Origin: Verrucomicrobiota bacterium
GTDB lineage: Bacteria > Verrucomicrobiota > Verrucomicrobiia > Limisphaerales > UBA9464
Direction of reading: 5' to 3'
Length of the DNA stretch: 64,000 nucleotides
NCBI GenBank assembly: GCA_017309115.1
Contig: JAFLEF010000027.1
Coordinates: 32,885-96,884, forward strand
A model generated the notes under the pieces. That model did not search any database. It was not told where the DNA came from and worked only from the letters and a program-made list of their open reading frames with translations. The position numbers and the translations under genes were made by a program. Shown in pieces: positions 1 through 64,000 of the stretch; position 1 is the stretch's first letter; each line of letters opens with the position of its first letter.

Positions 1-2143
1 AGCCATGACGGGCCACGGGAATGGGTGGACCGGCCGGAAACAGATTGAGATCGCCACTCGCGGCCAAGAGCGAATCGCGCAAGGTTTCTGCCTCCAAGCG
101 ACGCATCGGGAAGCGCGCAAGCCAGCGATGGTCGGGATCGCGCTGTTCGGCGACAGCGTGAACGCTGGATTGCCGGTAGGTGCGAGAGGTGACGATCAGA
201 CGTTGGAGGCGTTTGAGCTTCCAATCGTGTTCCATGAAATCGGCGGCCAGCCAGTCGAGCAGTTCCGGGTGAGTGGGTGGTTCGCCCAGATGCCCGAAGT
301 CACCGGACGTGCGGACCAGTCCCTGACCAAAATGGTGCTGCCAGAATCGATTCACCAGTACCCGGGCCACCAACGGATGGCGTCCGCTGGTGAGCCATTG
401 AGCGTAAGCGAGGCGTCGTCCGGAGGTGGACTTCCCGGAACGGGCCGAAGCGATGGCGGCTTCCAATGAGCCGAGCGGAGCGAGCACTTCGAGTTCGTCC
501 GGACGCACGACTTCCCGGGGCTGATCGTGATCCCCGCGGTGATGGCGTACGGTTTCCGGAACTCGGTCGGCGACCTCGGTGAGGGCCATCACGAATCCTT
601 CGGGCGGCTTGGTGGAACGGATCTGATTCGCTTCGGCGCGCTTGGCGGTGACCTTTTTGTTGCCCTCCGGATCATAGAGATCCAGGGAGTACCGGACATC
701 GGCGCTGGGGTACTTCTTGAACAGTTCCTTTTGCTCCGCGGTGCGATTGCCGGGTTCGGTGTTGCGGGCGATCCGGACGGTTTCACGGAGCTCCTCGGGC
801 AATAGCGCTAGCTGTTTCTCGAAGGCTTGATCGAGCAGTTCCTTGTGCAGTTGGTCGGCGGCGGAATCGAGAGTTCGGGCTTCGGCTTCGATGGCTTCGG
901 CTCGAGCTCGGTCTTCGGCGGAGTAGAGGGAATACTGGCGTTCCCCCGGAGCCCGCCATTCCTTCCAGTTCAACGCCGGTTCGAAGATGGCCCGCAAGCG
1001 AAAGTAGTCGGCCTGGGAAATGGGATCGTACCGGTGATCATGACATTGGGCACAACCCACGGTGAGTCCGAGAAAGGCGGACGAAACCACCTTGAGCGTC
1101 TCGGCCATGACCTGGTTTCGGGCGAGGTTGGGATCTGGCGGTCCGTCTCCCGTGCCATCGGGAACCTGCCGAAGAAATCCGGTCGCAATGAGAGCTTCGC
1201 GGCGGGCCGGATCGGCCAGGGCGGCCTGGGTGTCGGCATGATGAGCGGAGGCTAGTTCGTCGCCGGCGAGTTGTTCGGCAATGAACTCGTTCCAAGGCTG
1301 GTCGGTGTTGAACGACTGAATGACATAGTCTCGGTAACGCCACGATTGCGCCCGGACGGAGTCGGCTTCGACAAAGCCGTTGGAATCCGCGTAGCCGGCG
1401 ATGTCGAGCCAGTGGCGACCCCAGCGTTCGCCATATTGCGGTCGGGCCAGATAGCGATCCACCAATCGCTCGAAAGCGTCCGGCGCTGAATCTCCCACGA
1501 ACGCTTCGACTTCTTCGGGCGTGGGCGGCAGACCAAGCAGATCCAACGACACGCGGCGAATCAACGTCCGGCGATCTGCCGGTGGGGCAAACGATAGGCC
1601 GGTTGCGTCGTGACCGAGGGCGACCCAAGCGTCGATGGGATTGGGCTCTCGATTCGAAGGGGGTGACGCTTTAGTGATCGGCTGAAACGACCAGAACGTG
1701 CGGTCTTCCTCAGTCAGATAGAATCCTCGCGGCAGTGACTCGGGCTCAGGTCGGAGCGTGGGGGCACCCTGCCGGATCCATTCCGCGATCCGCTCGAGCT
1801 CGGCGGGCGTGGGACCCTTGCCGCCCTTGGGCATTTTCCCGTCGCGAATCACCGTCAGTAGCGCGCTGCGATCCGGGTCTCCGCTGACCAACAAGGCGCC
1901 GTCGGCGTCTGTCTGATGCGGGACCATGAATCGTCGGAGTCGGAGGTCCAAGCCGGCCTTGGGATTCTCGGATTCGCCGTGGCAGTGAAAGCAATGCGCC
2001 TTGAGAATCGGGCGGATGTGAACCTCGAAGTTCAGGTTCGTCGAGGTGGCCGCCTCGGTGGGGGCAAGGCCCATCAGGACGGTTAGTCCCAGACCGCCAC
2101 CAGTTCGGACCAACCGGCGAATGAATCGGAAGCGCAAGGTCAT
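1..2143 (-). CDS. DUF1549/DUF1553 cytochrome c-type secreted protein (3' end outside window)
   Basis: Partial gene; about 714 codons are visible and the C-terminus lies before base 1. The N-terminus (residues 1-32) is a basic/hydrophobic signal peptide. A CFHCH haem-binding motif at residues 51-55 fits the planctomycete-type cytochrome c (PSCyt1) domain, and a second CAQCH motif lies at 364-368 within the DUF1549 region (RRVSLDLLGLPPTPEEVEAF near 196-215). A DUF1553 region follows from about residue 560 (LVNRFWQHHFG). These families are abundant in Planctomycetes and Verrucomicrobia and are thought to be exported redox proteins linked to polymer degradation; no reaction is established. The ATG at 2143 overlaps the stop of the upstream ceramidase-like gene (ATGA), so the two are probably translationally coupled. 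Confidence 0.9.
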   Translation of the reverse strand, partial: MTLRFRFIRRLVRTGGGLGLTVLMGLAPTEAATSTNLNFEVHIRPILKAHCFHCHGESENPKAGLDLRLRRFMVPHQTDADGALLVSGDPDRSALLTVIRDGKMPKGGKGPTPAELERIAEWIRQGAPTLRPEPESLPRGFYLTEEDRTFWSFQPITKASPPSNREPNPIDAWVALGHDATGLSFAPPADRRTLIRRVSLDLLGLPPTPEEVEAFVGDSAPDAFERLVDRYLARPQYGERWGRHWLDIAGYADSNGFVEADSVRAQSWRYRDYVIQSFNTDQPWNEFIAEQLAGDELASAHHADTQAALADPARREALIATGFLRQVPDGTGDGPPDPNLARNQVMAETLKVVSSAFLGLTVGCAQCHDHRYDPISQADYFRLRAIFEPALNWKEWRAPGERQYSLYSAEDRARAEAIEAEARTLDSAADQLHKELLDQAFEKQLALLPEELRETVRIARNTEPGNRTAEQKELFKKYPSADVRYSLDLYDPEGNKKVTAKRAEANQIRSTKPPEGFVMALTEVADRVPETVRHHRGDHDQPREVVRPDELEVLAPLGSLEAAIASARSGKSTSGRRLAYAQWLTSGRHPLVARVLVNRFWQHHFGQGLVRTSGDFGHLGEPPTHPELLDWLAADFMEHDWKLKRLQRLIVTSRTYRQSSVHAVAEQRDPDHRWLARFPMRRLEAETLRDSLLAASGDLNLFPAGPPIPVARHG

Positions 2144-3564
2144 GGAGCGGCGTTCGCGGGTCGGACGGCGAGTTCTTCGAGGAGCTTCACGGCAACCTCA
2201 ACGAGTTGCTCACCGGAACCGGCGGCGCAGCGGGCGCTGATCGGTTCGTAGTTTCCCTCGGCGTAGCTGCGGCGGTCGGGAATGTAGCCAATGCTGCCGT
2301 TGGCCAGTTCGGCGAGGAACGTTTGGCGGAAGGGCGAACGTCGTTTCAGAGCCAGGCCGAGTTCCACGAAGATCTCACCGGGAAGACTCACCCAAGCGAG
2401 TTCGTTTCCCAGCGCGATGACTTGGACTTCCACCTCCAGCGGACGGCCTTCCCGCGCGGCTACGTCGAGAACCTGGTAGGCCTTGACCAGTTTCAGGAAG
2501 TTTTCTCGGGTGCGATCATTGCCGGTTCGGACGGTCAGGCGGGCTTCGGTGACTTCCTCCGGGGCGATGGGTGCGAGCGGCAATGCCACCGTGGTGGAAC
2601 GGACTTGCAACCGCGCTCGGGGAACGGGTCGGAGGGATTTCTCCGCAAGGAAGACGCTGGCGGCCAAGATGGTTCCGAGTCGTTCGGCTTCGGCGCGGGT
2701 GGATTGCTGGCGCACCCAATTGACGTCGAGGTGATTCAGGTTGCCGCAGGTGCCATTGGCAAAGAGCGTCACGCAGTTGGTCCCGTGATAGTCCGCTAGC
2801 CGCCGACTCAGCGCTCCCGGAAAATCCGCCGAGAATTGGGTGCCACCCACGGTGTCGGGGTGCATGGCGAAGTTCACGAATGCGGCGACGGCAGGAACCA
2901 GTTGGGCGGGCGGGTGGGGAGGTTCAATCAGCAGCAGTCCGACCTTGGGATCCGTGGGACCTGCCGGCAACATGACGTTGGGATTCAGCTTTCCGGGATT
3001 CCACGCCACCGAACCATCCTGGAGATAGAACCGGCGGTTGAAGGCGAGCTGGTCGCAGCGTCCGGTGGCCGCACTCAGATGCACGGGACTTTGCTGCGCC
3101 TGGGCGCGAGCGACGGCTTCGGCGATAAGCGTTGGCAAGTGATCCGAATAGGCGGTGGTGACGGCATTGGTGGCGGTGGTGGTGTCGCTGAAGAGCGCGC
3201 CGCGCCGACCCCGATCGGTGAGTTCGGGGCCGGTATGAGCGTGGGTGGCGGAGATCAGGACGTTGCTGCCGGGAATACCCGTGCGGCGTTCGATTTCGCT
3301 GCGGGCTTCGCGGGTCAGCGAGAACGTAGTGGTAATCAGGTCCAAGGTGACCCAGGCGACGGTGTTGGTGCCGTCCTGAAGAACGAGCGCCTTGGCATAC
3401 AGGTCGTCCAGCGTGCCTTCGGCGTTCCGAGCGTGATAGTAACCCGCCAGGGGTGCTCCGGCGGGTGGCGTGATGACCACCTGTGCTGCGCCAGCTCGCC
3501 ACTCTGGTTCAGCGGCGGCAGCGGTGGCCCATGCGACGAACAGGCCCCCAATTGAGTTCCTCAT
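2140..3564 (-). CDS. Neutral/alkaline ceramidase-like secreted hydrolase
   Basis: About 474 aa, starting at MRNSIGGLF, which gives a clean signal peptide ending near AAAEPEW; an upstream in-frame start would put a basic, non-signal stretch in front. The N-terminal two thirds match the neutral/alkaline non-lysosomal ceramidase N-terminal family: a GAAQVVITPPAGAPLAGYY opening, a metal-site-like ATHAHTGPE motif and an NFAMHPDT motif. The C-terminal part has LPGEIFVELGLALK and ends shortly after, so it is shorter than full two-domain ceramidases. Family knowledge suggests hydrolysis of an amide or ester outside the cytoplasm, but in this phylum the substrate is unknown and need not be ceramide. 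It is the first gene of a coupled pair with the DUF1549 protein (4-bp overlap). Confidence 0.82.
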   Translation of the reverse strand: MRNSIGGLFVAWATAAAAEPEWRAGAAQVVITPPAGAPLAGYYHARNAEGTLDDLYAKALVLQDGTNTVAWVTLDLITTTFSLTREARSEIERRTGIPGSNVLISATHAHTGPELTDRGRRGALFSDTTTATNAVTTAYSDHLPTLIAEAVARAQAQQSPVHLSAATGRCDQLAFNRRFYLQDGSVAWNPGKLNPNVMLPAGPTDPKVGLLLIEPPHPPAQLVPAVAAFVNFAMHPDTVGGTQFSADFPGALSRRLADYHGTNCVTLFANGTCGNLNHLDVNWVRQQSTRAEAERLGTILAASVFLAEKSLRPVPRARLQVRSTTVALPLAPIAPEEVTEARLTVRTGNDRTRENFLKLVKAYQVLDVAAREGRPLEVEVQVIALGNELAWVSLPGEIFVELGLALKRRSPFRQTFLAELANGSIGYIPDRRSYAEGNYEPISARCAAGSGEQLVEVAVKLLEELAVRPANAAP

Positions 3565-3744
3565 CCGACGAAATCCCCAGGGACGATGAGCGGGAGGCAT
3601 GCCGTCGAGACTGACTCCCGACCCGTGGGATGGCGAGCCTTCGAGCGAAGTCGCCTTCGCGGACTCACGAAGGGAAGGGAGCGAATTCGAATTCCGGCGG
3701 TCACCTTGGCCGACCCTCAACGGTGCTCCTTCCAAGCGCCTGCC

Positions 3745-4938
3745 TTAGTTCTCCCGGGCGGAAGATTCGGTATCCGGAGAGTCCGCCAGATCGAGTTCGG
3801 TCTGTTGGGGCGGCTCCGGCGTCTCCGCGGCTTCCGCGGTCGGCGGGGGTGTGTAACCCGGCGGCAGGGGGGTATCCAAAAGGTCCCGCTGCCAGGGCAG
3901 CAGATCCTGCCACTCTTGCGGATCCCCGCGACCCAGGGCCATGAGGGTTCCGCGGGCGGCGATGATGGTGGGGTCGATCCCCAGTTCCTTGGCGCGCACG
4001 TCCCGGCGAATGCGGAGTTCTTCGGCGTAATCCAGTTCCTTGCGGGTCATTCTCCGGCTGACCACGCGAATGTGCTTGGGGCGTTTGGCGAGCGGGACGG
4101 CCAAGCCTTGTTGCACGGCTTCCAGAACTCCCTGTTTGCGGCGGGGAGTGAGATAAGGCGGCAATCGCACCGCACGGTGTCCTCCGCGGGAGGCTTGGTC
4201 CGCCACGGCGCAAAGGGTTTCGTGCTTGAGAATGAAAAACGGCGGACGACCGGTGCGTAGAGCGTCCCGTTCCCGCCAGTGCCAGAGTTCCCGGAGAACG
4301 GCCAGGCCGGTTTCATCGAGTTTGTCGTGACCCCGGATCCGCCAGATCGTGTCGGGATTGTCACGGTCGGGACGGGCGGCATCCCGAATGATCCGCTGAC
4401 AAATCTGCCGGTGCCACTCGGTCCGTCCCAACTCCGCTAAGCGGGCGCCCAGCAAGGTTCGCAGCGGATTGAGATACCGGACGTCGTTCAGCGCGTAGGT
4501 GACCATCTTTTCGGTCAGCGGACGACGGCCCCAATTAGCCTTTTGGGATCCCTTCTCCAACCGCAGGTCAAGGTACTTGGAGAGGACGTCGTTTAAGCCG
4601 AACTTCGCTTCACCCAGCAGACGAGCCGCCCACATGGTGTCAAAGATGGCGGTGGGCTTGTAGTGGTGGCCCGTGAAGAGCAGGTGAAGATCGTAGTCGG
4701 CCGCGTGGAAAATGATCTCATGGCGATCAAACGCCTCCCAGATCGGCTCGAGATGAACATCAGCGAGGGGATCGACCAATCGCTCTTCGCCGGGAATGGC
4801 GACCTGAAGCAGGCACAGTTTTTCCGGATACGCATGGAGACTGTCCGCTTCGGTGTCCACCGCCACCCAAGGAGCGGCGTGCACCCGGGCGGCAAAGTCG
4901 TTGAGTTCAACCGCAGTGTGAATCACCGTCCCGACCAT
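3745..4938 (-). CDS. rnd: Ribonuclease D-like 3'-5' exonuclease
   Basis: 397 aa from the ATG at 4938 ([15 protein letters not shown]); the longer in-frame start adds a non-homologous arginine-rich stretch. DEDD exonuclease motifs are visible: Exo I VAVDTEAD (D28, E30), Exo [11 protein letters not shown] (D81) and Exo [12 protein letters not shown] (Y148, D152), which is the DEDDy arrangement. An HRDC-type helical domain follows at roughly 210-290 ([20 protein letters not shown]). The last ~50 residues are Pro/Glu-rich and probably disordered. The family trims 3' ends of tRNA and other small RNAs in the cytoplasm. It is divergent from kdsA with a ~105-bp gap. Confidence 0.9.
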
Positions 4939-5043
4939 CTTCGAGTTTGTCGCGGTCGCCAAGAGTTGAAGTTGCCCGAGGGGGCGAACTGCCCGAAAAA
5001 AAGTGGATGGCACCCGGACCGGGAACTTCCGAGGGTTCCGCCC

Positions 5044-5880
5044 ATGCAACGTGACCCTTCGTCAACCGTTCCTGCCTTGTGGCGAACTTTAAATTCTCCC
5101 CGGACCTTTTTCCTGATTGCTGGTCCCTGTGTGTTGGAGAGTGAGGAATTGGCTTTGGGTATTGGGAAGAAATTGAAGCAACTGTGTGCCCATCTGGGAA
5201 TTACGTATATTTTCAAGGCTAGTTACGACAAGGCCAACCGGTCCTCCGGAACGTCGTTTCGGGGGCCGGGAATTCAAGAAGGGCTGGCGGCCCTGGGCCG
5301 GATTCGCACGCACCTGGGAGTGCCGGTGCTGACCGATATCCACGGTCTGGAGCAGGTCGAACCTGCGGCGGAAGTCTGTGATGTGCTGCAGATTCCGGCG
5401 TTTTTGTGTCGTCAGACAGACCTGATTCACCGGGCGGTCGCCTCCGGAAGGATCGTGAACATCAAAAAGGGGCAGTTTCTGGCCCCGGAAGACATGGCCA
5501 ACGTCGCGACCAAGGCGGCATCGGCGGCTCCCGAGGGTCAGCCCAAGCTCTTGTTGACCGAACGCGGCACCAGCTTTGGGTATCACAATTTGGTGGCGGA
5601 CATGCGCAGCCTGCCGATTCTCGGCCGGCTCGGGTATCCGGTGGTCTTTGACGCCACCCATTCGGTGCAATTGCCCGGTGGGGGTGGCGATCGATCGAGC
5701 GGACAGCGGGAGTTTGCGCCCGTTTTGGCCCGCTGCGCCGTGGTGGCCGGAGCCCGCGGATTGTTCATTGAGACGCACCCTCGACCCGACGAAGCCCTTA
5801 GCGACGGGCCCAACATGATTCCGCTGGCCGAGATGGGAAGATTGCTCCGCCAACTCGTGCGGCTCCGAAAGGCCCTTTGA
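5044..5880 (+). CDS. kdsA: 3-deoxy-8-phosphooctulonate synthase (KDO-8-P synthase)
   Basis: 278 aa, the usual length, from the ATG at 5044. Condenses phosphoenolpyruvate with arabinose 5-phosphate to make KDO-8-phosphate for the LPS inner core. Family motifs are seen in order: [11 protein letters not shown] near the N-terminus, [12 protein letters not shown] (PEP-binding basic residues), [23 protein letters not shown]-like [52 protein letters not shown] and [16 protein letters not shown]. The DGPN end motif is intact. Its presence means the organism makes LPS or a KDO-containing glycan. It is followed directly by the convergent tspO gene. Confidence 0.96.
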
Positions 5881-5887
5881 CCGGCGG

Positions 5888-6403
5888 CTAGCGGTTGAGC
5901 TGCCAGAGGGTGAAGTTGAGGAAGCCGGCGAAGCTGACCCAAGCGAAGTACGGCAGAAACAGGAGTCCGGACCAACGATCGATTTGATAGAACCAGCCCA
6001 TGGTCAGTCCGATCAGGAACCACAGCACGGTGATTTCGCCGAAGGCGAGGTCCGGACGTTTGAGTCCGAAGAAGATCAGGCTCCAGGCGGCGTTGAAGAG
6101 GAGTTGTAGGCAGTAGAGGCCCAGCGGTCCCCACTGTTGGGACCAACCGCCCTTTCGCCAGATCCGCCAGGCGGCGAGGGCCATGGTGGCATAGAGGTAC
6201 GTCCAGACCGGTCCGAATACCCAACTGGGAGGATTCCACGAGGGCTTCTGCAAACGGGCGTACCAGTCGCCTGGCCCGGCTTGGGATCCGATGGCGGCGG
6301 CGGCAAAGGTGACCACGAGCCAGCCCAACCCGGCCGCGAGACTCAATCCCAGGGAAGGGGAACTCGTCGAGGAACGGGAATTGTCCGAGTCGGCGGCCGT
6401 CAT
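5888..6403 (-). CDS. tspO: TspO/MBR family membrane protein
   Basis: 171 aa from the ATG at 6403; an upstream in-frame extension overlaps the divergent PQQ gene and has no family similarity. Five transmembrane segments are evident. Characteristic TspO motifs are KPSWNPPSWVFGPVWTYLY, the W-x-L-I-F-F-G motif after LLFNAAW, and the C-terminal PYFAWVSFAGFLNFTLWQLN. The family binds tetrapyrroles, cholesterol and related ligands and has regulatory roles in stress or photosynthetic gene control; the ligand here cannot be read from sequence. A Ser-rich ~25-residue N-terminal extension precedes the first helix. Confidence 0.92.
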   Translation of the reverse strand: MTAADSDNSRSSTSSPSLGLSLAAGLGWLVVTFAAAAIGSQAGPGDWYARLQKPSWNPPSWVFGPVWTYLYATMALAAWRIWRKGGWSQQWGPLGLYCLQLLFNAAWSLIFFGLKRPDLAFGEITVLWFLIGLTMGWFYQIDRWSGLLFLPYFAWVSFAGFLNFTLWQLNR

Positions 6404-6479
6404 GACCCAGCATTGGCACAGAAGGTCGAAAGGCAACAGGTTCTGCTTGCTGGCGCCCACAACGATGATCCTTTGAGGG

Positions 6480-7736
6480 ATGATACGATGGTTGTGGGGG
6501 CTGCTCTTGATCGGCCTATGGATGCAGGGGCGGGCGGCAGACACGTGGCCCCAGTGGCGGGGTCCCACCCGGGATGGTCAAGTTTCCGGACCCGCGTGGC
6601 CGGAAACACTTCAAGGAGCGGCGCTGACCCAACGCTGGCAGGTGAGTCTCGAGCCCGGCTACTCAGGGCCCATTGTGACGCCGGATCGGGTCTTCACGAC
6701 CGAGACCGTCGATAAAAAGCTCGAACGAGTTCGGGCCTTGGACCGAACTACGGGTCGGGAGCTGTGGCGGCAGGAATGGGAAGGGGCGATGAGCGTGCCG
6801 TTCTTTGCCCGCTCCAATGGGGATTGGATTCGAGCGACGCCCGCCTGGGATGGGGAGACGCTCTATGTGGCGGGAATGCGGGATGTATTGGTGGCGTTGG
6901 ATGCTCAAACCGGAGCGGTTCGCTGGCGAAAAGACTTTGTGGAGGAGTTGAAGTCCCCGGTACCGGCGTTTGGGTTTGTTTCGTCGCCGTTGGTCGTGGG
7001 CGATGCGCTTTATGTGCAGGCGGGCGGGGGCGTGATGCGCTTGGAGAAAGCCACCGGGAAGATTGTTTGGCGCAGCTTGGAATCCACCGACGGCATGATG
7101 GGCAGCGCCTTTTCGTCACCGATGTTGGCGACGGTCGCCGGCCGACCGCAGTTGATTGTGCAAACCCGGACAGAATTGGTCGGCTTGAATCCGGAGTCCG
7201 GGGCGGTCCTGTGGCAACAGCCCGTGGAAGCGTTTCGCGGCATGAACATCCTGACTCCCACTGCGGTGGGAAATCGGATCTTCACCAGTGCCTACGGCGG
7301 AAAGACCCTGGCCTACGACATTCAGGAAACCAACGGAAGTTATCGGGCCGAACCCGCCTGGGAGTTCAAGGCGCAGGGCTACATGACCTCTCCGGTCATC
7401 GTCAACGGGTTCGCCTACCTGCATCTGCGCAATCAACGCGCCCTCTGTATCAATGTGGCGACGGGCCAGGAGCAATGGACCACCGGGGATTCCTTCGGGA
7501 AGTACTGGAGTCTGGTTGCCCAGGGAGATCGGATCCTGGCGCTGGACCAAAAGGGTGAGTTGCTCCTGCTGCGGGCGAATCCGGAGAAGTTTACCCTCAT
7601 TGACCGACGCAAGGTCAGCGAAGAGGAATCTTGGGCGCACGTGGCCGTGGTGGGTGAAGACGTCTATATCCGGGACCTGAAGGGACTGACGGCGTGGGTT
7701 TGGTCGGCGACTCCGGCCAAGTCCGCAGCGCGGTAA
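6480..7736 (+). CDS. Secreted PQQ-type beta-propeller protein (BamB-like fold)
   Basis: 418 aa with an N-terminal signal peptide (MIRWLWGLLLIGLWMQGRAAD). The mature part begins WPQWRGPTRDG, the opening seen in many PVC outer-membrane PQQ-like repeat proteins, and contains repeated propeller-blade motifs such as LYVAGMRDVLVALDAQTGAVRW and LYVQAGGGVMRLEKATGKIVW. These Trp-docking repeats are the same fold as BamB and quinoprotein dehydrogenases, but no quinoprotein catalytic features were identified, so an enzymatic role is not claimed. The gene ends just before a strong bidirectional hairpin shared with the convergent FKBP gene. Confidence 0.87.
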   Translation: MIRWLWGLLLIGLWMQGRAADTWPQWRGPTRDGQVSGPAWPETLQGAALTQRWQVSLEPGYSGPIVTPDRVFTTETVDKKLERVRALDRTTGRELWRQEWEGAMSVPFFARSNGDWIRATPAWDGETLYVAGMRDVLVALDAQTGAVRWRKDFVEELKSPVPAFGFVSSPLVVGDALYVQAGGGVMRLEKATGKIVWRSLESTDGMMGSAFSSPMLATVAGRPQLIVQTRTELVGLNPESGAVLWQQPVEAFRGMNILTPTAVGNRIFTSAYGGKTLAYDIQETNGSYRAEPAWEFKAQGYMTSPVIVNGFAYLHLRNQRALCINVATGQEQWTTGDSFGKYWSLVAQGDRILALDQKGELLLLRANPEKFTLIDRRKVSEEESWAHVAVVGEDVYIRDLKGLTAWVWSATPAKSAAR

Positions 7737-7756
7737 CCGGGGACTGGAAAACGAAA

Positions 7757-7797
7757 ACGGCGGAATCGGGGCACCCGATTCCGCCGTGTCTTTTTCT
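7757..7797. terminator. Bidirectional intrinsic terminator between convergent genes
   Basis: A perfect 13-bp inverted repeat (arms 7758-7770 and 7774-7786, 3-nt loop) is followed on the plus strand by a T-rich tract (7791-7795) and on the minus strand by the complement of an A-rich tract (7748-7756). It sits between the convergent PQQ-propeller and FKBP genes and can terminate both. Confidence 0.88.
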
Positions 7798-7811
7798 CTC
7801 AGCTCTCAGCT
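7796..7811 (-). repeat. Heptanucleotide repeat, two units (AGCTGAG class)
   Basis: Read on the minus strand this is AGCTGAGAGCTGAGAG, i.e. two tandem AGCTGAG units. The same 7-mer repeat occurs in three tandem units at 60894-60916, and a T-variant runs at 61029-61059. All three are intergenic. Confidence 0.6.
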
Positions 7812-7826
7812 GGTTTGCAACGAGCC

Positions 7827-8519
7827 TTACTTCTCGATCGAGAGCAGTTCCACGTCGAACACAAGAGCGGTGTTGGGACCGATCTTCGGCGGTGCCCCTT
7901 GTTCGCCGTAGGCGAGCTTGGCCGGGATCACGATCTGCCATTTGTCGCCTTCCTTCATCAGTTGGAGCGCTTCCGTCCATCCGGGGATCACACCATCCAC
8001 CGGGAACGTCACGGGTTCTTTGCGGTCGACCGAGCTGTCGAACACGGTCCCGTCGGGCAGGGTGCCGTGGTAGTGGACCTTGACGGTGTCCTTGGGTCCG
8101 GGGGACTTGCCGGAACCGCTCTTGATCACCTTGTACTGCAGGCCGGACGCGGTGGACTTGACGCCGTCCTTCTTGGCGTTGGCGGCGAGGAATTCCTCGG
8201 AGGCCTTGATGTTCTTCTCGCCATCGACCGCCTGCTTGGCCTGCATTTTGGCCATCATCTGATCACGGAACGCGGTCATCACGTCCTTGATTTCAGCGTC
8301 GGTCATGCCGGGTTTGCCGGCGAGGGCGTCGGCCAATCCGGCGGCGAGGGCTTTCGGATCCACTTCGACTCCCTGGCTCCGCATGCTAGAACCCATCTGG
8401 GTTCCGATGGCGTAGCTGAGGCGCTGTTGCGGGTCCTTTAGATCCGGGGCGTTTTGGGCGAACAGCGGAGTGGCCATGCCAAGCGCTGCCAGGAGAACGG
8501 TGAGGGAAGTAGATTTCAT
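7827..8519 (-). CDS. FKBP-type peptidyl-prolyl cis-trans isomerase (FkpA/Mip-like)
   Basis: 230 aa with a signal peptide (MKSTSLTVLLAALGMATPLFAQ), so periplasmic or outer-membrane associated. An all-helical FKBP_N dimerisation region spans about 25-125 (LSYAIGTQMGSSMRSQG, followed by long Lys/Ala helices). The FKBP catalytic domain follows (TASGLQYKVIKSGSGKSP, VHYHGTLPDGTVFDSS, VIPGWTEALQLMKEGDKW, AYGEQGAPPKIGPNTALVFDVELL). This two-domain plan is that of Mip, FkpA and FklB chaperone-isomerases that help fold exported proteins. Active-site aromatic residues and the GTLxDGxVFDSS motif are intact. Confidence 0.94.
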   Translation of the reverse strand: MKSTSLTVLLAALGMATPLFAQNAPDLKDPQQRLSYAIGTQMGSSMRSQGVEVDPKALAAGLADALAGKPGMTDAEIKDVMTAFRDQMMAKMQAKQAVDGEKNIKASEEFLAANAKKDGVKSTASGLQYKVIKSGSGKSPGPKDTVKVHYHGTLPDGTVFDSSVDRKEPVTFPVDGVIPGWTEALQLMKEGDKWQIVIPAKLAYGEQGAPPKIGPNTALVFDVELLSIEK

Positions 8520-8679
8520 TAATAGTGCGCCCGGACATGCCAGAGGCGCCGATGGCAGCCTTGCAGGTCTTCCGTCCGGGTCAAATTCTCAATTTTGGTC
8601 CGAGGGGACTGTGAACCTTGGTCTAGGAGACGGCGGTGGTGATTGCCTGTTGGGACGGGTTCGTTACCCTCGGTCCGTC

Positions 8680-9093
8680 ATGCGCGTTACCCGACTCCAT
8701 CACACCCGCTACCGCCTCAACGACCTGGAACGTTCGGTGAAGTTCTATCGCGAGGTCCTGGGGTTGGAGGAGGTTCGGCGGCACAAGTCTCCGCGGGGGT
8801 CGGAACTGGTCTTCCTGAAGGCGCCGGAAAGTGAGGCGCTCATCGAACTCTGCCATTTTCCCAGTTCCGGCCCGGTCGAAGTGCAGCCCGACCTGACTCA
8901 TCTGGCTTTTGAGGTCAGTTCGCTGGAAGCCTTCGGCAAACACTTGGAGACTTTGGGGCTCAAATACTCGGATGGCCCACACTACAAGCCGGATGGCTCG
9001 GGTGGGTTTGCCTTCGTTGATGCGCCCGAAGGGTACGAAGTGGAATTGATACAACGTAGTCCGGAGGCGCAGGCCGGCCGAGCCACTTACTGA
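8680..9093 (+). CDS. VOC-family protein, lactoylglutathione lyase-like
   Basis: 137 aa from the ATG at 8680 (MRVTRLHHTRYRLNDLERSVKFY). It has the two betaalphabetabetabeta modules of the vicinal oxygen chelate fold. Likely metal ligands are His in the first strand (LHHTRYRL), Glu in ALIELCHF, His in LTHLAFEV and Glu in GYEVELIQ, the order found in glyoxalase I. Glyoxalase I detoxifies methylglyoxal as its glutathione adduct, but close VOC relatives do other reactions, so only the family is firm. It ends 6 bp before folP and may be transcribed with it. Confidence 0.82.
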   Translation: MRVTRLHHTRYRLNDLERSVKFYREVLGLEEVRRHKSPRGSELVFLKAPESEALIELCHFPSSGPVEVQPDLTHLAFEVSSLEAFGKHLETLGLKYSDGPHYKPDGSGGFAFVDAPEGYEVELIQRSPEAQAGRATY

Positions 9094-9099
9094 ATTCAC

Positions 9100-9948
9100 A
9101 TGGTGTGGCGTTGCCGTCAGTACACCTTCTCCTTTCCGCGCCCGGCATTGGTCATGGGCATTCTCAATGTGACGCCGGACTCCTTCTCGGACGGGGGTCG
9201 ATTTCTGGATACTTCCGCGGCGGTGGATCGGGCCCAGCGCTTGGTGGCGGAAGGGGCGGACTTGGTAGACATCGGAGGCGAATCCACCCGGCCGGGTGCT
9301 CCGGAAGTGGAGGCGAGTGAGGAGCGGCGCCGGGTGCTGCCAGTTCTGGAGCGGCTGCAAGCGGAGTTACGGGTCCCGCTGTCGATCGATACCCGGAAGC
9401 CGGAAGTGGCGGCCGCCGCTCTGGAGGCGGGAGCCTCCGTGGTCAACGATGTGGAGGCCAATCGCACCGATCCCGAGATGTGGCGGGTCGTGGCCCAGGG
9501 GAATTGCGGGTATGTGGCCATGCACATGCAAGGCGCGCCGCAGACGATGCAGATCGCGCCTTCGTATTCCGATGTGGTGGGGGAAGTGGGGCGTTTTTTG
9601 GAGGAGCGACTCGAACGATTGACTGCCGCCGGAGTCGGAGGCGAACAAGTCATTCTCGACCCGGGCATTGGTTTCGGAAAATCGTTGGACCACAATTTGG
9701 AACTGATCGCACATCTTTCCCAACTGAGTCGACTTCATCGGCCGATCCTTTTGGGCGTCTCCCGTAAGTCATTTCTGGGCCGCCTGCTGGGTGCTGAAGT
9801 GCCGGATCGATTGCCGGGCGCTTTGGCGTGCACGGTTTGGGGCGCACTCCAGGGCGTTCAGATCTTTCGTACCCACGACGTCGGTGCCACCGTCCAAGCG
9901 CTGCGAACGGTGGAGGCCCTGACCTCTGCTCGAACCCGACCCGTGTGA
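9100..9948 (+). CDS. folP: Dihydropteroate synthase
   Basis: 282 aa. Joins 6-hydroxymethyl-dihydropterin pyrophosphate to p-aminobenzoate, the sulfonamide-sensitive step of folate synthesis. Signature motifs are intact: MGILNVTPDSFSDGG (residues 19-33), DLVDIGGESTRPGA (55-68), SIDTRKPEVA, VNDVEAN, HMQGAPQTMQ, ILDPGIGFGK and LGVSRKSFLG, with the C-terminal FRTHDV motif. The TIM-barrel length is normal. Its stop overlaps the GTG start of cdaA (GTGA), which makes it the promoter-proximal member of the folP-cdaA-cdaR-glmM operon. Confidence 0.96.
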   Translation: MVWRCRQYTFSFPRPALVMGILNVTPDSFSDGGRFLDTSAAVDRAQRLVAEGADLVDIGGESTRPGAPEVEASEERRRVLPVLERLQAELRVPLSIDTRKPEVAAAALEAGASVVNDVEANRTDPEMWRVVAQGNCGYVAMHMQGAPQTMQIAPSYSDVVGEVGRFLEERLERLTAAGVGGEQVILDPGIGFGKSLDHNLELIAHLSQLSRLHRPILLGVSRKSFLGRLLGAEVPDRLPGALACTVWGALQGVQIFRTHDVGATVQALRTVEALTSARTRPV

Positions 9949-10772
9949 GTATCTGGTGGTGGCTAGATCAAGGTTGGCGTCCCGCGCTGGAGATTTTCCT
10001 CCTGGCGACGGGAATCTTTTGGGCGTTTCGGTTCATCAAGGGAACTCGGGGCGCCCAGATGCTGACCGGCCTGCTGGCTCTGCTCCTGTTCCTGACCATC
10101 ATCACCCGGGTTTTGGACCTCAAGGTCCTGAACATCCTGCTGAACCAGTTTTTTGCGGTCTTAGCGCTCGCCCTGGTGGTGATCTTTCAGCCGGAGTTAC
10201 GCCGGATGCTGGCGGAATTGGGAACCCTGCCGGTGTTCGTCAGCACCCGTCAGCAACGGGAGAACATTGAGGACATCGTGCAGGCAGCCGACCGGTTGTC
10301 GCCGGTGAAAATTGGGGCGCTGCTCGCCATTGAGCGGAATCAGCAGCTGGCGGAAGTTGTCGAAGGAGGAATTCCCATCAATGCGGACCTAACTCCGGAA
10401 ATGCTGGAAACGATCTTCTTCCCCAATAACGCGATTCATGACGGGGGAGTGGTCATTCGCGAAAATCGAATCCTGCGGGCCGCCTGCATCTTTCCGCTGA
10501 CCAACCGGCAGGATCTGTCGAAGTCCCTGGGAACCCGTCATCGGGCGGCCATTGGTCTGACCGAAGAAACCGACGCGATCGCCGTGGTTGTTTCGGAAGA
10601 GACAGGAGCTATTTCCTATGCGCACCGCGGTCAGTTGACCTGGAACGTCTCGGTCGAGGAACTCCGGGCGTTCCTAACGGCAGAGTTGGTTCCGAGCATC
10701 CAACCCAGAGGACTGGCAGCGTGGTGGCGTAAACTGCGGATGGCGAGCGCGGCCAAGGGAGGGGAAACTTAG
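9945..10772 (+). CDS. cdaA: Diadenylate cyclase (c-di-AMP synthase)
   Basis: 275 aa from GTG 9945, which overlaps the folP stop by 4 bp. Three N-terminal transmembrane helices lie at about residues 14-30, 38-55 and 62-80, followed by the DAC catalytic domain. Catalytic motifs are NNAIHDGGVVI (the DGA motif reads DGG, 166-168) and GTRHRAAIG (RHR, 198-200). It makes the second messenger c-di-AMP from two ATP at the inner membrane. In Firmicutes cdaA is followed by its regulator cdaR and by glmM, whose product inhibits the cyclase; the same order occurs here. Confidence 0.93.
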   Translation: MSIWWWLDQGWRPALEIFLLATGIFWAFRFIKGTRGAQMLTGLLALLLFLTIITRVLDLKVLNILLNQFFAVLALALVVIFQPELRRMLAELGTLPVFVSTRQQRENIEDIVQAADRLSPVKIGALLAIERNQQLAEVVEGGIPINADLTPEMLETIFFPNNAIHDGGVVIRENRILRAACIFPLTNRQDLSKSLGTRHRAAIGLTEETDAIAVVVSEETGAISYAHRGQLTWNVSVEELRAFLTAELVPSIQPRGLAAWWRKLRMASAAKGGET

Positions 10773-10774
10773 GC

Positions 10775-11200
10775 ATGTCATGGCGGGATTACATCCTTGA
10801 GCATCGGTGGCAGAAGCTGTTCGCCCTGGGATTGGCCGTGCTGATTTGGTTCACGGTCCGATCCACGGAAGGACTCAGAATAGTGGACGATGCCTCCGAC
10901 GGGATCCGGCAGTTCGACAACGTACCCATCGTGGTGCTTACGAGTGCGGCGGATCTGGGGCGCTACGAAGTGAATCCGTCCCGGGTCCGAGTGGAATTGC
11001 GGGGTTCACCCGAAGGGCTTCGAGACCTTTCGCCGGCCTTGATTGAGGCCTACGTAAATTTGGTGGATCTCGGTCGCACTCCCCAAACAATCCACATCCA
11101 CGTCAATCCGCCCGCGGGCACCGTCGTAACTCAGTTGGAACCGGTTAAAGTATTGGTGGATCGACTTTCCGAGAGCAATTCGTCCAAATCATCTCCATGA
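10775..11200 (+). CDS. cdaR: YbbR-domain protein, CdaR-like regulator of diadenylate cyclase
   Basis: 141 aa: one N-terminal transmembrane helix (about 14-28, KLFALGLAVLIWFTV) and a single YbbR-like beta domain (VPIVVLTSAADLGRYEVNPS, VRVELRGSPEGLRDLS, AYVNLVDLG, NPPAGTVVTQLEPVKVLVDRL). Firmicute CdaR normally carries several YbbR domains, so this is a minimal version. The domain should lie outside the inner membrane. It starts 2 bp after cdaA and its stop overlaps the glmM start (ATGA), which supports a role with CdaA. Confidence 0.82.
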   Translation: MSWRDYILEHRWQKLFALGLAVLIWFTVRSTEGLRIVDDASDGIRQFDNVPIVVLTSAADLGRYEVNPSRVRVELRGSPEGLRDLSPALIEAYVNLVDLGRTPQTIHIHVNPPAGTVVTQLEPVKVLVDRLSESNSSKSSP

Positions 11201-12585
11201 GCATACCCAAACGAATCTTCGGCACGGACGGCGTCCGGGGCCGGGCCAATATCGAACCGGTGACGGCCGAGACGGCGCTGCGGTTGGGCCGGTCGGCGGC
11301 CCATGTCTTTAAGAACCGGGACGGTACGGCCCGCAATCGCGTGCGGCATCGGATTGTGGTGGGTAAGGACACGCGCCTTTCCGGTTACATGCTCGAGAAC
11401 GCCCTTTCTTCCGGGGTTTTGTCCATGGGGGTGGACGTCATTTTCATCGGTCCACTGCCCACTCCGGGAGTGGCTTACGTCACCCGTTCGCTCCGAGCGG
11501 ATGCCGGAATCGTCATCACCGCCTCGCACAATCCCTATGACGACAATGGCATCAAGTTCTTCCGTCCCGACGGCTTCAAACTCGACGATTTGATCGAACG
11601 TCAGATTGAGGACCTGGTGTTCAGTGGCGAAATCGAAAGCGTTCGGCCGACAGCCAATCAAATCGGCAAGGCGTATCGGGTAGACGATGCCGTTGGTCGA
11701 TACGTGGAACACGCCAAGGCTTCTTTCCCGCGCGGAATGACTCTCGAAGGCGTTCGCATTGTCGTGGATTGTGCCCATGGCGCTGCCTACAAGAGCACCC
11801 CAGCGGTTCTGCAGGAACTCGGGGCGGAACTCATCGTGTTCGGAAATCAGCCGAACGGCACGAACATCAATCACGAATGCGGTTCCATGCACCCGACCAC
11901 CTTGTGCTCCAAGGTTCGGGAGTACCGGGCCGATCTGGGAATTGCGCACGACGGCGACGCTGATCGAGTGTTGCTCTGTGATGAGGCGGGAACCCTGATC
12001 GACGGCGATGACATTCTGGCGATCACCGGCTTGCAAATGCTCGCGGCCGGAACGTTGGCCAAGAAAACCGTGGTCGCCACGGTGATGAGCAACGCCGGTC
12101 TGGCGGCGACCATCCGCGCGGCGGGCGGCGAGGTGGTTTGCACCCCGGTGGGAGATCGCTACGTCATTGATCTGATGCTGGCCGAGGGATTCAACCTGGG
12201 AGGTGAGCAAAGTGGGCACTTGATCTTCCGAGAGCACAGCACCACCGGAGACGGTCTGGTGGCTGCGCTGCAGATCCTCAGCACCATGAAAACCACGGGA
12301 CAACCCTTGTCCCGACTGGCCCGTTGCTGGACCCGGTATCCGCAACTCACCAGCAACGTCAAAGTCCGCAACAAACCGGATTTCGATCAACTAGAGGAGG
12401 TTCTCGACCTCGTTAAGAAGGCCGAGGCGGAAGTGAAGCCCCACGGTGGCCGGGTCCTTTTGCGCTATTCCGGAACAGAGCCCAAGGCCCGCTTGTTGAT
12501 CGAAGGCCCAGACCAGGCCGTCATGGAACGTTGGTCCCGATTGATCTGCGAATCGCTGAAGCGACAGATTGGTGCCGACAGCTGA
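11197..12585 (+). CDS. glmM: Phosphoglucosamine mutase
   Basis: 462 aa, normal length. Interconverts glucosamine 6-phosphate and glucosamine 1-phosphate on the way to UDP-GlcNAc for peptidoglycan and LPS. The catalytic phosphoserine loop TASHNP (S110), the Mg2+ loop DGDADR (252-257), the sugar-binding GEQSGH (336-341) and the phosphate-binding RYSGTEP (422-428) are all present. The ATG overlaps the cdaR stop. Known GlmM proteins bind and inhibit CdaA in several bacteria, so its place here is functionally meaningful. It ends 48 bp from the convergent GH9 gene. Confidence 0.95.
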   Translation: MSIPKRIFGTDGVRGRANIEPVTAETALRLGRSAAHVFKNRDGTARNRVRHRIVVGKDTRLSGYMLENALSSGVLSMGVDVIFIGPLPTPGVAYVTRSLRADAGIVITASHNPYDDNGIKFFRPDGFKLDDLIERQIEDLVFSGEIESVRPTANQIGKAYRVDDAVGRYVEHAKASFPRGMTLEGVRIVVDCAHGAAYKSTPAVLQELGAELIVFGNQPNGTNINHECGSMHPTTLCSKVREYRADLGIAHDGDADRVLLCDEAGTLIDGDDILAITGLQMLAAGTLAKKTVVATVMSNAGLAATIRAAGGEVVCTPVGDRYVIDLMLAEGFNLGGEQSGHLIFREHSTTGDGLVAALQILSTMKTTGQPLSRLARCWTRYPQLTSNVKVRNKPDFDQLEEVLDLVKKAEAEVKPHGGRVLLRYSGTEPKARLLIEGPDQAVMERWSRLICESLKRQIGADS

Positions 12586-12632
12586 TCTAGGTCGGAATGA
12601 GCAGTGGGAGTCGGTGGAGTCGGTGAAGCCAT

Positions 12633-15600
12633 CTACTCCCGCCAAACGCCAACCTCGTCGATGTCGCCGTCGAAATTGCCCATGAGTAGGGTAAAGTTTG
12701 TGGTACGAGAGGCGTTGAGATTTACGTTCACCTGAGACCTCAGGCTGCCGTTCACAAACAGACTCGCCCGGGTCAGGGCTGGTTCGTAGACCAGCCTCAG
12801 CCGAACCCAAGTATTGAGCGGGAGTTCGCTGAGCCACTGACTGCTGCTGAGCAAGGTGGTGGTTCCGGCGCGAATAAAGGGTCGGGCCGCGGTGTTCCAC
12901 TTGCCTTCGACCACTTCGAGATTGGAATCCCAATCCTGGCGCAACGAAACAATCGGAGCGTCGGAGATTCCATAAGCCTTGAATTGGCGGGCCAAGATTC
13001 GGGCTTCCCAAACGATTGGAGCGGCATTGGTGCCTTCGATGAGGTCGGGAAAAACCACCCGCACCTGATCGCCCACGCTGCGGGTTCGCAGGACTCCCCC
13101 GCCGTTGGATCCCCAGAATCCAGCGGCGGGGACCAACGTGGCGTTTCCTTCCAGGGCCAGATGCCAAGCATTGGTGGCTTCGTTGTTGGCTGAGGAGAAG
13201 CGGTAGACCGCCAATGCGTTCGAAGGGGCGAGACCCAATTGACTGATCATCTCGCCGGTGACGGTCAGGAAGAGGTCCTTCTCGGTGGTGAATTCAGTGT
13301 CCGTGGCCGATAGCCGGAGCTGATACGTTCCCGGTGCCCCAAGACTCACTGACGTTACGGGATTGGTCGGATCGGTGAAATTAACCAAACTCGGGCCAGC
13401 AACGAGGGACCAGCCCAAAGACAGGGGAAAACCGGGAAAATGGTCGTCCTGAACTGTGGTGGTCAGTTTCAGGCTGGAGGTGGGGAGGGCAAGGGACTGG
13501 TTGGTGGATCCTACGGTGATCTGGGGAGGTTGATTGATGCTGGGAATCTCCAGTCGGCCATAAACCCTCTGGCCATCGGGCAAGGTAGCTTCGGCTTGAA
13601 TGGTGAACCCTGCCGCAGCTGGTCGAACCAGAGTCAGGGAGGACCCGGTGTTGGTCCATCCGCCGGCCCATTCCCACATCACCGTGGCACCGGCGAAATC
13701 GATCCCGGGCGCGGACAGCGTCAGCAGGTTCGGCTCTCCTTGATTCCACATTGAGGATGCGCCTACCAAGGTTCCGGCCATACCTCGACCGGAGTTGGGA
13801 GGGAGTTGTGCGGCGGCGAGTAGTCCGGACGTGACGGCTACGCCGGCGCTTTGTTCGACCACCGTGAATTCGGTCGACGTGTTGAACATGTCGGTAAATC
13901 GGTCGTAGAGCGGAAAGCGGAGCGAATTGGTGAGTGAATCTGCCGGATAGGTGAAGCGACTTAAGTTGGTGCCGTAGAGACTCAACCAACTCATGCCCGA
14001 CTGGAGACACCCCACCATCTGGCCGGTGGGTGGCAGGTAGTGAGTATCGTTTTCGGCCTGCTGACTCACTGGTTGGAGCGGAAAATTGGGTCCCCAGCCG
14101 GTGATGTAGCTGCGATTGCCGGGATTGGCGCCCCATTCATAGCCCAAATTGTTCCAGACCGCCGATCGCAAGGCCGAGTTTTGGGACGGCGACGGATTCA
14201 CTTGAAGAGCCACCAAGGCATCGAAGGCTGGCATGCTGCCAAAGAACCAGCCGGCGCTGTAAAAACGCTTGGATTCCGCCGGGAAACTGAGGCCATAGGC
14301 ATTCTGGGCTGAGCGTGTGGCTTGATCGAGACCCCCATTCAGGACCTCCAATCGGCACACTTCGCGGTACGCCGGGTCCCCGGTGTTGGTGTTGAGAGCC
14401 AGGCAGCGAATGGCATTTCCATAGGAACCATATAGCCGCCACCAGGACCAGCGGCGCACCGAGCGATTGGCTGGGTCTGGCATCCAGGCTTTGAGCTGAG
14501 TCTCGTACTCCGGCTCACCGGTAAGTGCGAAAAGTGCTGCTGCGGCCCAGCACAGCTCGTCATCGTGCATGAAGACGTCGCCGTAATGGGTCAGTTTCTG
14601 GTAGGATCCGTCCTTGCCGTAGGTTTGGATGGCGTTGGTGAGGAACGACCAGCCAAGCAGCGCCTGATCTCGGTATTGAGCGGCCTTCTGGGGAAAGGCG
14701 TCGGCAAATCCAGGGGCCGCGGCCAATTCCGCAAGAGCAGCGGTAGCGGCGGCGGTAGCTGCGGTGTTTTTCGGCCAAAGGACTTGGAGGTCGCCCTGCT
14801 CGGGCATGACATTGTCCTCGTACCGCCGCGCCCGTGGGTAAACCAGGAACGCGAAACCTCCATCGGTGTCTTGAAGTTTAGCCAAGAATCCCGCCTCCCA
14901 CTCGGCCATCTGCCAGAGATCGCCCACCCCGTCACCGCTTTCCGGTGTTCCCAATCCATCGAGAATGCCAGCTCCCGGAAAATGGCGCGCGGCGATGCCC
15001 AGATGATGAATCAATTGGGCGCTATTGATCGTGTATTTGCTGTAGTCACCCGCGTCATGGTGGCCGCCGGCGACATCCACTGGGCCGGATTGAAGGAAGG
15101 GAAACAGTGAGTTGGTGGCATTGGCCAACTGCGGCGCAGTGTGCCGAGGATTGTTGCTGAAATCGCTGCTGGAGGCGGCCAGCAACGGGTTGGTCGGATG
15201 CGCTCCGGTGGGAATCTCCGCTGGAGCCATATGGTCGGCCGGCCGGGTGAAGCGCGTATCTGGCCAAGCCAAGTTAAACCCGCTGCGTTGGTGGGTTAGT
15301 CCCAGACTGTAGGTTCGGGCGGCCGCAGCCGCGATTTCAGGGCCGATTCGAAAGGAACTGGATCGTCCCATGCCCGTCACGCGTAGGAAGTAAGTACCGA
15401 CATTCGTCAGCGTCGAAAAATCAGCAGCAAGTACCTGTTGATATGGCATGGGGGCGTTGAAGCCGACGTCTGGTCGAGACTGCAAACTGCCCGTATAAAG
15501 GACTTGCCCGTCGGCTTCCCGGACGACGTCAAAACTGGCGTTCTGCCAAGCGGTCAAGGGAAGCTCCCCCAGACTGCCCAACCAGTAACCGAGAAAACCC

Positions 15601-16049
15601 AGTTTGGGCGCATCGGGTACGAACCCAATGGGGTTCACATGCAGCACTGGCCCTCGGCGGGACTCATCGAATGGAATTGTCACCGGGTTTACTTCCACAC
15701 CGCTGACCGTGACGGAGGAACCTGCGGAGAGCGCGTTGGATAGCACAAGGAAGACCCGGCTCTCCATGACGCTGGACCACTGCTTTTTCTGCACTGACGC
15801 CGCCCGCCGAACGGCCCCAATCTGGAGGACCGGCGACGGGGTTCCATTCTCCAGAACCTGGAAATCGGTCGGCTGAGGCAGATTCGCCGGACCTCCAATG
15901 CCGAGCCAAAGAGGCGCCGGCAGTTGGGACGTGTTGGTCAGGACCGTCGAGTAGGTCAATTCGAGGACCTGAGGCGTGATGACTTTGAGAGTTTGAGCAG
16001 AGAGCGTGGCTCCGAAGCAGAGGAGCAGGGCCAAAAGGGGCTTTTTCAT
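12633..16049 (-). CDS. Secreted glycoside hydrolase family 9-like protein with C-terminal LamG-like domain
   Basis: 1138 aa. Order: signal peptide (1-18), an N-terminal beta region, a CelD_N-type Ig-like domain (about 135-235, HVNPIGFVPDAPKLGFLG), the (alpha/alpha)6 GH9 catalytic domain (about 240-745), a PKD/Ig-like region (about 830-935) and a LamG/concanavalin-like domain (about 950-1138, ending MGNFDGDIDEVGVW). The catalytic-base motif is VDVAGGHHDAGDYSKYT (D332, D335). The usual acid segment reads YDRFTDMFNTSTEFTVVEQSAG, so the proton-donor Glu is probably E727 in TE rather than NE. The SYxTGWG motif is present but the HHR loop is not recognisable. Likely a beta-glucanase or related exo-enzyme. 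Confidence 0.85.
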   Translation of the reverse strand: MKKPLLALLLCFGATLSAQTLKVITPQVLELTYSTVLTNTSQLPAPLWLGIGGPANLPQPTDFQVLENGTPSPVLQIGAVRRAASVQKKQWSSVMESRVFLVLSNALSAGSSVTVSGVEVNPVTIPFDESRRGPVLHVNPIGFVPDAPKLGFLGYWLGSLGELPLTAWQNASFDVVREADGQVLYTGSLQSRPDVGFNAPMPYQQVLAADFSTLTNVGTYFLRVTGMGRSSSFRIGPEIAAAAARTYSLGLTHQRSGFNLAWPDTRFTRPADHMAPAEIPTGAHPTNPLLAASSSDFSNNPRHTAPQLANATNSLFPFLQSGPVDVAGGHHDAGDYSKYTINSAQLIHHLGIAARHFPGAGILDGLGTPESGDGVGDLWQMAEWEAGFLAKLQDTDGGFAFLVYPRARRYEDNVMPEQGDLQVLWPKNTAATAAATAALAELAAAPGFADAFPQKAAQYRDQALLGWSFLTNAIQTYGKDGSYQKLTHYGDVFMHDDELCWAAAALFALTGEPEYETQLKAWMPDPANRSVRRWSWWRLYGSYGNAIRCLALNTNTGDPAYREVCRLEVLNGGLDQATRSAQNAYGLSFPAESKRFYSAGWFFGSMPAFDALVALQVNPSPSQNSALRSAVWNNLGYEWGANPGNRSYITGWGPNFPLQPVSQQAENDTHYLPPTGQMVGCLQSGMSWLSLYGTNLSRFTYPADSLTNSLRFPLYDRFTDMFNTSTEFTVVEQSAGVAVTSGLLAAAQLPPNSGRGMAGTLVGASSMWNQGEPNLLTLSAPGIDFAGATVMWEWAGGWTNTGSSLTLVRPAAAGFTIQAEATLPDGQRVYGRLEIPSINQPPQITVGSTNQSLALPTSSLKLTTTVQDDHFPGFPLSLGWSLVAGPSLVNFTDPTNPVTSVSLGAPGTYQLRLSATDTEFTTEKDLFLTVTGEMISQLGLAPSNALAVYRFSSANNEATNAWHLALEGNATLVPAAGFWGSNGGGVLRTRSVGDQVRVVFPDLIEGTNAAPIVWEARILARQFKAYGISDAPIVSLRQDWDSNLEVVEGKWNTAARPFIRAGTTTLLSSSQWLSELPLNTWVRLRLVYEPALTRASLFVNGSLRSQVNVNLNASRTTNFTLLMGNFDGDIDEVGVWRE

Positions 16050-16335
16050 ACTGATTGCAGGATGGGATCCGATCTAACCAGAGGAGAATCCACGCAAGTC
16101 GCAATCAGGAGCAAGCAGGCGGGGGCCAACGGCGGAGCAGTTGGCCACAAATCGGGACGAAGTTCAGTTGAAGGCATGGCTTTGGGCGATTCAGGTTTTC
16201 CTGAACCAACCGGCACATTGCCTGCGGATGACGGACGCGCGAGAGGGAGAAATCGCGCGATTGATCTAGGGGAAATGAAGCCTCATCCCGGGGAATTGAC
16301 CGAGGCAGTCGGGGGGATTCCTCAGCGGGAAGGGA

Positions 16336-17868
16336 CTATCGGGCGGTGATCCGAATGCCCAAACGCTCGAGGGTGGAGCCTTCGCCTTGGAACAGCACGG
16401 CCAAGGCGGCGTAGTAGTCGAGAAGCGCGCGAACCTCGTCGGATCGGGCGGTTGTAAGATCGCGCTGGAGGCGCAGGACTTCAAACGTCGTGCTCTTGCC
16501 GTTCTCGAGCTTTTTCTGTTCGGCGTCGAGGGCGGCCTCCGCATAAATGCGCGCCTGGCGAGTCGCCTGGATTCGTTCGTAGGCCGACTGCGCCACGAGA
16601 ATGGCATTGTCGACGGCGACCATAATCGATTGCTCGAGTTGTTTATGGCGGAGAATCAGCTGTTCCCGGACCACCTTGGCCGACCGGAAGCTGCTGACGG
16701 CCCCCCGATTACCCAGCGGGAAGGAGAAGCGGGCTCCAACTCCGTAGTTCCGGAAATCGGCGTTCCCCAATTGGCCTAACGCCTGATCCAGGTTGTAGCC
16801 GGTGTTGAAATTCCCATTGGTCGAGTTGATCGTCGCGGAATTGGCGGCCAATCCAAAGCTGCTGACCAAGTCTAGTTGGGGAAACAGCTGATTTCGGCGA
16901 AAGCGAACAGTGATGTTCTGCTTCTCCATCTCGACCTGGGACTGAACGATGTCGGGCCGCATGGTCAATCCCCGGGACCAACTCTCCGCCCGATTGAACG
17001 GGTATGGTTGGGGGACAAACTTCTCGCCGGGGACAAACGTCACATCCGCGATGTCACTGTAGTCCGAGGTGAGCAGTCGCCGGAGATTGTTTTGGGCCGT
17101 CCCGTAATTTTGCTGGGCGCTAATCAGGTCTGCCCGGGAAGTCGCCACCTGGGCCTCGGCTTGCTGTGATTCCAGTGGCGCCATGGCCCCCACTTCGACG
17201 CGCTTCCGATTCTCCACCAAGAGCCTTTCGGCCAGTTCCACGGCTTTGGTCTGCACCGTCACGTTTTCCCGGGAAGCCGCCATGTTGTAGTAGGCGACTT
17301 GCACGTCCGTGGCGGTTTGAATCAACTGCGACCGAACCGCCTGTTCTTCCTGAAGAATGGTCCTCTTGTTCAGGGCAATGGCCCAGCGGGCTTGGTCGAT
17401 CCAGAGGTTGCGCAACAAAGGTTGGGTCAGGCTGACTCCGGTGCTGGCCGACACACCATTTTGGAACGTGGCATCCTCGAACCCGAAGCGCGATCGATTG
17501 GCGTCCAGACCTCCGAAAAGTTGGTAGGAAGCACCGGTGGGGAGCAAGCCTCCCAGCCGCATGTCGTAACCTTGGTTCCAGTTGATATTCTCGGGAATCC
17601 GCAGGGAGTTGATTTCTGGCTGGCGAGGCACCCTGGCTCGACTGGCGTCGTATCCGAAAGAATACGTCGGGTCGTACGCCGCATAACTCCCGGTCAGGTT
17701 TAATTCGGCCAACTCGGGGGAGTAGCGGAGGATCTTGATTTCCAGATTGTTCTCGAACGCCTCCTGAATGCACTCATCGAGAGTGATCGTGCGAACCTTG
17801 GCCTCGGCCAAGCCCAAGGATGGAGTGGCGACCAACAAGGCGGTCGTCAGCAGCGAACGAAACTTCAT
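16336..17868 (-). CDS. TolC-family outer-membrane efflux/secretion protein
   Basis: 510 aa with a signal peptide ending near GLAEA. It has two OEP repeats of long coiled helices with the typical opening ITLDECIQEAFENNLEIKILRYSPELAE and a second RPDIVQSQVEMEKQNI module, plus beta-barrel strand segments such as LDLVSSFGLAANS. TolC proteins form the outer-membrane channel of type I secretion and RND pumps. No periplasmic adaptor or inner-membrane pump is adjacent, so it probably works with a partner encoded elsewhere. A ~286-bp gap separates it from the GH9 gene; I saw no clear gene or site in that gap. Confidence 0.92.
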   Translation of the reverse strand: MKFRSLLTTALLVATPSLGLAEAKVRTITLDECIQEAFENNLEIKILRYSPELAELNLTGSYAAYDPTYSFGYDASRARVPRQPEINSLRIPENINWNQGYDMRLGGLLPTGASYQLFGGLDANRSRFGFEDATFQNGVSASTGVSLTQPLLRNLWIDQARWAIALNKRTILQEEQAVRSQLIQTATDVQVAYYNMAASRENVTVQTKAVELAERLLVENRKRVEVGAMAPLESQQAEAQVATSRADLISAQQNYGTAQNNLRRLLTSDYSDIADVTFVPGEKFVPQPYPFNRAESWSRGLTMRPDIVQSQVEMEKQNITVRFRRNQLFPQLDLVSSFGLAANSATINSTNGNFNTGYNLDQALGQLGNADFRNYGVGARFSFPLGNRGAVSSFRSAKVVREQLILRHKQLEQSIMVAVDNAILVAQSAYERIQATRQARIYAEAALDAEQKKLENGKSTTFEVLRLQRDLTTARSDEVRALLDYYAALAVLFQGEGSTLERLGIRITAR

Positions 17869-18028
17869 GATTTGCTCAGACTGAGGAGTTTGCCGGAAGT
17901 GGTCAAACGGACTTTAGGTTTGCGCAGAAGACACCCTGCCTCGGGAGTTGGTTTCAGGAAAATGGAACAAAAGTGCCAAGGGGCGCTGAAGTAACTTCTC
18001 CGACTGGACTGGGAAGCGGTGCTACCAC

Positions 18029-19309
18029 TCACGCGCCGGCCCAAACCTCTTCCCCCGCCACCGCTCGGGCACACGCCACCGCCGAGCCCAACGCATCTTC
18101 GTGGAATCCATAGCGGAAGTAACTTCCGGCAAAAAAAATGGCCTGGTCAGGGGACCGGGAATTCAAACGAGGAAGTTCGCGCTGCGCTTGGATGGCCCCC
18201 AGGCTAAACAAGGGATGCTCGTAATCGATCGTCCTCAAGACGCGCTCAGGTTGAATCAAGTCGGCTCCGTTGATGGAGACGAAGTAGTCGGTTCGGTCGC
18301 TCAGACCCTGCAGGCAATTCATCCAATAGATTGTGGAAGGCAGGCTCTCCCGGCCCACATCGATACGGTAATTCCAAGAAGCCCAGGCTCGCCGACTTCG
18401 GGGCATTACCGAGGTATCGGTGTGCACGACGGCTCGGTTGGGTTGGTAACGAAATTCCTTCAAACACGAAAGTTCGAGCGGATCCGGTTCGGCCAGCAGT
18501 CGTAGTGATTGATCGGCGTGACTAGCCAGGATTACTCGGTCGAACGACTCCGCGGACCCATCTTCGGTGGTCACTTCCGCACCCTTGGTCAGCCGCCGCA
18601 CTGACCGAACTTTTCGCTTCAGGCGAATGCGGTCGCCGAACAAGGGCCACATTCGTCGGACATACTCCCGGGCACCGCCGTCCACAGTCCACCATGGATG
18701 TTGGGTATGGAGTCCGAGGAATCCGTGATTGTGGAAGAAGCGGAGCAGGGTGGTCGCCGGGAAGGCGAGCATCTGATCGGGCGGAGTGCTCCACACGGCA
18801 CTGCTCATGGGGATCAGATACTGGTTCAGGAAGTCGTCGCCGTAGCTCCTGGTTTGGACATAGTCGCCCAGGGTGACTTCGGCCCAATGGGGATCGTCGA
18901 GTGCTGGTACCGCCTCCTGATTGAACCGGTGGATGGCTTGGAGCAGTCGCCAATAGCGGGGGCGAAACAAGTTGCGGCGTTGGGCGAACAAGGTGTTCCA
19001 ACCTGAGCCGCAAAACTCCAGACCGGTGGGCCGGTGCTGGACACTGAACGACATGGAGGTGGGTTTGACCGGTACCTTTAGTTCCTCAAACAAGCGGCAG
19101 AGGAAGGGATAGGTTACCCGATTGAACACCATGAAGCCGGTGTCGAACGCAACCGATTCGCCCCGGTATTGGACGTCGATGGTGTTGGTGTGCCCGCCCG
19201 CGTAGTCCGCCTGTTCGAACAAACTTAGATCAAACCGATCCCGGAGCAGATAGGCACAGCCGAGACCGGCGATTCCCGTACCGACAATGGCAAGGCGAGG
19301 CCGACGCAT
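18029..19309 (-). CDS. FAD-dependent amine-oxidase-like protein (COG2907 type)
   Basis: 426 aa. The N-terminal Rossmann motif IVGTGIAGLGCAYLL is followed by an acidic strand end (LFEQADYAGGHTNT), which are the FAD-binding signatures of the NAD(P)-binding/amine oxidase superfamily. FDTGFMVFNRVTYPFLCRLFEEL and WTVDGGAREYVRR match the COG2907-type predicted flavoproteins that often sit beside fatty-acid-modifying enzymes. The C-terminal FAGSYFRYGFHEDALGSAVACA closes the FAD site. Its neighbour is an acyl desaturase on the same strand 51 bp away, which suggests a shared role in lipid modification; the reaction is unknown. Confidence 0.85.
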   Translation of the reverse strand: MRRPRLAIVGTGIAGLGCAYLLRDRFDLSLFEQADYAGGHTNTIDVQYRGESVAFDTGFMVFNRVTYPFLCRLFEELKVPVKPTSMSFSVQHRPTGLEFCGSGWNTLFAQRRNLFRPRYWRLLQAIHRFNQEAVPALDDPHWAEVTLGDYVQTRSYGDDFLNQYLIPMSSAVWSTPPDQMLAFPATTLLRFFHNHGFLGLHTQHPWWTVDGGAREYVRRMWPLFGDRIRLKRKVRSVRRLTKGAEVTTEDGSAESFDRVILASHADQSLRLLAEPDPLELSCLKEFRYQPNRAVVHTDTSVMPRSRRAWASWNYRIDVGRESLPSTIYWMNCLQGLSDRTDYFVSINGADLIQPERVLRTIDYEHPLFSLGAIQAQRELPRLNSRSPDQAIFFAGSYFRYGFHEDALGSAVACARAVAGEEVWAGA

Positions 19310-19360
19310 GAGGCGTCATGGTTGGCCAGATTAAGGGCAATGCAACCAGCCGGCTCCGAA

Positions 19361-20347
19361 TCACTTTGCTGGCTTAATCTGGTTCTTCGGATCGTACGCC
19401 GAGTGGGGAACGGGCCGAAGGTCCCAGATCAAGCCGGTCCACGACATCATTTTCAGCAGGTAGTACGTGATGTCGACTTCCCACCAATAGAAGCCCTGAC
19501 GGGTGCAGCCCATGTGTTGGTGGTGATTGTTGTGCCAGCCTTCACCAAGAGTGATCAGCGCCAGGAGGAAGCTATTCCGGCTGTCGTCGCCGGTCGCGTA
19601 ACGTCGGTTACCCCAGACGTGGGCCATCGAGTTGATGCAGGAAGTGCCGTGGAACAGGGCCGTGGTGCTGATGAAGAAGCCCCAGACGAGCATTTGCCAG
19701 CCATTGGTGCCCAAGCCGGGCGCAAACTTTTCCAGCAGAACCCCCAGCAGGAACAACGAGACAGCGAAGAGGAAGGGGACCAGGGCATCAAAGCGATTCA
19801 AGAAGACCAGTTCGGGATACTTGGCGAGATCCTTCACCCGGCTGTAGTCGGTGGGGAAATTCTTGGTGCTGGTGATCCAGCCGATGTGGGACCAGATGAA
19901 GCCGTGCTGCCGGGGCGAGTGCTTGTCGTCTTCCTCGTCGGAATGTTGGTGATGATGGCGATGCGTGTAGGCCCACCAGAGAGCGCCTCGTTGGACACAC
20001 GCTCCACCCCACAGCGCCAAAACAAACTGCCAGGCGCGGGACGTAGAGAAGGTTCGGTGGGAGAAATAGCGATGGTAGAAGCCCGTGACGGCAAACATCC
20101 GGGCGAAGTAAAGAAAGATGGCCGAACCGACCGCGAACCAGCTCCATCCGGTCCAAATGACCCCCAGGCAACCCAGATGGAGGATGACGAAGGGGATGGC
20201 TCGGACCCATTCCACCCGGTCGGGTTTGTCCTTCAGGGCGGCCAATTCCTGGGACCCATAGTCAGAGTCAAACCAGTGAACGAAGGAAATGACGGAGCGG
20301 CGCAAAAGGCCCAGACGGGGAGCGGGAAGAGAGACTGTGTCGGACAT
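19361..20347 (-). CDS. Membrane acyl-CoA (delta-9 type) fatty acid desaturase
   Basis: 328 aa with four predicted transmembrane segments. The three diiron histidine boxes are intact: HRYFSH (92-97), HRHHH (129-133) and WHNNHH (271-276). Box order and spacing match acyl-CoA/stearoyl desaturases, which introduce a double bond into saturated acyl chains using O2. It lies upstream of the COG2907-type flavoprotein, the likely operon partner. The ~195-bp region before it (20348-20542) has no gene that I can support. Confidence 0.93.
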   Translation of the reverse strand: MSDTVSLPAPRLGLLRRSVISFVHWFDSDYGSQELAALKDKPDRVEWVRAIPFVILHLGCLGVIWTGWSWFAVGSAIFLYFARMFAVTGFYHRYFSHRTFSTSRAWQFVLALWGGACVQRGALWWAYTHRHHHQHSDEEDDKHSPRQHGFIWSHIGWITSTKNFPTDYSRVKDLAKYPELVFLNRFDALVPFLFAVSLFLLGVLLEKFAPGLGTNGWQMLVWGFFISTTALFHGTSCINSMAHVWGNRRYATGDDSRNSFLLALITLGEGWHNNHHQHMGCTRQGFYWWEVDITYYLLKMMSWTGLIWDLRPVPHSAYDPKNQIKPAK

Positions 20348-20542
20348 GGATCGCTTAACTTGGATTTGCCCCCGAACCAGCGACGAGGAAAACAGGTTTC
20401 CCGGGATCAGCCGAAACTAGAGGCAACGAAGTCGGAGAGTGGCAGTCCCGGAAGAAAAAACCAGCCCGGTTTGGTCAAAATCCACACCGAATTTGTTACC
20501 TATCGGCAAACCGCCCGATTGTCGGAGACCTATTGAAAACGA

Positions 20543-21004
20543 TTAGATCTCGAAATCAATCGGTCGGTCTGGTTCCTGACGGAGTTGTTCGGCGCGAGTC
20601 ACCAAATCCGCAACGGTGGCGGTTTCCAAGATCTTTGCGATGGCATCTCGGACTTCCTTCATAAAGGACCGCAGTGGACAGCGACGTTCATCGGGGCAGG
20701 AACATTTCTCATAAAACCGCTCACTAATGCAGCCAACGGGGGCGAGCGCTCCTTCGAGATGGCGAACGACCTTGGCCAATGGAATCTTCTCGGGAGGCAC
20801 GGCTAGTCGGTAGCCCCCGGCCACTCCCCGGCGACTTTCAACGATGCCGGCTGACTTCAAGTCGAAGAGAATCTGTTCCAGGAATCGCTTGGGGATTCGT
20901 TGCTGGTCGGAAATCGACTGGATGCGGACGACGTCCTTTCCGTAGGCCTCACCCAGTGCTGTTAACGCTCGGAGAGCGTACTTCCCCCGAACTGACAATT
21001 TCAT
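20543..21004 (-). CDS. Rrf2-family transcriptional regulator with putative Fe-S cysteines
   Basis: 153 aa. The N-terminal winged helix-turn-helix is typical of Rrf2 proteins (MKLSVRGKYALRALTAL, IPKRFLEQILFDLKSAGIVESRRGVAGGYRL). Cysteines at 92, 101, 103 and 109 in the C-terminal loop resemble the 92/98/104 cluster ligands of IscR, so an iron-sulfur cofactor is plausible. Relatives control Fe-S assembly, NO response (NsrR) or cysteine metabolism (CymR). Its upstream region carries a 12-bp sequence identical to one at the promoter of the sulfur operon at 34.5 kb, which points to sulfur control. The neighbouring plus-strand porin gene is divergent. Confidence 0.9.
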   Translation of the reverse strand: MKLSVRGKYALRALTALGEAYGKDVVRIQSISDQQRIPKRFLEQILFDLKSAGIVESRRGVAGGYRLAVPPEKIPLAKVVRHLEGALAPVGCISERFYEKCSCPDERRCPLRSFMKEVRDAIAKILETATVADLVTRAEQLRQEPDRPIDFEI

Positions 21005-21105
21005 GAATTCAAATGCTCATAATAGCGACCGGAACAGTCAAGTATCGGATTTAGTTGCAGTAAATGGGTTGAAATCGCTCGAAAGCCGAAGCTGTGCTGT
21101 AATCT

Positions 21106-21130
21106 ATATACTCTATTGACAAAGTAGTGT
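21106..21130. promoter_or_regulatory. Putative Rrf2-type operator (imperfect palindrome) upstream of the Rrf2 gene
   Basis: The minus strand reads AATAGAGTATAT (21117 down to 21106), identical over 12 bp to 34510-34521 at the sulfur operon. On the plus strand the arms are ACTCTATT (21110-21117) and AGTAGTGT (21123-21130) around a 5-bp spacer; 6 of 8 positions pair. It lies ~100 bp before the Rrf2 start and ~475 bp before the divergent porin gene. Confidence 0.5.
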
Positions 21131-21603
21131 TTGCGAATAGCGTTGCTCCCGAGCGGTCCCGCTGCCAGCAGCGATGCGAGTAATCACTGATTCTACGAGG
21201 AATTGGTTCGCATCCTGCCGAGGCAGTCTCCTTGGGTTAGTTCTGATGTTCTATCCGGGTTGATAGGGGAGCGCGAACGTTACGGTTTGGTGTTCGCCGA
21301 CCGTCGACGTGGATTCCGACCAGGTCTCTGGAGGTAGCCATTCTTGTTGGGAGCTCACCGTGCACCGGACGCCCCAACCGAAAAGTATCGACATTGACCA
21401 TGAGGACACGGAATTCCGGAAACAAAACACACACACAGGAACAAGCGGACGGGCAATTGCGACACGAGCGGTGCCGTTGGCCTCGCTGGATCGCCATCCA
21501 ACCCGTCTCCGCCCGGGCCTCCTGCTGGAGTCTCCCCCAAAACGCCTAGGCGGACCCGTCGTTTCTGCCGTTGGCATTCTCCCGGATTTCACCCTGTCTT
21601 CGA
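21131..21603. other. Long intergenic/leader region before the porin gene
   Basis: About 470 bp between the putative operator and the porin ATG. Short ORFs here lack any family signal, start context or codon pattern that I can support. It may be a long 5' untranslated leader. I saw no recognisable riboswitch, PhoB-box repeat or tRNA. Confidence 0.4.
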
Positions 21604-23265
21604 ATGAAGGTTCAGTTTCGTTGCGCCCTATTTTATCTGCTGATGCTGAGCGCGTTAACAGCGTGGAGCAGTCCTGCTTTTGCTCAAGCTGAGCCACCTG
21701 GATCAGTGACCGCTACGCCGTCTAACCCAGACGCGGCCCTGGTGCGAAAACTATTGGAACGGATCGAGGCTCTGGAAAAACGCGAACGGGAGCGAGAGCA
21801 AAGCGACCAGCAGAATCGCGCCGAAGAAGTGAAGCGCCTGCAAGACCGAATTGATCAGTTGGAGAACAAGGTGCAGTCCTTGGAATCGGGGGAGATTCTG
21901 CCGGAGATTGTGGTGCAACCGGAGGGTAAACCCACCGTGGAATCGTTGGAGCAGCAGGTAAAGATTGCGGAGCGCAAGAACGAACTCGCGTGGGAGGCGG
22001 CCGAGGCCAAGAGCCGGGAGGCGCCGCGTTTCCAGGCCGGACCGAATGGGTTCTCCTTCAGTTCCGCCGATACTAATTTTGTGCTGCGGTTACGGGGATT
22101 GATCGAGGTGGATTCCCGGACGTTTTTCGGCGAAAGCGAGTTTCTGGAGGGGAATGACGGGTTTCTGCTTCGCCGCGCGCGGCCCATCTTCGAGGGCACG
22201 CTGTATCGCGATTTCGACTTTGCGATTGTGCCCGACTTTGCGCCCCCCACCGCCACCCTGTTTGACGCGTATATCAATTACCGATACGAGCCCGGGCTCC
22301 AACTGCGAGTGGGCAAGTTCAAGCCCCCCGTGGGTCTGGAAATGTTGCAATCGGCGGCCACGCTGCCGTTTAACGAACGGTCGCTGGCGTCCGACCTTGT
22401 TCCCAACCGTGATGTCGGTCTGCAACTTTGGGGGGAATTGGAGGGAGGCAAATGGCACTACGCCTTGGGCGTTTTCAATGGAGTCGGCGATGGAGATATC
22501 TCAGCGAACGTGCCCTTTGATGACAACAAGGAGTTTGCCGGCCGGGTATTCGCCCATCCCTTTAAAGATCTTTCTCGCACCTGGCTGAAAGGAGTCGGCT
22601 TGGGTGTGGGGGGAAGCTTCGGTTTGGTCAGCTCCAACGTGGCCGGCTTGCCCAACAACATCGGCGGCACGCTGCCCGGATACTGGACCGATGGTCAGCA
22701 ACAGTTCTTCGCCTACAATCCGTTGGCGGGAACCGTGGTGGCTGACGGCCAACACTGGCGGATTCAACCGCAAGGCACTTACTTCCTGGGACCCTTCGGG
22801 TTCGCCGTAGAGTACAGCGTCTCGTACCAAGATGTCCTGAACAGTGCTACGTTGCGGAGGGCTTCGCTCGATAACACGGCTTGGTCGATTACGGGACAGT
22901 GGATGTTGACCGGGGAACCCGCCTCGCGCCAAGCGATCGTCCCCAAAAACCCTTTCAATCCCCGTCTGGGTGGTTGGGGTGCCTGGCAATTGGTCGGTCG
23001 ATACGGTCAGTTGCACGTCGACGAAGAGGCCTTCCAGGGATTTTCAAATCCCGATACCTCCGCCGAATCGGTCGGCACGTGGTCTGTTGGACTCAACTGG
23101 TGGCTGAATCGCAACATTCGGATCCTCACCAGTTTCTCTTACAGCCTCTTCAATGGCGGTGGAGTCATCAATCCCGTCGATCCCAACAGCGTCCTCCCGC
23201 CGGCGACGGTCACCGCAACGGGGAATGAAAAGGTCTTCTTTACCCGGATCCAACTCGGCTTCTGA
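21604..23265 (+). CDS. OprP/OprO-type outer-membrane porin
   Basis: About 553 aa from ATG 21604, giving signal peptide MKVQFRCALFYLLMLSALTAWSS...FAQA; a start 11 codons upstream would spoil it. Residues ~45-100 form a Glu/Lys/Arg coiled coil (LERIEALEKRERERE, RLQDRIDQLENKVQSLE), as in trimeric OprP-like porins. The rest is a beta barrel with family motifs FLLRRARPIFEGTLYRDFDFAIVPDF, DAYINYRYEPGLQLRVGKFKPPVGLE and RSLASDLVPNRDVGLQLWG, ending in terminal Phe (FTRIQLGF) for BAM recognition. OprP/O carry phosphate or polyphosphate; the anion here is unknown. It is the first gene of the plus-strand block that includes a PstS-like protein. Confidence 0.88.
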   Translation: MKVQFRCALFYLLMLSALTAWSSPAFAQAEPPGSVTATPSNPDAALVRKLLERIEALEKREREREQSDQQNRAEEVKRLQDRIDQLENKVQSLESGEILPEIVVQPEGKPTVESLEQQVKIAERKNELAWEAAEAKSREAPRFQAGPNGFSFSSADTNFVLRLRGLIEVDSRTFFGESEFLEGNDGFLLRRARPIFEGTLYRDFDFAIVPDFAPPTATLFDAYINYRYEPGLQLRVGKFKPPVGLEMLQSAATLPFNERSLASDLVPNRDVGLQLWGELEGGKWHYALGVFNGVGDGDISANVPFDDNKEFAGRVFAHPFKDLSRTWLKGVGLGVGGSFGLVSSNVAGLPNNIGGTLPGYWTDGQQQFFAYNPLAGTVVADGQHWRIQPQGTYFLGPFGFAVEYSVSYQDVLNSATLRRASLDNTAWSITGQWMLTGEPASRQAIVPKNPFNPRLGGWGAWQLVGRYGQLHVDEEAFQGFSNPDTSAESVGTWSVGLNWWLNRNIRILTSFSYSLFNGGGVINPVDPNSVLPPATVTATGNEKVFFTRIQLGF

Positions 23266-23307
23266 TCCCGCGAGCCCCGCGATTCACTCCTCAATATCCA
23301 AGTGTTT

Positions 23308-24306
23308 ATGAATTCTATGAAACCAGTACGCTTGTTGTTAACTCCTCCGCCCAAAATCGTGCTCGTCGCCGGTTTGGCTCTAGTCGGCTCCGTGTTGCAA
23401 GCCGCACCATTTCTCTACTCACCCGGAGATTTGTTGTTGGCGTTTCGTCAGACTGGAAATGCTGATGACCTGGTCGTGAACGTTGGAGCCGCCACGAATT
23501 ACACCTCAATTCCCGACAATACGACGGTCGTAGTTCCCGCGCTTTCCTCAGAGCTTCTGACCGCCACATTCCCGAGTTTGAACGGCTTGATCTGGTCCGT
23601 TTCTGGAGCCACGCGATCACCCCAATCTGGATTCCCGTCCCAGACACTCTGGGTCACTGCGCCTCGACTGCTGGCGGAGGTGCCGGCGTCAGCCTGGTTG
23701 CGGAAGGGACAGTTCGTGCAGGGCAATGCCGCCTCCCAGATTGACGCCGTGGGGGTGAACGCCGCGGCGTTCAGCAGTCGGACGCCAGCAGGTCCAGCCA
23801 ACACGACGACCGGTGTCGCTATCCCGGTGGCCAATGAGGCGGCGTTTACTCAACTGATTGGTGCGGCCGGCGACTTTTCCGGGGTGTTTCAGGGAAATGT
23901 GGAGAATACCACAGCCGACGACTTTGACGGTGATCCCGCCAATGTCTCGCGTTCGGATCTGTTTGAACTCCTCCCGGGGACAACCGCCGGAGGCTCGATC
24001 AACACTGCCGGTCGGCATTTGGGATTCTTTGAACTGAAGCCTGATGGAACCCTGATCTTTAGCACCCGTACAGCCGTCGTTCCGCCCCCGGTGATCCAGT
24101 CGATTAACCGCGTCGGAGACCAGACCTCCATCACCTTTGCGACGGTCGCCGGAGCCACCTATCGACTGCGAGCGGCCGATGGTCTGACCCAGCCGCTCTC
24201 CGCTTGGTCGGTGGGATCTTCGTTGGTGGGGTCCGGAGGGCAGGGGGTTCTCCAGGATACCAGTGGCAGTCCGGTTCGCTTCTATGTCGTCGAAGTGAAT
24301 CCTTGA
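23308..24306 (+). CDS. Secreted protein of unknown function (FLYSPGDLLLAFRQTG type)
   Basis: 332 aa from ATG 23308 (a GTG at 23302 and an ATG at 23317 are also in frame). Signal peptide to about residue 35 (LVGSVLQAAP). The mature N-terminus FLYSPGDLLLAFRQTGNADDLVVNVG is a pattern I recognise from many verrucomicrobial exported proteins of unknown function. The C-terminal ~70 residues (VPPPVIQSINRVGDQTSITFATVAGATYRLRAAD) look like a small beta domain common at the ends of secreted proteins in this group. There is no PEP-CTERM anchor. It lies between the porin and the PstS-like gene, with short gaps on both sides, so probably one transcript. Confidence 0.75.
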   Translation: MNSMKPVRLLLTPPPKIVLVAGLALVGSVLQAAPFLYSPGDLLLAFRQTGNADDLVVNVGAATNYTSIPDNTTVVVPALSSELLTATFPSLNGLIWSVSGATRSPQSGFPSQTLWVTAPRLLAEVPASAWLRKGQFVQGNAASQIDAVGVNAAAFSSRTPAGPANTTTGVAIPVANEAAFTQLIGAAGDFSGVFQGNVENTTADDFDGDPANVSRSDLFELLPGTTAGGSINTAGRHLGFFELKPDGTLIFSTRTAVVPPPVIQSINRVGDQTSITFATVAGATYRLRAADGLTQPLSAWSVGSSLVGSGGQGVLQDTSGSPVRFYVVEVNP

Positions 24307-24354
24307 ATTGACAGACATTAATTTACTCCAACGTCAGCTACCAGCATACGAACT

Positions 24355-25437
24355 ATGAATATCAAGAAATTGGCACTCCTATCCGCGACGGGACTCCTCA
24401 GCCTGGCAGCAGTCCGGGCTCAGGTGGAGATCAACATTTCCGGGGCCGTGGCGTTCCGGGATACCGCCTATCGGGCTATCCGTAACCTCTATGGTGCGAA
24501 CCTAGTCTCGCAGAATCCCGCTGATAGTCCGACCGCCTCATCCCAACTAAAGGTCAATTGGACGGGAACGATTCCGGCCCTATTTGGGAATCAGGCGGTG
24601 ACCGTCCGGGCCTTTTACAATGGAGCGGTCGCTGGAATTCAGGACCTCACTCAGGATCGCTCCGTTCTCTTTCTCAACACCACAACACCCGGAGACACCA
24701 ACACGGTGGCGTTGAAATCCGATCTGGCGTTATCCTCGGTGTTTCAGCGTTCGACCGTTTACACCACGCCGACCCTGGATGACGCCCGGTTCGGGGTGAC
24801 TCCAATCACGCTGGTCCGAAGCACGACCGCTTCCTCCGGGATCACCAACATCAACTCGCAACAGTTTCGGACGCTGGCGGCCAACGGTAGCCTGCCGACC
24901 TGGTTCTTTTCCGGAAACACGAACGAGGTTAACCCGGTGGTCTTCATCAACCGGGACCCGACTGCTGGACAGCGCGTGGTTCTCTTCAAGGATTCCGGAT
25001 TCAACGGATCCCCGATTTCCTATACGTGGGACATTCCCTCGTCCAGCTTCGTGATTGATCCCACGGGTCGCACGGCGCCGCAGATTCAGACTCAGCTGAA
25101 CACAGCGGGTCCGGCCATCAGTTTTCTCGTGACGTTGGATGCATTCGGAGTGAATGGCGGTGCCAACGTCCTCGCGTATAACGGAAGCCTTCCGTTCAGG
25201 GGAACCTTCAACAACGTAGCGAACGACTTTACCCCGGTCATCAATGGCCAATACAGCCTGTGGGTCTACGAGCACATCTTCTCCCGCAGCACGGCGTCCG
25301 CGAACGTTCGGTCGTTCCGCGATGCTCTGATCCGTGCGATCGACACTGAACTCCAGATTTCGGCGTTTTCGATTCCGCTGAGCAAGATGCGCGTCGAGCG
25401 GGTGGCCGATGGCGCTCCGGTCGCGCCGGTGGAGTAA
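24355..25437 (+). CDS. PstS-like periplasmic binding protein without transporter genes
   Basis: 360 aa with signal peptide MNIKKLALLSATGLLSLAAVRAQ. The mature sequence opens INISGAVAFRDTAYRAIRN, resembling the 'SGSTAFR' phosphate-loop start of PstS-type proteins, followed by FYNGAVAGIQDLT, ITNINSQQFRTLAANGSLPTWFFSGN and VVFINRDPTAGQRVVLFKDSGF, which parallel the PstS segments that contact the anion and hinge. I therefore assign it to the type II periplasmic-binding superfamily, PstS-like. No pstC/A/B genes are nearby. Position between an anion porin and a TPS/TonB module suggests binding of phosphate or another oxyanion or ester, but this is inference. Confidence 0.62.
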   Translation: MNIKKLALLSATGLLSLAAVRAQVEINISGAVAFRDTAYRAIRNLYGANLVSQNPADSPTASSQLKVNWTGTIPALFGNQAVTVRAFYNGAVAGIQDLTQDRSVLFLNTTTPGDTNTVALKSDLALSSVFQRSTVYTTPTLDDARFGVTPITLVRSTTASSGITNINSQQFRTLAANGSLPTWFFSGNTNEVNPVVFINRDPTAGQRVVLFKDSGFNGSPISYTWDIPSSSFVIDPTGRTAPQIQTQLNTAGPAISFLVTLDAFGVNGGANVLAYNGSLPFRGTFNNVANDFTPVINGQYSLWVYEHIFSRSTASANVRSFRDALIRAIDTELQISAFSIPLSKMRVERVADGAPVAPVE

Positions 25438-25480
25438 ACCGGACGTCTGGATTTGCCCCATGCAAAGCTCCGGCACGACC

Positions 25481-27946
25481 ATGCGAGTGGAGTGTGTTCC
25501 GAACCCAGCCCGAGGGTTTCGGGGAGCACCTTGGTTTGGGCTTCTGCTCGCCGGGGTCCTTGCAGGGATGTTTGACGTTTGGGCGAAGCCGACGGGCGGA
25601 GCCGGGGGCACGAATGGACCAGTCCGCGGCGTGTCTCCACGCTTCAAGGTCCACCAGTATGTATTGCTGGGTCCATCTACGCTCTCCCCGGAACGAGTCC
25701 AAGAGGTCATGTCGGGGGCTGTGGGTTCGGAGGTTACTTCGGAGCAGATGCGCGACGGATTGCGTCGATTGCAACGCCTGCTGGAAGAGGAGGGCTTGGC
25801 TGGGGTGACCCTGAGTCTCGCCCGACAACCCATCACTAATGGAGTCGTCGGAATTCGAGTGCAGACAGCGGCGATGCCGACCACATCCCGAGATACCTTT
25901 GAGGTTCGCAGCTTCGAAGTGCGGGGAAATCAGACGCTCACTTCCTCAGAAGTTCAAGAAAGCCTGGCCCCGGCAATCGGGTCGGCCGTGACGGTGGCGG
26001 AAATTCGGGCGGCTCTGGCGCGCCTTCAAGCGGTGTATCGGGAGCGGGGTTTGGTGGATGCCACGGTGACACTGCCAGAGCAGGCGCCAGCGCAGGGAAA
26101 GGTTCGAATTGAAGTGTCCGAGGGAGTGCCGCTGAGGGTGGCGTTGCCGACTTTCGATGCGAATGCCTCCTTGGCAGCGGGAACTCCAAAGACGCCGGTC
26201 TTCGAAGTGAGGCGGTATGACGTTTCCGGAAACTCCCTGCTCAGACCCGAGGTGGTGGACCAGATTCTGACGAATGCGACGGGTGCGGAGGTAACCCTGA
26301 CACAGATCAGGAAGGCTTTGGGCGAACTGCAATTGGCTTACCGGGAGCGGGGTTATGCCACCGTTACCGTGGGTCTGCCGCAGCAGCAACTCACGAATGC
26401 CGTGGTTAAGGTCCAGGTGATTGAAGGCGAGTTGGTGGACATTCGGGTGACGGGCAACCGGCACTTTAGTTCGAACAATGTCACGCGTGCCTTGCCGAGC
26501 CTCGCGACCAACCAGGTCCTAAATAGCCGGGTGTTTCAAAGCGAGTTGGACATCGCCAATCAGAACCGGGACCGGCAGATCTACCCCGTTGTGGGTCCAG
26601 GTCCGGAACCTGGAACCAGTTCGCTGAACCTTAAGGTAAAGGATCGGCTTCCCATCCATGGCCGCTTGGAGGTCAACAATTACAACACTCCGGCAACGCC
26701 AAGTTGGCGGATAAATACCTCCGCGCAGTATAACAATCTCTGGCAGTTGGAACATCAGGTCGGCCTCTCCTACGGATTCAGCCCGCAGGAATACAAGAAC
26801 CCAATCCCACAGCCTGACCTTCTTCTGAATCGACCCTTGATTGCCAATTTCGGCGGATACTATCGGATGCCATTCGGTCCGCCGGAGGCCCTGTCCTCCC
26901 GGCTGAACTCTTCGACGCGGTTCGGCTATGACGAAGCGACTCGGGAGTTTCGTCTGCCACCGGCTGACGGGCAGTCCGAGGCCACGGTCTACGGCAGCGC
27001 TTCCTCCAACGATACCGGAGTGCAGTATGGACCGCCTCTGATCGTGACCGACAAACCGGGGCTGAAAATCGTCTCCCAAGACACCGGTCGAAATCTCACG
27101 GACAATGCCGCAATCGGCGGACGGTTCAGCTTTCCGAAGATCGTCGGCCAAACTCATCGTCTGGCGTTCTCGGCGGGGCCTGATCTGAAATACTTTTCGA
27201 CGGAGAGTTATAACACGAACAACTTCTTCTTCACCCAGACCTACACGACCCCTCAGGGCGGGGTAATCACAACCAACTGGGTGGAGTCGTCTCCCCAGCC
27301 CGTCCGCAACAATGACGTGCACTATCTGCCGTTATCAGTCGGTGTGGACTATTCCCACAAGGATCGGACCGGAACGATGTCGGCCAATGTTGGGGTGAGC
27401 TACAATTTCGTGGGTAACGCGGCTGAGTTTCGAGCTCTCGCCTTGTCGCCTTCCGCAAAGGCAGACTGGGCCAAGTTTGTTGCCTCTGCGAATCGGGATC
27501 AAAAATTGTGGGGCAATTGGAACCTTTGGTTGCGGGCATCAGCTCAGGCCGCCACGGGACCGCTGATCAACAACGAGCAATTTGCGCTGGGCGGGATGAA
27601 CAGTGTTCGGGGCTATTTTGAAGGTGATGAAAATGGTGATGCTGGCTGGTTTGGAAGCGCGGAATTGCGAACGCCGTATCTCGTGGAAAACGTGCCGATT
27701 TGGAAGGATCAGGCGCCCGTCTGGGTGCGGGCATTGATTTTCATGGATGTGGGACAACGCTTTATTTATCAGGCGCCCAGCTTCCTTGAGCAGTTTAACA
27801 CGCTATGGGGAACCGGCTTTGGTTTGAGCGCCAATATTAACAATCACGTGGACGTCCGCATCACCGTCGGCTGGCCGTTGCTGAATTCGATCAACACGGA
27901 TGAAGGAACGGCTCGCACCTATTTCTCTTTGGGAGGACAGTTCTAA
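25481..27946 (+). CDS. TpsB/ShlB-FhaC-type two-partner secretion transporter with four POTRA domains
   Basis: About 821 aa from ATG 25481 (ATG 25460 is an alternative). After a signal peptide come four POTRA-like repeats at roughly 55-130, 140-215, 240-316 and 317-388. Repeats 2 and 3 share FEVRxxxVxGNxxL and YRERGxxxxTVxLP, and the fourth begins VDIRVTGNRHFSSNNV. The C-terminal Omp85-superfamily barrel carries the conserved loop motif GGMNSVRGYFEGDENGD and ends FSLGGQF. FhaC-type transporters usually have two POTRAs, so two are extra here. It exports the cognate TpsA across the outer membrane; the tpsA ATG overlaps its stop by 1 bp (TAATG). Confidence 0.92.
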   Translation: MRVECVPNPARGFRGAPWFGLLLAGVLAGMFDVWAKPTGGAGGTNGPVRGVSPRFKVHQYVLLGPSTLSPERVQEVMSGAVGSEVTSEQMRDGLRRLQRLLEEEGLAGVTLSLARQPITNGVVGIRVQTAAMPTTSRDTFEVRSFEVRGNQTLTSSEVQESLAPAIGSAVTVAEIRAALARLQAVYRERGLVDATVTLPEQAPAQGKVRIEVSEGVPLRVALPTFDANASLAAGTPKTPVFEVRRYDVSGNSLLRPEVVDQILTNATGAEVTLTQIRKALGELQLAYRERGYATVTVGLPQQQLTNAVVKVQVIEGELVDIRVTGNRHFSSNNVTRALPSLATNQVLNSRVFQSELDIANQNRDRQIYPVVGPGPEPGTSSLNLKVKDRLPIHGRLEVNNYNTPATPSWRINTSAQYNNLWQLEHQVGLSYGFSPQEYKNPIPQPDLLLNRPLIANFGGYYRMPFGPPEALSSRLNSSTRFGYDEATREFRLPPADGQSEATVYGSASSNDTGVQYGPPLIVTDKPGLKIVSQDTGRNLTDNAAIGGRFSFPKIVGQTHRLAFSAGPDLKYFSTESYNTNNFFFTQTYTTPQGGVITTNWVESSPQPVRNNDVHYLPLSVGVDYSHKDRTGTMSANVGVSYNFVGNAAEFRALALSPSAKADWAKFVASANRDQKLWGNWNLWLRASAQAATGPLINNEQFALGGMNSVRGYFEGDENGDAGWFGSAELRTPYLVENVPIWKDQAPVWVRALIFMDVGQRFIYQAPSFLEQFNTLWGTGFGLSANINNHVDVRITVGWPLLNSINTDEGTARTYFSLGGQF

Positions 27947-30900
27947 TGAAGCATTCCAACAATCGACGATCAGTGGGGCGACGAACAACCGGCTCTCTGG
28001 GCATACTGGCCGCCTTGACCCCGTGGATGGTCCAGGCCAATCCCCACGGTCTGAGCGTTCAGAGCGGCTCGGCCACGGTCTCTACGCTGGGAAATCAATT
28101 GACCATTTCGGCCTCTCACCAAGCGGTGTTGAATTGGCAGTCCTTCAACATTCAGCCGGGCGAGACGACTCGCTTCGAACAACCCAGCGCAAGTTCAGTG
28201 GTCTGGAATCGGATTCACGACGCACAGCCCTCCCAGATCTGGGGTAATCTGGAAGCCAATGGCATCGTGGTTCTGATGAACTCGTCAGGCTTCTATTTCG
28301 GACCGAATGCCTACGTGGGAGCTGCGGGTTTGGTGGTGTCGACAGCCATGGCTCCTGCCGAGTCTGCCGCCGGACTTTTCTGGCAATTCAATGGTGCGCC
28401 GCCCCAGGCCGGCATTGTTAACCACGGACAGTTGCGGGCCTCACCGGGTGGTTCGTTGTTCCTAATCGCGGAACGGATCGAGAACCATGGTGGGTTGAGT
28501 GCTCCGGGAGGTCAGGTCGGGTTGCTTGCCGGCCAGGAGGTCCTCCTGAGCAGTCGCCCCGACGGACTCGGAATCACCTCGTCGGTTCGTCTGCCGTCGG
28601 GCTCTGTCAACAATTCTGGCCGGATCGTGGCGGATGCCGGGACAATTGCCCTGCAGGCGGAAGTGGTAAACCACTCGGGACTGCTGCAAGCCAACACGGT
28701 TCGCGAACGCAACGGGGTGATTGAACTGGTGGCGGCAGAAGCGATCGAGTTACAGGCGAACTCCCGAATCGAGGCGTCTGGAGGAGAAGCAGGGGATGCT
28801 GGTCGAGTGGTGATTAAGTCGGCCGGGAGGTATCGGGATACTGATTCCGCGGTGATTGTCGTCTCTGGAGGGCGTTCGGGAGGCGATGGTGGGTTTGTGG
28901 AAGTTTCGGCTGCTTCCATGGCGTCCATCCGCGCGGATATTGACGGGAGTGCAAAGGCCGGGAGCGTGGGCGGTAAACTCTACATTGATCCGACCGATAT
29001 CGTAATCGGCAATACAGGTTCCGGATCCATCGGAGGCGGCTCCGTGGGGCAGAACGATCCGCCTACAACCCTCAATCTCGACGTCAACTCCGCGTTCGTG
29101 GGATTCTCCGAGATCCATCTTCAGGCCACCCGGAATATTCAGTTGGTGGCCAACACGCTTTGGGATCTGGCCGCCAGCACCGGGGTTTCGAGTCCCGGCA
29201 GCCGCCTCATTCTGGAAGCCGGCAATAATATCAGCCTCGGCTCAGGGTCGAGTCTGGTCGCGAGTCCGGGTTGGTCGATCTCCTTGTGGGCGGGACGTGA
29301 TTGGAGCACAGAGTCGGGCGTTCGTTCCGGGGTGGGGAACATTCAGGTCTCGGGATCGGGTTCCATCCTTTCCCATGATGGAACCGTCGACCTAAGGGCC
29401 GGAAACAATGTCACCGTGGGCAACGGATTCATTCGCTCGGTTGGCGGTGGAGACATCTCCGTGTTGGCCCAGGGGGGAAACATCAATACGGGAACTCGCG
29501 CCAACGGGTTTCTCTTTCGACCCACCGGTTACTCGGTGGACCCCGACTTGGGCGGCATCAGCACGGCTGCGGGAGGGGATGTGACGTTGGTCGCCGGTCA
29601 GGACATCATCAGTTTTCTCCCCCTTCCGGGCGGAGTTCAAACCGATGGCGGCAGCGGGGCCTTCGGTGCTCGAGCGGGTAACGTGACGTTGACCGCTGGT
29701 CGGGACATTTCGGGTCATTTTGTGGTGCGTCGTGGCGTGGGCATTCTGTCCGCGGGTCGCAATGCCGGCACGGAATCCCGTTTGTTGGCCTTGAGTCTGG
29801 TAGATGGTGGCTGGGAAGTGACCGCCGGTCAGAACGTCCTGCTCCAGGAAGTCCGCAATCCCAATGGCGTCTTCAACAATGTCGGCTTCGCGAATTCGGC
29901 CACGAAGCATCTCTTCGACTACTCGGATTCCAGTTACACGCTCTTGTCCGGCGGCAACTCCGTACAACTTCGAGGTACTGCGCTCCCCCGGTTTGAGGAC
30001 GATTTTTCCCGGAGTCTGACGCCGATCTATCCCGCCATATTGGAGATTACTGCGGGAGCCGGTGGAGTGAATCTGGGAAATGATGTGACCCTGTTCCCGT
30101 CACCCATTGGGAATCTCAAGATTTCTACGACCGACGGTGGATCGGTCACGGGATCCAAACCAGGCGATCTGGTTCAATTGGTAGTTTCAGATAGCAGCAA
30201 GAAGCAGTATCGGGAGACCGGGGATTTCGGGCTGGCGGACCACGCCGCCGTGCCAATCCACCTCCTTGATCCCCAGCCGATTGAACTGAACATCTCCGGT
30301 GACTTGTCGGGCGTGCTGCTGGGAGTCCCGAAACGCGCGGAAATCACTGTCGGTGGCAATCTGATCAACAGCCGTTTCGAAGGTCAGAATCTTCGCTCCA
30401 GTGACCTTACTCGAATCACGGTGGCGGGCGATATTCGGAATCGCAACGAGTTCACCAGCGTGCCTCTGGCAGCGGTTCCCGACTGGTCGCTGTTGGATCT
30501 CGCTTTTCCGCCGCTGAACGGGGATCTGGCCGGCATCATTGGTTTGTTGCAGTACGACGCCGCCAACAAAACGATCACCTTCCGCGGCCGCATGACGGGG
30601 GATCAGCAGCGGATTCTGTCGAATCTTCCGGTCATGGTTTTCGATGCCAACGGACTTCCCGTTCTCGCGCCCAATGGCGACCCGGCTACTCGAATCGTGC
30701 CGTTTCTTCCGGCGGAAGTTACCCAAGCGCTTTACCAGAACAGCCAGGACGTTCCGTTGAATCCGGATACTGGGTACCGGCTGGGCGGCGGTGGGCGCTT
30801 CGAAGTGTCGGCACGGAATCTCGATCTGGGCGCCACGGTCGGCATCGTCTCTCAGGGACCGCGGGGCAATTCAGCCTTGGCCAACTACTTCAATCGGGGA

Positions 30901-31965
30901 GCCGACATCTCGGTGAACCTGAGCGGGAACCTCGACATGTTCTCTACCACAATCTCCTCCCTGAACGGAGGAAGCATTACGGTTTTGGCGGATGGCGATA
31001 TCAACGTGGGTTCGCGTTTCTTCACTGGGAATGACTCGCGCGCCCGGGGCATCTTCACGGTCGATCCCAGCGACGTTACGGTCATTGCCCGCGGAGACAT
31101 CAACGTCAATGGATCCCGTATCGCCGCGTACGACGGCGGAAGCGTCTTGGTTCGCTCGTTGGAAGGCACGGTTGACGCTGGAACTGGCGGGAGTGGCGTG
31201 GCTGCGGTGGAGAAGATTGTCGTCGATCCGGTGACCCGGCAGATTCTGACCTACGCTCCGACCATTCCCGGAAGCGGCATTCTTGCCACCACCTTTCCGC
31301 CTCCTTTGGATCCCGCCTTCCCGGCGTCGCTGAACCCGGTCGGAAACATTACCGTTGAGGCGCCGCGGGGAGACATCATTGCCAACGCCGGAGGAGTGAT
31401 CCAAATGTCGTTGAACGGAATCGGTCGCGACGGAAGGACAGTAACCCTCCGGGCGGGGACCAAGGATGCCGAAGGCAATGTGATTCATGTGGGCAGCATT
31501 GATGCCACGGGTTCCGGAGTCATCGGCAGCACGGTCAAGTTGGAGGCCACCGGAAACATCACCGGCGTGGTGGTGGCCCGGGAAAACATCGACGTCACGG
31601 CGCAGCAGAGTGTCAACGTCACAGCGCTGGCTCAGGGAAGCGTCAACGTGAGCGCGGGCGGCACTATTTCCGGAACGATCGTCGGAATTGGCAGCGTCAA
31701 TGCCAGCGGCGCCTCCGTGGATGCGGCATTGCTGTCCCAGAATGTGACCGCCAGCGGAGATGTCTCCTCCTCGTCCCAGGTTGGTTTCAGCCAAGGCTCA
31801 GCTGCCAACGCGGCCAGCCAGAGTCTTCAGGCGGATGACCAGGGACGTGCCGTCGCTTCGACTTCCACCGAGCAGGACGCCGACGAATTGAAGCGAGGGA
31901 AGCGTGAACTTCCGTTGCTCTCCCGCTCGGTGGGCCGCGTCACTGTGATCCTCCCCAAGCCCTAA
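27946..31965 (+). CDS. TpsA filamentous haemagglutinin-family exoprotein
   Basis: 1339 aa. After a signal peptide (to about residue 31) comes the TPS secretion domain: GLSVQSGSATVSTLGNQLTIS, AVLNWQSFNIQPGETTRFEQPS, VVWNRIHDAQPSQIWGNLEANG and VVLMNSSGFYFGPNAYVGAAGLVVST, all classic FhaB/HMW N-terminal features. The remainder is a long beta-helix rich in repeated VTLVAGQDI, GDINVGSR, GNITVEAPRGDI and NVTALAQGSVNVSA units. There is no toxin domain or obvious anchor; it ends in a Gln/Asp-rich stretch and VTVILPKP. It is probably a surface-retained or released fibrous adhesin or binding protein, secreted by the adjacent TpsB. Confidence 0.9.
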   Translation: MKHSNNRRSVGRRTTGSLGILAALTPWMVQANPHGLSVQSGSATVSTLGNQLTISASHQAVLNWQSFNIQPGETTRFEQPSASSVVWNRIHDAQPSQIWGNLEANGIVVLMNSSGFYFGPNAYVGAAGLVVSTAMAPAESAAGLFWQFNGAPPQAGIVNHGQLRASPGGSLFLIAERIENHGGLSAPGGQVGLLAGQEVLLSSRPDGLGITSSVRLPSGSVNNSGRIVADAGTIALQAEVVNHSGLLQANTVRERNGVIELVAAEAIELQANSRIEASGGEAGDAGRVVIKSAGRYRDTDSAVIVVSGGRSGGDGGFVEVSAASMASIRADIDGSAKAGSVGGKLYIDPTDIVIGNTGSGSIGGGSVGQNDPPTTLNLDVNSAFVGFSEIHLQATRNIQLVANTLWDLAASTGVSSPGSRLILEAGNNISLGSGSSLVASPGWSISLWAGRDWSTESGVRSGVGNIQVSGSGSILSHDGTVDLRAGNNVTVGNGFIRSVGGGDISVLAQGGNINTGTRANGFLFRPTGYSVDPDLGGISTAAGGDVTLVAGQDIISFLPLPGGVQTDGGSGAFGARAGNVTLTAGRDISGHFVVRRGVGILSAGRNAGTESRLLALSLVDGGWEVTAGQNVLLQEVRNPNGVFNNVGFANSATKHLFDYSDSSYTLLSGGNSVQLRGTALPRFEDDFSRSLTPIYPAILEITAGAGGVNLGNDVTLFPSPIGNLKISTTDGGSVTGSKPGDLVQLVVSDSSKKQYRETGDFGLADHAAVPIHLLDPQPIELNISGDLSGVLLGVPKRAEITVGGNLINSRFEGQNLRSSDLTRITVAGDIRNRNEFTSVPLAAVPDWSLLDLAFPPLNGDLAGIIGLLQYDAANKTITFRGRMTGDQQRILSNLPVMVFDANGLPVLAPNGDPATRIVPFLPAEVTQALYQNSQDVPLNPDTGYRLGGGGRFEVSARNLDLGATVGIVSQGPRGNSALANYFNRGADISVNLSGNLDMFSTTISSLNGGSITVLADGDINVGSRFFTGNDSRARGIFTVDPSDVTVIARGDINVNGSRIAAYDGGSVLVRSLEGTVDAGTGGSGVAAVEKIVVDPVTRQILTYAPTIPGSGILATTFPPPLDPAFPASLNPVGNITVEAPRGDIIANAGGVIQMSLNGIGRDGRTVTLRAGTKDAEGNVIHVGSIDATGSGVIGSTVKLEATGNITGVVVARENIDVTAQQSVNVTALAQGSVNVSAGGTISGTIVGIGSVNASGASVDAALLSQNVTASGDVSSSSQVGFSQGSAANAASQSLQADDQGRAVASTSTEQDADELKRGKRELPLLSRSVGRVTVILPKP

Positions 31966-31984
31966 ACCATCACTCTCCCAAATC

Positions 31985-32815
31985 ATGAGTATCCTCGATC
32001 CATCCCCGCTCCTGGCATCCGGGGCGCTTCAGTTCGCCTTCGAGAAGTCCACCCTGGAGGGCAAGATCACCATCAGCTGCCTGCTGGTTCTTTCCCTCTT
32101 TAGTTGGACCATCATCATCACCAAGTTCCGGCAGCTCTACATTGCCCGGAAGTGGTCCCGAAAGTTCTACGAAGCCTACGCCGAGACGCGTGATCCGCTG
32201 GACATTCGCAATCGCGCGGCGGATTTCGAAGGGGCTCCGGCTTTCCAAGTGTATATCCGGGGATCCGATGAGCTCGATTATCACCTGAAGAACAATGCGG
32301 TTCAGGTCGATGGTCAGAAGCGGGTGAGTCGGGGATCTTTTGAGGCGGTCAAAGTGACTTTGGAGGAATCGTCGGGCGCCGAGGCGATGGCGCTGGAGAA
32401 GGGGATGATTGTGCTGTCCACCGCCGTGGCCGGCGGACCGTTCATCGGATTGCTTGGCACCGTGTGGGGCGTGATGGAGACGTTTGCCGGAATCGCCAAG
32501 GCAAACTCGGCCAGTCTCACCGCGATGGCTCCGGGTGTCGCCGGTGCCTTGATTGCAACCGTCATTGGGTTGCTGGTCGCGATTCCCGCCATGTTTGCCT
32601 ACAACTTCATGGTCACCACCATTCGCGGAATCACTCAGGAACTGGATGGCTTTGCGAGTCGATTTGCCACGCAGATCGAACACCAATATGTGGATAATCG
32701 CGCGTTGTCCGAGGAAATCAGAGAGGCGAACGAGGTCTTGGCGGATCGCATTGTCGGGGCGCTGAAAGGACTGGGAACGGACTCTGCGAAGTCGGATCTG
32801 TCGACGACCTACTAG
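31985..32815 (+). CDS. exbB: MotA/TolQ/ExbB proton-channel family protein
   Basis: 276 aa, 19 bp after tpsA. Three transmembrane helices: about 30-46 (CLLVLSLFSWTIIITKF), about 140-165 (VLSTAVAGGPFIGLLGTVWGVMETF) and about 182-205 (GVAGALIATVIGLLVAIPAMFAYNF). The second and third contain the conserved small-residue/Thr pore motifs of ExbB/TolQ. With ExbD it converts the proton motive force into movement of TonB-type proteins. It is longer than E. coli ExbB, with an insertion after helix 1. Confidence 0.92.
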   Translation: MSILDPSPLLASGALQFAFEKSTLEGKITISCLLVLSLFSWTIIITKFRQLYIARKWSRKFYEAYAETRDPLDIRNRAADFEGAPAFQVYIRGSDELDYHLKNNAVQVDGQKRVSRGSFEAVKVTLEESSGAEAMALEKGMIVLSTAVAGGPFIGLLGTVWGVMETFAGIAKANSASLTAMAPGVAGALIATVIGLLVAIPAMFAYNFMVTTIRGITQELDGFASRFATQIEHQYVDNRALSEEIREANEVLADRIVGALKGLGTDSAKSDLSTTY

Positions 32816-32838
32816 GTCGGAAATTTGGGGAGAGCCGA

Positions 32839-33252
32839 ATGAAGAAGTGCTCGAGATCCGCACACGAGACGCTGACGGAGTTGAACATTACTCCTCTGCT
32901 GGATCTCGCGTTTGTTTTGCTGGTGATCTTCATCATCACCACCACTCCCATCGTCAATGATCTGGATGTGACCCTCCCGAGTGCCTCGAAGCGGCAGAAG
33001 GATCCGCCAAAAAAGGCGAACTACATTTCGGTGGAATCCTCGGGCCGAGTGTACCTGAACAAACAGGCCATTGAACCGATTGACCTCCAACAGGCACTGG
33101 CCACTCTGCGTATTGATGACCCGGATCTGAGCGTGATCATCCGGGGGGATGGGCGAACCAAGTATCGGCAGATTCGGGCCGTGCTGGATGCGTGTCAGCA
33201 GGCCAACGTGGTGAAAGTGGATCTTGCCACGGAACCGTTGGATTCACGCTAG
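32839..33252 (+). CDS. exbD: ExbD/TolR biopolymer transport protein (first copy)
   Basis: 137 aa. Single N-terminal transmembrane helix with the essential aspartate: ELNITPLLDLAFVLLVIFIITTTP, the hallmark of ExbD/TolR. The periplasmic domain (VTLPSASKRQKDPPK, YISVESSGRVYLNKQ, VIIRGDGRTKYRQIRAVLDACQQANV) is normal. It forms the proton pathway with ExbB. A second exbD lies two genes downstream on the other side of tonB; the two share the transmembrane segment but differ in the periplasmic part, so a heterodimer is possible. Confidence 0.94.
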   Translation: MKKCSRSAHETLTELNITPLLDLAFVLLVIFIITTTPIVNDLDVTLPSASKRQKDPPKKANYISVESSGRVYLNKQAIEPIDLQQALATLRIDDPDLSVIIRGDGRTKYRQIRAVLDACQQANVVKVDLATEPLDSR

Positions 33253-33254
33253 AA

Positions 33255-33956
33255 GTGAGCTTTCCCGTGATTCCCCAATCCCAACCGAGGCAACGCCGGA
33301 ACAATTCGAAGATCAATCTGCTGATCTCGCTGGCGTTTCATGTCGCCATTGTGTTGGCCCTGACCTATCTCGCGGCGCGCGAGGGACTATTGGGCAAAGA
33401 GCTTAAAAAGATTGCGGTGGAGATGGTGAAGGAGGAGGTGCCGAAGCCCAAGGAGCCGGAGCCGGAGAAGCCGCGGGAAGTGGAACCTCCACCCACGACC
33501 CCGACTCCAACACCGGAGACGCCGGTGGTGGAGACTCCCCGTCCGGTGGTCGCTCCTCCGCCGGCCTCAGGAGTGGCGGCGCCGCCGCCGGTGGCACCGC
33601 CTGCGGCGGAGTTGCCCTCGTTCGTGTTTGAGGGGGGAAAGGCGGTCCAAACGACGGCCGATCCCGTCCAGCTCTACAAAGGCCTCATTGAATATGCGCT
33701 CCGTTCGAAATGGGAGCGGCCCGCGGACGTGGAGGATGAGAAGTTTGTAGCGGAATTGGAAATCACGGTTGATCGCTCCGGGGCGTTCAGCGCTCCCAAT
33801 TGGAAACGAACCTCCGGACATGCGGAGTGGGATGCCTCGGTTCGCCGAGCCCTGGCGGCCACTCCTGGGCTCAATCGGGCGCCCCCGACCAATTTCCCCC
33901 CCCGCGTCATTGTCCGATTCGATGTCGAAGTCCCCACCGAACCCATTTTGCCCTGA
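33255..33956 (+). CDS. tonB: TonB-family energy transducer
   Basis: About 233 aa from GTG 33255, placed 2 bp after the exbD stop (GTG 33267 is also possible). A cytoplasmic basic tail (QPRQRRNNSKIN), one transmembrane helix with the characteristic His (LLISLAFHVAIVLALTYLA), a Pro/Glu/Lys-rich periplasm-spanning segment (about 65-130, KPKEPEPEKPREVEPPP) and a C-terminal TonB/TolA-like alphabeta domain (YALRSKWERPADVED, VAELEITVDRSGAFSAPNWKRTSGHAEWDASVRRAL, VIVRFDVEVP). No TonB-dependent receptor is in the window, so the partner may be elsewhere, or the motor may act on the TPS or porin products; the latter is speculation. Confidence 0.85.
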   Translation: MSFPVIPQSQPRQRRNNSKINLLISLAFHVAIVLALTYLAAREGLLGKELKKIAVEMVKEEVPKPKEPEPEKPREVEPPPTTPTPTPETPVVETPRPVVAPPPASGVAAPPPVAPPAAELPSFVFEGGKAVQTTADPVQLYKGLIEYALRSKWERPADVEDEKFVAELEITVDRSGAFSAPNWKRTSGHAEWDASVRRALAATPGLNRAPPTNFPPRVIVRFDVEVPTEPILP

Positions 33957-33962
33957 CTGGCC

Positions 33963-34370
33963 ATGAAGAAAACAACCCGCAGCCATCATGGCACCCTGAA
34001 CGAGTTGAACATCACTCCCCTTCTGGACCTGGTGTTTGTGCTCTTGGTGATTTTCATCATCACCACGCCTCAGCTGATGAACAATCTGGAGATGACTTTG
34101 CCCTCCAGTCAGGTGCCCCCGGTCGTACCGGATGCCCCCAAGCCGGAGATCAACCGGATCCAGGTCGATCGCAAGGGGGTGATTCGGCTTAACCAAACCG
34201 TGGTCACATTGGTGGAGTTGAAGAGTCGGCTAGAGGCGCGGAAACGGGCGGCGACTGACCTGGCTGTGGTCGTGAAGGGATCGGACGAGACCGACTACCA
34301 AAACATGATTAGCATCCTCGATGTCCTCCAGCAGCTCGAGATTACAAAGATCGGATTGGCGACGGATTGA
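33963..34370 (+). CDS. exbD: ExbD/TolR biopolymer transport protein (second copy)
   Basis: 135 aa, 6 bp after tonB. The transmembrane/proton motif is ELNITPLLDLVFVLLVIFIITTP, with the aspartate conserved; the periplasmic domain reads NNLEMTLPSSQVPP, INRIQVDRKGVIRLNQ and VVVKGSDETDYQNMISILDVLQQLEI. It completes an exbB-exbD-tonB-exbD unit. The duplicated exbD arrangement suggests a mixed ExbD dimer. It is the last gene before a ~170-bp AT-richer region that contains the palindromic operator of the sulfur operon. Confidence 0.93.
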   Translation: MKKTTRSHHGTLNELNITPLLDLVFVLLVIFIITTPQLMNNLEMTLPSSQVPPVVPDAPKPEINRIQVDRKGVIRLNQTVVTLVELKSRLEARKRAATDLAVVVKGSDETDYQNMISILDVLQQLEITKIGLATD

Positions 34371-34496
34371 TCCGGGAATCTCGGACGGCGGTTAGTAATC
34401 TCTACAAAAAAGATGGTAGAATAGGCGGCGGCGGATTAATCGGCCTCGGAGTTTAAAAAAGGCGAGCAAAACAGGGATTTTCAATAAAACACATAA

Positions 34497-34521
34497 ACTC
34501 TATTGACGTAATAGAGTATAT
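34497..34521 (+). promoter_or_regulatory. Palindromic operator at the sulfur-operon promoter
   Basis: A perfect 8-bp inverted repeat, ACTCTATT-GACGT-AATAGAGT (34497-34517), followed by ATAT. The right half with tail, AATAGAGTATAT, is identical to a site upstream of the Rrf2 gene. TATATT at 34517-34522 may be part of a -10 element, so a bound regulator would occlude the promoter. It is 19 bp from the YezD-like ATG. Confidence 0.65.
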
Positions 34522-34540
34522 TTTGAATTCTCTTTCTGCG

Positions 34541-34744
34541 ATGACGAATTCTGAAACGAGAACCGCGCAGTTGGAGTCGGAGACAGTGATTCCAGCTTGG
34601 CTGGAAACGGTGCGAGCCCAAGTCAGCAGCTTGAAGTTTGGCCAAGTGCAGATTGTGGTTCACGACGCTCGGGTAGTGCAGATCGAACGGGTGGAGAAGT
34701 TTCGGTTTGACGCCAAGCCGAATCGCAGTGGAGCGACCCAGTAA
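34541..34744 (+). CDS. YezD-family (DUF2292) small protein
   Basis: 67 aa from ATG 34541; a TTG 18 bp upstream is in frame but less likely. The core VSSLKFGQVQIVVHDARVVQIERVEKFRF matches the YezD/DUF2292 family, small proteins of unknown biochemical role that recur next to sulfate uptake and cysteine synthesis genes. It is the first gene after the palindromic operator and precedes the sulfate-binding protein by 44 bp, so it is likely expressed under sulfur limitation. No catalytic residues can be proposed. Confidence 0.82.
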   Translation: MTNSETRTAQLESETVIPAWLETVRAQVSSLKFGQVQIVVHDARVVQIERVEKFRFDAKPNRSGATQ

Positions 34745-34788
34745 GTTGGCTGCAGTTGGGTCTTGTTCGGTCTCGCCCTGATTGGTCC

Positions 34789-35814
34789 ATGAACGCGTTT
34801 CTTCGCTGGTTGTTCTTCTCGCGTTGGACCCTGCTGTTGAACTTGGTCCTCGGGGGGCTGGTTTGGGGCCGAGACGTCGAACTGCTGAATGTCTCCTTCG
34901 ATATCTCCCGGGAATTGTTTCAGGCCTATAATCCGGTGTTTGTGGAGCACTGGAGGAAGAGCGGGGGTGGCTCGCTGGTCATCCAGCAATCCCACGCCGG
35001 ATCTTCCAAACAGGCGCGGGCCGTCATCGATGGATTGGAGGGCGATGTCGTTACGTTCAATCTGGTGAGCGATATCGAGGCGCTGGCCTCCCGGGGCTTG
35101 GTGGCGGCTGACTGGCGCCAACGGTTTCCGAACGACTCCAGTCCCTTCACCTCGACAATTGTTTTTCTCACCCGTCGTGGGAATCCCAAGGGCATTCGGG
35201 ATTGGTCCGACCTCGCCCGGCCGGGGGTGTCGGTGATTGTTCCGAATCCAAAGACGTCGGGTAATGGCAAATACAGTTATCTGGCAGCGTATGGATACGC
35301 CCTCCGGCAATTCGGGCAGAATGATCAGCGAGCGCGTGAGTTTGTAGCGTCCATCTTCCGTAATGTTCCGGTGATGGAGGCAGGAGGCAGGGCGGCCTCC
35401 ACCACCTTTGTACAGCGGGAAATTGGTGATGTGCTGCTGACGTTTGAGGCTGAGGTACTCCTGAACTTGCAGGAGTTTGGCACCAATCGGTTCGAGCGGG
35501 TGACCCCTACCGTGAGCGTCCAGGCCGAAATGCCCGTTGCGGTGGTGGAGCGGGTGGCCAAGCGGCGGGGGACGTTGGTTTTGGCCAAAGCGTACCTTGA
35601 TTTTCTGTTCACTGAGGCCGGGCAGGATATTGCCGCCCAAAACTACTATCGGCCTCGTCTTGACTCGGTGGCACGCCGACATGCCGGCCTGTTTCCCGCG
35701 CTAGAACTCCTCTCCGTCGACCGAACGTTTGGCGGTTGGCGCAAGGCGACGGAAGTGCACTTTGCCGAGGGCGGCGTCTTCGATCAGGTCATCAACCAGA
35801 TTTCCCGCAGATAA
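34789..35814 (+). CDS. sbp: Sulfate/thiosulfate ABC transporter substrate-binding protein
   Basis: 341 aa from ATG 34789, giving signal peptide MNAFLRWLFFSRWTLLLNLVLGGLVWGRD. Family motifs: LLNVSFDISRELFQAYNPVF, QQSHAGSSKQARAVIDGLEGDVVTFN, FLTRRGNPKGIRDWSDLARPGVSVIVPNPKTSGNGKYSYLAAYGYA and EVLLNLQEF. SHAGSSKQA and PKTSGNGKYS are the sulfate-binding loops of CysP/Sbp. It delivers sulfate to a CysTWA transporter, but no permease or ATPase gene follows; the next genes are an AstE-like Zn enzyme and cysteine synthase. The transporter must be elsewhere, or the protein has another role. Confidence 0.93.
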   Translation: MNAFLRWLFFSRWTLLLNLVLGGLVWGRDVELLNVSFDISRELFQAYNPVFVEHWRKSGGGSLVIQQSHAGSSKQARAVIDGLEGDVVTFNLVSDIEALASRGLVAADWRQRFPNDSSPFTSTIVFLTRRGNPKGIRDWSDLARPGVSVIVPNPKTSGNGKYSYLAAYGYALRQFGQNDQRAREFVASIFRNVPVMEAGGRAASTTFVQREIGDVLLTFEAEVLLNLQEFGTNRFERVTPTVSVQAEMPVAVVERVAKRRGTLVLAKAYLDFLFTEAGQDIAAQNYYRPRLDSVARRHAGLFPALELLSVDRTFGGWRKATEVHFAEGGVFDQVINQISRR

Positions 35815-35860
35815 CAGTTCAATCTCAACTTCAACTTCGCCCTTGGGGCGATTCCTTCAT

Positions 35861-36697
35861 ATGCCTGTCAGTACCGATTCATCCACCTTCACCATGAGTG
35901 CGCCCGTTCGCCAGGCGTCCCGCCGCCGGTCCCTGATCCGTCTTTTGGAACCACTCGATCGGGTGGCGTCCGAGTGCACTCGGATTCTCTCCACCGGACA
36001 CAGCCACTTCGAGAACGATGGCGAGAACTACATGATTCCCCGGTTTCTTTACATCGGTCGTCCCGGGGGTGGGGAAATGATGCGGGTGGGCATCTTCGCC
36101 ACGATTCATGGTGACGAACCCGAAGGCGCAGTGGCCCTGGCGAGGTTACTCGACAATCTGGCCCGGCGGCCTGAATTGGGCGAAGGATTCGGGATCTTCA
36201 TTTATCCGCTCTGCAATCCGACGGGATTCGAAGACGGCACCCGGACGTCACGCAGTGGCCTGGATCTCAATCGGGAGTTTTGGAAAAACAGCGCCCAACC
36301 GGAAGTTCGATTCCTGGAGTCAGAGATCAACACCCACGGGTTTCACGGTATTGTCACCCTCCACAGTGACGACACCAGCGACGGACTTTACGGATTCGTC
36401 CGGGGAGCGGTTCTGTCCGAATACCTGCTTGAGCCAGCCCTGCGGGAGGCGAATCGATTTCTCCCCCGCAACCGTCGTTCGGTCATCGACGGTTTTGTTT
36501 CTCGTGAGGGAATCATCCATCAGGGATATCCCGGAATGCTGCAGTCGGCTCCCGGCAGCGTCCGTTCCCCGTTCGAGATTACTCTGGAGACTCCGCAGAA
36601 GGCCCCGCTCGACCGCCAGGTTTCGGCCTTGGTCAGTTCTTTGGAGACCATCCTTACGGAATATCGCCGGCTACAGTCCATCGCTCAAAACATCTAA
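35861..36697 (+). CDS. AstE/AspA-like M14-family zinc hydrolase
   Basis: 278 aa from ATG 35861. Zinc ligands are H83 and E86 in [10 protein letters not shown] and H168 in VTLHSDD; the substrate-carboxylate motif LDLNREFW (N137, R138) and a catalytic Glu in FEITLETP (about E243) complete the succinylglutamate desuccinylase/aspartoacylase signature. These enzymes deacylate N-acyl amino acids. Placement between a sulfate-binding protein and cysteine synthase suggests release of a sulfur amino acid or carboxylate from an N-acyl or peptide conjugate, but no family rule fixes the substrate. It starts 46 bp after sbp and ends 11 bp before cysK. Confidence 0.85.
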
Positions 36698-36708
36698 CCG
36701 CTTCAGCT

Positions 36709-37716
36709 GTGGCGCGTATCTTCAACGACATCACCGAGACGATTGGCAACACCCCGCTGGTTCGTCTGAACCGTACCGCCCGGCAACATGGGGCGGTGGC
36801 CACGGTGCTCCTCAAGCTGGAGTTCTTCAATCCGTTGAGCAGCGTCAAAGATCGGATTGCTGTGGCGATGATTGATGATGCTTTGGCGACGGGGCGGATC
36901 AACCAGGACACCGTTCTGATTGAACCCACCAGTGGCAACACCGGGATCGGGTTGGCGTTCGTGGCCGCCGCCCGGGGGTTGAAGCTGATTCTCACCATGC
37001 CGGAGACCATGAGTCTCGAGCGTCGGAAGCTGCTGAAAGTCCTGGGGGCTCGGTTGGTCTTGACGGAGGCGGCTGCCGGCATGCGCGGTGCCATCGCCAA
37101 GGCGGAGGAGTTGCACACCCAGGTGCCTAACAGCGTCATTCTTCAGCAATTCTCTAACCCTTCCAATCCGGCGGTCCATCGCCGCACCACGGCCGAGGAA
37201 ATTTGGCGGGATACTGAAGGACAGGTGGATTTTGTGGTGGCCGGAGTCGGGACCGGCGGAACCCTGACGGGGGTGGGTGAGGCTCTCAAGGAGCGCAAAC
37301 CGTCCTTGCGGATGGTGGCGGTTGAGCCGCGGCGTTCGCCGGTGATCAGCGGCGGCACCCCAGGTTCTCACAAGCTTCAAGGGATTGGTCCTGGTTTTGT
37401 GCCGGACAACCTGAATCGGGAGGTCATTGATGAAATTATCACGGTCTTGGAGGAGGACTCCGGACCCATCTCCAAAGAGGTTAACCGGCTCGAGGGAATT
37501 CCCGTGGGTATCTCCAGCGGGGCGGCGATTTGGGCGGCCTTGGAACTGGCCCGGCGACCCGCCAACCGCGGCAAGACTATCGTGGCGATTGTTCCCTCGT
37601 GTTGTGAACGATACCTCTCGACTTGGCTTTTCGCGGACATTCCTCTTGGTAGTGACCCGGTGGACTTTAGTGTGCCGACGATTCCAGCCAGCCCGCCGGC
37701 GGCAGTTCCGGCTTGA
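36709..37716 (+). CDS. cysK: Cysteine synthase (O-acetylserine sulfhydrylase)
   Basis: 335 aa from a GTG at 36709. PLP lysine K47 in [11 protein letters not shown], the substrate loop [11 protein letters not shown], the phosphate-binding [14 protein letters not shown] and the PLP-pyridine Ser in [11 protein letters not shown] are all present. It makes cysteine from O-acetylserine and sulfide, the last step of assimilatory sulfate reduction. The ~25-residue Pro/Ala/Ser-rich tail is unusual. It is the last gene of the yezD-sbp-AstE-like-cysK operon, and so is likely controlled from the palindrome at 34.5 kb. Confidence 0.95.
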
Positions 37717-37887
37717 TTTTGCGGGCTCATTGGCAAACGGCGGGTTTTGCCGGGGGTGGATGCGATGAGCCTGCGGCCCGGGCCGACGAAGTGAAAGGTC
37801 TTATGCTTTTGCGCCGATCTAGCGGTAAAAAATGGATCTGGCCTGATCCTTCGTCGGCTCCGGGATTCTCCTTCCTCCTCGTTCTCC

Positions 37888-38046
37888 ATGCCCTTGATTG
37901 ATCGATTGATCGTTTGGGGATGGGCGCTTGGCATTTACGCGTGGGCCGTCCTGCAAATCCAGTTGCCGAATGAAGAAACCGCAGCCCACGATCCCGTAGG
38001 AGCGCTACCGGCCGGCCCCAACAGTTCGTTACCGTCGTCTTGGTGA
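37888..38046 (+). CDS. Possible small single-span membrane protein (52 aa)
   Basis: ATG 37888 to TGA 38046. Residues 5-24 (DRLIVWGWALGIYAWAVLQI) could form one transmembrane helix, followed by a short polar Pro/Ser-rich tail. It lies in the 330-bp gap between cysK and the convergent pyruvyl transferase and ends 2 bp from that gene's stop. I recognise no family; it may be a real small membrane protein or chance. The rest of the gap (37717-37887) has partly complementary segments (37721-37772) but no T-run. Confidence 0.35.
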   Translation: MPLIDRLIVWGWALGIYAWAVLQIQLPNEETAAHDPVGALPAGPNSSLPSSW

Positions 38047-38048
38047 CT

Positions 38049-39080
38049 TTAGTTCCGCTTCAACTGAGTGAACTGCTGACGCCAACGTTCGATGTTGGCG
38101 ACCGGAAGACGGATCGTGAACGGACGAGGGTGATCAATCCAGTCCCGTACCTGATTGAGATCTTCCCGGGGTACGGTGACGAGCCCAGTGTCCTTGGCAA
38201 TCTCCTTCGCCCGATTATCGACCTCTAGGATCAGCGCGCGGCGACGGTGATTGAGGCAGTGGATTCCCCCATGAAGACGAGTGCCGATGAAGTCAAACGA
38301 CTCCTCGGAACGGATGAATTCGTTGAAGGCCTGGAAATCTCGTTCAAGAATCTGCCAGTTGGCTTTGAAAGTCGATAGGTAGTTCAAATCAAACTGGCCT
38401 TGCGGGAAGACATAGAGCTTTTCGTACTTGGTACTGAGGAGTTCGATTAGTTTGCGGTCGTACTCCAGGTGCTTGCTGTAGTCGGTGAGCGTAATCAGGA
38501 CGTTCCGGGCCTTCTGATGGGGAAACTCTTCAGGACGGGCGTCGGCCAGGGGCCACATCGTAGGGCAGGCGGTGTTCACCACATTCCGGTATCCGATGCT
38601 CCGGAGCTTGGCCTCGGTGTAACTGTCGCGGACGGAATGAAGGCCGTGGTCAGTGAGCAGAAACTTGAGAAAAATCCGGGTAAACAGGTTGGGATTGCCT
38701 TCGTAACGCCACCAGCCGACGCCGAGCAGGTGAGCCCGTTTCATTCCGGGGGCATGGCGCATGGAGATCACCCACTGGCGGTAGCGATTCATTTGCGAAT
38801 TCAGCAGATTAGTACCGCCGGCGATAGTGACGTCTGCGGATCGCATCTGCCGTCGCTCCTGGGCGTTGGGCGTTGAGAAGGTGGAGAGTCGAATGACATT
38901 CCAACCTTGGAAGATTCTGTCGATTTCCCGGGTGACGGCCTGCTGGATGACCAGGTTTCCCAGATTGCCGGCCGGCTTCCCGGTGCGATCCAGCAGGCCT
39001 GGGTCGAAAAGGCAAAGGGTCATGGCGTTTGGAGGATTAGACTGGGGTCGCGACGCAACGGGAGTTTCGGAGAGTGTCAT
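38049..39080 (-). CDS. Polysaccharide pyruvyl transferase family protein (second of pair)
   Basis: 343 aa from ATG 39080, overlapping the upstream gene's stop by 4 bp (ATGA). Family marks: DVTIAGGTNLLNSQ near the first GT-B domain, SVRDSYTEAKLRSIGY, and the C-terminal DFIGTRLHGGIHCLNHRRRALILEVDNRAKEIAKDTG that forms the active-site half shared with CsaB/WcaK. Such enzymes add pyruvate ketals to surface polysaccharides using phosphoenolpyruvate; some members are sugar transferases. Here it probably acts in the cytoplasm on exopolysaccharide precursors with the coupled upstream homologue. Confidence 0.88.
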   Translation of the reverse strand: MTLSETPVASRPQSNPPNAMTLCLFDPGLLDRTGKPAGNLGNLVIQQAVTREIDRIFQGWNVIRLSTFSTPNAQERRQMRSADVTIAGGTNLLNSQMNRYRQWVISMRHAPGMKRAHLLGVGWWRYEGNPNLFTRIFLKFLLTDHGLHSVRDSYTEAKLRSIGYRNVVNTACPTMWPLADARPEEFPHQKARNVLITLTDYSKHLEYDRKLIELLSTKYEKLYVFPQGQFDLNYLSTFKANWQILERDFQAFNEFIRSEESFDFIGTRLHGGIHCLNHRRRALILEVDNRAKEIAKDTGLVTVPREDLNQVRDWIDHPRPFTIRLPVANIERWRQQFTQLKRN

Positions 39081-40369
39081 CGGGGTTGATTGGAGTTTGC
39101 ACTCAAATTCCCAGGTACCGCGGCCCAAACCTCGCGGTTCCACTGCCGTTGCCGGTCCGCTGCTTCGCGGCATTCGGCCCGAAGGTGAGCGGCCTTTCGC
39201 CAGTGTTGCGCCATCCGGGCGACCAGAGTCGTCGCCACTTCGGGTTGGTCGAGGTACACCACGCTCATCGCGGCACCAAACATTCCGGCCAGTCCGTCGA
39301 ACTTGGAGGCGTAATACTGCGAGGCTGCCAAACCAATAACGGGAATTCCTTGGGCCAGTGCGAAGACGGCGGCGTGGTAACTGCCCGTGACCACCACGCG
39401 GCATCGGCGGACACGGCGAATCACTTCCAGCGGATCAAAGGGGCAGGCTTCACGATAGACCTGGCATGATGACGGAAGAGCTGCCCGGGCGGCCGGTTCG
39501 TCCGGTTCCTTCTGACCAAAGTAAATGGGGCAGGGCATCACTGGGACGTTAAGACCCTGCGCAAACTCAGCCACCAAGTGGCCGACTTTAACGAGATCCA
39601 TAGCCTGGGGATTGGCGTACTTCGCGATCCGGATATTAAAGCCGAGATGATCGCCGAGTTCGTCGACCCGTTCGCGGGCGGCCAGTTCGATGGCCCCATC
39701 GCCGGTGACCCGATACTGGGAATCGGTCACCCCGAGTTCCTGAAGCAGCCGGGGACCGAGAATTCCTTCGCGAAGTCCGATGAGACGGCTGCGACGAAGC
39801 ATGGTGCCCAAAAGCTCCCGGGTGTCCGGCCGATTGATGGGACCCAAGCCCTGGCCGAACAGGAAGGTTGGGATTCCCAGGGATTGGGCGATGAGCAGAA
39901 CTTTGGTGCAGCGGACCGCCGGCCCGGCGAAGGTGTCGTTGAAGTATCCGCCACCGGCCGCGATCACCAGATCGGATCGCCGCAGTTGGTCCAACTCCAC
40001 CTGGGTCTGGGGATCAGCCTGGCCGCGTAGGCGGTTCCGCCAGGCAATGATCCGCAGGTACTGGTCGGCATTTCGCAACAACCAGTGCCGTTCGAAGGCT
40101 TCCATCCCCAGGAACCGGGCCAGCCGATCCGGGAGCAACTGGCGCCAGGACAGTCGATACAACCCCGAGGCAGAGATTCGCTTGGCCGCCGGGCAATGTC
40201 GGGCCAACCAATCGGCAGGCTTGGTTGGGGTGACAATGCGGGCGTCTGGAAAGAGACAGTGAGCTCGTTCCACGTCCATGATCAACATGGCCATGTCGCC
40301 CACGTTGGCCATGGTTTGATTGGGGTGCTCGATCCAGATGGATTGGGGCGGAGAGGAAGTAGAGGTCAT
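39077..40369 (-). CDS. Polysaccharide pyruvyl transferase family protein (first of pair)
   Basis: 430 aa from ATG 40369 (MTSTSSPPQSIWIEHPNQ); the longer in-frame start adds an unrelated stretch. Motifs: LVIAAGGGYFNDTF, GQGLGPINRP, LIGLREGILGPRLLQELGV with YRVTGDGAIEL, and CRVVVTGSYHAAVFALAQGIPVIGLAASQYYASKFDGLAGMFG, the WcaK/CsaB-type nucleotide/substrate region. The two genes of the pair are only distantly alike, so they are not a recent duplication. It probably modifies or builds a surface polysaccharide together with the downstream homologue. Confidence 0.87.
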   Translation of the reverse strand: MTSTSSPPQSIWIEHPNQTMANVGDMAMLIMDVERAHCLFPDARIVTPTKPADWLARHCPAAKRISASGLYRLSWRQLLPDRLARFLGMEAFERHWLLRNADQYLRIIAWRNRLRGQADPQTQVELDQLRRSDLVIAAGGGYFNDTFAGPAVRCTKVLLIAQSLGIPTFLFGQGLGPINRPDTRELLGTMLRRSRLIGLREGILGPRLLQELGVTDSQYRVTGDGAIELAARERVDELGDHLGFNIRIAKYANPQAMDLVKVGHLVAEFAQGLNVPVMPCPIYFGQKEPDEPAARAALPSSCQVYREACPFDPLEVIRRVRRCRVVVTGSYHAAVFALAQGIPVIGLAASQYYASKFDGLAGMFGAAMSVVYLDQPEVATTLVARMAQHWRKAAHLRAECREAADRQRQWNREVWAAVPGNLSANSNQPR

Positions 40370-40778
40370 TCGGAGAGAACGTCCCTGGAAGGAGACGAGG
40401 AGTCGTTCGCGGCCCTGCGTAGGGTATGGGACCGGCTCCGATAGCCTAACCGCAGAGAGAGTTAGGGAGATTCCGCGTCCAGGCAACTGGAACCTCTTCC
40501 ACCGCGGAATTCACCGGAATTCACCATCTGAGGAACTGACGGGTCCGTCAGTTCAGATTGTGAAGTCAAGAAACGGTACCTTCCCGGTGAGGGAATCCTG
40601 CTGACGTACCAAGTCCGCCAGGGTTGTTTCATCGAGTACCTTGTCGGTCGCATCCCGGATGACCACCGGTCGGCCTGTCTCCTGTTGGGAGATGCATGGC
40701 GGCTGATTCCGGGGGGATTCCGGGGCAAATCGACTGTTCCGATCCTTGCAGCTTCGGGGGACCTTTCTACTGTGCGGC
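40370..40778. other. Intergenic region with possible gene remnant
   Basis: About 410 bp between the divergent pyruvyl-transferase and HIT genes. On the minus strand from ~40670 to 40553 a GTG-initiated stretch reads VVIRDATDKVLDETTLADLV and continues to a TGA at 40553, which looks more protein-like than its surroundings, but the frame has no plausible start further up without running antisense to HIT. It may be a tiny gene or the tail of a decayed one. Two direct copies of GAATTCACC lie at 40507-40525. Confidence 0.3.
40533..40554. repeat. Perfect inverted repeat, possible operator or terminator
   Basis: GAACTGACGG-GT-CCGTCAGTTC, 10-bp arms around 2 bp. Its right arm touches the stop codon (40553-40555, minus strand) of the possible gene remnant. 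No T-run follows on either strand, so an operator is as likely as a terminator. Confidence 0.5.
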
Positions 40779-41279
40779 ATGGAAGTGTTGCACGCGCCGT
40801 GGCGCATCGGATACGTCCTGGCCCCCAAGCGACCCGTGGCGCCAGATGGAGTCTCGCTGTTCAGTGAGATCGGCCAGAGTTCCGAGGATGTGACCAATCT
40901 GGTCGTGGCTCGGGGCCGACACTGCTTTGTGGTGCTCAATGCGTATCCGTACAACGCCGGACACTTGATGGTCGTGCCGTATCGGCAGGTCGCGGGACTG
41001 GACGAACTCAACGACGAGGAAGCACTCGAGTTGATGCAGTTGTCCCAACGATGTGTGCGCGCCTTGCGAGTGACGCTGAAGCCGCAGGGCTTCAATGTAG
41101 GGCTCAATCTGGGCAAGTGTGCCGGCGCCGGAATTGTGGAGCATCTGCACTTACACGTGGTGCCACGCTGGGAAGGCGATACCAATTTCATGCCCGTCCT
41201 GGGAGCGACCGGGGTTTTGCCGGAAGCGCTCCAGGAAACGGCTGCGAAATTGCGTGCGGAACTCTCCCGACTATCCTGA
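40779..41279 (+). CDS. HIT-family nucleotide hydrolase/phosphorylase
   Basis: 166 aa from ATG 40779. The histidine-triad motif is VEHLHLHVVPRW near residue 127, and the family core FVVLNAYPYNAGHLMVVPYRQV precedes it. The N-terminal WRIGYV and the overall length resemble Ap4A-phosphorylase-like HIT proteins rather than short HINT proteins. It hydrolyses or transfers nucleoside phosphoramidates or dinucleoside polyphosphates in the cytosol; the exact substrate is not visible. phoH begins 16 bp downstream, so the two are probably co-transcribed. Confidence 0.9.
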   Translation: MEVLHAPWRIGYVLAPKRPVAPDGVSLFSEIGQSSEDVTNLVVARGRHCFVVLNAYPYNAGHLMVVPYRQVAGLDELNDEEALELMQLSQRCVRALRVTLKPQGFNVGLNLGKCAGAGIVEHLHLHVVPRWEGDTNFMPVLGATGVLPEALQETAAKLRAELSRLS

Positions 41280-41295
41280 GCTCCTTCCAAGTCCT

Positions 41296-42264
41296 GTGAT
41301 TACCGAAACTCTGCACTTCGATTCCGCTCGCGCCGCCCAGGCCCTGTACGCCCAAGACGACAAAAACCTGCGCTCCCTTGAAGCGGAACTGGGCGTGAAG
41401 GCCACTTCGCGGGACGGCTGGATTAAGTTGGAGGGCGAAGCGGCGGCAGTGGAGCGTGCCAAGCGCCTGTTCCTGGCCCTGCAGAAGTCCAGTCAGGAGG
41501 CCGGTGCCGCCAAACCCCGGGAGTTTTCCTACGCGCTCAATCTGGTGAAGAATGAAGGGGCGGACGCGTTGGATCAGCTGTTTTCCAACCGGGTGCAAAC
41601 GTCCTCCAAGAAGGCACCGGTCACCCCCAAAACGGTGGGACAACAGCAGTACGTGCAGGCCATTCGGGATCATGATCTGACCTTTGGCATTGGTCCGGCC
41701 GGCACGGGCAAAACTTACCTGGCGATGGCCATGGCCGTGGCCGCGCTGCGCGACGGCAAGGTCAGCCGAATCATTCTGACCCGTCCAGCGGTCGAAGCCG
41801 GGGAGGCCTTGGGGTTCCTGCCGGGGGATCTGTATCAAAAACTGGATCCGTACCTCCGCCCCCTCTACGACGCCCTGCACGACATGTTGCCGGCGGACGA
41901 AATCCAAAAGCACATGGAACGTGGGGTCATTGAGATCGCGCCGTTGGCCTATATGCGCGGTCGGACACTGAACAATTCCTTCATCGTCCTGGATGAGGCC
42001 CAGAACACGACGACCGAGCAGATGCTGATGTTTCTTACCCGGCTTGGCTTTGGGTCGAAGGTGGTGGTCACGGGCGATCCCACGCAGATTGATCTGCCGA
42101 CGAGCAAACGGTCCGGTTTGGTGGAGGCGCAGCAGGCGCTGACCCAGGTGGAGGGCATTGGAATGGTTCGCTTTGAGAAGCGGGACGTCGTCCGGCATCC
42201 GCTGGTGCAACGGATCGTCAATGCCTACGAGCTCCACCGGCAACCCCAACTGCCGCGGGCTTAG
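41296..42264 (+). CDS. phoH: PhoH-family ATPase
   Basis: 322 aa from GTG 41296, right after the HIT gene; longer in-frame starts would run through the HIT coding region. An N-terminal KH-like/wedge region (1-70) is followed by the PhoH P-loop domain: Walker A GPAGTGKTYLA, the RPAVEAGEALGFLPGDLYQKLDPYLRPLYD segment, Walker B IVLDEAQNTTTEQM and sensor VVTGDPTQIDLP. PhoH proteins are RNA-associated ATPases whose role in ribosome or RNA maintenance is not fully known. The family is often next to ybeY, which is not present here. Confidence 0.94.
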   Translation: MITETLHFDSARAAQALYAQDDKNLRSLEAELGVKATSRDGWIKLEGEAAAVERAKRLFLALQKSSQEAGAAKPREFSYALNLVKNEGADALDQLFSNRVQTSSKKAPVTPKTVGQQQYVQAIRDHDLTFGIGPAGTGKTYLAMAMAVAALRDGKVSRIILTRPAVEAGEALGFLPGDLYQKLDPYLRPLYDALHDMLPADEIQKHMERGVIEIAPLAYMRGRTLNNSFIVLDEAQNTTTEQMLMFLTRLGFGSKVVVTGDPTQIDLPTSKRSGLVEAQQALTQVEGIGMVRFEKRDVVRHPLVQRIVNAYELHRQPQLPRA

Positions 42265-42414
42265 TCGGAGCGCCGGGGTGGGTGGAGTGGGTACCGCAAT
42301 CCAGAGCCGGATCGCGCGAAGAGGTGGAGTCAGAATCGAGCTCGAGAATTCTCCCTCACGGGGGGCGAGGTTTCCCCCCACCTTCCTACAGGCGAATCGA
42401 GAACTGGGGCTCCC

Positions 42415-43269
42415 TCAATCCGGATAACCCTTGGACGCCGCGATCACGACGCCTTCGGCATCCATGCGGGAGAAACCGCGAATCGCTCGTTTGCGGCGTT
42501 CCGCCCGCATCTTGTCTAGTTCGTCGTCCAGGTGATCCCGCTCGCGGCGTTTGACCTGACGGTGATGCAGGTGCGCCTGGAGCGCTGCAAACCAGGCGTT
42601 GCGGCAGCGAACACCCACGTGGAAGAGGCGGTTGGCGAAGTCGGAATCCTCGCGGCCCCAGACTCCATCATAGAGCTCATCGAAGCCGTCGACGGTGAGG
42701 AAATCCGACCGCTGAACGGCGAGGTTGCATCCGCGGATGGACGATTCGAATGGCTTGGGACGGGAAAGAATTGATCCCAGCAGCGGCCAGTGGAGGACGT
42801 TCTTCCGATTCTCCAGACCGGTCAGCCAAGGCGACGGCCACCAGCGCCCGGCCAGACCCCCCTTCAGCAGCCGTTCGGTCTCGCCGGGCGGGAGGAAGCA
42901 GCGTTTTCCTTGGACGAACTGTCCCGTGGCGGCGAGTCGAACATGGTCCGCCACGAAGGCCGGATGGAGCAGTGTGTCGTGATCGAGGAAGAGGAGCAGC
43001 GGGGCCGTCGAATAGCGCGCCCCCAAGTTGCGAACTCGAGACTGCCGGAAGCCGGTGTCCTCCTGGCGCACGTGACACCAGCAGGCCGGGGAAGCGGTGA
43101 GAACGGAAGCGATGGCGGCGGCGGTCTCCGGACGTGAACCATCATCGGCAATGACCAGTTGAAAGTTCGGCTCGGTCTGCTGCAGGGCCGAATGAAGCAC
43201 CAGGCTCAGGGCTTCCGGCCAGTTGTACGTACTGATGATGATGGCCGCCTTGGGCGGTCCGGTTCGCAT
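42415..43269 (-). CDS. Glycosyltransferase family 2 protein
   Basis: 284 aa from ATG 43269 (a TTG 18 bp upstream is in frame). GT-A fold: AAIIISTYNWPEALSLVLHSAL at the N-terminus, nucleotide-sugar motif LVIADDGSRPET, the DxD-like metal motif LLLFLDHDTLL, and a C-terminal acceptor region RGCNLAVQRSDFLTVDGFDELYDGVWGREDSDFANRL, which matches the galactosyltransferase-type GT2 C-terminal (GFDExxxGWGxEDxDL) pattern. No membrane helices. It probably adds a sugar to LPS or exopolysaccharide. It is divergent from the GT4 gene across ~270 bp, where I saw no strong promoter. Confidence 0.9.
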   Translation of the reverse strand: MRTGPPKAAIIISTYNWPEALSLVLHSALQQTEPNFQLVIADDGSRPETAAAIASVLTASPACWCHVRQEDTGFRQSRVRNLGARYSTAPLLLFLDHDTLLHPAFVADHVRLAATGQFVQGKRCFLPPGETERLLKGGLAGRWWPSPWLTGLENRKNVLHWPLLGSILSRPKPFESSIRGCNLAVQRSDFLTVDGFDELYDGVWGREDSDFANRLFHVGVRCRNAWFAALQAHLHHRQVKRRERDHLDDELDKMRAERRKRAIRGFSRMDAEGVVIAASKGYPD

Positions 43270-43540
43270 GCACGGAGTTGGCCTCAAGCCGGTCTCGGGT
43301 CCAAATTAATTTCCGACATCGTCGGGGAAAGACGAGGACAGATCCTAGCCTCGACAACCTAGCTTGACCCTGTAGATGGGGAACTCTGAGACTCGAAGTC
43401 GAACGAATGCATGTCCGCAGCTTTCAGGAACCGGTCCCAACTCTGAATTGTTTCGGGTCTCTTCACGCCCGGGCCCGAAGTTGGATCGGGCGGAATCGGG
43501 CAGTTATCCGGAACCTTCTGAACCGCCGGGAGCCGTGGAA

Positions 43541-44746
43541 ATGAGTTCCAACGAAACCGGATCTTCCCGGGAAGCTCTGCGCGTGCTGCAACTCAACACG
43601 CTGCTCACGGGTGGGGGCACGGATGACCAATGCGTCAAGTTGGCGGCGGGATTGCATCAAGCCGGAGTCAATGTGGCCTTGGCCGGGCCGTCGGGTCGGG
43701 AGTTTTCATCCGTGGTCCAGAACTTGGGAGTGCCGCTGGAAGACACCGGCGCCGAAGGATTCATCAAATTACGGTACATATCCGTGGTGGCGGGGATCAT
43801 CCGGCGTCGCCGTATCCAAGTGGTCCATGGCCATCATGGACGCGATTACTGGCCGACAATTCTAGCAGCGCTGATGTCTGGGCAAAGGCCTCGGATCGTC
43901 CTGACGCGGCATCTGGCCAAGAGCCCGGGATCCTGGCCAGGTCGTTGGTTGATTCTGAGTCTGTGCGATGCGCTGGTGGCGTGCTCGCAATTCGTCGCCA
44001 AAGTGCTGCGCGAGGGCGATGCAGACCCGAATTCGCCGGAGGAAGAGCGTCATTGGCGACCGCCCATGCGCGGCAATCAGCGCAAGATTCGGGTGATTTA
44101 CGGTGGCTTTCAGTTGGAGCGATTTCAGCCAATGGACTTGGATCATCCTGCCGTGGCGGCGATGCGTTCGAGTTGGGGAGTGAAACCGGGTGAGTTCGTG
44201 TTCGGGGTCGTGGGGGGATTCATGCTGCCCCGGGGAAAGGGTCAGCGGGAATTTTTGGCGGCGGCGGCGCTGATCCGCGAGCGCGTTCCCCAGGCGCGGT
44301 TCCTGATCCTGGGTCGGGGTGACATGCGCGAACTGCTGGAACAGGACATTGTCCGACTGGGCTTGCCGGGAGTCGCGCGACTGCCGGGATATTGTACGGA
44401 CATGCCCGCGGCGATGAATGCGCTGGATTGCATGGTGCACCCGCAGATTGGTACCGAAGCCATGCCAGGCGTGGTCGTCGAGGCGCATGCCTGTGGGCGT
44501 CCGGTGGTGGCTTCGGCATTGGACGGTATTCCCGAGGCTTTCGCTATGGGTGGACTGGGCGAGTTGGTGCCCTCGGAGAACGTTCCTGCCCTGGCGGCCG
44601 CAATGGAGCGGGTGGCGCTTGGTCCGGCTCTAAACTTGGAGGAGCGACGACGAGTCCACGATCGCGTAGCGTCCCGAATGTCCCTGGAGCGTTACGCCCA
44701 AGAAACCCTCGCGCTTTATCAGGAACTGCTTGTTCAATCGCGGTGA
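43541..44746 (+). CDS. Glycosyltransferase family 4 protein
   Basis: 401 aa from ATG 43541 (MSSNETGSSREALRVLQLNTLLTGGGTDDQ); upstream in-frame sequence is unrelated. GT-B fold: the N-terminal domain has the glycine-rich acceptor loop (LLTGGGTDDQCVKLAAGL) and VVHGHHGRDYWP. The C-terminal domain shows FVFGVVGGFMLPRGKGQREFL, RFLILGRGDMRELLEQ, YCTDMPAAMNALDCMVHP and the E-x7-E motif region EAMPGVVVEAHACGRPVVAS. It is a retaining transferase using nucleotide sugars, probably in surface glycan assembly with the adjacent deacetylase and GT2. Confidence 0.93.
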   Translation: MSSNETGSSREALRVLQLNTLLTGGGTDDQCVKLAAGLHQAGVNVALAGPSGREFSSVVQNLGVPLEDTGAEGFIKLRYISVVAGIIRRRRIQVVHGHHGRDYWPTILAALMSGQRPRIVLTRHLAKSPGSWPGRWLILSLCDALVACSQFVAKVLREGDADPNSPEEERHWRPPMRGNQRKIRVIYGGFQLERFQPMDLDHPAVAAMRSSWGVKPGEFVFGVVGGFMLPRGKGQREFLAAAALIRERVPQARFLILGRGDMRELLEQDIVRLGLPGVARLPGYCTDMPAAMNALDCMVHPQIGTEAMPGVVVEAHACGRPVVASALDGIPEAFAMGGLGELVPSENVPALAAAMERVALGPALNLEERRRVHDRVASRMSLERYAQETLALYQELLVQSR

Positions 44747-44832
44747 GCCCATTGCCCGCGGCTGAAGATTGTTTCCGGGACGGTTCGTCTTCAGTGTCCG
44801 TGGCGTCGCTAGGTCGCCTGCTGCTGGCCACA

Positions 44833-45636
44833 ATGACTGACCCGCTTTTCTCCGATGGTCATGAGCCGTTGCCTCCCGAGTTTCCGGGGGTGTTTTCTCG
44901 TTTGGCTCCTTTCTCGGGGTGGCTGGAGCGGGGCGGTGGGGCGCTGATGTATCACAAGCTCGGTCCGCGCCCGGCGGGAGTTCGCCTCAAGGGTCTGTAC
45001 GTCAGCGTCAGTCTGTTTCAGAAGCAGTTGGGCGATTTGCGGTCGGCGGGTTATCGGTCCGCAGACCTAGCCGAATTGACGCAAGCAGTCCCGGGGGAAA
45101 GGCGGATCGCGCTCACCTTTGACGACGGCTTTGAGAATGTCCTACGGAATGGTCTCGATCCCCTGCGCACCCATGGACTCCGCGCCATTCAGTTTCTGGT
45201 ACCAGGGTTGGTGGGCCGGACCAATGAATGGGAGCAACGCGAAGGCGAGGCGACCGAACGACTGATGGACTGGAATCAGATCCGGGAGTGGCTGGCGGCG
45301 GGGCACGACGTGGGTGCGCATACCTGCACGCATCCACGGTTGAGTCGGATTCCCCGGGATCAGGCCCGGGAGGAAATTTTTGGCAGTAAGGCTCGTTTGG
45401 AGGATGCCTTGGGTCGGCCCATCCGGCATTTCTGTTATCCGTTCGGGGATTGGAATCCGGCGGTGCGGGATCTCGTTCAGGAGGCGGGGTTCGTGACGGC
45501 CTGCACCACCGAGGCGGGGATGAATCGACCGGGAGGAGATGTCTTTCGACTGCGGCGGCTCACAGCGCGGTATGTTTCTCTAAACTGGCGGAACGTGGGG
45601 AGGATCCTGCGCCAGTGGGTGTCAGGTCGCGGGTGA
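44833..45636 (+). CDS. Polysaccharide deacetylase (NodB-like, CE4)
   Basis: 267 aa from ATG 44833. Conserved CE4 motifs: motif 1 TFDDGFENVL (catalytic base and metal Asp), motif 2 HTCTHPRLS (HxxxH, metal His pair) and motif 3 RHFCYPFGDWNPAV. No signal peptide, so it may act in the cytoplasm on glycan intermediates or be exported otherwise. CE4 enzymes remove N- or O-acetyl groups from chitin-like, peptidoglycan or exopolysaccharide chains. It is 86 bp after the GT4 gene on the same strand, which points to joint work on a surface polysaccharide. Confidence 0.92.
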   Translation: MTDPLFSDGHEPLPPEFPGVFSRLAPFSGWLERGGGALMYHKLGPRPAGVRLKGLYVSVSLFQKQLGDLRSAGYRSADLAELTQAVPGERRIALTFDDGFENVLRNGLDPLRTHGLRAIQFLVPGLVGRTNEWEQREGEATERLMDWNQIREWLAAGHDVGAHTCTHPRLSRIPRDQAREEIFGSKARLEDALGRPIRHFCYPFGDWNPAVRDLVQEAGFVTACTTEAGMNRPGGDVFRLRRLTARYVSLNWRNVGRILRQWVSGRG

Positions 45637-45719
45637 AGCGAGGGGCGGGGGGCGAGGAGGAATGGGCGGCTTTGAATTTTCCACCGAGCGATTCGTCGGC
45701 TGACTGTTCCTGTTCCTCC

Positions 45720-46598
45720 ATGAAATTGTCCCGGTTGTTCCGTTGGGGAGCCCTGCTGACGCTGGCTTCCGTTCTGCACGTCCTCCAAGCCGCGCCTATT
45801 CCTGCGGAATACCGTATTGGCGGGTTCGCCGCGGGATGCCAGGCCTACACGTTCAATCGTTTCACCGCTTTCGAGGCGATCGAGAAGACCGAAGCCGCGG
45901 GCGGCAAGGTGATCGAGTTTTATCCGGGACAGCCGCTGAGTCCGGAGGAGCGAAACGTCAAGGTCAGTCACGACATGGGCGCCGGCGCCTTGCAGAAGCT
46001 CCAGGACAAGTTGGCCAAGCACGGCATCAAGGCGGTGAACTATGGGGTGGTGACCATTCCCAAGGAGGCTGCGGCGGCCCGGCAGCTCTTTGAGTTCGCC
46101 AAGAAGATGGGGTTGTACGCCATCACGACGGAATCGGTGGATGCGATGGACACCTTTGAGCCGTTGGTGCGCGAGTACGACATTTGCGTGGCCTTCCACA
46201 ACCACGCCCGCAACCCGGGGAATCCGAACTACAAAGTTTGGGATCCGGAATGGGTGCGGGATCAGGTGAAGAACCGGGACCGTCGGATTGGGGCGTGTGC
46301 GGACATTGGCCATTGGCAGACAAGTGGGATCAAGGCTGTGGACGGATTGAAGATTTTGGAGGGTCGGGTGATTTCGTTGCACGCCAAGGAACGGGCCCAG
46401 CTGGGGCCGGGCCAACACGATCTGGTTTTTGGGGCGGGAGCGACGGACATGGCGGGGGTTTTGGCGGAGCTGCGGCGGCAGAAATTTGCCGGAAACATCA
46501 GCGTTGAGTATGAATTCAACTGGGATCATTCGGTGCCCGACGTGGCCCAATGCATCGGATTTATTCGCGGATGGAGCGCCGCGAACGGGCCCCAATAG
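45720..46598 (+). CDS. Secreted sugar-phosphate isomerase/epimerase-like TIM-barrel protein
   Basis: 292 aa from ATG 45720 with a signal peptide MKLSRLFRWGALLTLASVLHVLQAAP. The mature region is a xylose-isomerase-like TIM barrel: GCQAYTFNRFTAFEAIEKTEAAGGKVIEFYPG, KAVNYGVVTIPKEAAAARQLFEFAKKMGL, VAFHNHARNPGNPNYKVWDPEWV, IGACADIGHWQTSGIKAVDGLKIL, VISLHAKE, and ISVEYEFNWDHSVPDVAQCIGF. The metal-ligand Glu/Asp/His positions are conserved. The export signal is common for this family in PVC bacteria; the substrate is unknown. Confidence 0.88.
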   Translation: MKLSRLFRWGALLTLASVLHVLQAAPIPAEYRIGGFAAGCQAYTFNRFTAFEAIEKTEAAGGKVIEFYPGQPLSPEERNVKVSHDMGAGALQKLQDKLAKHGIKAVNYGVVTIPKEAAAARQLFEFAKKMGLYAITTESVDAMDTFEPLVREYDICVAFHNHARNPGNPNYKVWDPEWVRDQVKNRDRRIGACADIGHWQTSGIKAVDGLKILEGRVISLHAKERAQLGPGQHDLVFGAGATDMAGVLAELRRQKFAGNISVEYEFNWDHSVPDVAQCIGFIRGWSAANGPQ

Positions 46599-46630
46599 CC
46601 CGCAGTGGGGGAGCCGAGCTCCACGGACAC

Positions 46631-46663
46631 GCGGCCGGATTCTTGAACAAAGCATCCGGCCGC
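46631..46663 (+). terminator. Stem-loop after the TIM-barrel gene
   Basis: Perfect 10-bp stem GCGGCCGGAT / ATCCGGCCGC (46631-46640 and 46654-46663) with a 13-nt loop, 33 bp after the stop codon. The downstream T-tract is weak (GCTGTCTTG), so termination efficiency is uncertain. Confidence 0.55.
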
Positions 46664-46678
46664 GCTGTCTTGACTGAC

Positions 46679-47242
46679 ATGATGTCAACCAGAGCCAGAC
46701 TTGGAATCGCCGTGGCCGGAGGGTTGGCTGCGATCCTCGCGGCGGCCTGGTATCGGGGCACTGATCCGATGATCGCTCCCGCCGCCGATCCGACGGCCAG
46801 TCGGTTGCCCACCGGGGAAGTCCGGACGCCGACGCTGACGCTGTGGCCGGAAGCGCCCACTCACTTCAGTTACGATCGATTCGCTTGGCGCGCCCTACTG
46901 CCGGTCCCGGTTGTGCCGGCCGTGCCAGAGCCGGTTGCTGATTCCGACGGTGTGGAGTTGGCGAACGGACCGGAGCCGGTCTCGGAGGAAGCGGCGGAAA
47001 TGACCGGGGTTGATCCCGGGTTTCGGGGTAGCGAAGTAATGACGGAGTGGGTCCAAACGGACCGGAACCGGGGGTATCGGGGGCCTTGGCACCACTTTTT
47101 GGAAAATTGGGTGGATCCGCTGGTGGTGGAGTCGGACGGCATCAGTTTTTACGATCCCAGCGAGTATCCGGTTAAATCCCTCTTGCCGGTGAAACTCCCG
47201 AAGGCCTACGGCTTTGGGGTAAAGTTTAGGGCCTCATTTTGA
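46679..47242 (+). CDS. Hypothetical exported protein
   Basis: 187 aa from ATG 46679 (ATG 46682 is also in frame). The N-terminus ARLGIAVAGGLAAILAAAWY is a signal peptide or membrane anchor. The middle is Pro/Glu/Ala-rich and low-complexity (PVPVVPAVPEPVADS, EPVSEEAAEMTG), and the C-terminal third (WHHFLENWVDPLVVESDGI, YGFGVKFRASF) ends in Phe. I do not recognise a family. Codon use resembles neighbouring genes, which supports it as a real gene. It lies between the stem-loop and the gap promoter region, so it may be monocistronic. Confidence 0.65.
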   Translation: MMSTRARLGIAVAGGLAAILAAAWYRGTDPMIAPAADPTASRLPTGEVRTPTLTLWPEAPTHFSYDRFAWRALLPVPVVPAVPEPVADSDGVELANGPEPVSEEAAEMTGVDPGFRGSEVMTEWVQTDRNRGYRGPWHHFLENWVDPLVVESDGISFYDPSEYPVKSLLPVKLPKAYGFGVKFRASF

Positions 47243-47318
47243 GGGGAGCGGTGGGGTGGAGGGGCCGGCCAAGGCGGGTGCGACCGGTAGAAGGAGACGG
47301 GCCCAGGCACCCTTTTGA

Positions 47319-48464
<1,146 letters not shown>

Positions 48465-48484
48465 GCAGGCGCCGAGTTTTGAGG

Positions 48485-48516
48485 GGCGGACAGGAGTTTT
48501 CCTGTCCGCCTTTTTT
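48485..48516 (+). terminator. Intrinsic terminator of gapA
   Basis: Perfect 11-bp stem GGCGGACAGGA (48485-48495) / TCCTGTCCGCC (48500-48510), 4-nt loop, then six Ts at 48511-48516. It is 20 bp after the gapA stop and 56 bp before folA. Confidence 0.93.
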
Positions 48517-48572
48517 GCTTTGGGCAGCCGGAGAAATTGCATTGGGCAACTTTGGATAAATCTCTCAGGCTG

Positions 48573-49061
48573 ATGCCGGTGAAGGCGTTCAAAGCCATTG
48601 CAGCCATGTCGGAGAACCGGGTCATCGGAGCGGCGGGCCGGATTCCGTGGCATCTGCCGGAGGACTTCCGGTGGTTCAAGCAAACGACGCTGGGCCATAT
48701 CCTGGTCATGGGCCGGAAGACGTTTGAGTCGATTGGTCGGCCGTTACCGGGGCGGCAAACGCTGATTTTGAGTCGGCAGGGATTCTCGGCCCCGGGAACG
48801 GCCACCGTGACGGATCTGGCGGCACTCGAGGCCTGGGTGGCGAATGATCCGCGGGAGGTTTTCGTCGCGGGTGGGGCGGAGATTTATTCGCTCCTGTTAC
48901 CCCGTTGCTCAGACCTCTTTCTCACCCGGGTGAAGCGGACGGTCTCCGGCGACGCCTTGTTCCCCTCGTTCGAGGCGGACTTCGTGCTACTGGGCAAGGT
49001 GCTCGAGAATGACGATTTTACAGTGGAACATTACCAGCATCGGAATCGATTGCTGGTCTGA
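48573..49061 (+). CDS. folA: Dihydrofolate reductase
   Basis: 162 aa from ATG 48573 (MPVKAFKAIAAMSENRVIGAAG); an upstream TTG in frame would reach into the terminator region. Active-site motifs: GRIPWHLPEDFRWFKQTT (catalytic acidic residue in PEDF), LVMGRKTFESIGRPLPGRQTLILSRQ for NADPH binding, and VFVAGGAEIYSLLLP. Reduces dihydrofolate to tetrahydrofolate. With folP and folE2 it is one of three folate genes in the window, all in different transcription units. Confidence 0.95.
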   Translation: MPVKAFKAIAAMSENRVIGAAGRIPWHLPEDFRWFKQTTLGHILVMGRKTFESIGRPLPGRQTLILSRQGFSAPGTATVTDLAALEAWVANDPREVFVAGGAEIYSLLLPRCSDLFLTRVKRTVSGDALFPSFEADFVLLGKVLENDDFTVEHYQHRNRLLV

Positions 49062-49067
49062 ACCTCC

Positions 49068-50138
49068 ATGAAAACCGGAAGCGCGTGGCTGATTGCCGGA
49101 GTTTGGGGAATTTCGATGACGCTGGAGGCGGGTCCGGCCCGGTTATGGACAAATCCAGGTTGGTCGGAATTCGCGGAGACCCCGGGAACCCGACCCGGAG
49201 AAGTGGTATTGACCTCGCCCGTTTGGGACGCGGGCCAAGCCTGGAACAAAGTGGTGGCGTCCTGGAATGCGGCGCCGTCGGTCGCCCTCCAGGTGGAGGT
49301 ACGTCCGGTCCCGCCCGAGGATTCCCGCTTTTATTCCTTCGGGACTTGGACCGCTCGGCCGGATTCGGACTCACCGCGCACCAGCCTCAACAACCAGAAG
49401 GATGCGGTGGCCAGCATGCACACTGACACTCTGGTGCTAAAGGAGCCGGCAACCCGCTTTCAGGTTCGCGTGACGGTGAAGGGAGCTCGCCGGGACGTGA
49501 AGGCAGTGTATCTGGCGTTTACCGACACCACGGTGCCGGCGGAGACGTCCGAAGTTCGGTCAGCATGGGCTTGGGATTTGGGAGTGCCGATCCGCAGTCA
49601 GGCGGAGTTTCCCGAAGGCGTGGACAAGTGGTGCAGTCCGACCAGTACCTCGATGCTGTTGGCGTACTGGGCGGAACAACGGAAGCGACCGGATTGGGAC
49701 CAACCGGTCCAGGACACGGCGGCGGGTGTGTTTGATCCAGGCTGGGGCGGAACCGGGAACTGGCCGTTCAACATGGCCTTTGCGGGAAGTCACGACGGAC
49801 TTCGGGCATGCGTCAGCCGGTTGGGTGGAATGGCTGATTTGGAGCGGTGGATCCTCTCAGGCGCGCCGGCGGCGGTCTCCGTGAGTTATGCGCTGTTGAA
49901 GGGCAAGCCGGCGGCGGAGTCGGGTGACGGTCATTTGGTGGTGGTCCGTGGGTTCACGCCGGAAGGGGATGTAATCGTCAACGACCCCGGTGTTCGGCGG
50001 GAGCGAGTGCGTCGGGTGTTTCCGCGGGCGGACTTTATCCGGGCCTGGAATTACTCGGATCGAACCGCTTACCTAGTTTGGCCGGAGGACCATCTTGTGC
50101 CGGTAGGATCTGTGTTTCCCCCTCGGTTCGGACCGTGA
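49068..50138 (+). CDS. Secreted C39-like papain-fold peptidase
   Basis: 356 aa with a signal peptide (to about residue 22). The N-terminal half is a beta-rich domain (about 25-160, with SPVWDAGQAWNKVVASWNA). The C-terminal half is a Peptidase_C39_2-type domain: catalytic Cys in VDKWCSPTSTSMLLAYW, catalytic His in GDGHLVVVRGFTPEGDVIVNDPGV and the following Asp. Bacterial C39_2 proteins of this architecture are exported; the substrate is unknown. It starts 6 bp after folA. It converges with the symporter gene, and the two stop codons lie inside the short palindrome GTGACTGGAGTCAC (50135-50148). Confidence 0.85.
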   Translation: MKTGSAWLIAGVWGISMTLEAGPARLWTNPGWSEFAETPGTRPGEVVLTSPVWDAGQAWNKVVASWNAAPSVALQVEVRPVPPEDSRFYSFGTWTARPDSDSPRTSLNNQKDAVASMHTDTLVLKEPATRFQVRVTVKGARRDVKAVYLAFTDTTVPAETSEVRSAWAWDLGVPIRSQAEFPEGVDKWCSPTSTSMLLAYWAEQRKRPDWDQPVQDTAAGVFDPGWGGTGNWPFNMAFAGSHDGLRACVSRLGGMADLERWILSGAPAAVSVSYALLKGKPAAESGDGHLVVVRGFTPEGDVIVNDPGVRRERVRRVFPRADFIRAWNYSDRTAYLVWPEDHLVPVGSVFPPRFGP

Positions 50139-50144
50139 CTGGAG

Positions 50145-51464
50145 TCACTGGCTCCGCTGTTCGGATTCATCCACGATCACCGCGGTGACCACATCGGCGG
50201 CGACGTTGAGGGTCGTGCGGGCCATGTCGAGCAGGCGGTCGACACCGAGGATCAGTCCGATGCCTTCGGCCGGAATCTGGAAGTTGGCGAGCAGGCCAAT
50301 GATCAGAGGCAGCGAGGCTCCGGGAATGCCCGCGACAGCCACCGCGCTGAGAACCGTGAGGAGGAGCAGAATGATCTGTTGCGAGAGGCTGAGATCGACT
50401 CCGTAAACTTGGGCGATGAACAGCACCACACAGCCTTCGTAGAGGGCGGTTCCGCTCATGTTCATGGTGGCTCCCAGCGGCAGGACGAATCCCGCGACCG
50501 GCGCGGAAACTTTGAGTCGTTCCTGGGTGACTTGGAGCGAGGTGGGCAGGGTAGCGTTGCTGGAACTGGTGGAGAACGCGGTGAATAGAATGGTGCGGAT
50601 CGCCCGGAAAAACTCGACCGGGGAGCGGGAGGACAAAAATCGCAACAACAATGACATAGTGCCGAAGCAGTGAATCGCCATCACCACCAGCACCGAGACG
50701 GTGAACCACAGGAGCGGGATTAGGAATTGCAGACCCAGATTGATAACCGTGCTGAGCAGCATGGCCGCGACCGCCACAGGCGCGAGCTGTAGCGCCCAGC
50801 CAACGATTCGAGTCATGAGACCGGACAACAATTCCAGCAGTTGCTGCAGCGACTGGCGTTGGGCCTCCGGTAGGGTGGTGCCCGCAGCACCAATTAACAG
50901 GGCGAAGAGGATCAGAGGCAGAACATCACCGATTCGGGTGGTTGTGTCCCCGACCACCGCGCGAAGCATGTTCGCGGGAAGAAACGTGTCGACCAGCCAG
51001 GGTAGTGGCCGTTGGGTGGGACCGGCGGTGACTTCGGCGGAACGACTCTCCTGTTTCTGGACCTCTCCCTTGAACTGGGCCTGGATCTTCTCCCGGGTTT
51101 CCGGTTCCAGACGGGTGCCGGGTTTGACCCCGTTCATGACCAGCAGTCCGAGGCCGACGCCAATGGCCATGTTGAGGCCGAACAACGCGAAGGTTCGGCC
51201 GGCCATCGGCCCCAGCCGATCCAGCCGACCCAGCTGTACCACCCCCAAAGCGAGGGAGGCAAACACCAGGGGCACGACAACCAGGAACAAGAGGCGGAGA
51301 AAAATGCGGCCCAGCGGATCCAGCAGCTGAATCGAGGTTTGTTTGGCCAAACTCTCCAGACCGTTGACATGGGGAAAAAGCAACCGCAGCAGGGCGCCCA
51401 GGGTCACGCCGACGATCATGCCGAGGAAGATGCGATTCGCGAGACGGTCAGCGGGGGTGGACAT
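50145..51464 (-). CDS. Dicarboxylate/amino acid:cation (Na+/H+) symporter, DAACS family
   Basis: 439 aa, multi-span membrane protein. Family signatures: LLDPLGRIFLRLLFLVVVPLVFASLALGV in the N-terminal half, the Ser-rich hairpin TAFSTSSSNATLPTSLQV, the NMDGT-type motif GATMNMSGTALYEG (Asp replaced by Ser), and DRLLDMARTTLNVAADVVTAVIVD near the C-terminus. It imports glutamate/aspartate or C4-dicarboxylates with Na+ or H+. The Asp-to-Ser change in NMDGT touches an ion-coupling site, so coupling may differ. A ~55-residue loop between helices 3 and 4 is extra-long. Confidence 0.92.
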   Translation of the reverse strand: MSTPADRLANRIFLGMIVGVTLGALLRLLFPHVNGLESLAKQTSIQLLDPLGRIFLRLLFLVVVPLVFASLALGVVQLGRLDRLGPMAGRTFALFGLNMAIGVGLGLLVMNGVKPGTRLEPETREKIQAQFKGEVQKQESRSAEVTAGPTQRPLPWLVDTFLPANMLRAVVGDTTTRIGDVLPLILFALLIGAAGTTLPEAQRQSLQQLLELLSGLMTRIVGWALQLAPVAVAAMLLSTVINLGLQFLIPLLWFTVSVLVVMAIHCFGTMSLLLRFLSSRSPVEFFRAIRTILFTAFSTSSSNATLPTSLQVTQERLKVSAPVAGFVLPLGATMNMSGTALYEGCVVLFIAQVYGVDLSLSQQIILLLLTVLSAVAVAGIPGASLPLIIGLLANFQIPAEGIGLILGVDRLLDMARTTLNVAADVVTAVIVDESEQRSQ

Positions 51465-51563
51465 GAGACTCGTGCCAGCGGGAGAATCCCTGAGTTGCGG
51501 CCAAAAGCAGAAGCAGAATTTGTAGGATTAACGTTCTGCCACCCTGAGATCGGGGAGTCGGAG

Positions 51564-52475
51564 CTACCTTGGAAGGGTTAGCTCGACCACCACCGGCCGG
51601 TGATCCGATGCCGTGCCCCAGCCGGGACTCGCATACACGTAGCTCCGTTTGGCCTGCCAATGCTTGGCCAGACTTGGGCTGAGCAGGACATAGTCGAACC
51701 GGGCGTAGCTGTCCTCCTGGGCATAGAAGTGGGTCCAAACGATGCGTTGGTTGGCCCGGGGTTTGGCCAGTTGATCGGGCAGACCTTCACCGGGGCGGGT
51801 GTCGGTTAGAGCCATTCGACCCTTGGAGCGCAGCAGGCGAAGGGGCCGACTGTCAGGGTGATCATTCAAGTCACCGCAGACGACTACCCGGGCCTGAGGA
51901 TCCTTTTGCAGAATGGCCTCCACGTGTCCCCGGAGTACCCGGGCTTCCTGCTCGCGCAGGGCGGCTTCATCCACCCGGGCGGTCGGTCGTTTGGACTTGA
52001 GATGGGTCGCCAAGACGGTGATGCGGAAGCCGGGCGTGGGCTCGACGTCTACCTCGACAATGCCCCGTCCGAGGTGAAAGCGGCGACCTTCCAACAGGAA
52101 AGTGTCGTTGCTGTGGGATCGACGCGCGATCAACGGATAACGGCTTAGGATGGCGACGAAGATGTTGGTGTCCCAACCGCCGACGAGTTCGGTGTGGGGC
52201 AGATTCCAGCCGGCTTGGCGCAGACGTTCCTGAAACTCCTGAAGGGCGGGGGGCGGGCCGATTTCTTGGACCGCCAGCAGATCTGGCCGGATGTGGAGCA
52301 CTTCCCGGGTCAGTTGTTCCCGCTCGGCGAGAGCTTTGGCCGGCCGGGTACCGGCGGATTCGAGCAAATAGTTTTGGAGGTTGTAGGTGGCGACGGTGAG
52401 GGACGCGGCCGCTTCGGCGGCCCGGGCAAGCCCCAGCGTCAGGCTGAGGGCGGAAATCCAGAACAGAAGTCTCAT
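51564..52475 (-). CDS. Secreted endonuclease/exonuclease/phosphatase-family protein
   Basis: 303 aa with a signal peptide (MRLLFWISALSLTLGLARAAEA). EEP-fold motifs in order: VATYNLQNYL, LLAVQEIGPP (metal Glu), VLATHLKSK, VVVCGDLNDHPDS (catalytic Asp/Asn), YARFDYVLLS and GTASDHRPVVVEL (catalytic Asp-His). The family includes DNase I-like nucleases and phosphodiesterases of lipids or sugars. Export suggests nutrient release or extracellular nucleic acid or phosphoester degradation. It is divergent from folE2. Confidence 0.9.
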   Translation of the reverse strand: MRLLFWISALSLTLGLARAAEAAASLTVATYNLQNYLLESAGTRPAKALAEREQLTREVLHIRPDLLAVQEIGPPPALQEFQERLRQAGWNLPHTELVGGWDTNIFVAILSRYPLIARRSHSNDTFLLEGRRFHLGRGIVEVDVEPTPGFRITVLATHLKSKRPTARVDEAALREQEARVLRGHVEAILQKDPQARVVVCGDLNDHPDSRPLRLLRSKGRMALTDTRPGEGLPDQLAKPRANQRIVWTHFYAQEDSYARFDYVLLSPSLAKHWQAKRSYVYASPGWGTASDHRPVVVELTLPR

Positions 52476-52611
52476 CGGGTCAGCGTAGCGCAGGAGAAAG
52501 GCGGTGCGCAGCCGCCAGATTTAGGGAACGACCGGAGATTTGCACTCGGGAGGGTCGATGTTAGCGTGCTCCCGTCCGGGAAATCTTCTGGAGTTCCCGG
52601 TGATCGTCGAT

Positions 52612-53433
52612 ATGAACCTGTCGTCCCCTGTTACGATTTCTCCGGCTGCCGTGTCCAAGCCTCTGACCGACAAACAAAGCGAACCCGACCACCGCCAATT
52701 GCGGATCGACAAAGTGGGTGTGCGCGGCCTGCGCTTCCCGGTTCAAGTGCGCGATAAATCGACGGATTCCGTGCAAAACACCGTGGCGATCCTCGGGCTT
52801 TTTGTGGATCTGCCCAAGGAATTCAAGGGAACCCACATGAGCCGCTTCGTGGAAGTCTTGAACGCCCATGGGAGCGTGTTTCAAGTGGCGAGTATTCCCA
52901 CGGTGTTGCGTGAAATGCAGACCCGGCTCCATGCGCAGAATGCCCATCTGGAAATGGAGTTTCCGTTCTTTCTTGTAAAGAAAGCCCCGGTTTCAGGTAA
53001 GCCTGGTGTGATGGACTACACGGTGCGGTTTGACGCCGGAATGATCGGGAAGGAGTTCGACTTCGTCCTGACTGTAAAATGCAACGTGACGACGTTGTGT
53101 CCGTGTTCGAAGGCCATTTCCAAATACGGCGCCCACAACCAGCGGGGTGAGGTCACGGTGCAGGTTCGGACCCGTGAGATCTTCTGGATCGAGGATCTGA
53201 TCAGTCTGATCGAATCCAGTGCCAGCAGCGAAATGTACTCGCTCCTTAAGCGTGAGGATGAGAAGGCGGTGACGGAGCGGGCTTATGAGAATCCCGTGTT
53301 CGTTGAGGACTTGGTTCGGAACGTGGCAGTTCGGCTGAACCAGCGTCGGGATGTGCAGTGGTACAGAGTCGAGGCGGAGAACTACGAAAGCATCCACAAC
53401 CACAACGCCTACGCCTGCATTGAAAAGGGCTGA
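52612..53433 (+). CDS. folE2: GTP cyclohydrolase FolE2
   Basis: 273 aa from ATG 52612 (ATG 52558 is an alternative). First step of folate (and possibly queuosine) synthesis: GTP to dihydroneopterin triphosphate. FolE2-type motifs: MSRFVEVLNAH, CNVTTLCPCSKAISKYGAHNQRG with the metal-binding Cys, and the C-terminal WYRVEAENYESIHNHNAYA. FolE2 can use metals other than Zn2+ and often replaces FolE1 under zinc limitation. I see no folE1 in this window. It is upstream of, and close to, the WYL regulator. Confidence 0.95.
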   Translation: MNLSSPVTISPAAVSKPLTDKQSEPDHRQLRIDKVGVRGLRFPVQVRDKSTDSVQNTVAILGLFVDLPKEFKGTHMSRFVEVLNAHGSVFQVASIPTVLREMQTRLHAQNAHLEMEFPFFLVKKAPVSGKPGVMDYTVRFDAGMIGKEFDFVLTVKCNVTTLCPCSKAISKYGAHNQRGEVTVQVRTREIFWIEDLISLIESSASSEMYSLLKREDEKAVTERAYENPVFVEDLVRNVAVRLNQRRDVQWYRVEAENYESIHNHNAYACIEKG

Positions 53434-53520
53434 GGTCCCGGCGGTACACGGATGTGCGGGTCCCGCGGTGCGGGAAGCCATTGCGACTGGCGGCGCGCTG
53501 GGTGATTCTGCCGCAGCCGT

Positions 53521-54525
53521 ATGAAGTCCAATCCCCGCCAGATGCCGACGACCCGGCCTCCGTTGGATCGCATGATGCAGATTCACTCCGCGCTCCAAGC
53601 TGGGGATTTTCCCAATTGCTCCACCTTGGGACGATTATTGGAGGTCAGCACCAAGACAATTCACCGCGATCTGGAGTTCATGCGGGATCGGTTGGGACTG
53701 CCGATCGAGTACAAGTCGGAACGCAACGGCTACTACTACACCGAAGAGGTCGACTCGTTTCCGACCTTGCAGATCTCGGAAGGTGAATTGTTCGCCTTGC
53801 TGGTCGCGGAAAAAGCGTTGCAGCAGTATCGGGGAACTCCGTTTGAAACCCGCCTGGTGGGCGCGCTGCGCAAACTGGAACAGGCGCTACCGGACACGGT
53901 TTCGTTGAACCTAGCCGAGTGGGATCAGGCCATTTCCTTTCACACGACCTCCGAACCTCTCCAGCAGGTTCCGCCGATATTGGAGGCGTTGACCCGGGCG
54001 GCCCAGAAGCGGGATCAGTTGCGCCTGCGCTATCGGAAGCCTGGGGCGAAACAGGTGGAGGAACGGGTGGTGGATCCCTACCAGCTCGCGAACGTCAATG
54101 GAGACTGGTACCTCTTCGCTTTTGATCATCTGCGGCGCGATCTCCGGAAATTTGTGCCCGCCCGGATTCTCTCGGCCGAGCCGACGGGACAGTCCTTCCA
54201 ACGGCCCGAGAAGTTTCAGCTCCAAAAGCTGCTTCGGGACAGTTTCGACGTGCATTCGCGGGAGGGCGACTTCGAAGTGGTCATTCAGTTTGATCCCACG
54301 GTCGCCGACTACTTGCGAGAGAAGCGCTGGCATCCTTCGCAGGAATTGCGGGAATTGGCCGAAGGCGGCGTGGAGTTAAAGTTGAAACTGGGCAGCTTGG
54401 GGGAAATCCAGCGCTGGGTGTTGGGCTGGGGAGGGCTGGCACAGGTGATCCGGCCTCCGGAACTGATTCAGCGGGTTCGCGAGGCGGCCGACCGATTGCA
54501 TAAGGCGCACGCCAGAAAGGCGTAG
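53521..54525 (+). CDS. WYL-domain transcriptional regulator
   Basis: 334 aa. An HTH_11-type helix-turn-helix at about 15-65 (LGRLLEVSTKTIHRDLEFMRDRLGLPI with wing RNGYYYTE), a WYL domain at about 160-225 (RLRYRKPGAKQVEERVVDPYQLANVNGDWYLFAFDHLRRDLRKFVPARI), and a C-terminal WCX-type domain (about 250-325). WYL domains sense ligands, often nucleic acid or nucleotide. The target is not evident. It is convergent with glnB with ~79 bp between stop codons. Confidence 0.92.
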   Translation: MKSNPRQMPTTRPPLDRMMQIHSALQAGDFPNCSTLGRLLEVSTKTIHRDLEFMRDRLGLPIEYKSERNGYYYTEEVDSFPTLQISEGELFALLVAEKALQQYRGTPFETRLVGALRKLEQALPDTVSLNLAEWDQAISFHTTSEPLQQVPPILEALTRAAQKRDQLRLRYRKPGAKQVEERVVDPYQLANVNGDWYLFAFDHLRRDLRKFVPARILSAEPTGQSFQRPEKFQLQKLLRDSFDVHSREGDFEVVIQFDPTVADYLREKRWHPSQELRELAEGGVELKLKLGSLGEIQRWVLGWGGLAQVIRPPELIQRVREAADRLHKAHARKA

Positions 54526-54604
54526 GGTGGACTCTGGGGTGGTAGCCCGGCGAACTTCGCCAGGCCCCCGGCGAGTCACCTCAGCCAGATCTTTGGGCGC
54601 TCGG

Positions 54605-56457
<1,853 letters not shown>

Positions 56458-56464
56458 GGGTTGA

Positions 56465-57028
56465 TCAGGGAGCGGTGACCTGAATGGAGGTGACAAGTAG
56501 TGTGCTTCGGGGTGGCCAGCACAACTCTTCAGTGCAGGCCTGATATTGGAATTTACCCTTTATGGACAGCGCCCCCGGTGGAACGTTCGTTCTGACTCTC
56601 AAAAGCCGGCTGAAAACAGCTTTACCCCAGTAGGAGGGTTCGCCGCTCGGGTCGCGTTTTGGTTCCGGCGCACCCCAGGTCCCCAATGACTCCACCTCCT
56701 CCGGGAACGTGAATTCGAGAGCGGTGGGGGTGAAGGGACCGCGAACACCTTGAGTCGCGTAGATGTGGTAGCCAGCTGCGAGCTCCACGATCACCTGAAC
56801 TTCGAACGATTCACCGGCCTTTACGACCCTCGGCAACGAGCTCACGGTGACCACCACCGGTTGGTCAGGTGTGGGGACGGCCGGTTCCGAGGGGGCCTGA
56901 GACGTTAGCGGACCGTTTTCCGGCGGCGGTTGCGACGAGCAGCCGGCCAAGTCCACCAGGAGAATCACGGGTAGTGTTCGAAACCAACCAAGACGCCAAG
57001 CGTTCTCCAGCAATCTTGCGACGTTCAT
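56465..57028 (-). CDS. Lipoprotein with DsbD N-terminal-like (DsbDalpha) domain
   Basis: 187 aa. A lipobox at VDLAGC (acylated Cys30) follows the signal sequence. The mature domain is an Ig-like fold with the DsbD-N signature: VKAGESFEVQVIVELAAGYHIYA and, at the C-terminus, FQYQACTEELCWPP with the redox pair C165/C170. In DsbD this domain receives reducing equivalents and passes them to DsbC/G or CcmG. Here it stands alone, without the membrane and thioredoxin parts, so it would need another electron source. Likely anchored in the outer or inner membrane. Confidence 0.78.
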   Translation of the reverse strand: MNVARLLENAWRLGWFRTLPVILLVDLAGCSSQPPPENGPLTSQAPSEPAVPTPDQPVVVTVSSLPRVVKAGESFEVQVIVELAAGYHIYATQGVRGPFTPTALEFTFPEEVESLGTWGAPEPKRDPSGEPSYWGKAVFSRLLRVRTNVPPGALSIKGKFQYQACTEELCWPPRSTLLVTSIQVTAP

Positions 57029-57085
57029 GGCGACATCTGAAATAACTGCTCTGAATCAGGCATGACTCCAAGCCGTATGCACCGC

Positions 57086-60000
57086 TTACCGGGTCACGGC
57101 TCGTAGATACTGGCGTGCGGGAGTCTCTCGGGGAAGAAGGAGTTCCGCCGGTCCCCCTGTAGGAACCTGAAGCTCCGTCAGATCCTGCCAGGTCGCGAGC
57201 TGCTCTGACGACTGGATCAGATGTCGCGTGCCTGGGTCCCCATGCAGACGAAGGCGAAGATGGGTCGTGGTGATGTCCAGTTCGAGCCGCGGTGTGTTCG
57301 GAACGAACCGAGCAGTGAGGGCCGTGGTGATGGTGGGATTCCAGATGAAGACGGTGTTGGTTGAAGTGCCGGCTGGCCCCGACCAGCCGTCGAAGCGCCA
57401 GCCCGGCCGGGGCCGGGCTTCCAGGGTGACCGGCACGGTTTGGAAATAGAATCCGGACCACGGGTAAACCGGGTTGCGAACTCCAGGCAGGGACTCGTCG
57501 ATCTGGAGTCGATTCACGCGAATCACGCCTCCGTCGGGCTCCGTGAGATTGAGGGTGATTCGCGCCGTCCCGGGTAGCCCGAGTTCAGATAGGACTTGTT
57601 GTCGGAGCACCCCGGAACGCTGGAGCGCAAAATCGCGGAGGGAACGGACCCGTAATTCCCACGCAGCGACACTACCTCCATTGCCCCGCCATCGACGAAT
57701 GTGCTCCTCCATCGCCGGCCTCAGTTCTTCGCGCATGGTATCCACCAAGGCTGTGGCCCGGGTGGGCTGATACCAGCTATTCAGAAGGTCCGCTGTGGTG
57801 GAAATGAACTCTTGGCGCCACGCCGGATGAGTCATGAAAGCCCGGAAAATGGCGGTGCTCCACGGGGAGTTCAGGCCAGGACGTCCGGTCGGTGACAACG
57901 CCGCCTGCAGCGTTAAATCCGAGACACCCGCGCTCCAGGGATGATTGGCGCCCAAATCCACGTCGAACAACAGGAAGCGCCAGCGACCATCCTGACCCGG
58001 ACCCAGGTTGATGTCCGGAGTGGCTAGTCGACGACGCCAGACCCGCAGGTTGTTCTGCGGCCAATCGGCGTTCGCGAAGTAGATTTCGGAAAGGTAGTAC
58101 TTGAGCGCGTCTTCCGGATCGACCCGGGCCACGACATGAGCGTAGTTCGCCGGGTCGGCCAGCGAGTGGGTCTCACAGAATTGGAGGAGTTCGAGCCAGG
58201 CGGTTGCGTCTTCTGCCTGACCCTCAATGATCCCACCACCCGCATCGAGGATTACCACCTCGTCATCGTCTACTCCGTAGTGAGCCTGAAAATAGCGGCG
58301 GTCCAATTGTTCGCGGACGCCGAGAATTCCCCAGTATTCGCCATCGAGAAAAACCTGCGCGTAGCGAGAGGACATGAGGTTCAAACCAAGCCCCCCGGCC
58401 AGCCGATGGGCCCAGTCGTCCCGCATCAGTGCGTAATCCCAATCATTGCCGAAATTGCGCAGCCGCAGGCTACGGAAGTCGGTCAGCGGACCGCCGTCGC
58501 CCAGACGCGTTAGCCCGGGAAAAAAGGGAAACGAAAAGGTGTTGCGCGGGGACTCCGGGCCCCGGGCTTTGAGACCGAAGGTCTTCTGCCGAAAGGAGCG
58601 GGAGGATTGGCCCTGGATGTCGATCAGCACGGGTTCGGTGGCCACCCGGGTTCCGTTGGTGTCGAACCATTCGAGATGGCCTTCGCGTTCCCATTCTGGT
58701 CCGCGCTGGGTGAAATTCGCCGGCTTGTATTGGGTGGGCGGTTCGTCGGGATGGGCTTTGACGTACCGATCGAAAACCGCGCCCAGCATGTAAATCCCCG
58801 TCTCGTAATCGAAAAGTCCAGCAGGTGGAGTCAGCAACGAAACTGTGGGCAGGTTGCGGGAAACAGCAGCTTCGCCGACCCAGAACGACTGCGACAAGAT
58901 TGGCCCAGGCAGGCCCCCGGGTCGCAGGGCCCGAGCGCGTACGACGGTGGCCTTACGCACAGATCCCAAGGGAGCCTTCCAACCGTCGGTGAACTGATTG
59001 GCCGTCGCGGTACCCGGAATTACCGAAAACACATTGGGGTCTGTGGCCCGCGAGGTGATCGGAAGGGGGTCGCGATAAATCGGAGATGCTGAGGTGGGTT
59101 CGGATCCGTCGAGGGTGTAGTGGAGGGTAACTCCGGCCTCGGCCGTATGCAGGACTAGGTTGAACGGCTCGGCGTGGAAACCGGCCGCGGCGGAAGGGTT
59201 CGGTGCTTCGTACACCACGGAGTCGTAGGCCGTCGCGGAGCCGTTGGAGCGGGCCGGAGTGGACGGTGACAGAAACCTCCACGGTCCAACTCCGTTGGGA
59301 ACACGGCCGTATCCCAGGTCGTCCAGCAAGCGGGGCGTGGCGATCTGGTCGCGCCGGACCTGATTGGGTTCGGTCAGCAGCACCCATTCACCGTCGGACT
59401 TGAGTTCGAAGTTGGTATGGAGGGGTGAACCCAGCTGACGCCGGTTCTTGCCGGAAGCATAGATGATTAGGTGGGCGCGGGGCGGCAGGACCACGTCGGG
59501 AAACACCCAACGGAAGGGCCGATCCGGATCATCTGAGAGTCCCCATCCAGCCAAGGCAACCGGAGTTGCCCGTCCGTTGAACAATTCGATCCAGTCGGGC
59601 GAATCTCCATCTTCGTCGCGGGTGGAGTCCTGATTTGCGGTCACGACTTCGTTGAGCACCAGTTCACCCGCCGGAGGTGTCTCGGGCGCGACCAGGGCGT
59701 CCACTTCGACAACGCGGGGACCGCCGGTACTGGACCGGGTGAATTCGAGGCGGAACTGACGACCGCGGCGGATTCCGTCGGCAAACGTGCGGAGAATGAC
59801 TCCGTTGAAGGCCTGGTTATCGAACTCGTCGGCCACTTCGCCGTCCACGAACAGTCGGACCCGTTCCACGGAACGGAACTTTCCGTTGGACGCGCCGTCC
59901 CCGACCAACTCCAGCCGATACCCGGCCAGGGGAATTTCGTCGGCCACCTGCCACTCGAGAAAATCCACGGTCTCCCCGCCGTCGCCCCAGTCTGCGTTGC

Positions 60001-60832
60001 CGTTGTCGGGCACCCCGTTGTCTTCGAAGATGAAACTCTCGGGTTCGATGGGTCCGTTGGCATTGCCGAAGGCGTCTTCCGGAGTGTCCACCCCGCCCAG
60101 CCGGCTGCTGACGCGGAAGCCGGACGCGGTACCGGGTCCTTCGTCATCGCGGGCGGCGGATTTGCGACCGACGAGCGAATTGTCGACCGCGTTGAAGAGC
60201 AGGCGGTCGAGAAAATTGCTGGTGGGAGGAACCGGAGTGCCTTGGCCGTCCAGTTCCACCACGCGGACGCCCCGGGAGGTCGCCCGGGTGAGCTCCAACC
60301 GGAACGCGCGGACTTCGGTCGGCGTACCCAACAGGGAGCGGTCGCGGATCAGCAGCGGCGTGTGGGGATTGGGTCCCGGAGCGCTGGGAACCGTTCCGCC
60401 AGAGATTTGGCGAAAGGTGAGTCCGTCAGTGCTGGCGAAGAGTCGAAAGCGGGAGGCGGCTCGTTCGGCGGAGTTCGGAGCATTCTGTTCGAGACGGAGG
60501 GCGAATTCGGTCAGGTGAAGCGGTTCCCGGGTTTGCCATTCGACGATATCGACAAAGCCCGGTCCGGGTCCGTCGGCAAAGATCGCCTTGCCCGGTTCGC
60601 TCCACGGAGGAGCGGTGATTCCTCCCCAAATCGCTCGCGGATCGGAGATCCCGCAGCAGGTGGTGTTCTGCGGTGTGGAGCGGATGACCTGGAGGCCCCG
60701 GGAAAGGTCGAAGGCATCCGTTACGTCGCCTGGCCCTGACCCGGCGGAATACTCGGGAGCGCCCAGCAGAACTCGGGCGAACGAAAGCACCGTGGCTAAG
60801 GTCAGCAGTCGTTGGAGAGAGTAGCGGCGCAC
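57086..60832 (-). CDS. Large secreted CotH-kinase/lamin-tail protein
   Basis: 1248 aa with a signal peptide (to about residue 24). Domains in order: two discoidin-like beta sandwiches (about 40-200 and 210-390), a lamin-tail domain (about 395-520, LVLNEVVTANQDSTRDEDGDSPDWIELFNG), a chitobiase-type C-terminal Ig domain (about 560-600, VTLHYTLDGSEPTSASPIY), a CotH-like kinase domain (about 690-1060, DIQGQSSRSFRQKTFGLKAR, SLRLRNFGNDWDYALMRDD, YWGILGVREQLDRRYFQAHYG, WRFLLFDVDLGAN) and a short InlB-repeat-like segment (RFDGWSGPAGTST). CotH kinases phosphorylate proteins in spores and some envelopes; here the target is unknown. Confidence 0.9.
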   Translation of the reverse strand: MRRYSLQRLLTLATVLSFARVLLGAPEYSAGSGPGDVTDAFDLSRGLQVIRSTPQNTTCCGISDPRAIWGGITAPPWSEPGKAIFADGPGPGFVDIVEWQTREPLHLTEFALRLEQNAPNSAERAASRFRLFASTDGLTFRQISGGTVPSAPGPNPHTPLLIRDRSLLGTPTEVRAFRLELTRATSRGVRVVELDGQGTPVPPTSNFLDRLLFNAVDNSLVGRKSAARDDEGPGTASGFRVSSRLGGVDTPEDAFGNANGPIEPESFIFEDNGVPDNGNADWGDGGETVDFLEWQVADEIPLAGYRLELVGDGASNGKFRSVERVRLFVDGEVADEFDNQAFNGVILRTFADGIRRGRQFRLEFTRSSTGGPRVVEVDALVAPETPPAGELVLNEVVTANQDSTRDEDGDSPDWIELFNGRATPVALAGWGLSDDPDRPFRWVFPDVVLPPRAHLIIYASGKNRRQLGSPLHTNFELKSDGEWVLLTEPNQVRRDQIATPRLLDDLGYGRVPNGVGPWRFLSPSTPARSNGSATAYDSVVYEAPNPSAAAGFHAEPFNLVLHTAEAGVTLHYTLDGSEPTSASPIYRDPLPITSRATDPNVFSVIPGTATANQFTDGWKAPLGSVRKATVVRARALRPGGLPGPILSQSFWVGEAAVSRNLPTVSLLTPPAGLFDYETGIYMLGAVFDRYVKAHPDEPPTQYKPANFTQRGPEWEREGHLEWFDTNGTRVATEPVLIDIQGQSSRSFRQKTFGLKARGPESPRNTFSFPFFPGLTRLGDGGPLTDFRSLRLRNFGNDWDYALMRDDWAHRLAGGLGLNLMSSRYAQVFLDGEYWGILGVREQLDRRYFQAHYGVDDDEVVILDAGGGIIEGQAEDATAWLELLQFCETHSLADPANYAHVVARVDPEDALKYYLSEIYFANADWPQNNLRVWRRRLATPDINLGPGQDGRWRFLLFDVDLGANHPWSAGVSDLTLQAALSPTGRPGLNSPWSTAIFRAFMTHPAWRQEFISTTADLLNSWYQPTRATALVDTMREELRPAMEEHIRRWRGNGGSVAAWELRVRSLRDFALQRSGVLRQQVLSELGLPGTARITLNLTEPDGGVIRVNRLQIDESLPGVRNPVYPWSGFYFQTVPVTLEARPRPGWRFDGWSGPAGTSTNTVFIWNPTITTALTARFVPNTPRLELDITTTHLRLRLHGDPGTRHLIQSSEQLATWQDLTELQVPTGGPAELLLPRETPARQYLRAVTR

Positions 60833-60893
60833 GGTGTCGGAAAATCGTAGCGGAAGTCGTTCGGAGACGAAACCGGAAGTAGAGGGCGGGGGA

Positions 60894-60916
60894 AGCTGAG
60901 AGCTGAGAGCTGAGAG
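60894..60916 (+). repeat. Heptanucleotide tandem repeat, three units of AGCTGAG
   Basis: AGCTGAG repeated three times plus AG, intergenic. The same unit appears inverted at 7796-7811. Confidence 0.8.
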
Positions 60917-60945
60917 GTCGGAAGGGAAGCTTGGTAGGGCGAGGT

Positions 60946-61011
60946 TCCGCCGAGCCGTGCGCGTCCCGGCGAGTGACGTGTCAGGAGTCCACGAGCGGAC
61001 GGCTCCGCGGA
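60946..61011. repeat. Imperfect inverted repeat, possible dispersed palindromic element
   Basis: Arms TCCGCCGAGCCGT (60946-60958) and ACGGCTCCGCGGA (60999-61011) are complementary at 12 of 13 positions and flank a ~40-bp centre. It resembles dispersed intergenic palindromes known from bacterial genomes; copy number in this genome is unknown. Confidence 0.55.
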
Positions 61012-61028
61012 GCGTTGCCGTAGCGTGT

Positions 61029-61059
61029 AGTTGAGAGTTGAAAGTTGAGAGTTGAGAGA
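61029..61059 (+). repeat. Heptanucleotide tandem repeat, four units of AGTTGAG (one variant)
   Basis: AGTTGAG, AGTTGAA, AGTTGAG, AGTTGAG followed by AGA: a C-to-T variant of the AGCTGAG unit found 113 bp upstream and at 7.8 kb. Confidence 0.8.
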
Positions 61060-61461
61060 TGGGAAGCAGTGCGCGAGCCCTCTGGCGTTTTGGGGCGCGT
61101 GAAGGTAGGTGGGGTCGGATGTTACTCGACGCGTCAGCAGCCGGGACGGAAAGCGGTAGCTACGCAGGCTTCGCTACCGCCCTCCAAAGGATCCGCGTCG
61201 TCCTACCGGGGGGCTTCTTTTTTGACAAGGAATCCGGCCGGTTCCGCGTTGGTTGTTGATGACTCGTCTGTTTCTGGGAATGCGGTCCGGTCCGAAGTGG
61301 GTTCGATCCGCGATGTTCCAGCGGATCAGTGGGGAAGGCAGAACGCCCGATGCTCCGTCGGGTTGCTCTTCGAAACCGTCGGATCGTCGATGGCGTCCGG
61401 ATTTTCGGCTGGTTCTGGTCGGTTAAGTGTGTGCTCGATAGTCAACGTATCCTGCTCACTC

Positions 61462-64000
61462 ATGATCTTCTTTCCGGTCCGCCATTTGATCTTTGCGGGA
61501 GTTCTGACGGCCCTGACGCAATGGGTCACTCGCAGTGCTGAGCCGGTTCTGCAGGTGTTTCCAGAGCCGAATCAACGGCTGCGCCTTGAATGGCCTGAAT
61601 CCGGACAGACGGTGCTGGAAGCGACCGGCGCGCTGGAGGCTGACTGGCAGCCGGTGGCGGAGGTTCCGGCGGTCAGCGAGGGCGTGGCCCGGGTGTTTGT
61701 GTCGTCAGGGGAGCAGACGCGATTTTTCCGACTCCGACAGACGGAGTTGACCCGCGTCAGTGCGACGTCGCCTCTGGTGGGAGAAACGGGAGTGGCGGTG
61801 ACGCGCGAAACCATTCTGCGTTTTTCGGCGCCGTTGGCCGCGGACACCGTACTGACGACCGACCGCTACTTTGTGGAGGCGGATGGGCGACGGTTGTTGG
61901 GGCGGGTGGAACTCGGGAGTGATCGGCGAAGTGCCACTCTGTTTCATCTGGAACCCGTGCCGGCGAATGCGCGGGTGCAGGTGACCTTTGCGGGGACTGG
62001 CGTGCGGGATGGGGGCGGTGCGGAACTGGATGCCGAAGGCGATGGCATCGCGGGGGGCACGTTTCGATTTACCTTCGACACGGCTTCCATTCAGGCGGCG
62101 GCCAACACGGCGGTGTCTGGACATGTTTTCGCTTCGGAACGAAATCCGGACGGCAGTAATCGGCCGCTTGCCGGAGTGATCGTGACGGTGGATGGCGCGG
62201 AGGAATCGCTGCGAACGACGACGGATGCTTCCGGTTTCTTTCAACTGAACTCGTGTCCGGTGGGGCGCTTCTTTGTGCACATTGATGGACGCAGCGTGGC
62301 GGGCAGCGAATGGCCGAGTGGCGCGTACTATCCGTTTGTGGGGAAGGCTTGGGAAACGGTGGCTGGGACGACGAATGCGCTGCCTGGAGGGACGGGGGAG
62401 ATCTTTTTGCCGCTGATTCCTGCGGGAGCCCTACGCGAGGTGAGTCCGCTCGTGTCGACGGCCATTACCTTTACCCCGGAAGTGCTGGCAGCGAATCCGG
62501 CGCTGGCGGGCGTGCAAATCGTGGTGCCGCCCAATGCCCTCTTCGCAGACTCCGGGGCGCGGGGCGGTCGGGTGGGTCTGGCGCCGGTGCCCCCGGACCG
62601 GTTGCCCGAGCCACTGCCCCCCGGGCTGGAGATGCCGCTGGTCATTACCATTCAGACCGACGGGCCGCAGAATTTCTCCGAGCCGGTTCCCGTGCGCTTT
62701 CCGAATCTGCCGGATCCGAAGACGGGATTGAAACTGCCGCCCGGTGCCAAGAGCGGCTTGTGGAGTTTCAATCACGACACCGGCCGTTGGGAACTGCAGG
62801 GCCCCATGACGGTGAGTGCCGATGGCAACTACGTCGACACCGACGCGGGGGTGGGGGTGCGTCAACCGGGTTGGCATGGGATCAATCCCGGCTCGGACAC
62901 CGACGATGATGCGCCGGAGGATCCGCCGGAGGACGACGAGGATGATAAGGATGAACCGGAGGAAAAATCGCCGTTCGAAAAGTGCAAAGCCGAGATCGGT
63001 AATCTGGTCAACTCGGCCCTGGATTGTGGGTTTGGGGCGGTGCTGCCGGCGAAGTTGTCGCCCGATCCGGACAACGTGAATCGTCCGTGTGCGATTGGCC
63101 TGGGGCTCGCAGCGGTCGCGACGGTGCGGGACTGTTTGCTGGATTCCAGCGGCTGCAAGGCGACGGTCATTAACAATAGCGGAGGCGTGGCGATTGGATG
63201 CGGTCCGGCCTTGAGCGAGGCGCTGGGACGGGGCACCAAGTTTCTCGGCCCGGTGGCGACGGTCGCGGGTGCGATTCACGGCTGCGTCCTCGGACCGGGA
63301 TTGAACTTCTGTGCGATGGCGGACTGCTTGGAGCAATCCAGTGGCGATTCGTTCTGTGTGCCGGACGAATGGGAGACCGGGATGCAGCGCTGGCTCAATG
63401 ACTGGGATTTCATCGGCAACGCTCTTAGTGGCGGTTCCAGTCCTGCTCGGGTCCGTCCGCAGGACCAAGCCGGCTTGGGCGAGGCACCCGCGGAGTTCCT
63501 GGCGGAGGCGCAGACCAACGCCTTCTTCACTCAAGTCCGATTCACCCTGGCCATGCGGCAGTATTTCATCGCGCTGTATGGCACTGGGAAATGGTTCCCG
63601 GACAATCCGGCGGATGCCGCAGTGAGCGCCGCCTTCCTGCGTCAGCTCAATCTGGCCACGGAACCGGAGGGTGAGAGCGGGGCCGCGGTCAGTTCGGCGG
63701 AACGCGCCGTATTGCTGGCGCTGCCGCGACCCACCGGCGCCACCGAGCTCGACGCGGAAACCGTGATCACGCGCATGGAGCGGATCTTCACCGGCACGAT
63801 CACGGATGCAGAACTCAATCTGCGCGTCTTGATCGGGTCCGCCTTGAAGTACGGCGAAATGGCGGCGGTTTATCAGGCCCTGGGGTGGGACGATCCGACG
63901 GAGGCGTTCAACAACGGGCTCATCCAGATCTCGCAACGCTTCGAATCGCGCTGTCAGAGCGCGGGTGGGATCAAGGGTGGCGGTAATGGCGACGTCGAGG
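61462..64000 (+). CDS. Large secreted multidomain protein (3' end outside window)
   Basis: About 846 codons are visible from ATG 61462 (MIFFPVRHLIFAGVLTAL, signal peptide to about residue 26); it continues past base 64000. Order: a beta region resembling verrucomicrobial 'LRLEWP...FFRLRQ' modules (to ~95), a Big_5-like Ig domain (~98-205, SATSPLVGETGVAVTRETILRFSAPL), a carboxypeptidase-regulatory/Cna-like domain (~215-300, AGVIVTVDGAEESLRTTTDASGFFQLN), then a region with an acidic linker (~475-500, Asp/Glu run) and a cysteine-rich stretch (~500-640, about 12 Cys). No enzyme domain is visible. Likely a very large cell-surface or secreted protein. Confidence 0.82.
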   Translation, partial: MIFFPVRHLIFAGVLTALTQWVTRSAEPVLQVFPEPNQRLRLEWPESGQTVLEATGALEADWQPVAEVPAVSEGVARVFVSSGEQTRFFRLRQTELTRVSATSPLVGETGVAVTRETILRFSAPLAADTVLTTDRYFVEADGRRLLGRVELGSDRRSATLFHLEPVPANARVQVTFAGTGVRDGGGAELDAEGDGIAGGTFRFTFDTASIQAAANTAVSGHVFASERNPDGSNRPLAGVIVTVDGAEESLRTTTDASGFFQLNSCPVGRFFVHIDGRSVAGSEWPSGAYYPFVGKAWETVAGTTNALPGGTGEIFLPLIPAGALREVSPLVSTAITFTPEVLAANPALAGVQIVVPPNALFADSGARGGRVGLAPVPPDRLPEPLPPGLEMPLVITIQTDGPQNFSEPVPVRFPNLPDPKTGLKLPPGAKSGLWSFNHDTGRWELQGPMTVSADGNYVDTDAGVGVRQPGWHGINPGSDTDDDAPEDPPEDDEDDKDEPEEKSPFEKCKAEIGNLVNSALDCGFGAVLPAKLSPDPDNVNRPCAIGLGLAAVATVRDCLLDSSGCKATVINNSGGVAIGCGPALSEALGRGTKFLGPVATVAGAIHGCVLGPGLNFCAMADCLEQSSGDSFCVPDEWETGMQRWLNDWDFIGNALSGGSSPARVRPQDQAGLGEAPAEFLAEAQTNAFFTQVRFTLAMRQYFIALYGTGKWFPDNPADAAVSAAFLRQLNLATEPEGESGAAVSSAERAVLLALPRPTGATELDAETVITRMERIFTGTITDAELNLRVLIGSALKYGEMAAVYQALGWDDPTEAFNNGLIQISQRFESRCQSAGGIKGGGNGDVE

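Follow-up and report, generated by a model that had tools for sequence, protein, structure and literature searches.

A two-partner secretion, porin and Tol-like motor gene block in a Verrucomicrobiota genome probably serves sulfur starvation

The window, by which we mean the whole 64,000-nucleotide stretch of DNA analysed here, comes from a 7.5-Mb Verrucomicrobiota genome and carries on its plus strand a block of nine genes for a porin, two proteins that we call g2 and g3, TpsB, TpsA, ExbB, ExbD, a TonB-like protein and a second ExbD, confirming the layout given by a reading of the sequence alone. A regulator gene diverges from the block on one side, and sulfur genes follow it on the other.

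20543..21004, minus strand: Rrf2-family regulator, divergent from the block (PF02082, E = 1.5e-36)
21112..21128, plus strand: candidate regulator site TCTATTGACAAAGTAGT in the divergent Rrf2/porin region, one of two genome matches at no more than one mismatch
21604..23265, plus strand: OprP/O-type porin (PF07396, E = 1.3e-21), with a coiled-coil-like N-terminal stretch seen by eye
23308..24306, plus strand: g2, secreted protein with no family match
24355..25437, plus strand: g3, PstS-fold periplasmic binding protein, with Ser at the equivalent of PstS Asp56 and the SGT loop changed to TAGQR
25481..27946, plus strand: TpsB outer-membrane translocator with three POTRA domains (POTRA_2 in three stretches; ShlB)
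27946..31965, plus strand: TpsA exoprotein with a TPS secretion domain (PF05860, E = 8.6e-28; TIGR01901)
31985..32815, plus strand: ExbB/TolQ-like motor subunit (PF01618)
32839..33252, plus strand: ExbD/TolR-like motor subunit 1 (PF02472)
33255..33956, plus strand: TonB/TolA-like protein (PF13103, E = 1.2e-10; start set by eye)
33963..34370, plus strand: ExbD/TolR-like motor subunit 2 (PF02472)
34499..34515, plus strand: candidate regulator site TCTATTGACGTAATAGA, the second of the two genome matches, in a palindrome whose 9-base arms pair with one mismatch
34541..34744, plus strand: OscA/YezD-like small protein (DUF2292; PF10055, E = 1.4e-15)
34756..35814, plus strand: sulfate ABC transporter substrate-binding protein Sbp (NF008022, 411 bits against a cut-off of 288)
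35861..36697, plus strand: AstE/AspA-like deacylase, a recurrent neighbour, start uncertain (PF24827, E = 5.8e-10)
36709..37716, plus strand: cysteine synthase CysK (TIGR01139, 440 bits against a cut-off of 351)

Merging near-identical TpsA sequences and leaving out four loci without TpsA reduced 160 loci to 98 distinct TpsA loci, 10 of which show the exact nine-gene order. The sequence-only reading had named a lack of conserved order in related genomes as grounds for giving up its linkage of these genes; the order is conserved, and the block stands as a real unit. Among 387 genomes drawn across the phylum, a TpsA search at E ≤ 1e-50 returned two matches, the genome itself and one of the same order. 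Nearly all the genomes representing these bacteria here were assembled from metagenomes. A scan for promoters and terminators found 3 and 10, respectively, not above the 3.7 and 14.5 of shuffled sequence.

The genes flanking TpsA separate the 98 loci into types. Rrf2/OscA-like/Sbp/CysK neighbours occur in 19 loci (sulfur-type) and an AraC regulator in 49 (AraC-type), both together in none; the AstE-like gene was not used as a sulfur marker, and the 30 loci typed neither way include many on short contigs. In the tree, the sulfur-type loci fall into two distinct clades, their monophyly being rejected (AU p = 6e-8), and in sister loci AraC is fused to TpsB in a single reading frame. When the flanks of 44 of the 49 AraC-type loci were scanned (103 ORFs hand-picked from 225 listed), the 25 commonest of the 100 Pfam families matched included an alkaline phosphatase (one match), PBP_like_2 (one) and Porin_5 (six), so that a phosphate role for this type rests mainly on the binding-protein motifs described below. 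The OscA/YezD-like protein of the window scores 46.9 bits against OscA (NF033785), below the cut-off of 85; YezD is the name that we take this small DUF2292 protein to bear.

The divergent regulator belongs to the Rrf2 superfamily, and its best named model is CymR (NF047409), at 89.7 bits below the cut-off of 195. At no more than one mismatch, the palindrome TCTATTGACNNARTAGA, derived from the block's own sites and related sites, occurs twice in the whole genome, before the porin gene and before the oscA-like-sbp-cysK genes, while the reversed-motif control occurs nowhere. At no more than two mismatches, there are 11 sites in 7 of the 19 sulfur-type loci, against a mean of 0.17 for scrambled motifs; the 30 loci typed neither way hold two and the 49 AraC-type loci none. 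A looser variant, allowing four mismatches, gave 56 sites in the sulfur-type loci against 22 in shuffled sequence, and 36 against 56 in the AraC-type loci; it is too loose to stand by itself. An Rrf2 paralogue, 84% identical and on another contig, is divergent from a sulfate ABC operon, with a weak motif site (three mismatches) between the two. These matches suggest that the block has a regulator site in common with sulfate-assimilation genes.

The binding protein g3 has the PstS fold. Asp56 reportedly sets the phosphate specificity of PstS, a rule associated with Luecke and Quiocho and with Wang et al.; we take the phosphate-contact residues to be those known from E. coli PstS, with their positions in g3 placed by alignment, and LapA of Pseudomonas is presumably a DING/PstS relative. 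The phosphate-reading Asp is present in 36 of 36 AraC-type copies of g3 and in 0 of 18 sulfur-type copies (18 rather than 19 because the sulfur-type locus L121 shows no g3), and the SG of the SGT loop splits in the same way; the window's copy lacks both motifs. Loss of the acidic residue is to be expected if g3 binds an anion that is fully ionised, for example sulfate or an organosulfate; because the SGT loop, which holds the anion in PstS, is lost as well, g3 may have a different ligand or none at all. A further difference from PstS is that no ABC permease was found among the neighbours scanned. None of four same-genus genomes has a g3.

Sulfur is scarce in the exported proteins. Cys and Met were counted in HMM-matched regions, one copy per locus, with the first 25 residues trimmed for g2, g3 and TpsA. 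In g2 they are absent from 22 of 22 sulfur-clade copies, versus a median of 0.98 per 100 residues in AraC-type copies; for g3 the medians are 0 and 1.60. When the 20 residues are ranked by ratio, Met and Cys come last for g2 and for g3 alike, in both sulfur clades. For these counts, the group S1 consisted of 14 loci set by hand from the tree, six of them untyped by marker, with L057 and L072 of the clade left out, as were the other loci typed neither way. In the window, g2 has no Cys or Met in its trimmed matched region, and the porin and TpsA have 0.39 and 0.54 per 100 residues. TpsA and ExbB are only mildly sulfur-poor, and TpsB in one sulfur clade is not depleted in Cys. The block thus has the sulfur-poor products expected of a sulfur-starvation regulon, most strongly in g2 and g3. 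Sulfur sparing is a described response in the accessible part of PMC8557817; that of PMC5069961 does not mention sulfur-poor proteins. The protein g2 has no Pfam or NCBIfam match, and its confidently predicted structure (pLDDT 91) has no fold match in the PDB at E ≤ 0.001.

The nearest known analogue is the PdtAB/TonB4 phosphate-starvation cluster of Pseudomonas. In the available portions of PMC7035377 and PMC2729926, the P. aeruginosa PUMA3/sigma-VreI regulon comprises pdtA-phdA-pdtB-exbB2-exbD2-tonB4-PA0696 with lapA, and in other proteobacteria the TPS, ExbBD and PA0696 homologues stay associated (PMC2729926). The parallel with PdtA/PdtB drawn by the sequence-only reading holds, since the cluster combines exbB2-exbD2-tonB4 with a putative outer-membrane porin (PMC7035377, in part) and unites these with a TPS pair under starvation control; the block resembles it in this set of genes at the level of protein families. 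PUMA3, as described there, is controlled by phosphate and a cell-surface-signalling sigma factor (PMC7035377) and has one ExbD and no sulfate genes, whereas the block has two ExbD genes and adjoining sulfate genes; as to VreA/VreI/VreR-type signalling, the nearest neighbours on both sides include no ECF sigma or anti-sigma factor. The block might therefore be a phosphate-starvation system like PdtAB/TonB4 that merely lies beside sulfur genes, as the co-occurrence of the same families under phosphate limitation (PMC7035377 and PMC2729926, as far as available) and the PstS fold of g3 would favour. We regard this as very improbable, because Asp is missing from all 18 sulfur-type g3, sulfur neighbours recur at 19 loci, the proteins are nearly sulfur-free and the candidate site is common to block and sulfate genes. 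The starvation role that the sequence-only reading had proposed is upheld by the same evidence, with sulfur in place of phosphate as the nutrient indicated.

TpsB, with POTRA domains and a ShlB/FhaC barrel, adjoins TpsA with its TPS domain, as in type Vb secretion, and is the predicted exporter of TpsA. The N-terminal domain of TpsA is of the haemagglutinin type (TIGR01901), which would suit an adhesin or biofilm exoprotein system for which sulfur shortage is the cue and attachment, not uptake, the product. The Pseudomonas TpsA is assigned to a family of adhesion proteins exposed at the surface (PMC2729926), and is listed under unknown function, its phenotype being one of virulence in nematodes (PMC5422565), in the sections available of each. 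The O/P-type porin and binding-protein fold, which accompany the pair in each of the 10 loci that show the nine-gene order, speak against attachment as the product and leave it a minority reading. In HxuC-HxuB-HxuA of Haemophilus influenzae, a TPS exoprotein and a TonB-dependent transporter jointly capture a nutrient (PMC5422565, same sections); there the substrate is haem and the receptor lies in the operon, whereas none was found in the block locus.

The motor genes encode all of the MotA_ExbB, ExbD and TonB C-terminal domains; however, the "TonB motor" label of the sequence-only reading gives way to a closer match with Tol. The ExbB-like subunit scores 147.6 bits with tolQ versus 116.9 with exbB, the two ExbD-like subunits 82.4 and 82.3 with tolR, and the TonB-like protein 30.8 with TolA; these Tol models are the best NCBIfam models for all four proteins and, like the ExbB/ExbD equivalogs that they outscore, stay under cut-off. 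Unlike Tol-Pal, the block has a second ExbD/TolR and no TolB or Pal, and it is separate from a TolQ-R-A-B-like set, presumably housekeeping, on contig C39. By score, the motor is thus closer to Tol than to TonB. It could serve one of the genome's three Plug receptors, as a TonB system for co-regulated uptake of sulfonates or sulfate esters; of the 38 genomes searched that carry a TpsA locus, this one included, 33 have at least one Plug protein. We think this rather unlikely, given the Tol-like scores and the position of all three Plug genes on other contigs, leaving the locus with no cognate receptor; one of them, on C85, has adjoining ExbB-family genes. Furthermore, G142 (94% complete) matches neither Plug nor TonB_dep_Rec, and its AraC-type block (L066) includes the motor; G215 (97%; L074) likewise lacks Plug, with a single barrel match below cut-off.

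We propose that the block probably forms part of a sulfur-starvation regulon, as its arm at the outer membrane and cell surface. The sequence gives good support to a predicted control by the CymR-like Rrf2 protein, through the shared palindrome, of both the block and the oscA-like-sbp-cysK genes next to it. Also well supported is a purge of Cys and Met from the exported proteins, g2 and g3 most of all, by which they could be made under sulfur shortage, and it is supported that the PstS-fold protein has lost the acidic residue giving PstS its phosphate specificity. We infer that an anion, sulfate or organosulfur, may enter by the porin, be bound by the PstS-fold protein and Sbp, and be imported by the sulfate ABC transporter encoded elsewhere, and that TpsB may display TpsA at the surface, where it might hold substrate or attach the cell. 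In the weakest step, the Tol-like motor, apart from the presumed housekeeping Tol genes, would energise an envelope complex rather than a TonB-dependent receptor.

As to origin, we suggest only tentatively that an AraC-governed starvation machine with a phosphate-type binding protein gave rise twice to sulfur versions, in which AraC was lost, Rrf2 and sulfur genes were gained, Asp was replaced, Cys and Met were purged from the exported parts, and a dedicated Tol-like motor drives the TPS/porin complex rather than a TonB-dependent receptor. The sulfur-starvation reading would turn an odd gene list into a testable nutrient system, in which the supply of sulfur is tied to two-partner secretion and to a Tol-like motor. 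Related machines that differ in having or lacking the phosphate-reading residue, and in whether their proteins contain sulfur, amount to a natural experiment, from which sequence might come to predict ligand and nutrient. A literature search, mostly at title level, found PUMA3 and Hxu but neither a TPS-motor system linked to sulfur nor one from Verrucomicrobiota; the portion of PMC12581299 at hand, on Pseudomonas sulfur starvation, does not mention TPS, ExbB, PdtA or OscA. In Serratia, sulfate starvation lowers a TPS haemolysin (PMC6687942, in part), a response in the opposite direction and in another organism.

Divergent from the porin lies a gene for an Rrf2 regulator. Its highest-scoring named model, below cut-off, is CymR, which in Bacillus senses sulfur together with CysK. 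Downstream of the nine-gene block lies an operon for an OscA-like protein, the sulfate-binding protein Sbp (411 bits), an AstE/AspA-like enzyme and CysK. A palindrome at window 34497 was the starting point for the pattern TCTATTGACNNARTAGA, which at ≤1 mismatch has two matches in the whole 7.5-Mb genome, at window 21112 and 34499; its reversed control has none in the same 7.5 Mb. The pattern was derived from these two sites and related ones, so its presence there is not independent evidence; its scarcity elsewhere in the genome is. A second Rrf2 protein, 84% identical, is encoded divergently from a sulfate ABC operon (L207:4241-9844, on contig C68 of the same genome, G000), with a degenerate three-mismatch candidate site between the two. 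Sbp, CysW and CysA of this operon score above their cut-offs, and CysT is named by position and a sub-cut-off CysW score.

We compared 98 distinct TpsA loci, obtained from 160 examined after duplicates were merged. A sulfur marker (Rrf2, OscA-like DUF2292, Sbp or CysK) is present on the fetched stretch in 19 (sulfur-type) and an AraC-family regulator in 49 (AraC-type), 30 remain unclassified, and no fetched stretch carries both. At ≤2 mismatches, TCTATTGACNNARTAGA has 11 sites in 7 of the 19 sulfur-type loci, 10 of them lying outside mapped genes, each upstream of a porin, g2 (secreted protein), OscA-like, Rrf2 or AstE-like gene; it has two sites in the 30 unclassified loci and none in the 49 AraC-type loci, and scrambled motifs average 0.17 sites across the sulfur-type loci. 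The AstE/AspA-like deacylase (window 35861-36697) recurs beside the sulfur-type block, and its substrate is perhaps an N-acylated sulfur amino acid. Some relatives have two adjacent sulfate-binding protein genes upstream of the block (L043:18274-19999; L059).

Evidence for sulfur sparing is independent of the TCTATTGACNNARTAGA motif. Cysteine plus methionine were counted in matched regions, with sulfur-clade groups set partly by place in the tree rather than by neighbours. All 22 sulfur-clade copies of g2 (6368 residues) lack both, compared with 102 occurrences in 10877 AraC-type residues, and g3, the PstS-fold binding protein, contains 4 in 7274 versus 245 in 13536. Of the twenty amino acids, Met and Cys show the lowest two ratios for both proteins, in each of the sulfur clades. 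Per 100 residues, the two sulfur clades give 0.52 and 0.61 versus 0.95 in the AraC type for TpsA (medians), 0.51 and 0.91 versus 1.49 for TpsB, and 2.18 and 2.48 versus 3.43 for ExbB. Depletion is milder in TpsA and ExbB, where further residues are shifted as well, and Cys is not depleted in TpsB of the second sulfur clade (ratio 1.27). The porin, which lacks an AraC-type counterpart, stands at 0.25 per 100 in the first sulfur clade, and values for nine further window genes run from 0.85 (Sbp) to 3.92. Making sulfur-poor proteins is a response to sulfate starvation described in PMC8557817.

The two types also differ at the g3 ligand site. In alignment, the g3-family Ser-Asp-Val matches that of PstS, the site of the phosphate-reading Asp (Asp56 in E. 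coli); this Asp takes the proton of phosphate, so that sulfate is excluded. Among 64 g3 rows, the Asp is found in 36 of 36 AraC-type and 0 of 18 sulfur-type copies (replaced by 15 Ser, 1 Gly, 1 Ile and 1 Ala), with 6 Asp and 4 Ser in the ten unclassified rows. Likewise, all 36 AraC-type copies retain the SG of the SGT loop and all 18 sulfur-type copies have lost it; three AraC-type rows depart from SGTR in the final two letters. Fisher's test gives 1e-14, the rows being related and so not independent. In the 90-row TpsA tree, the AraC and sulfur states require two changes and the AU test rejects a single sulfur clade (p 6.2e-08); in the first tree, the second sulfur clade is nested among AraC-type rows with starred support. 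Other g3 motifs differ by sulfur clade (GAVAFR...AGQR versus mostly GGNAS...AVR), a sequence pattern that fits two origins of the sulfur type. If the ancestral g3 carried the Asp, as PstS does, the two sulfur clades would have lost it separately; because the trees are unrooted, we only infer this order of states. Since six genomes (G007, G022, G050, G113, G173 and G297) hold one locus of each type, the two look like parallel systems serving different needs.

The nine genes, which the sequence-only reading had linked into one machine, do keep their order in relatives: the exact order occurs in 10 of the 98 distinct TpsA loci, window counted. Among 20 fetched stretches it is complete in six relatives and interrupted by contig ends in two more. 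Searching with g3 gave matches in 21 of 59 genomes including the own, hence in 20 of 58 relatives, and in none of the 4 same-genus genomes, so the system is patchy. Within the order, 94 of 294 genomes, including the own, have a TpsA match; in a phylum-wide sample of 387 genomes, TpsA at E≤1e-50 is found in just two, the own genome and another member of its order. The named-genome scan, which kept the best 80 of 135 relatives (79 loci), returned mostly genomes labelled Verrucomicrobia, subdivision 3, Limisphaerales or Pedosphaera, along with Proteobacteria (2), Akkermansia (1) and only "bacterium" (4); the Proteobacteria and Akkermansia labels are probably wrong.

Much the same ensemble is described in PMC7035377 for Pseudomonas, whose pdtA-phdA-pdtB-exbB2-exbD2-tonB4-PA0696 (putative porin) cluster, with lapA, is under sigma-VreI and phosphate; TPS, ExbBD and PA0696 homologues stay associated in PUMA3 relatives of other proteobacteria, according to PMC2729926. 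The two systems function similarly but are distinct: their regulators, neighbours and nutrient differ. A limited literature search, covering sources in part, found no sulfur-linked TPS-motor system, nor any in Verrucomicrobiota.

ExbB follows TpsA directly in 13/15 sulfur-type, 18/30 AraC-type and 8/16 unclassified loci with >3 kb present downstream; thus, a motor is usual but not universal. Against NCBIfam, the block ExbB-like protein scores 147.6 bits with TolQ and 116.9 with ExbB, both ExbD-like proteins have TolR as best model, and TolA is the sole model matched by the TonB-like protein, all below cut-off. Contig C39 carries a second TolQ-like gene with an equal score, whose product is 41% identical to that of the block; after it come TolR- and TolA-like frames (identified by eye) and the best TolB match in the genome (below cut-off). 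We take this as the housekeeping set. Among 38 genomes carrying a TpsA locus, 33 encode a Plug-domain receptor. G142 (94% complete) combines a motor-bearing AraC-type block with the absence of any Plug or receptor-barrel match, G215 (97%) no Plug and one sub-cut-off barrel match, and G297 (73% complete) neither match; G293 has barrel matches and no Plug, and G240 lacks a Plug, has two barrel matches above cut-off and shows no motor at its fetched TpsA locus. Receptor-poor genomes such as G142 and G215, in evidence from the AraC type only, suggest that the motor need not serve TonB-dependent-type receptors. The own genome encodes three Plug proteins, one near ExbB-family genes. In part of the separate-AraC clade (L097, L109), the motor genes sit past AraC on the opposite strand and point away from tpsB-tpsA; the fetched stretches of some further loci in this clade have no motor.

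Read from sequence, the block offers a gene set, its conservation, a shared candidate site, sulfur-poor products and a pocket change. We propose that sulfur shortage would induce the block, that an anion would enter through the porin, be captured by g3 and Sbp and be imported by the ABC transporter, and that TpsA would be displayed, with the motor perhaps acting on this envelope complex. A serious rival gives TpsA an adhesive role, which is compatible with uptake.

One open reading frame encodes both the AraC regulator and TpsB in 32 of the 49 AraC-type loci, for example:

L044:7448-10237, AraC-TpsB frame
L066:11068-13959, AraC-TpsB frame
L085:6195-8960, AraC-TpsB frame

HTH_18, POTRA_2 and ShlB fall within one protein in 3 of 3 frames tested (Pfam). 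Each of the 32 linkers has a 13-residue hydrophobic stretch, with a mean hydropathy between 1.9 and 3.0; it mostly follows basic residues and resembles an internal signal sequence. Separate internal TpsB starts appear unlikely, since, with ATG and GTG starts considered, an in-frame start at or before the stretch occurs in 17/32 linkers and a Shine-Dalgarno-like match in 1. It is highly unusual for one gene to unite a DNA-binding protein with an outer-membrane translocator. A 2014 survey covering 12,869 Omp85/TpsB proteins reports no additional domain profiles alongside the TpsB barrel (PMC4104836). Elsewhere in the window, two tandem minus-strand reading frames (38049-40486) both match polysaccharide pyruvyl transferase and overlap as listed, probably through start choice.
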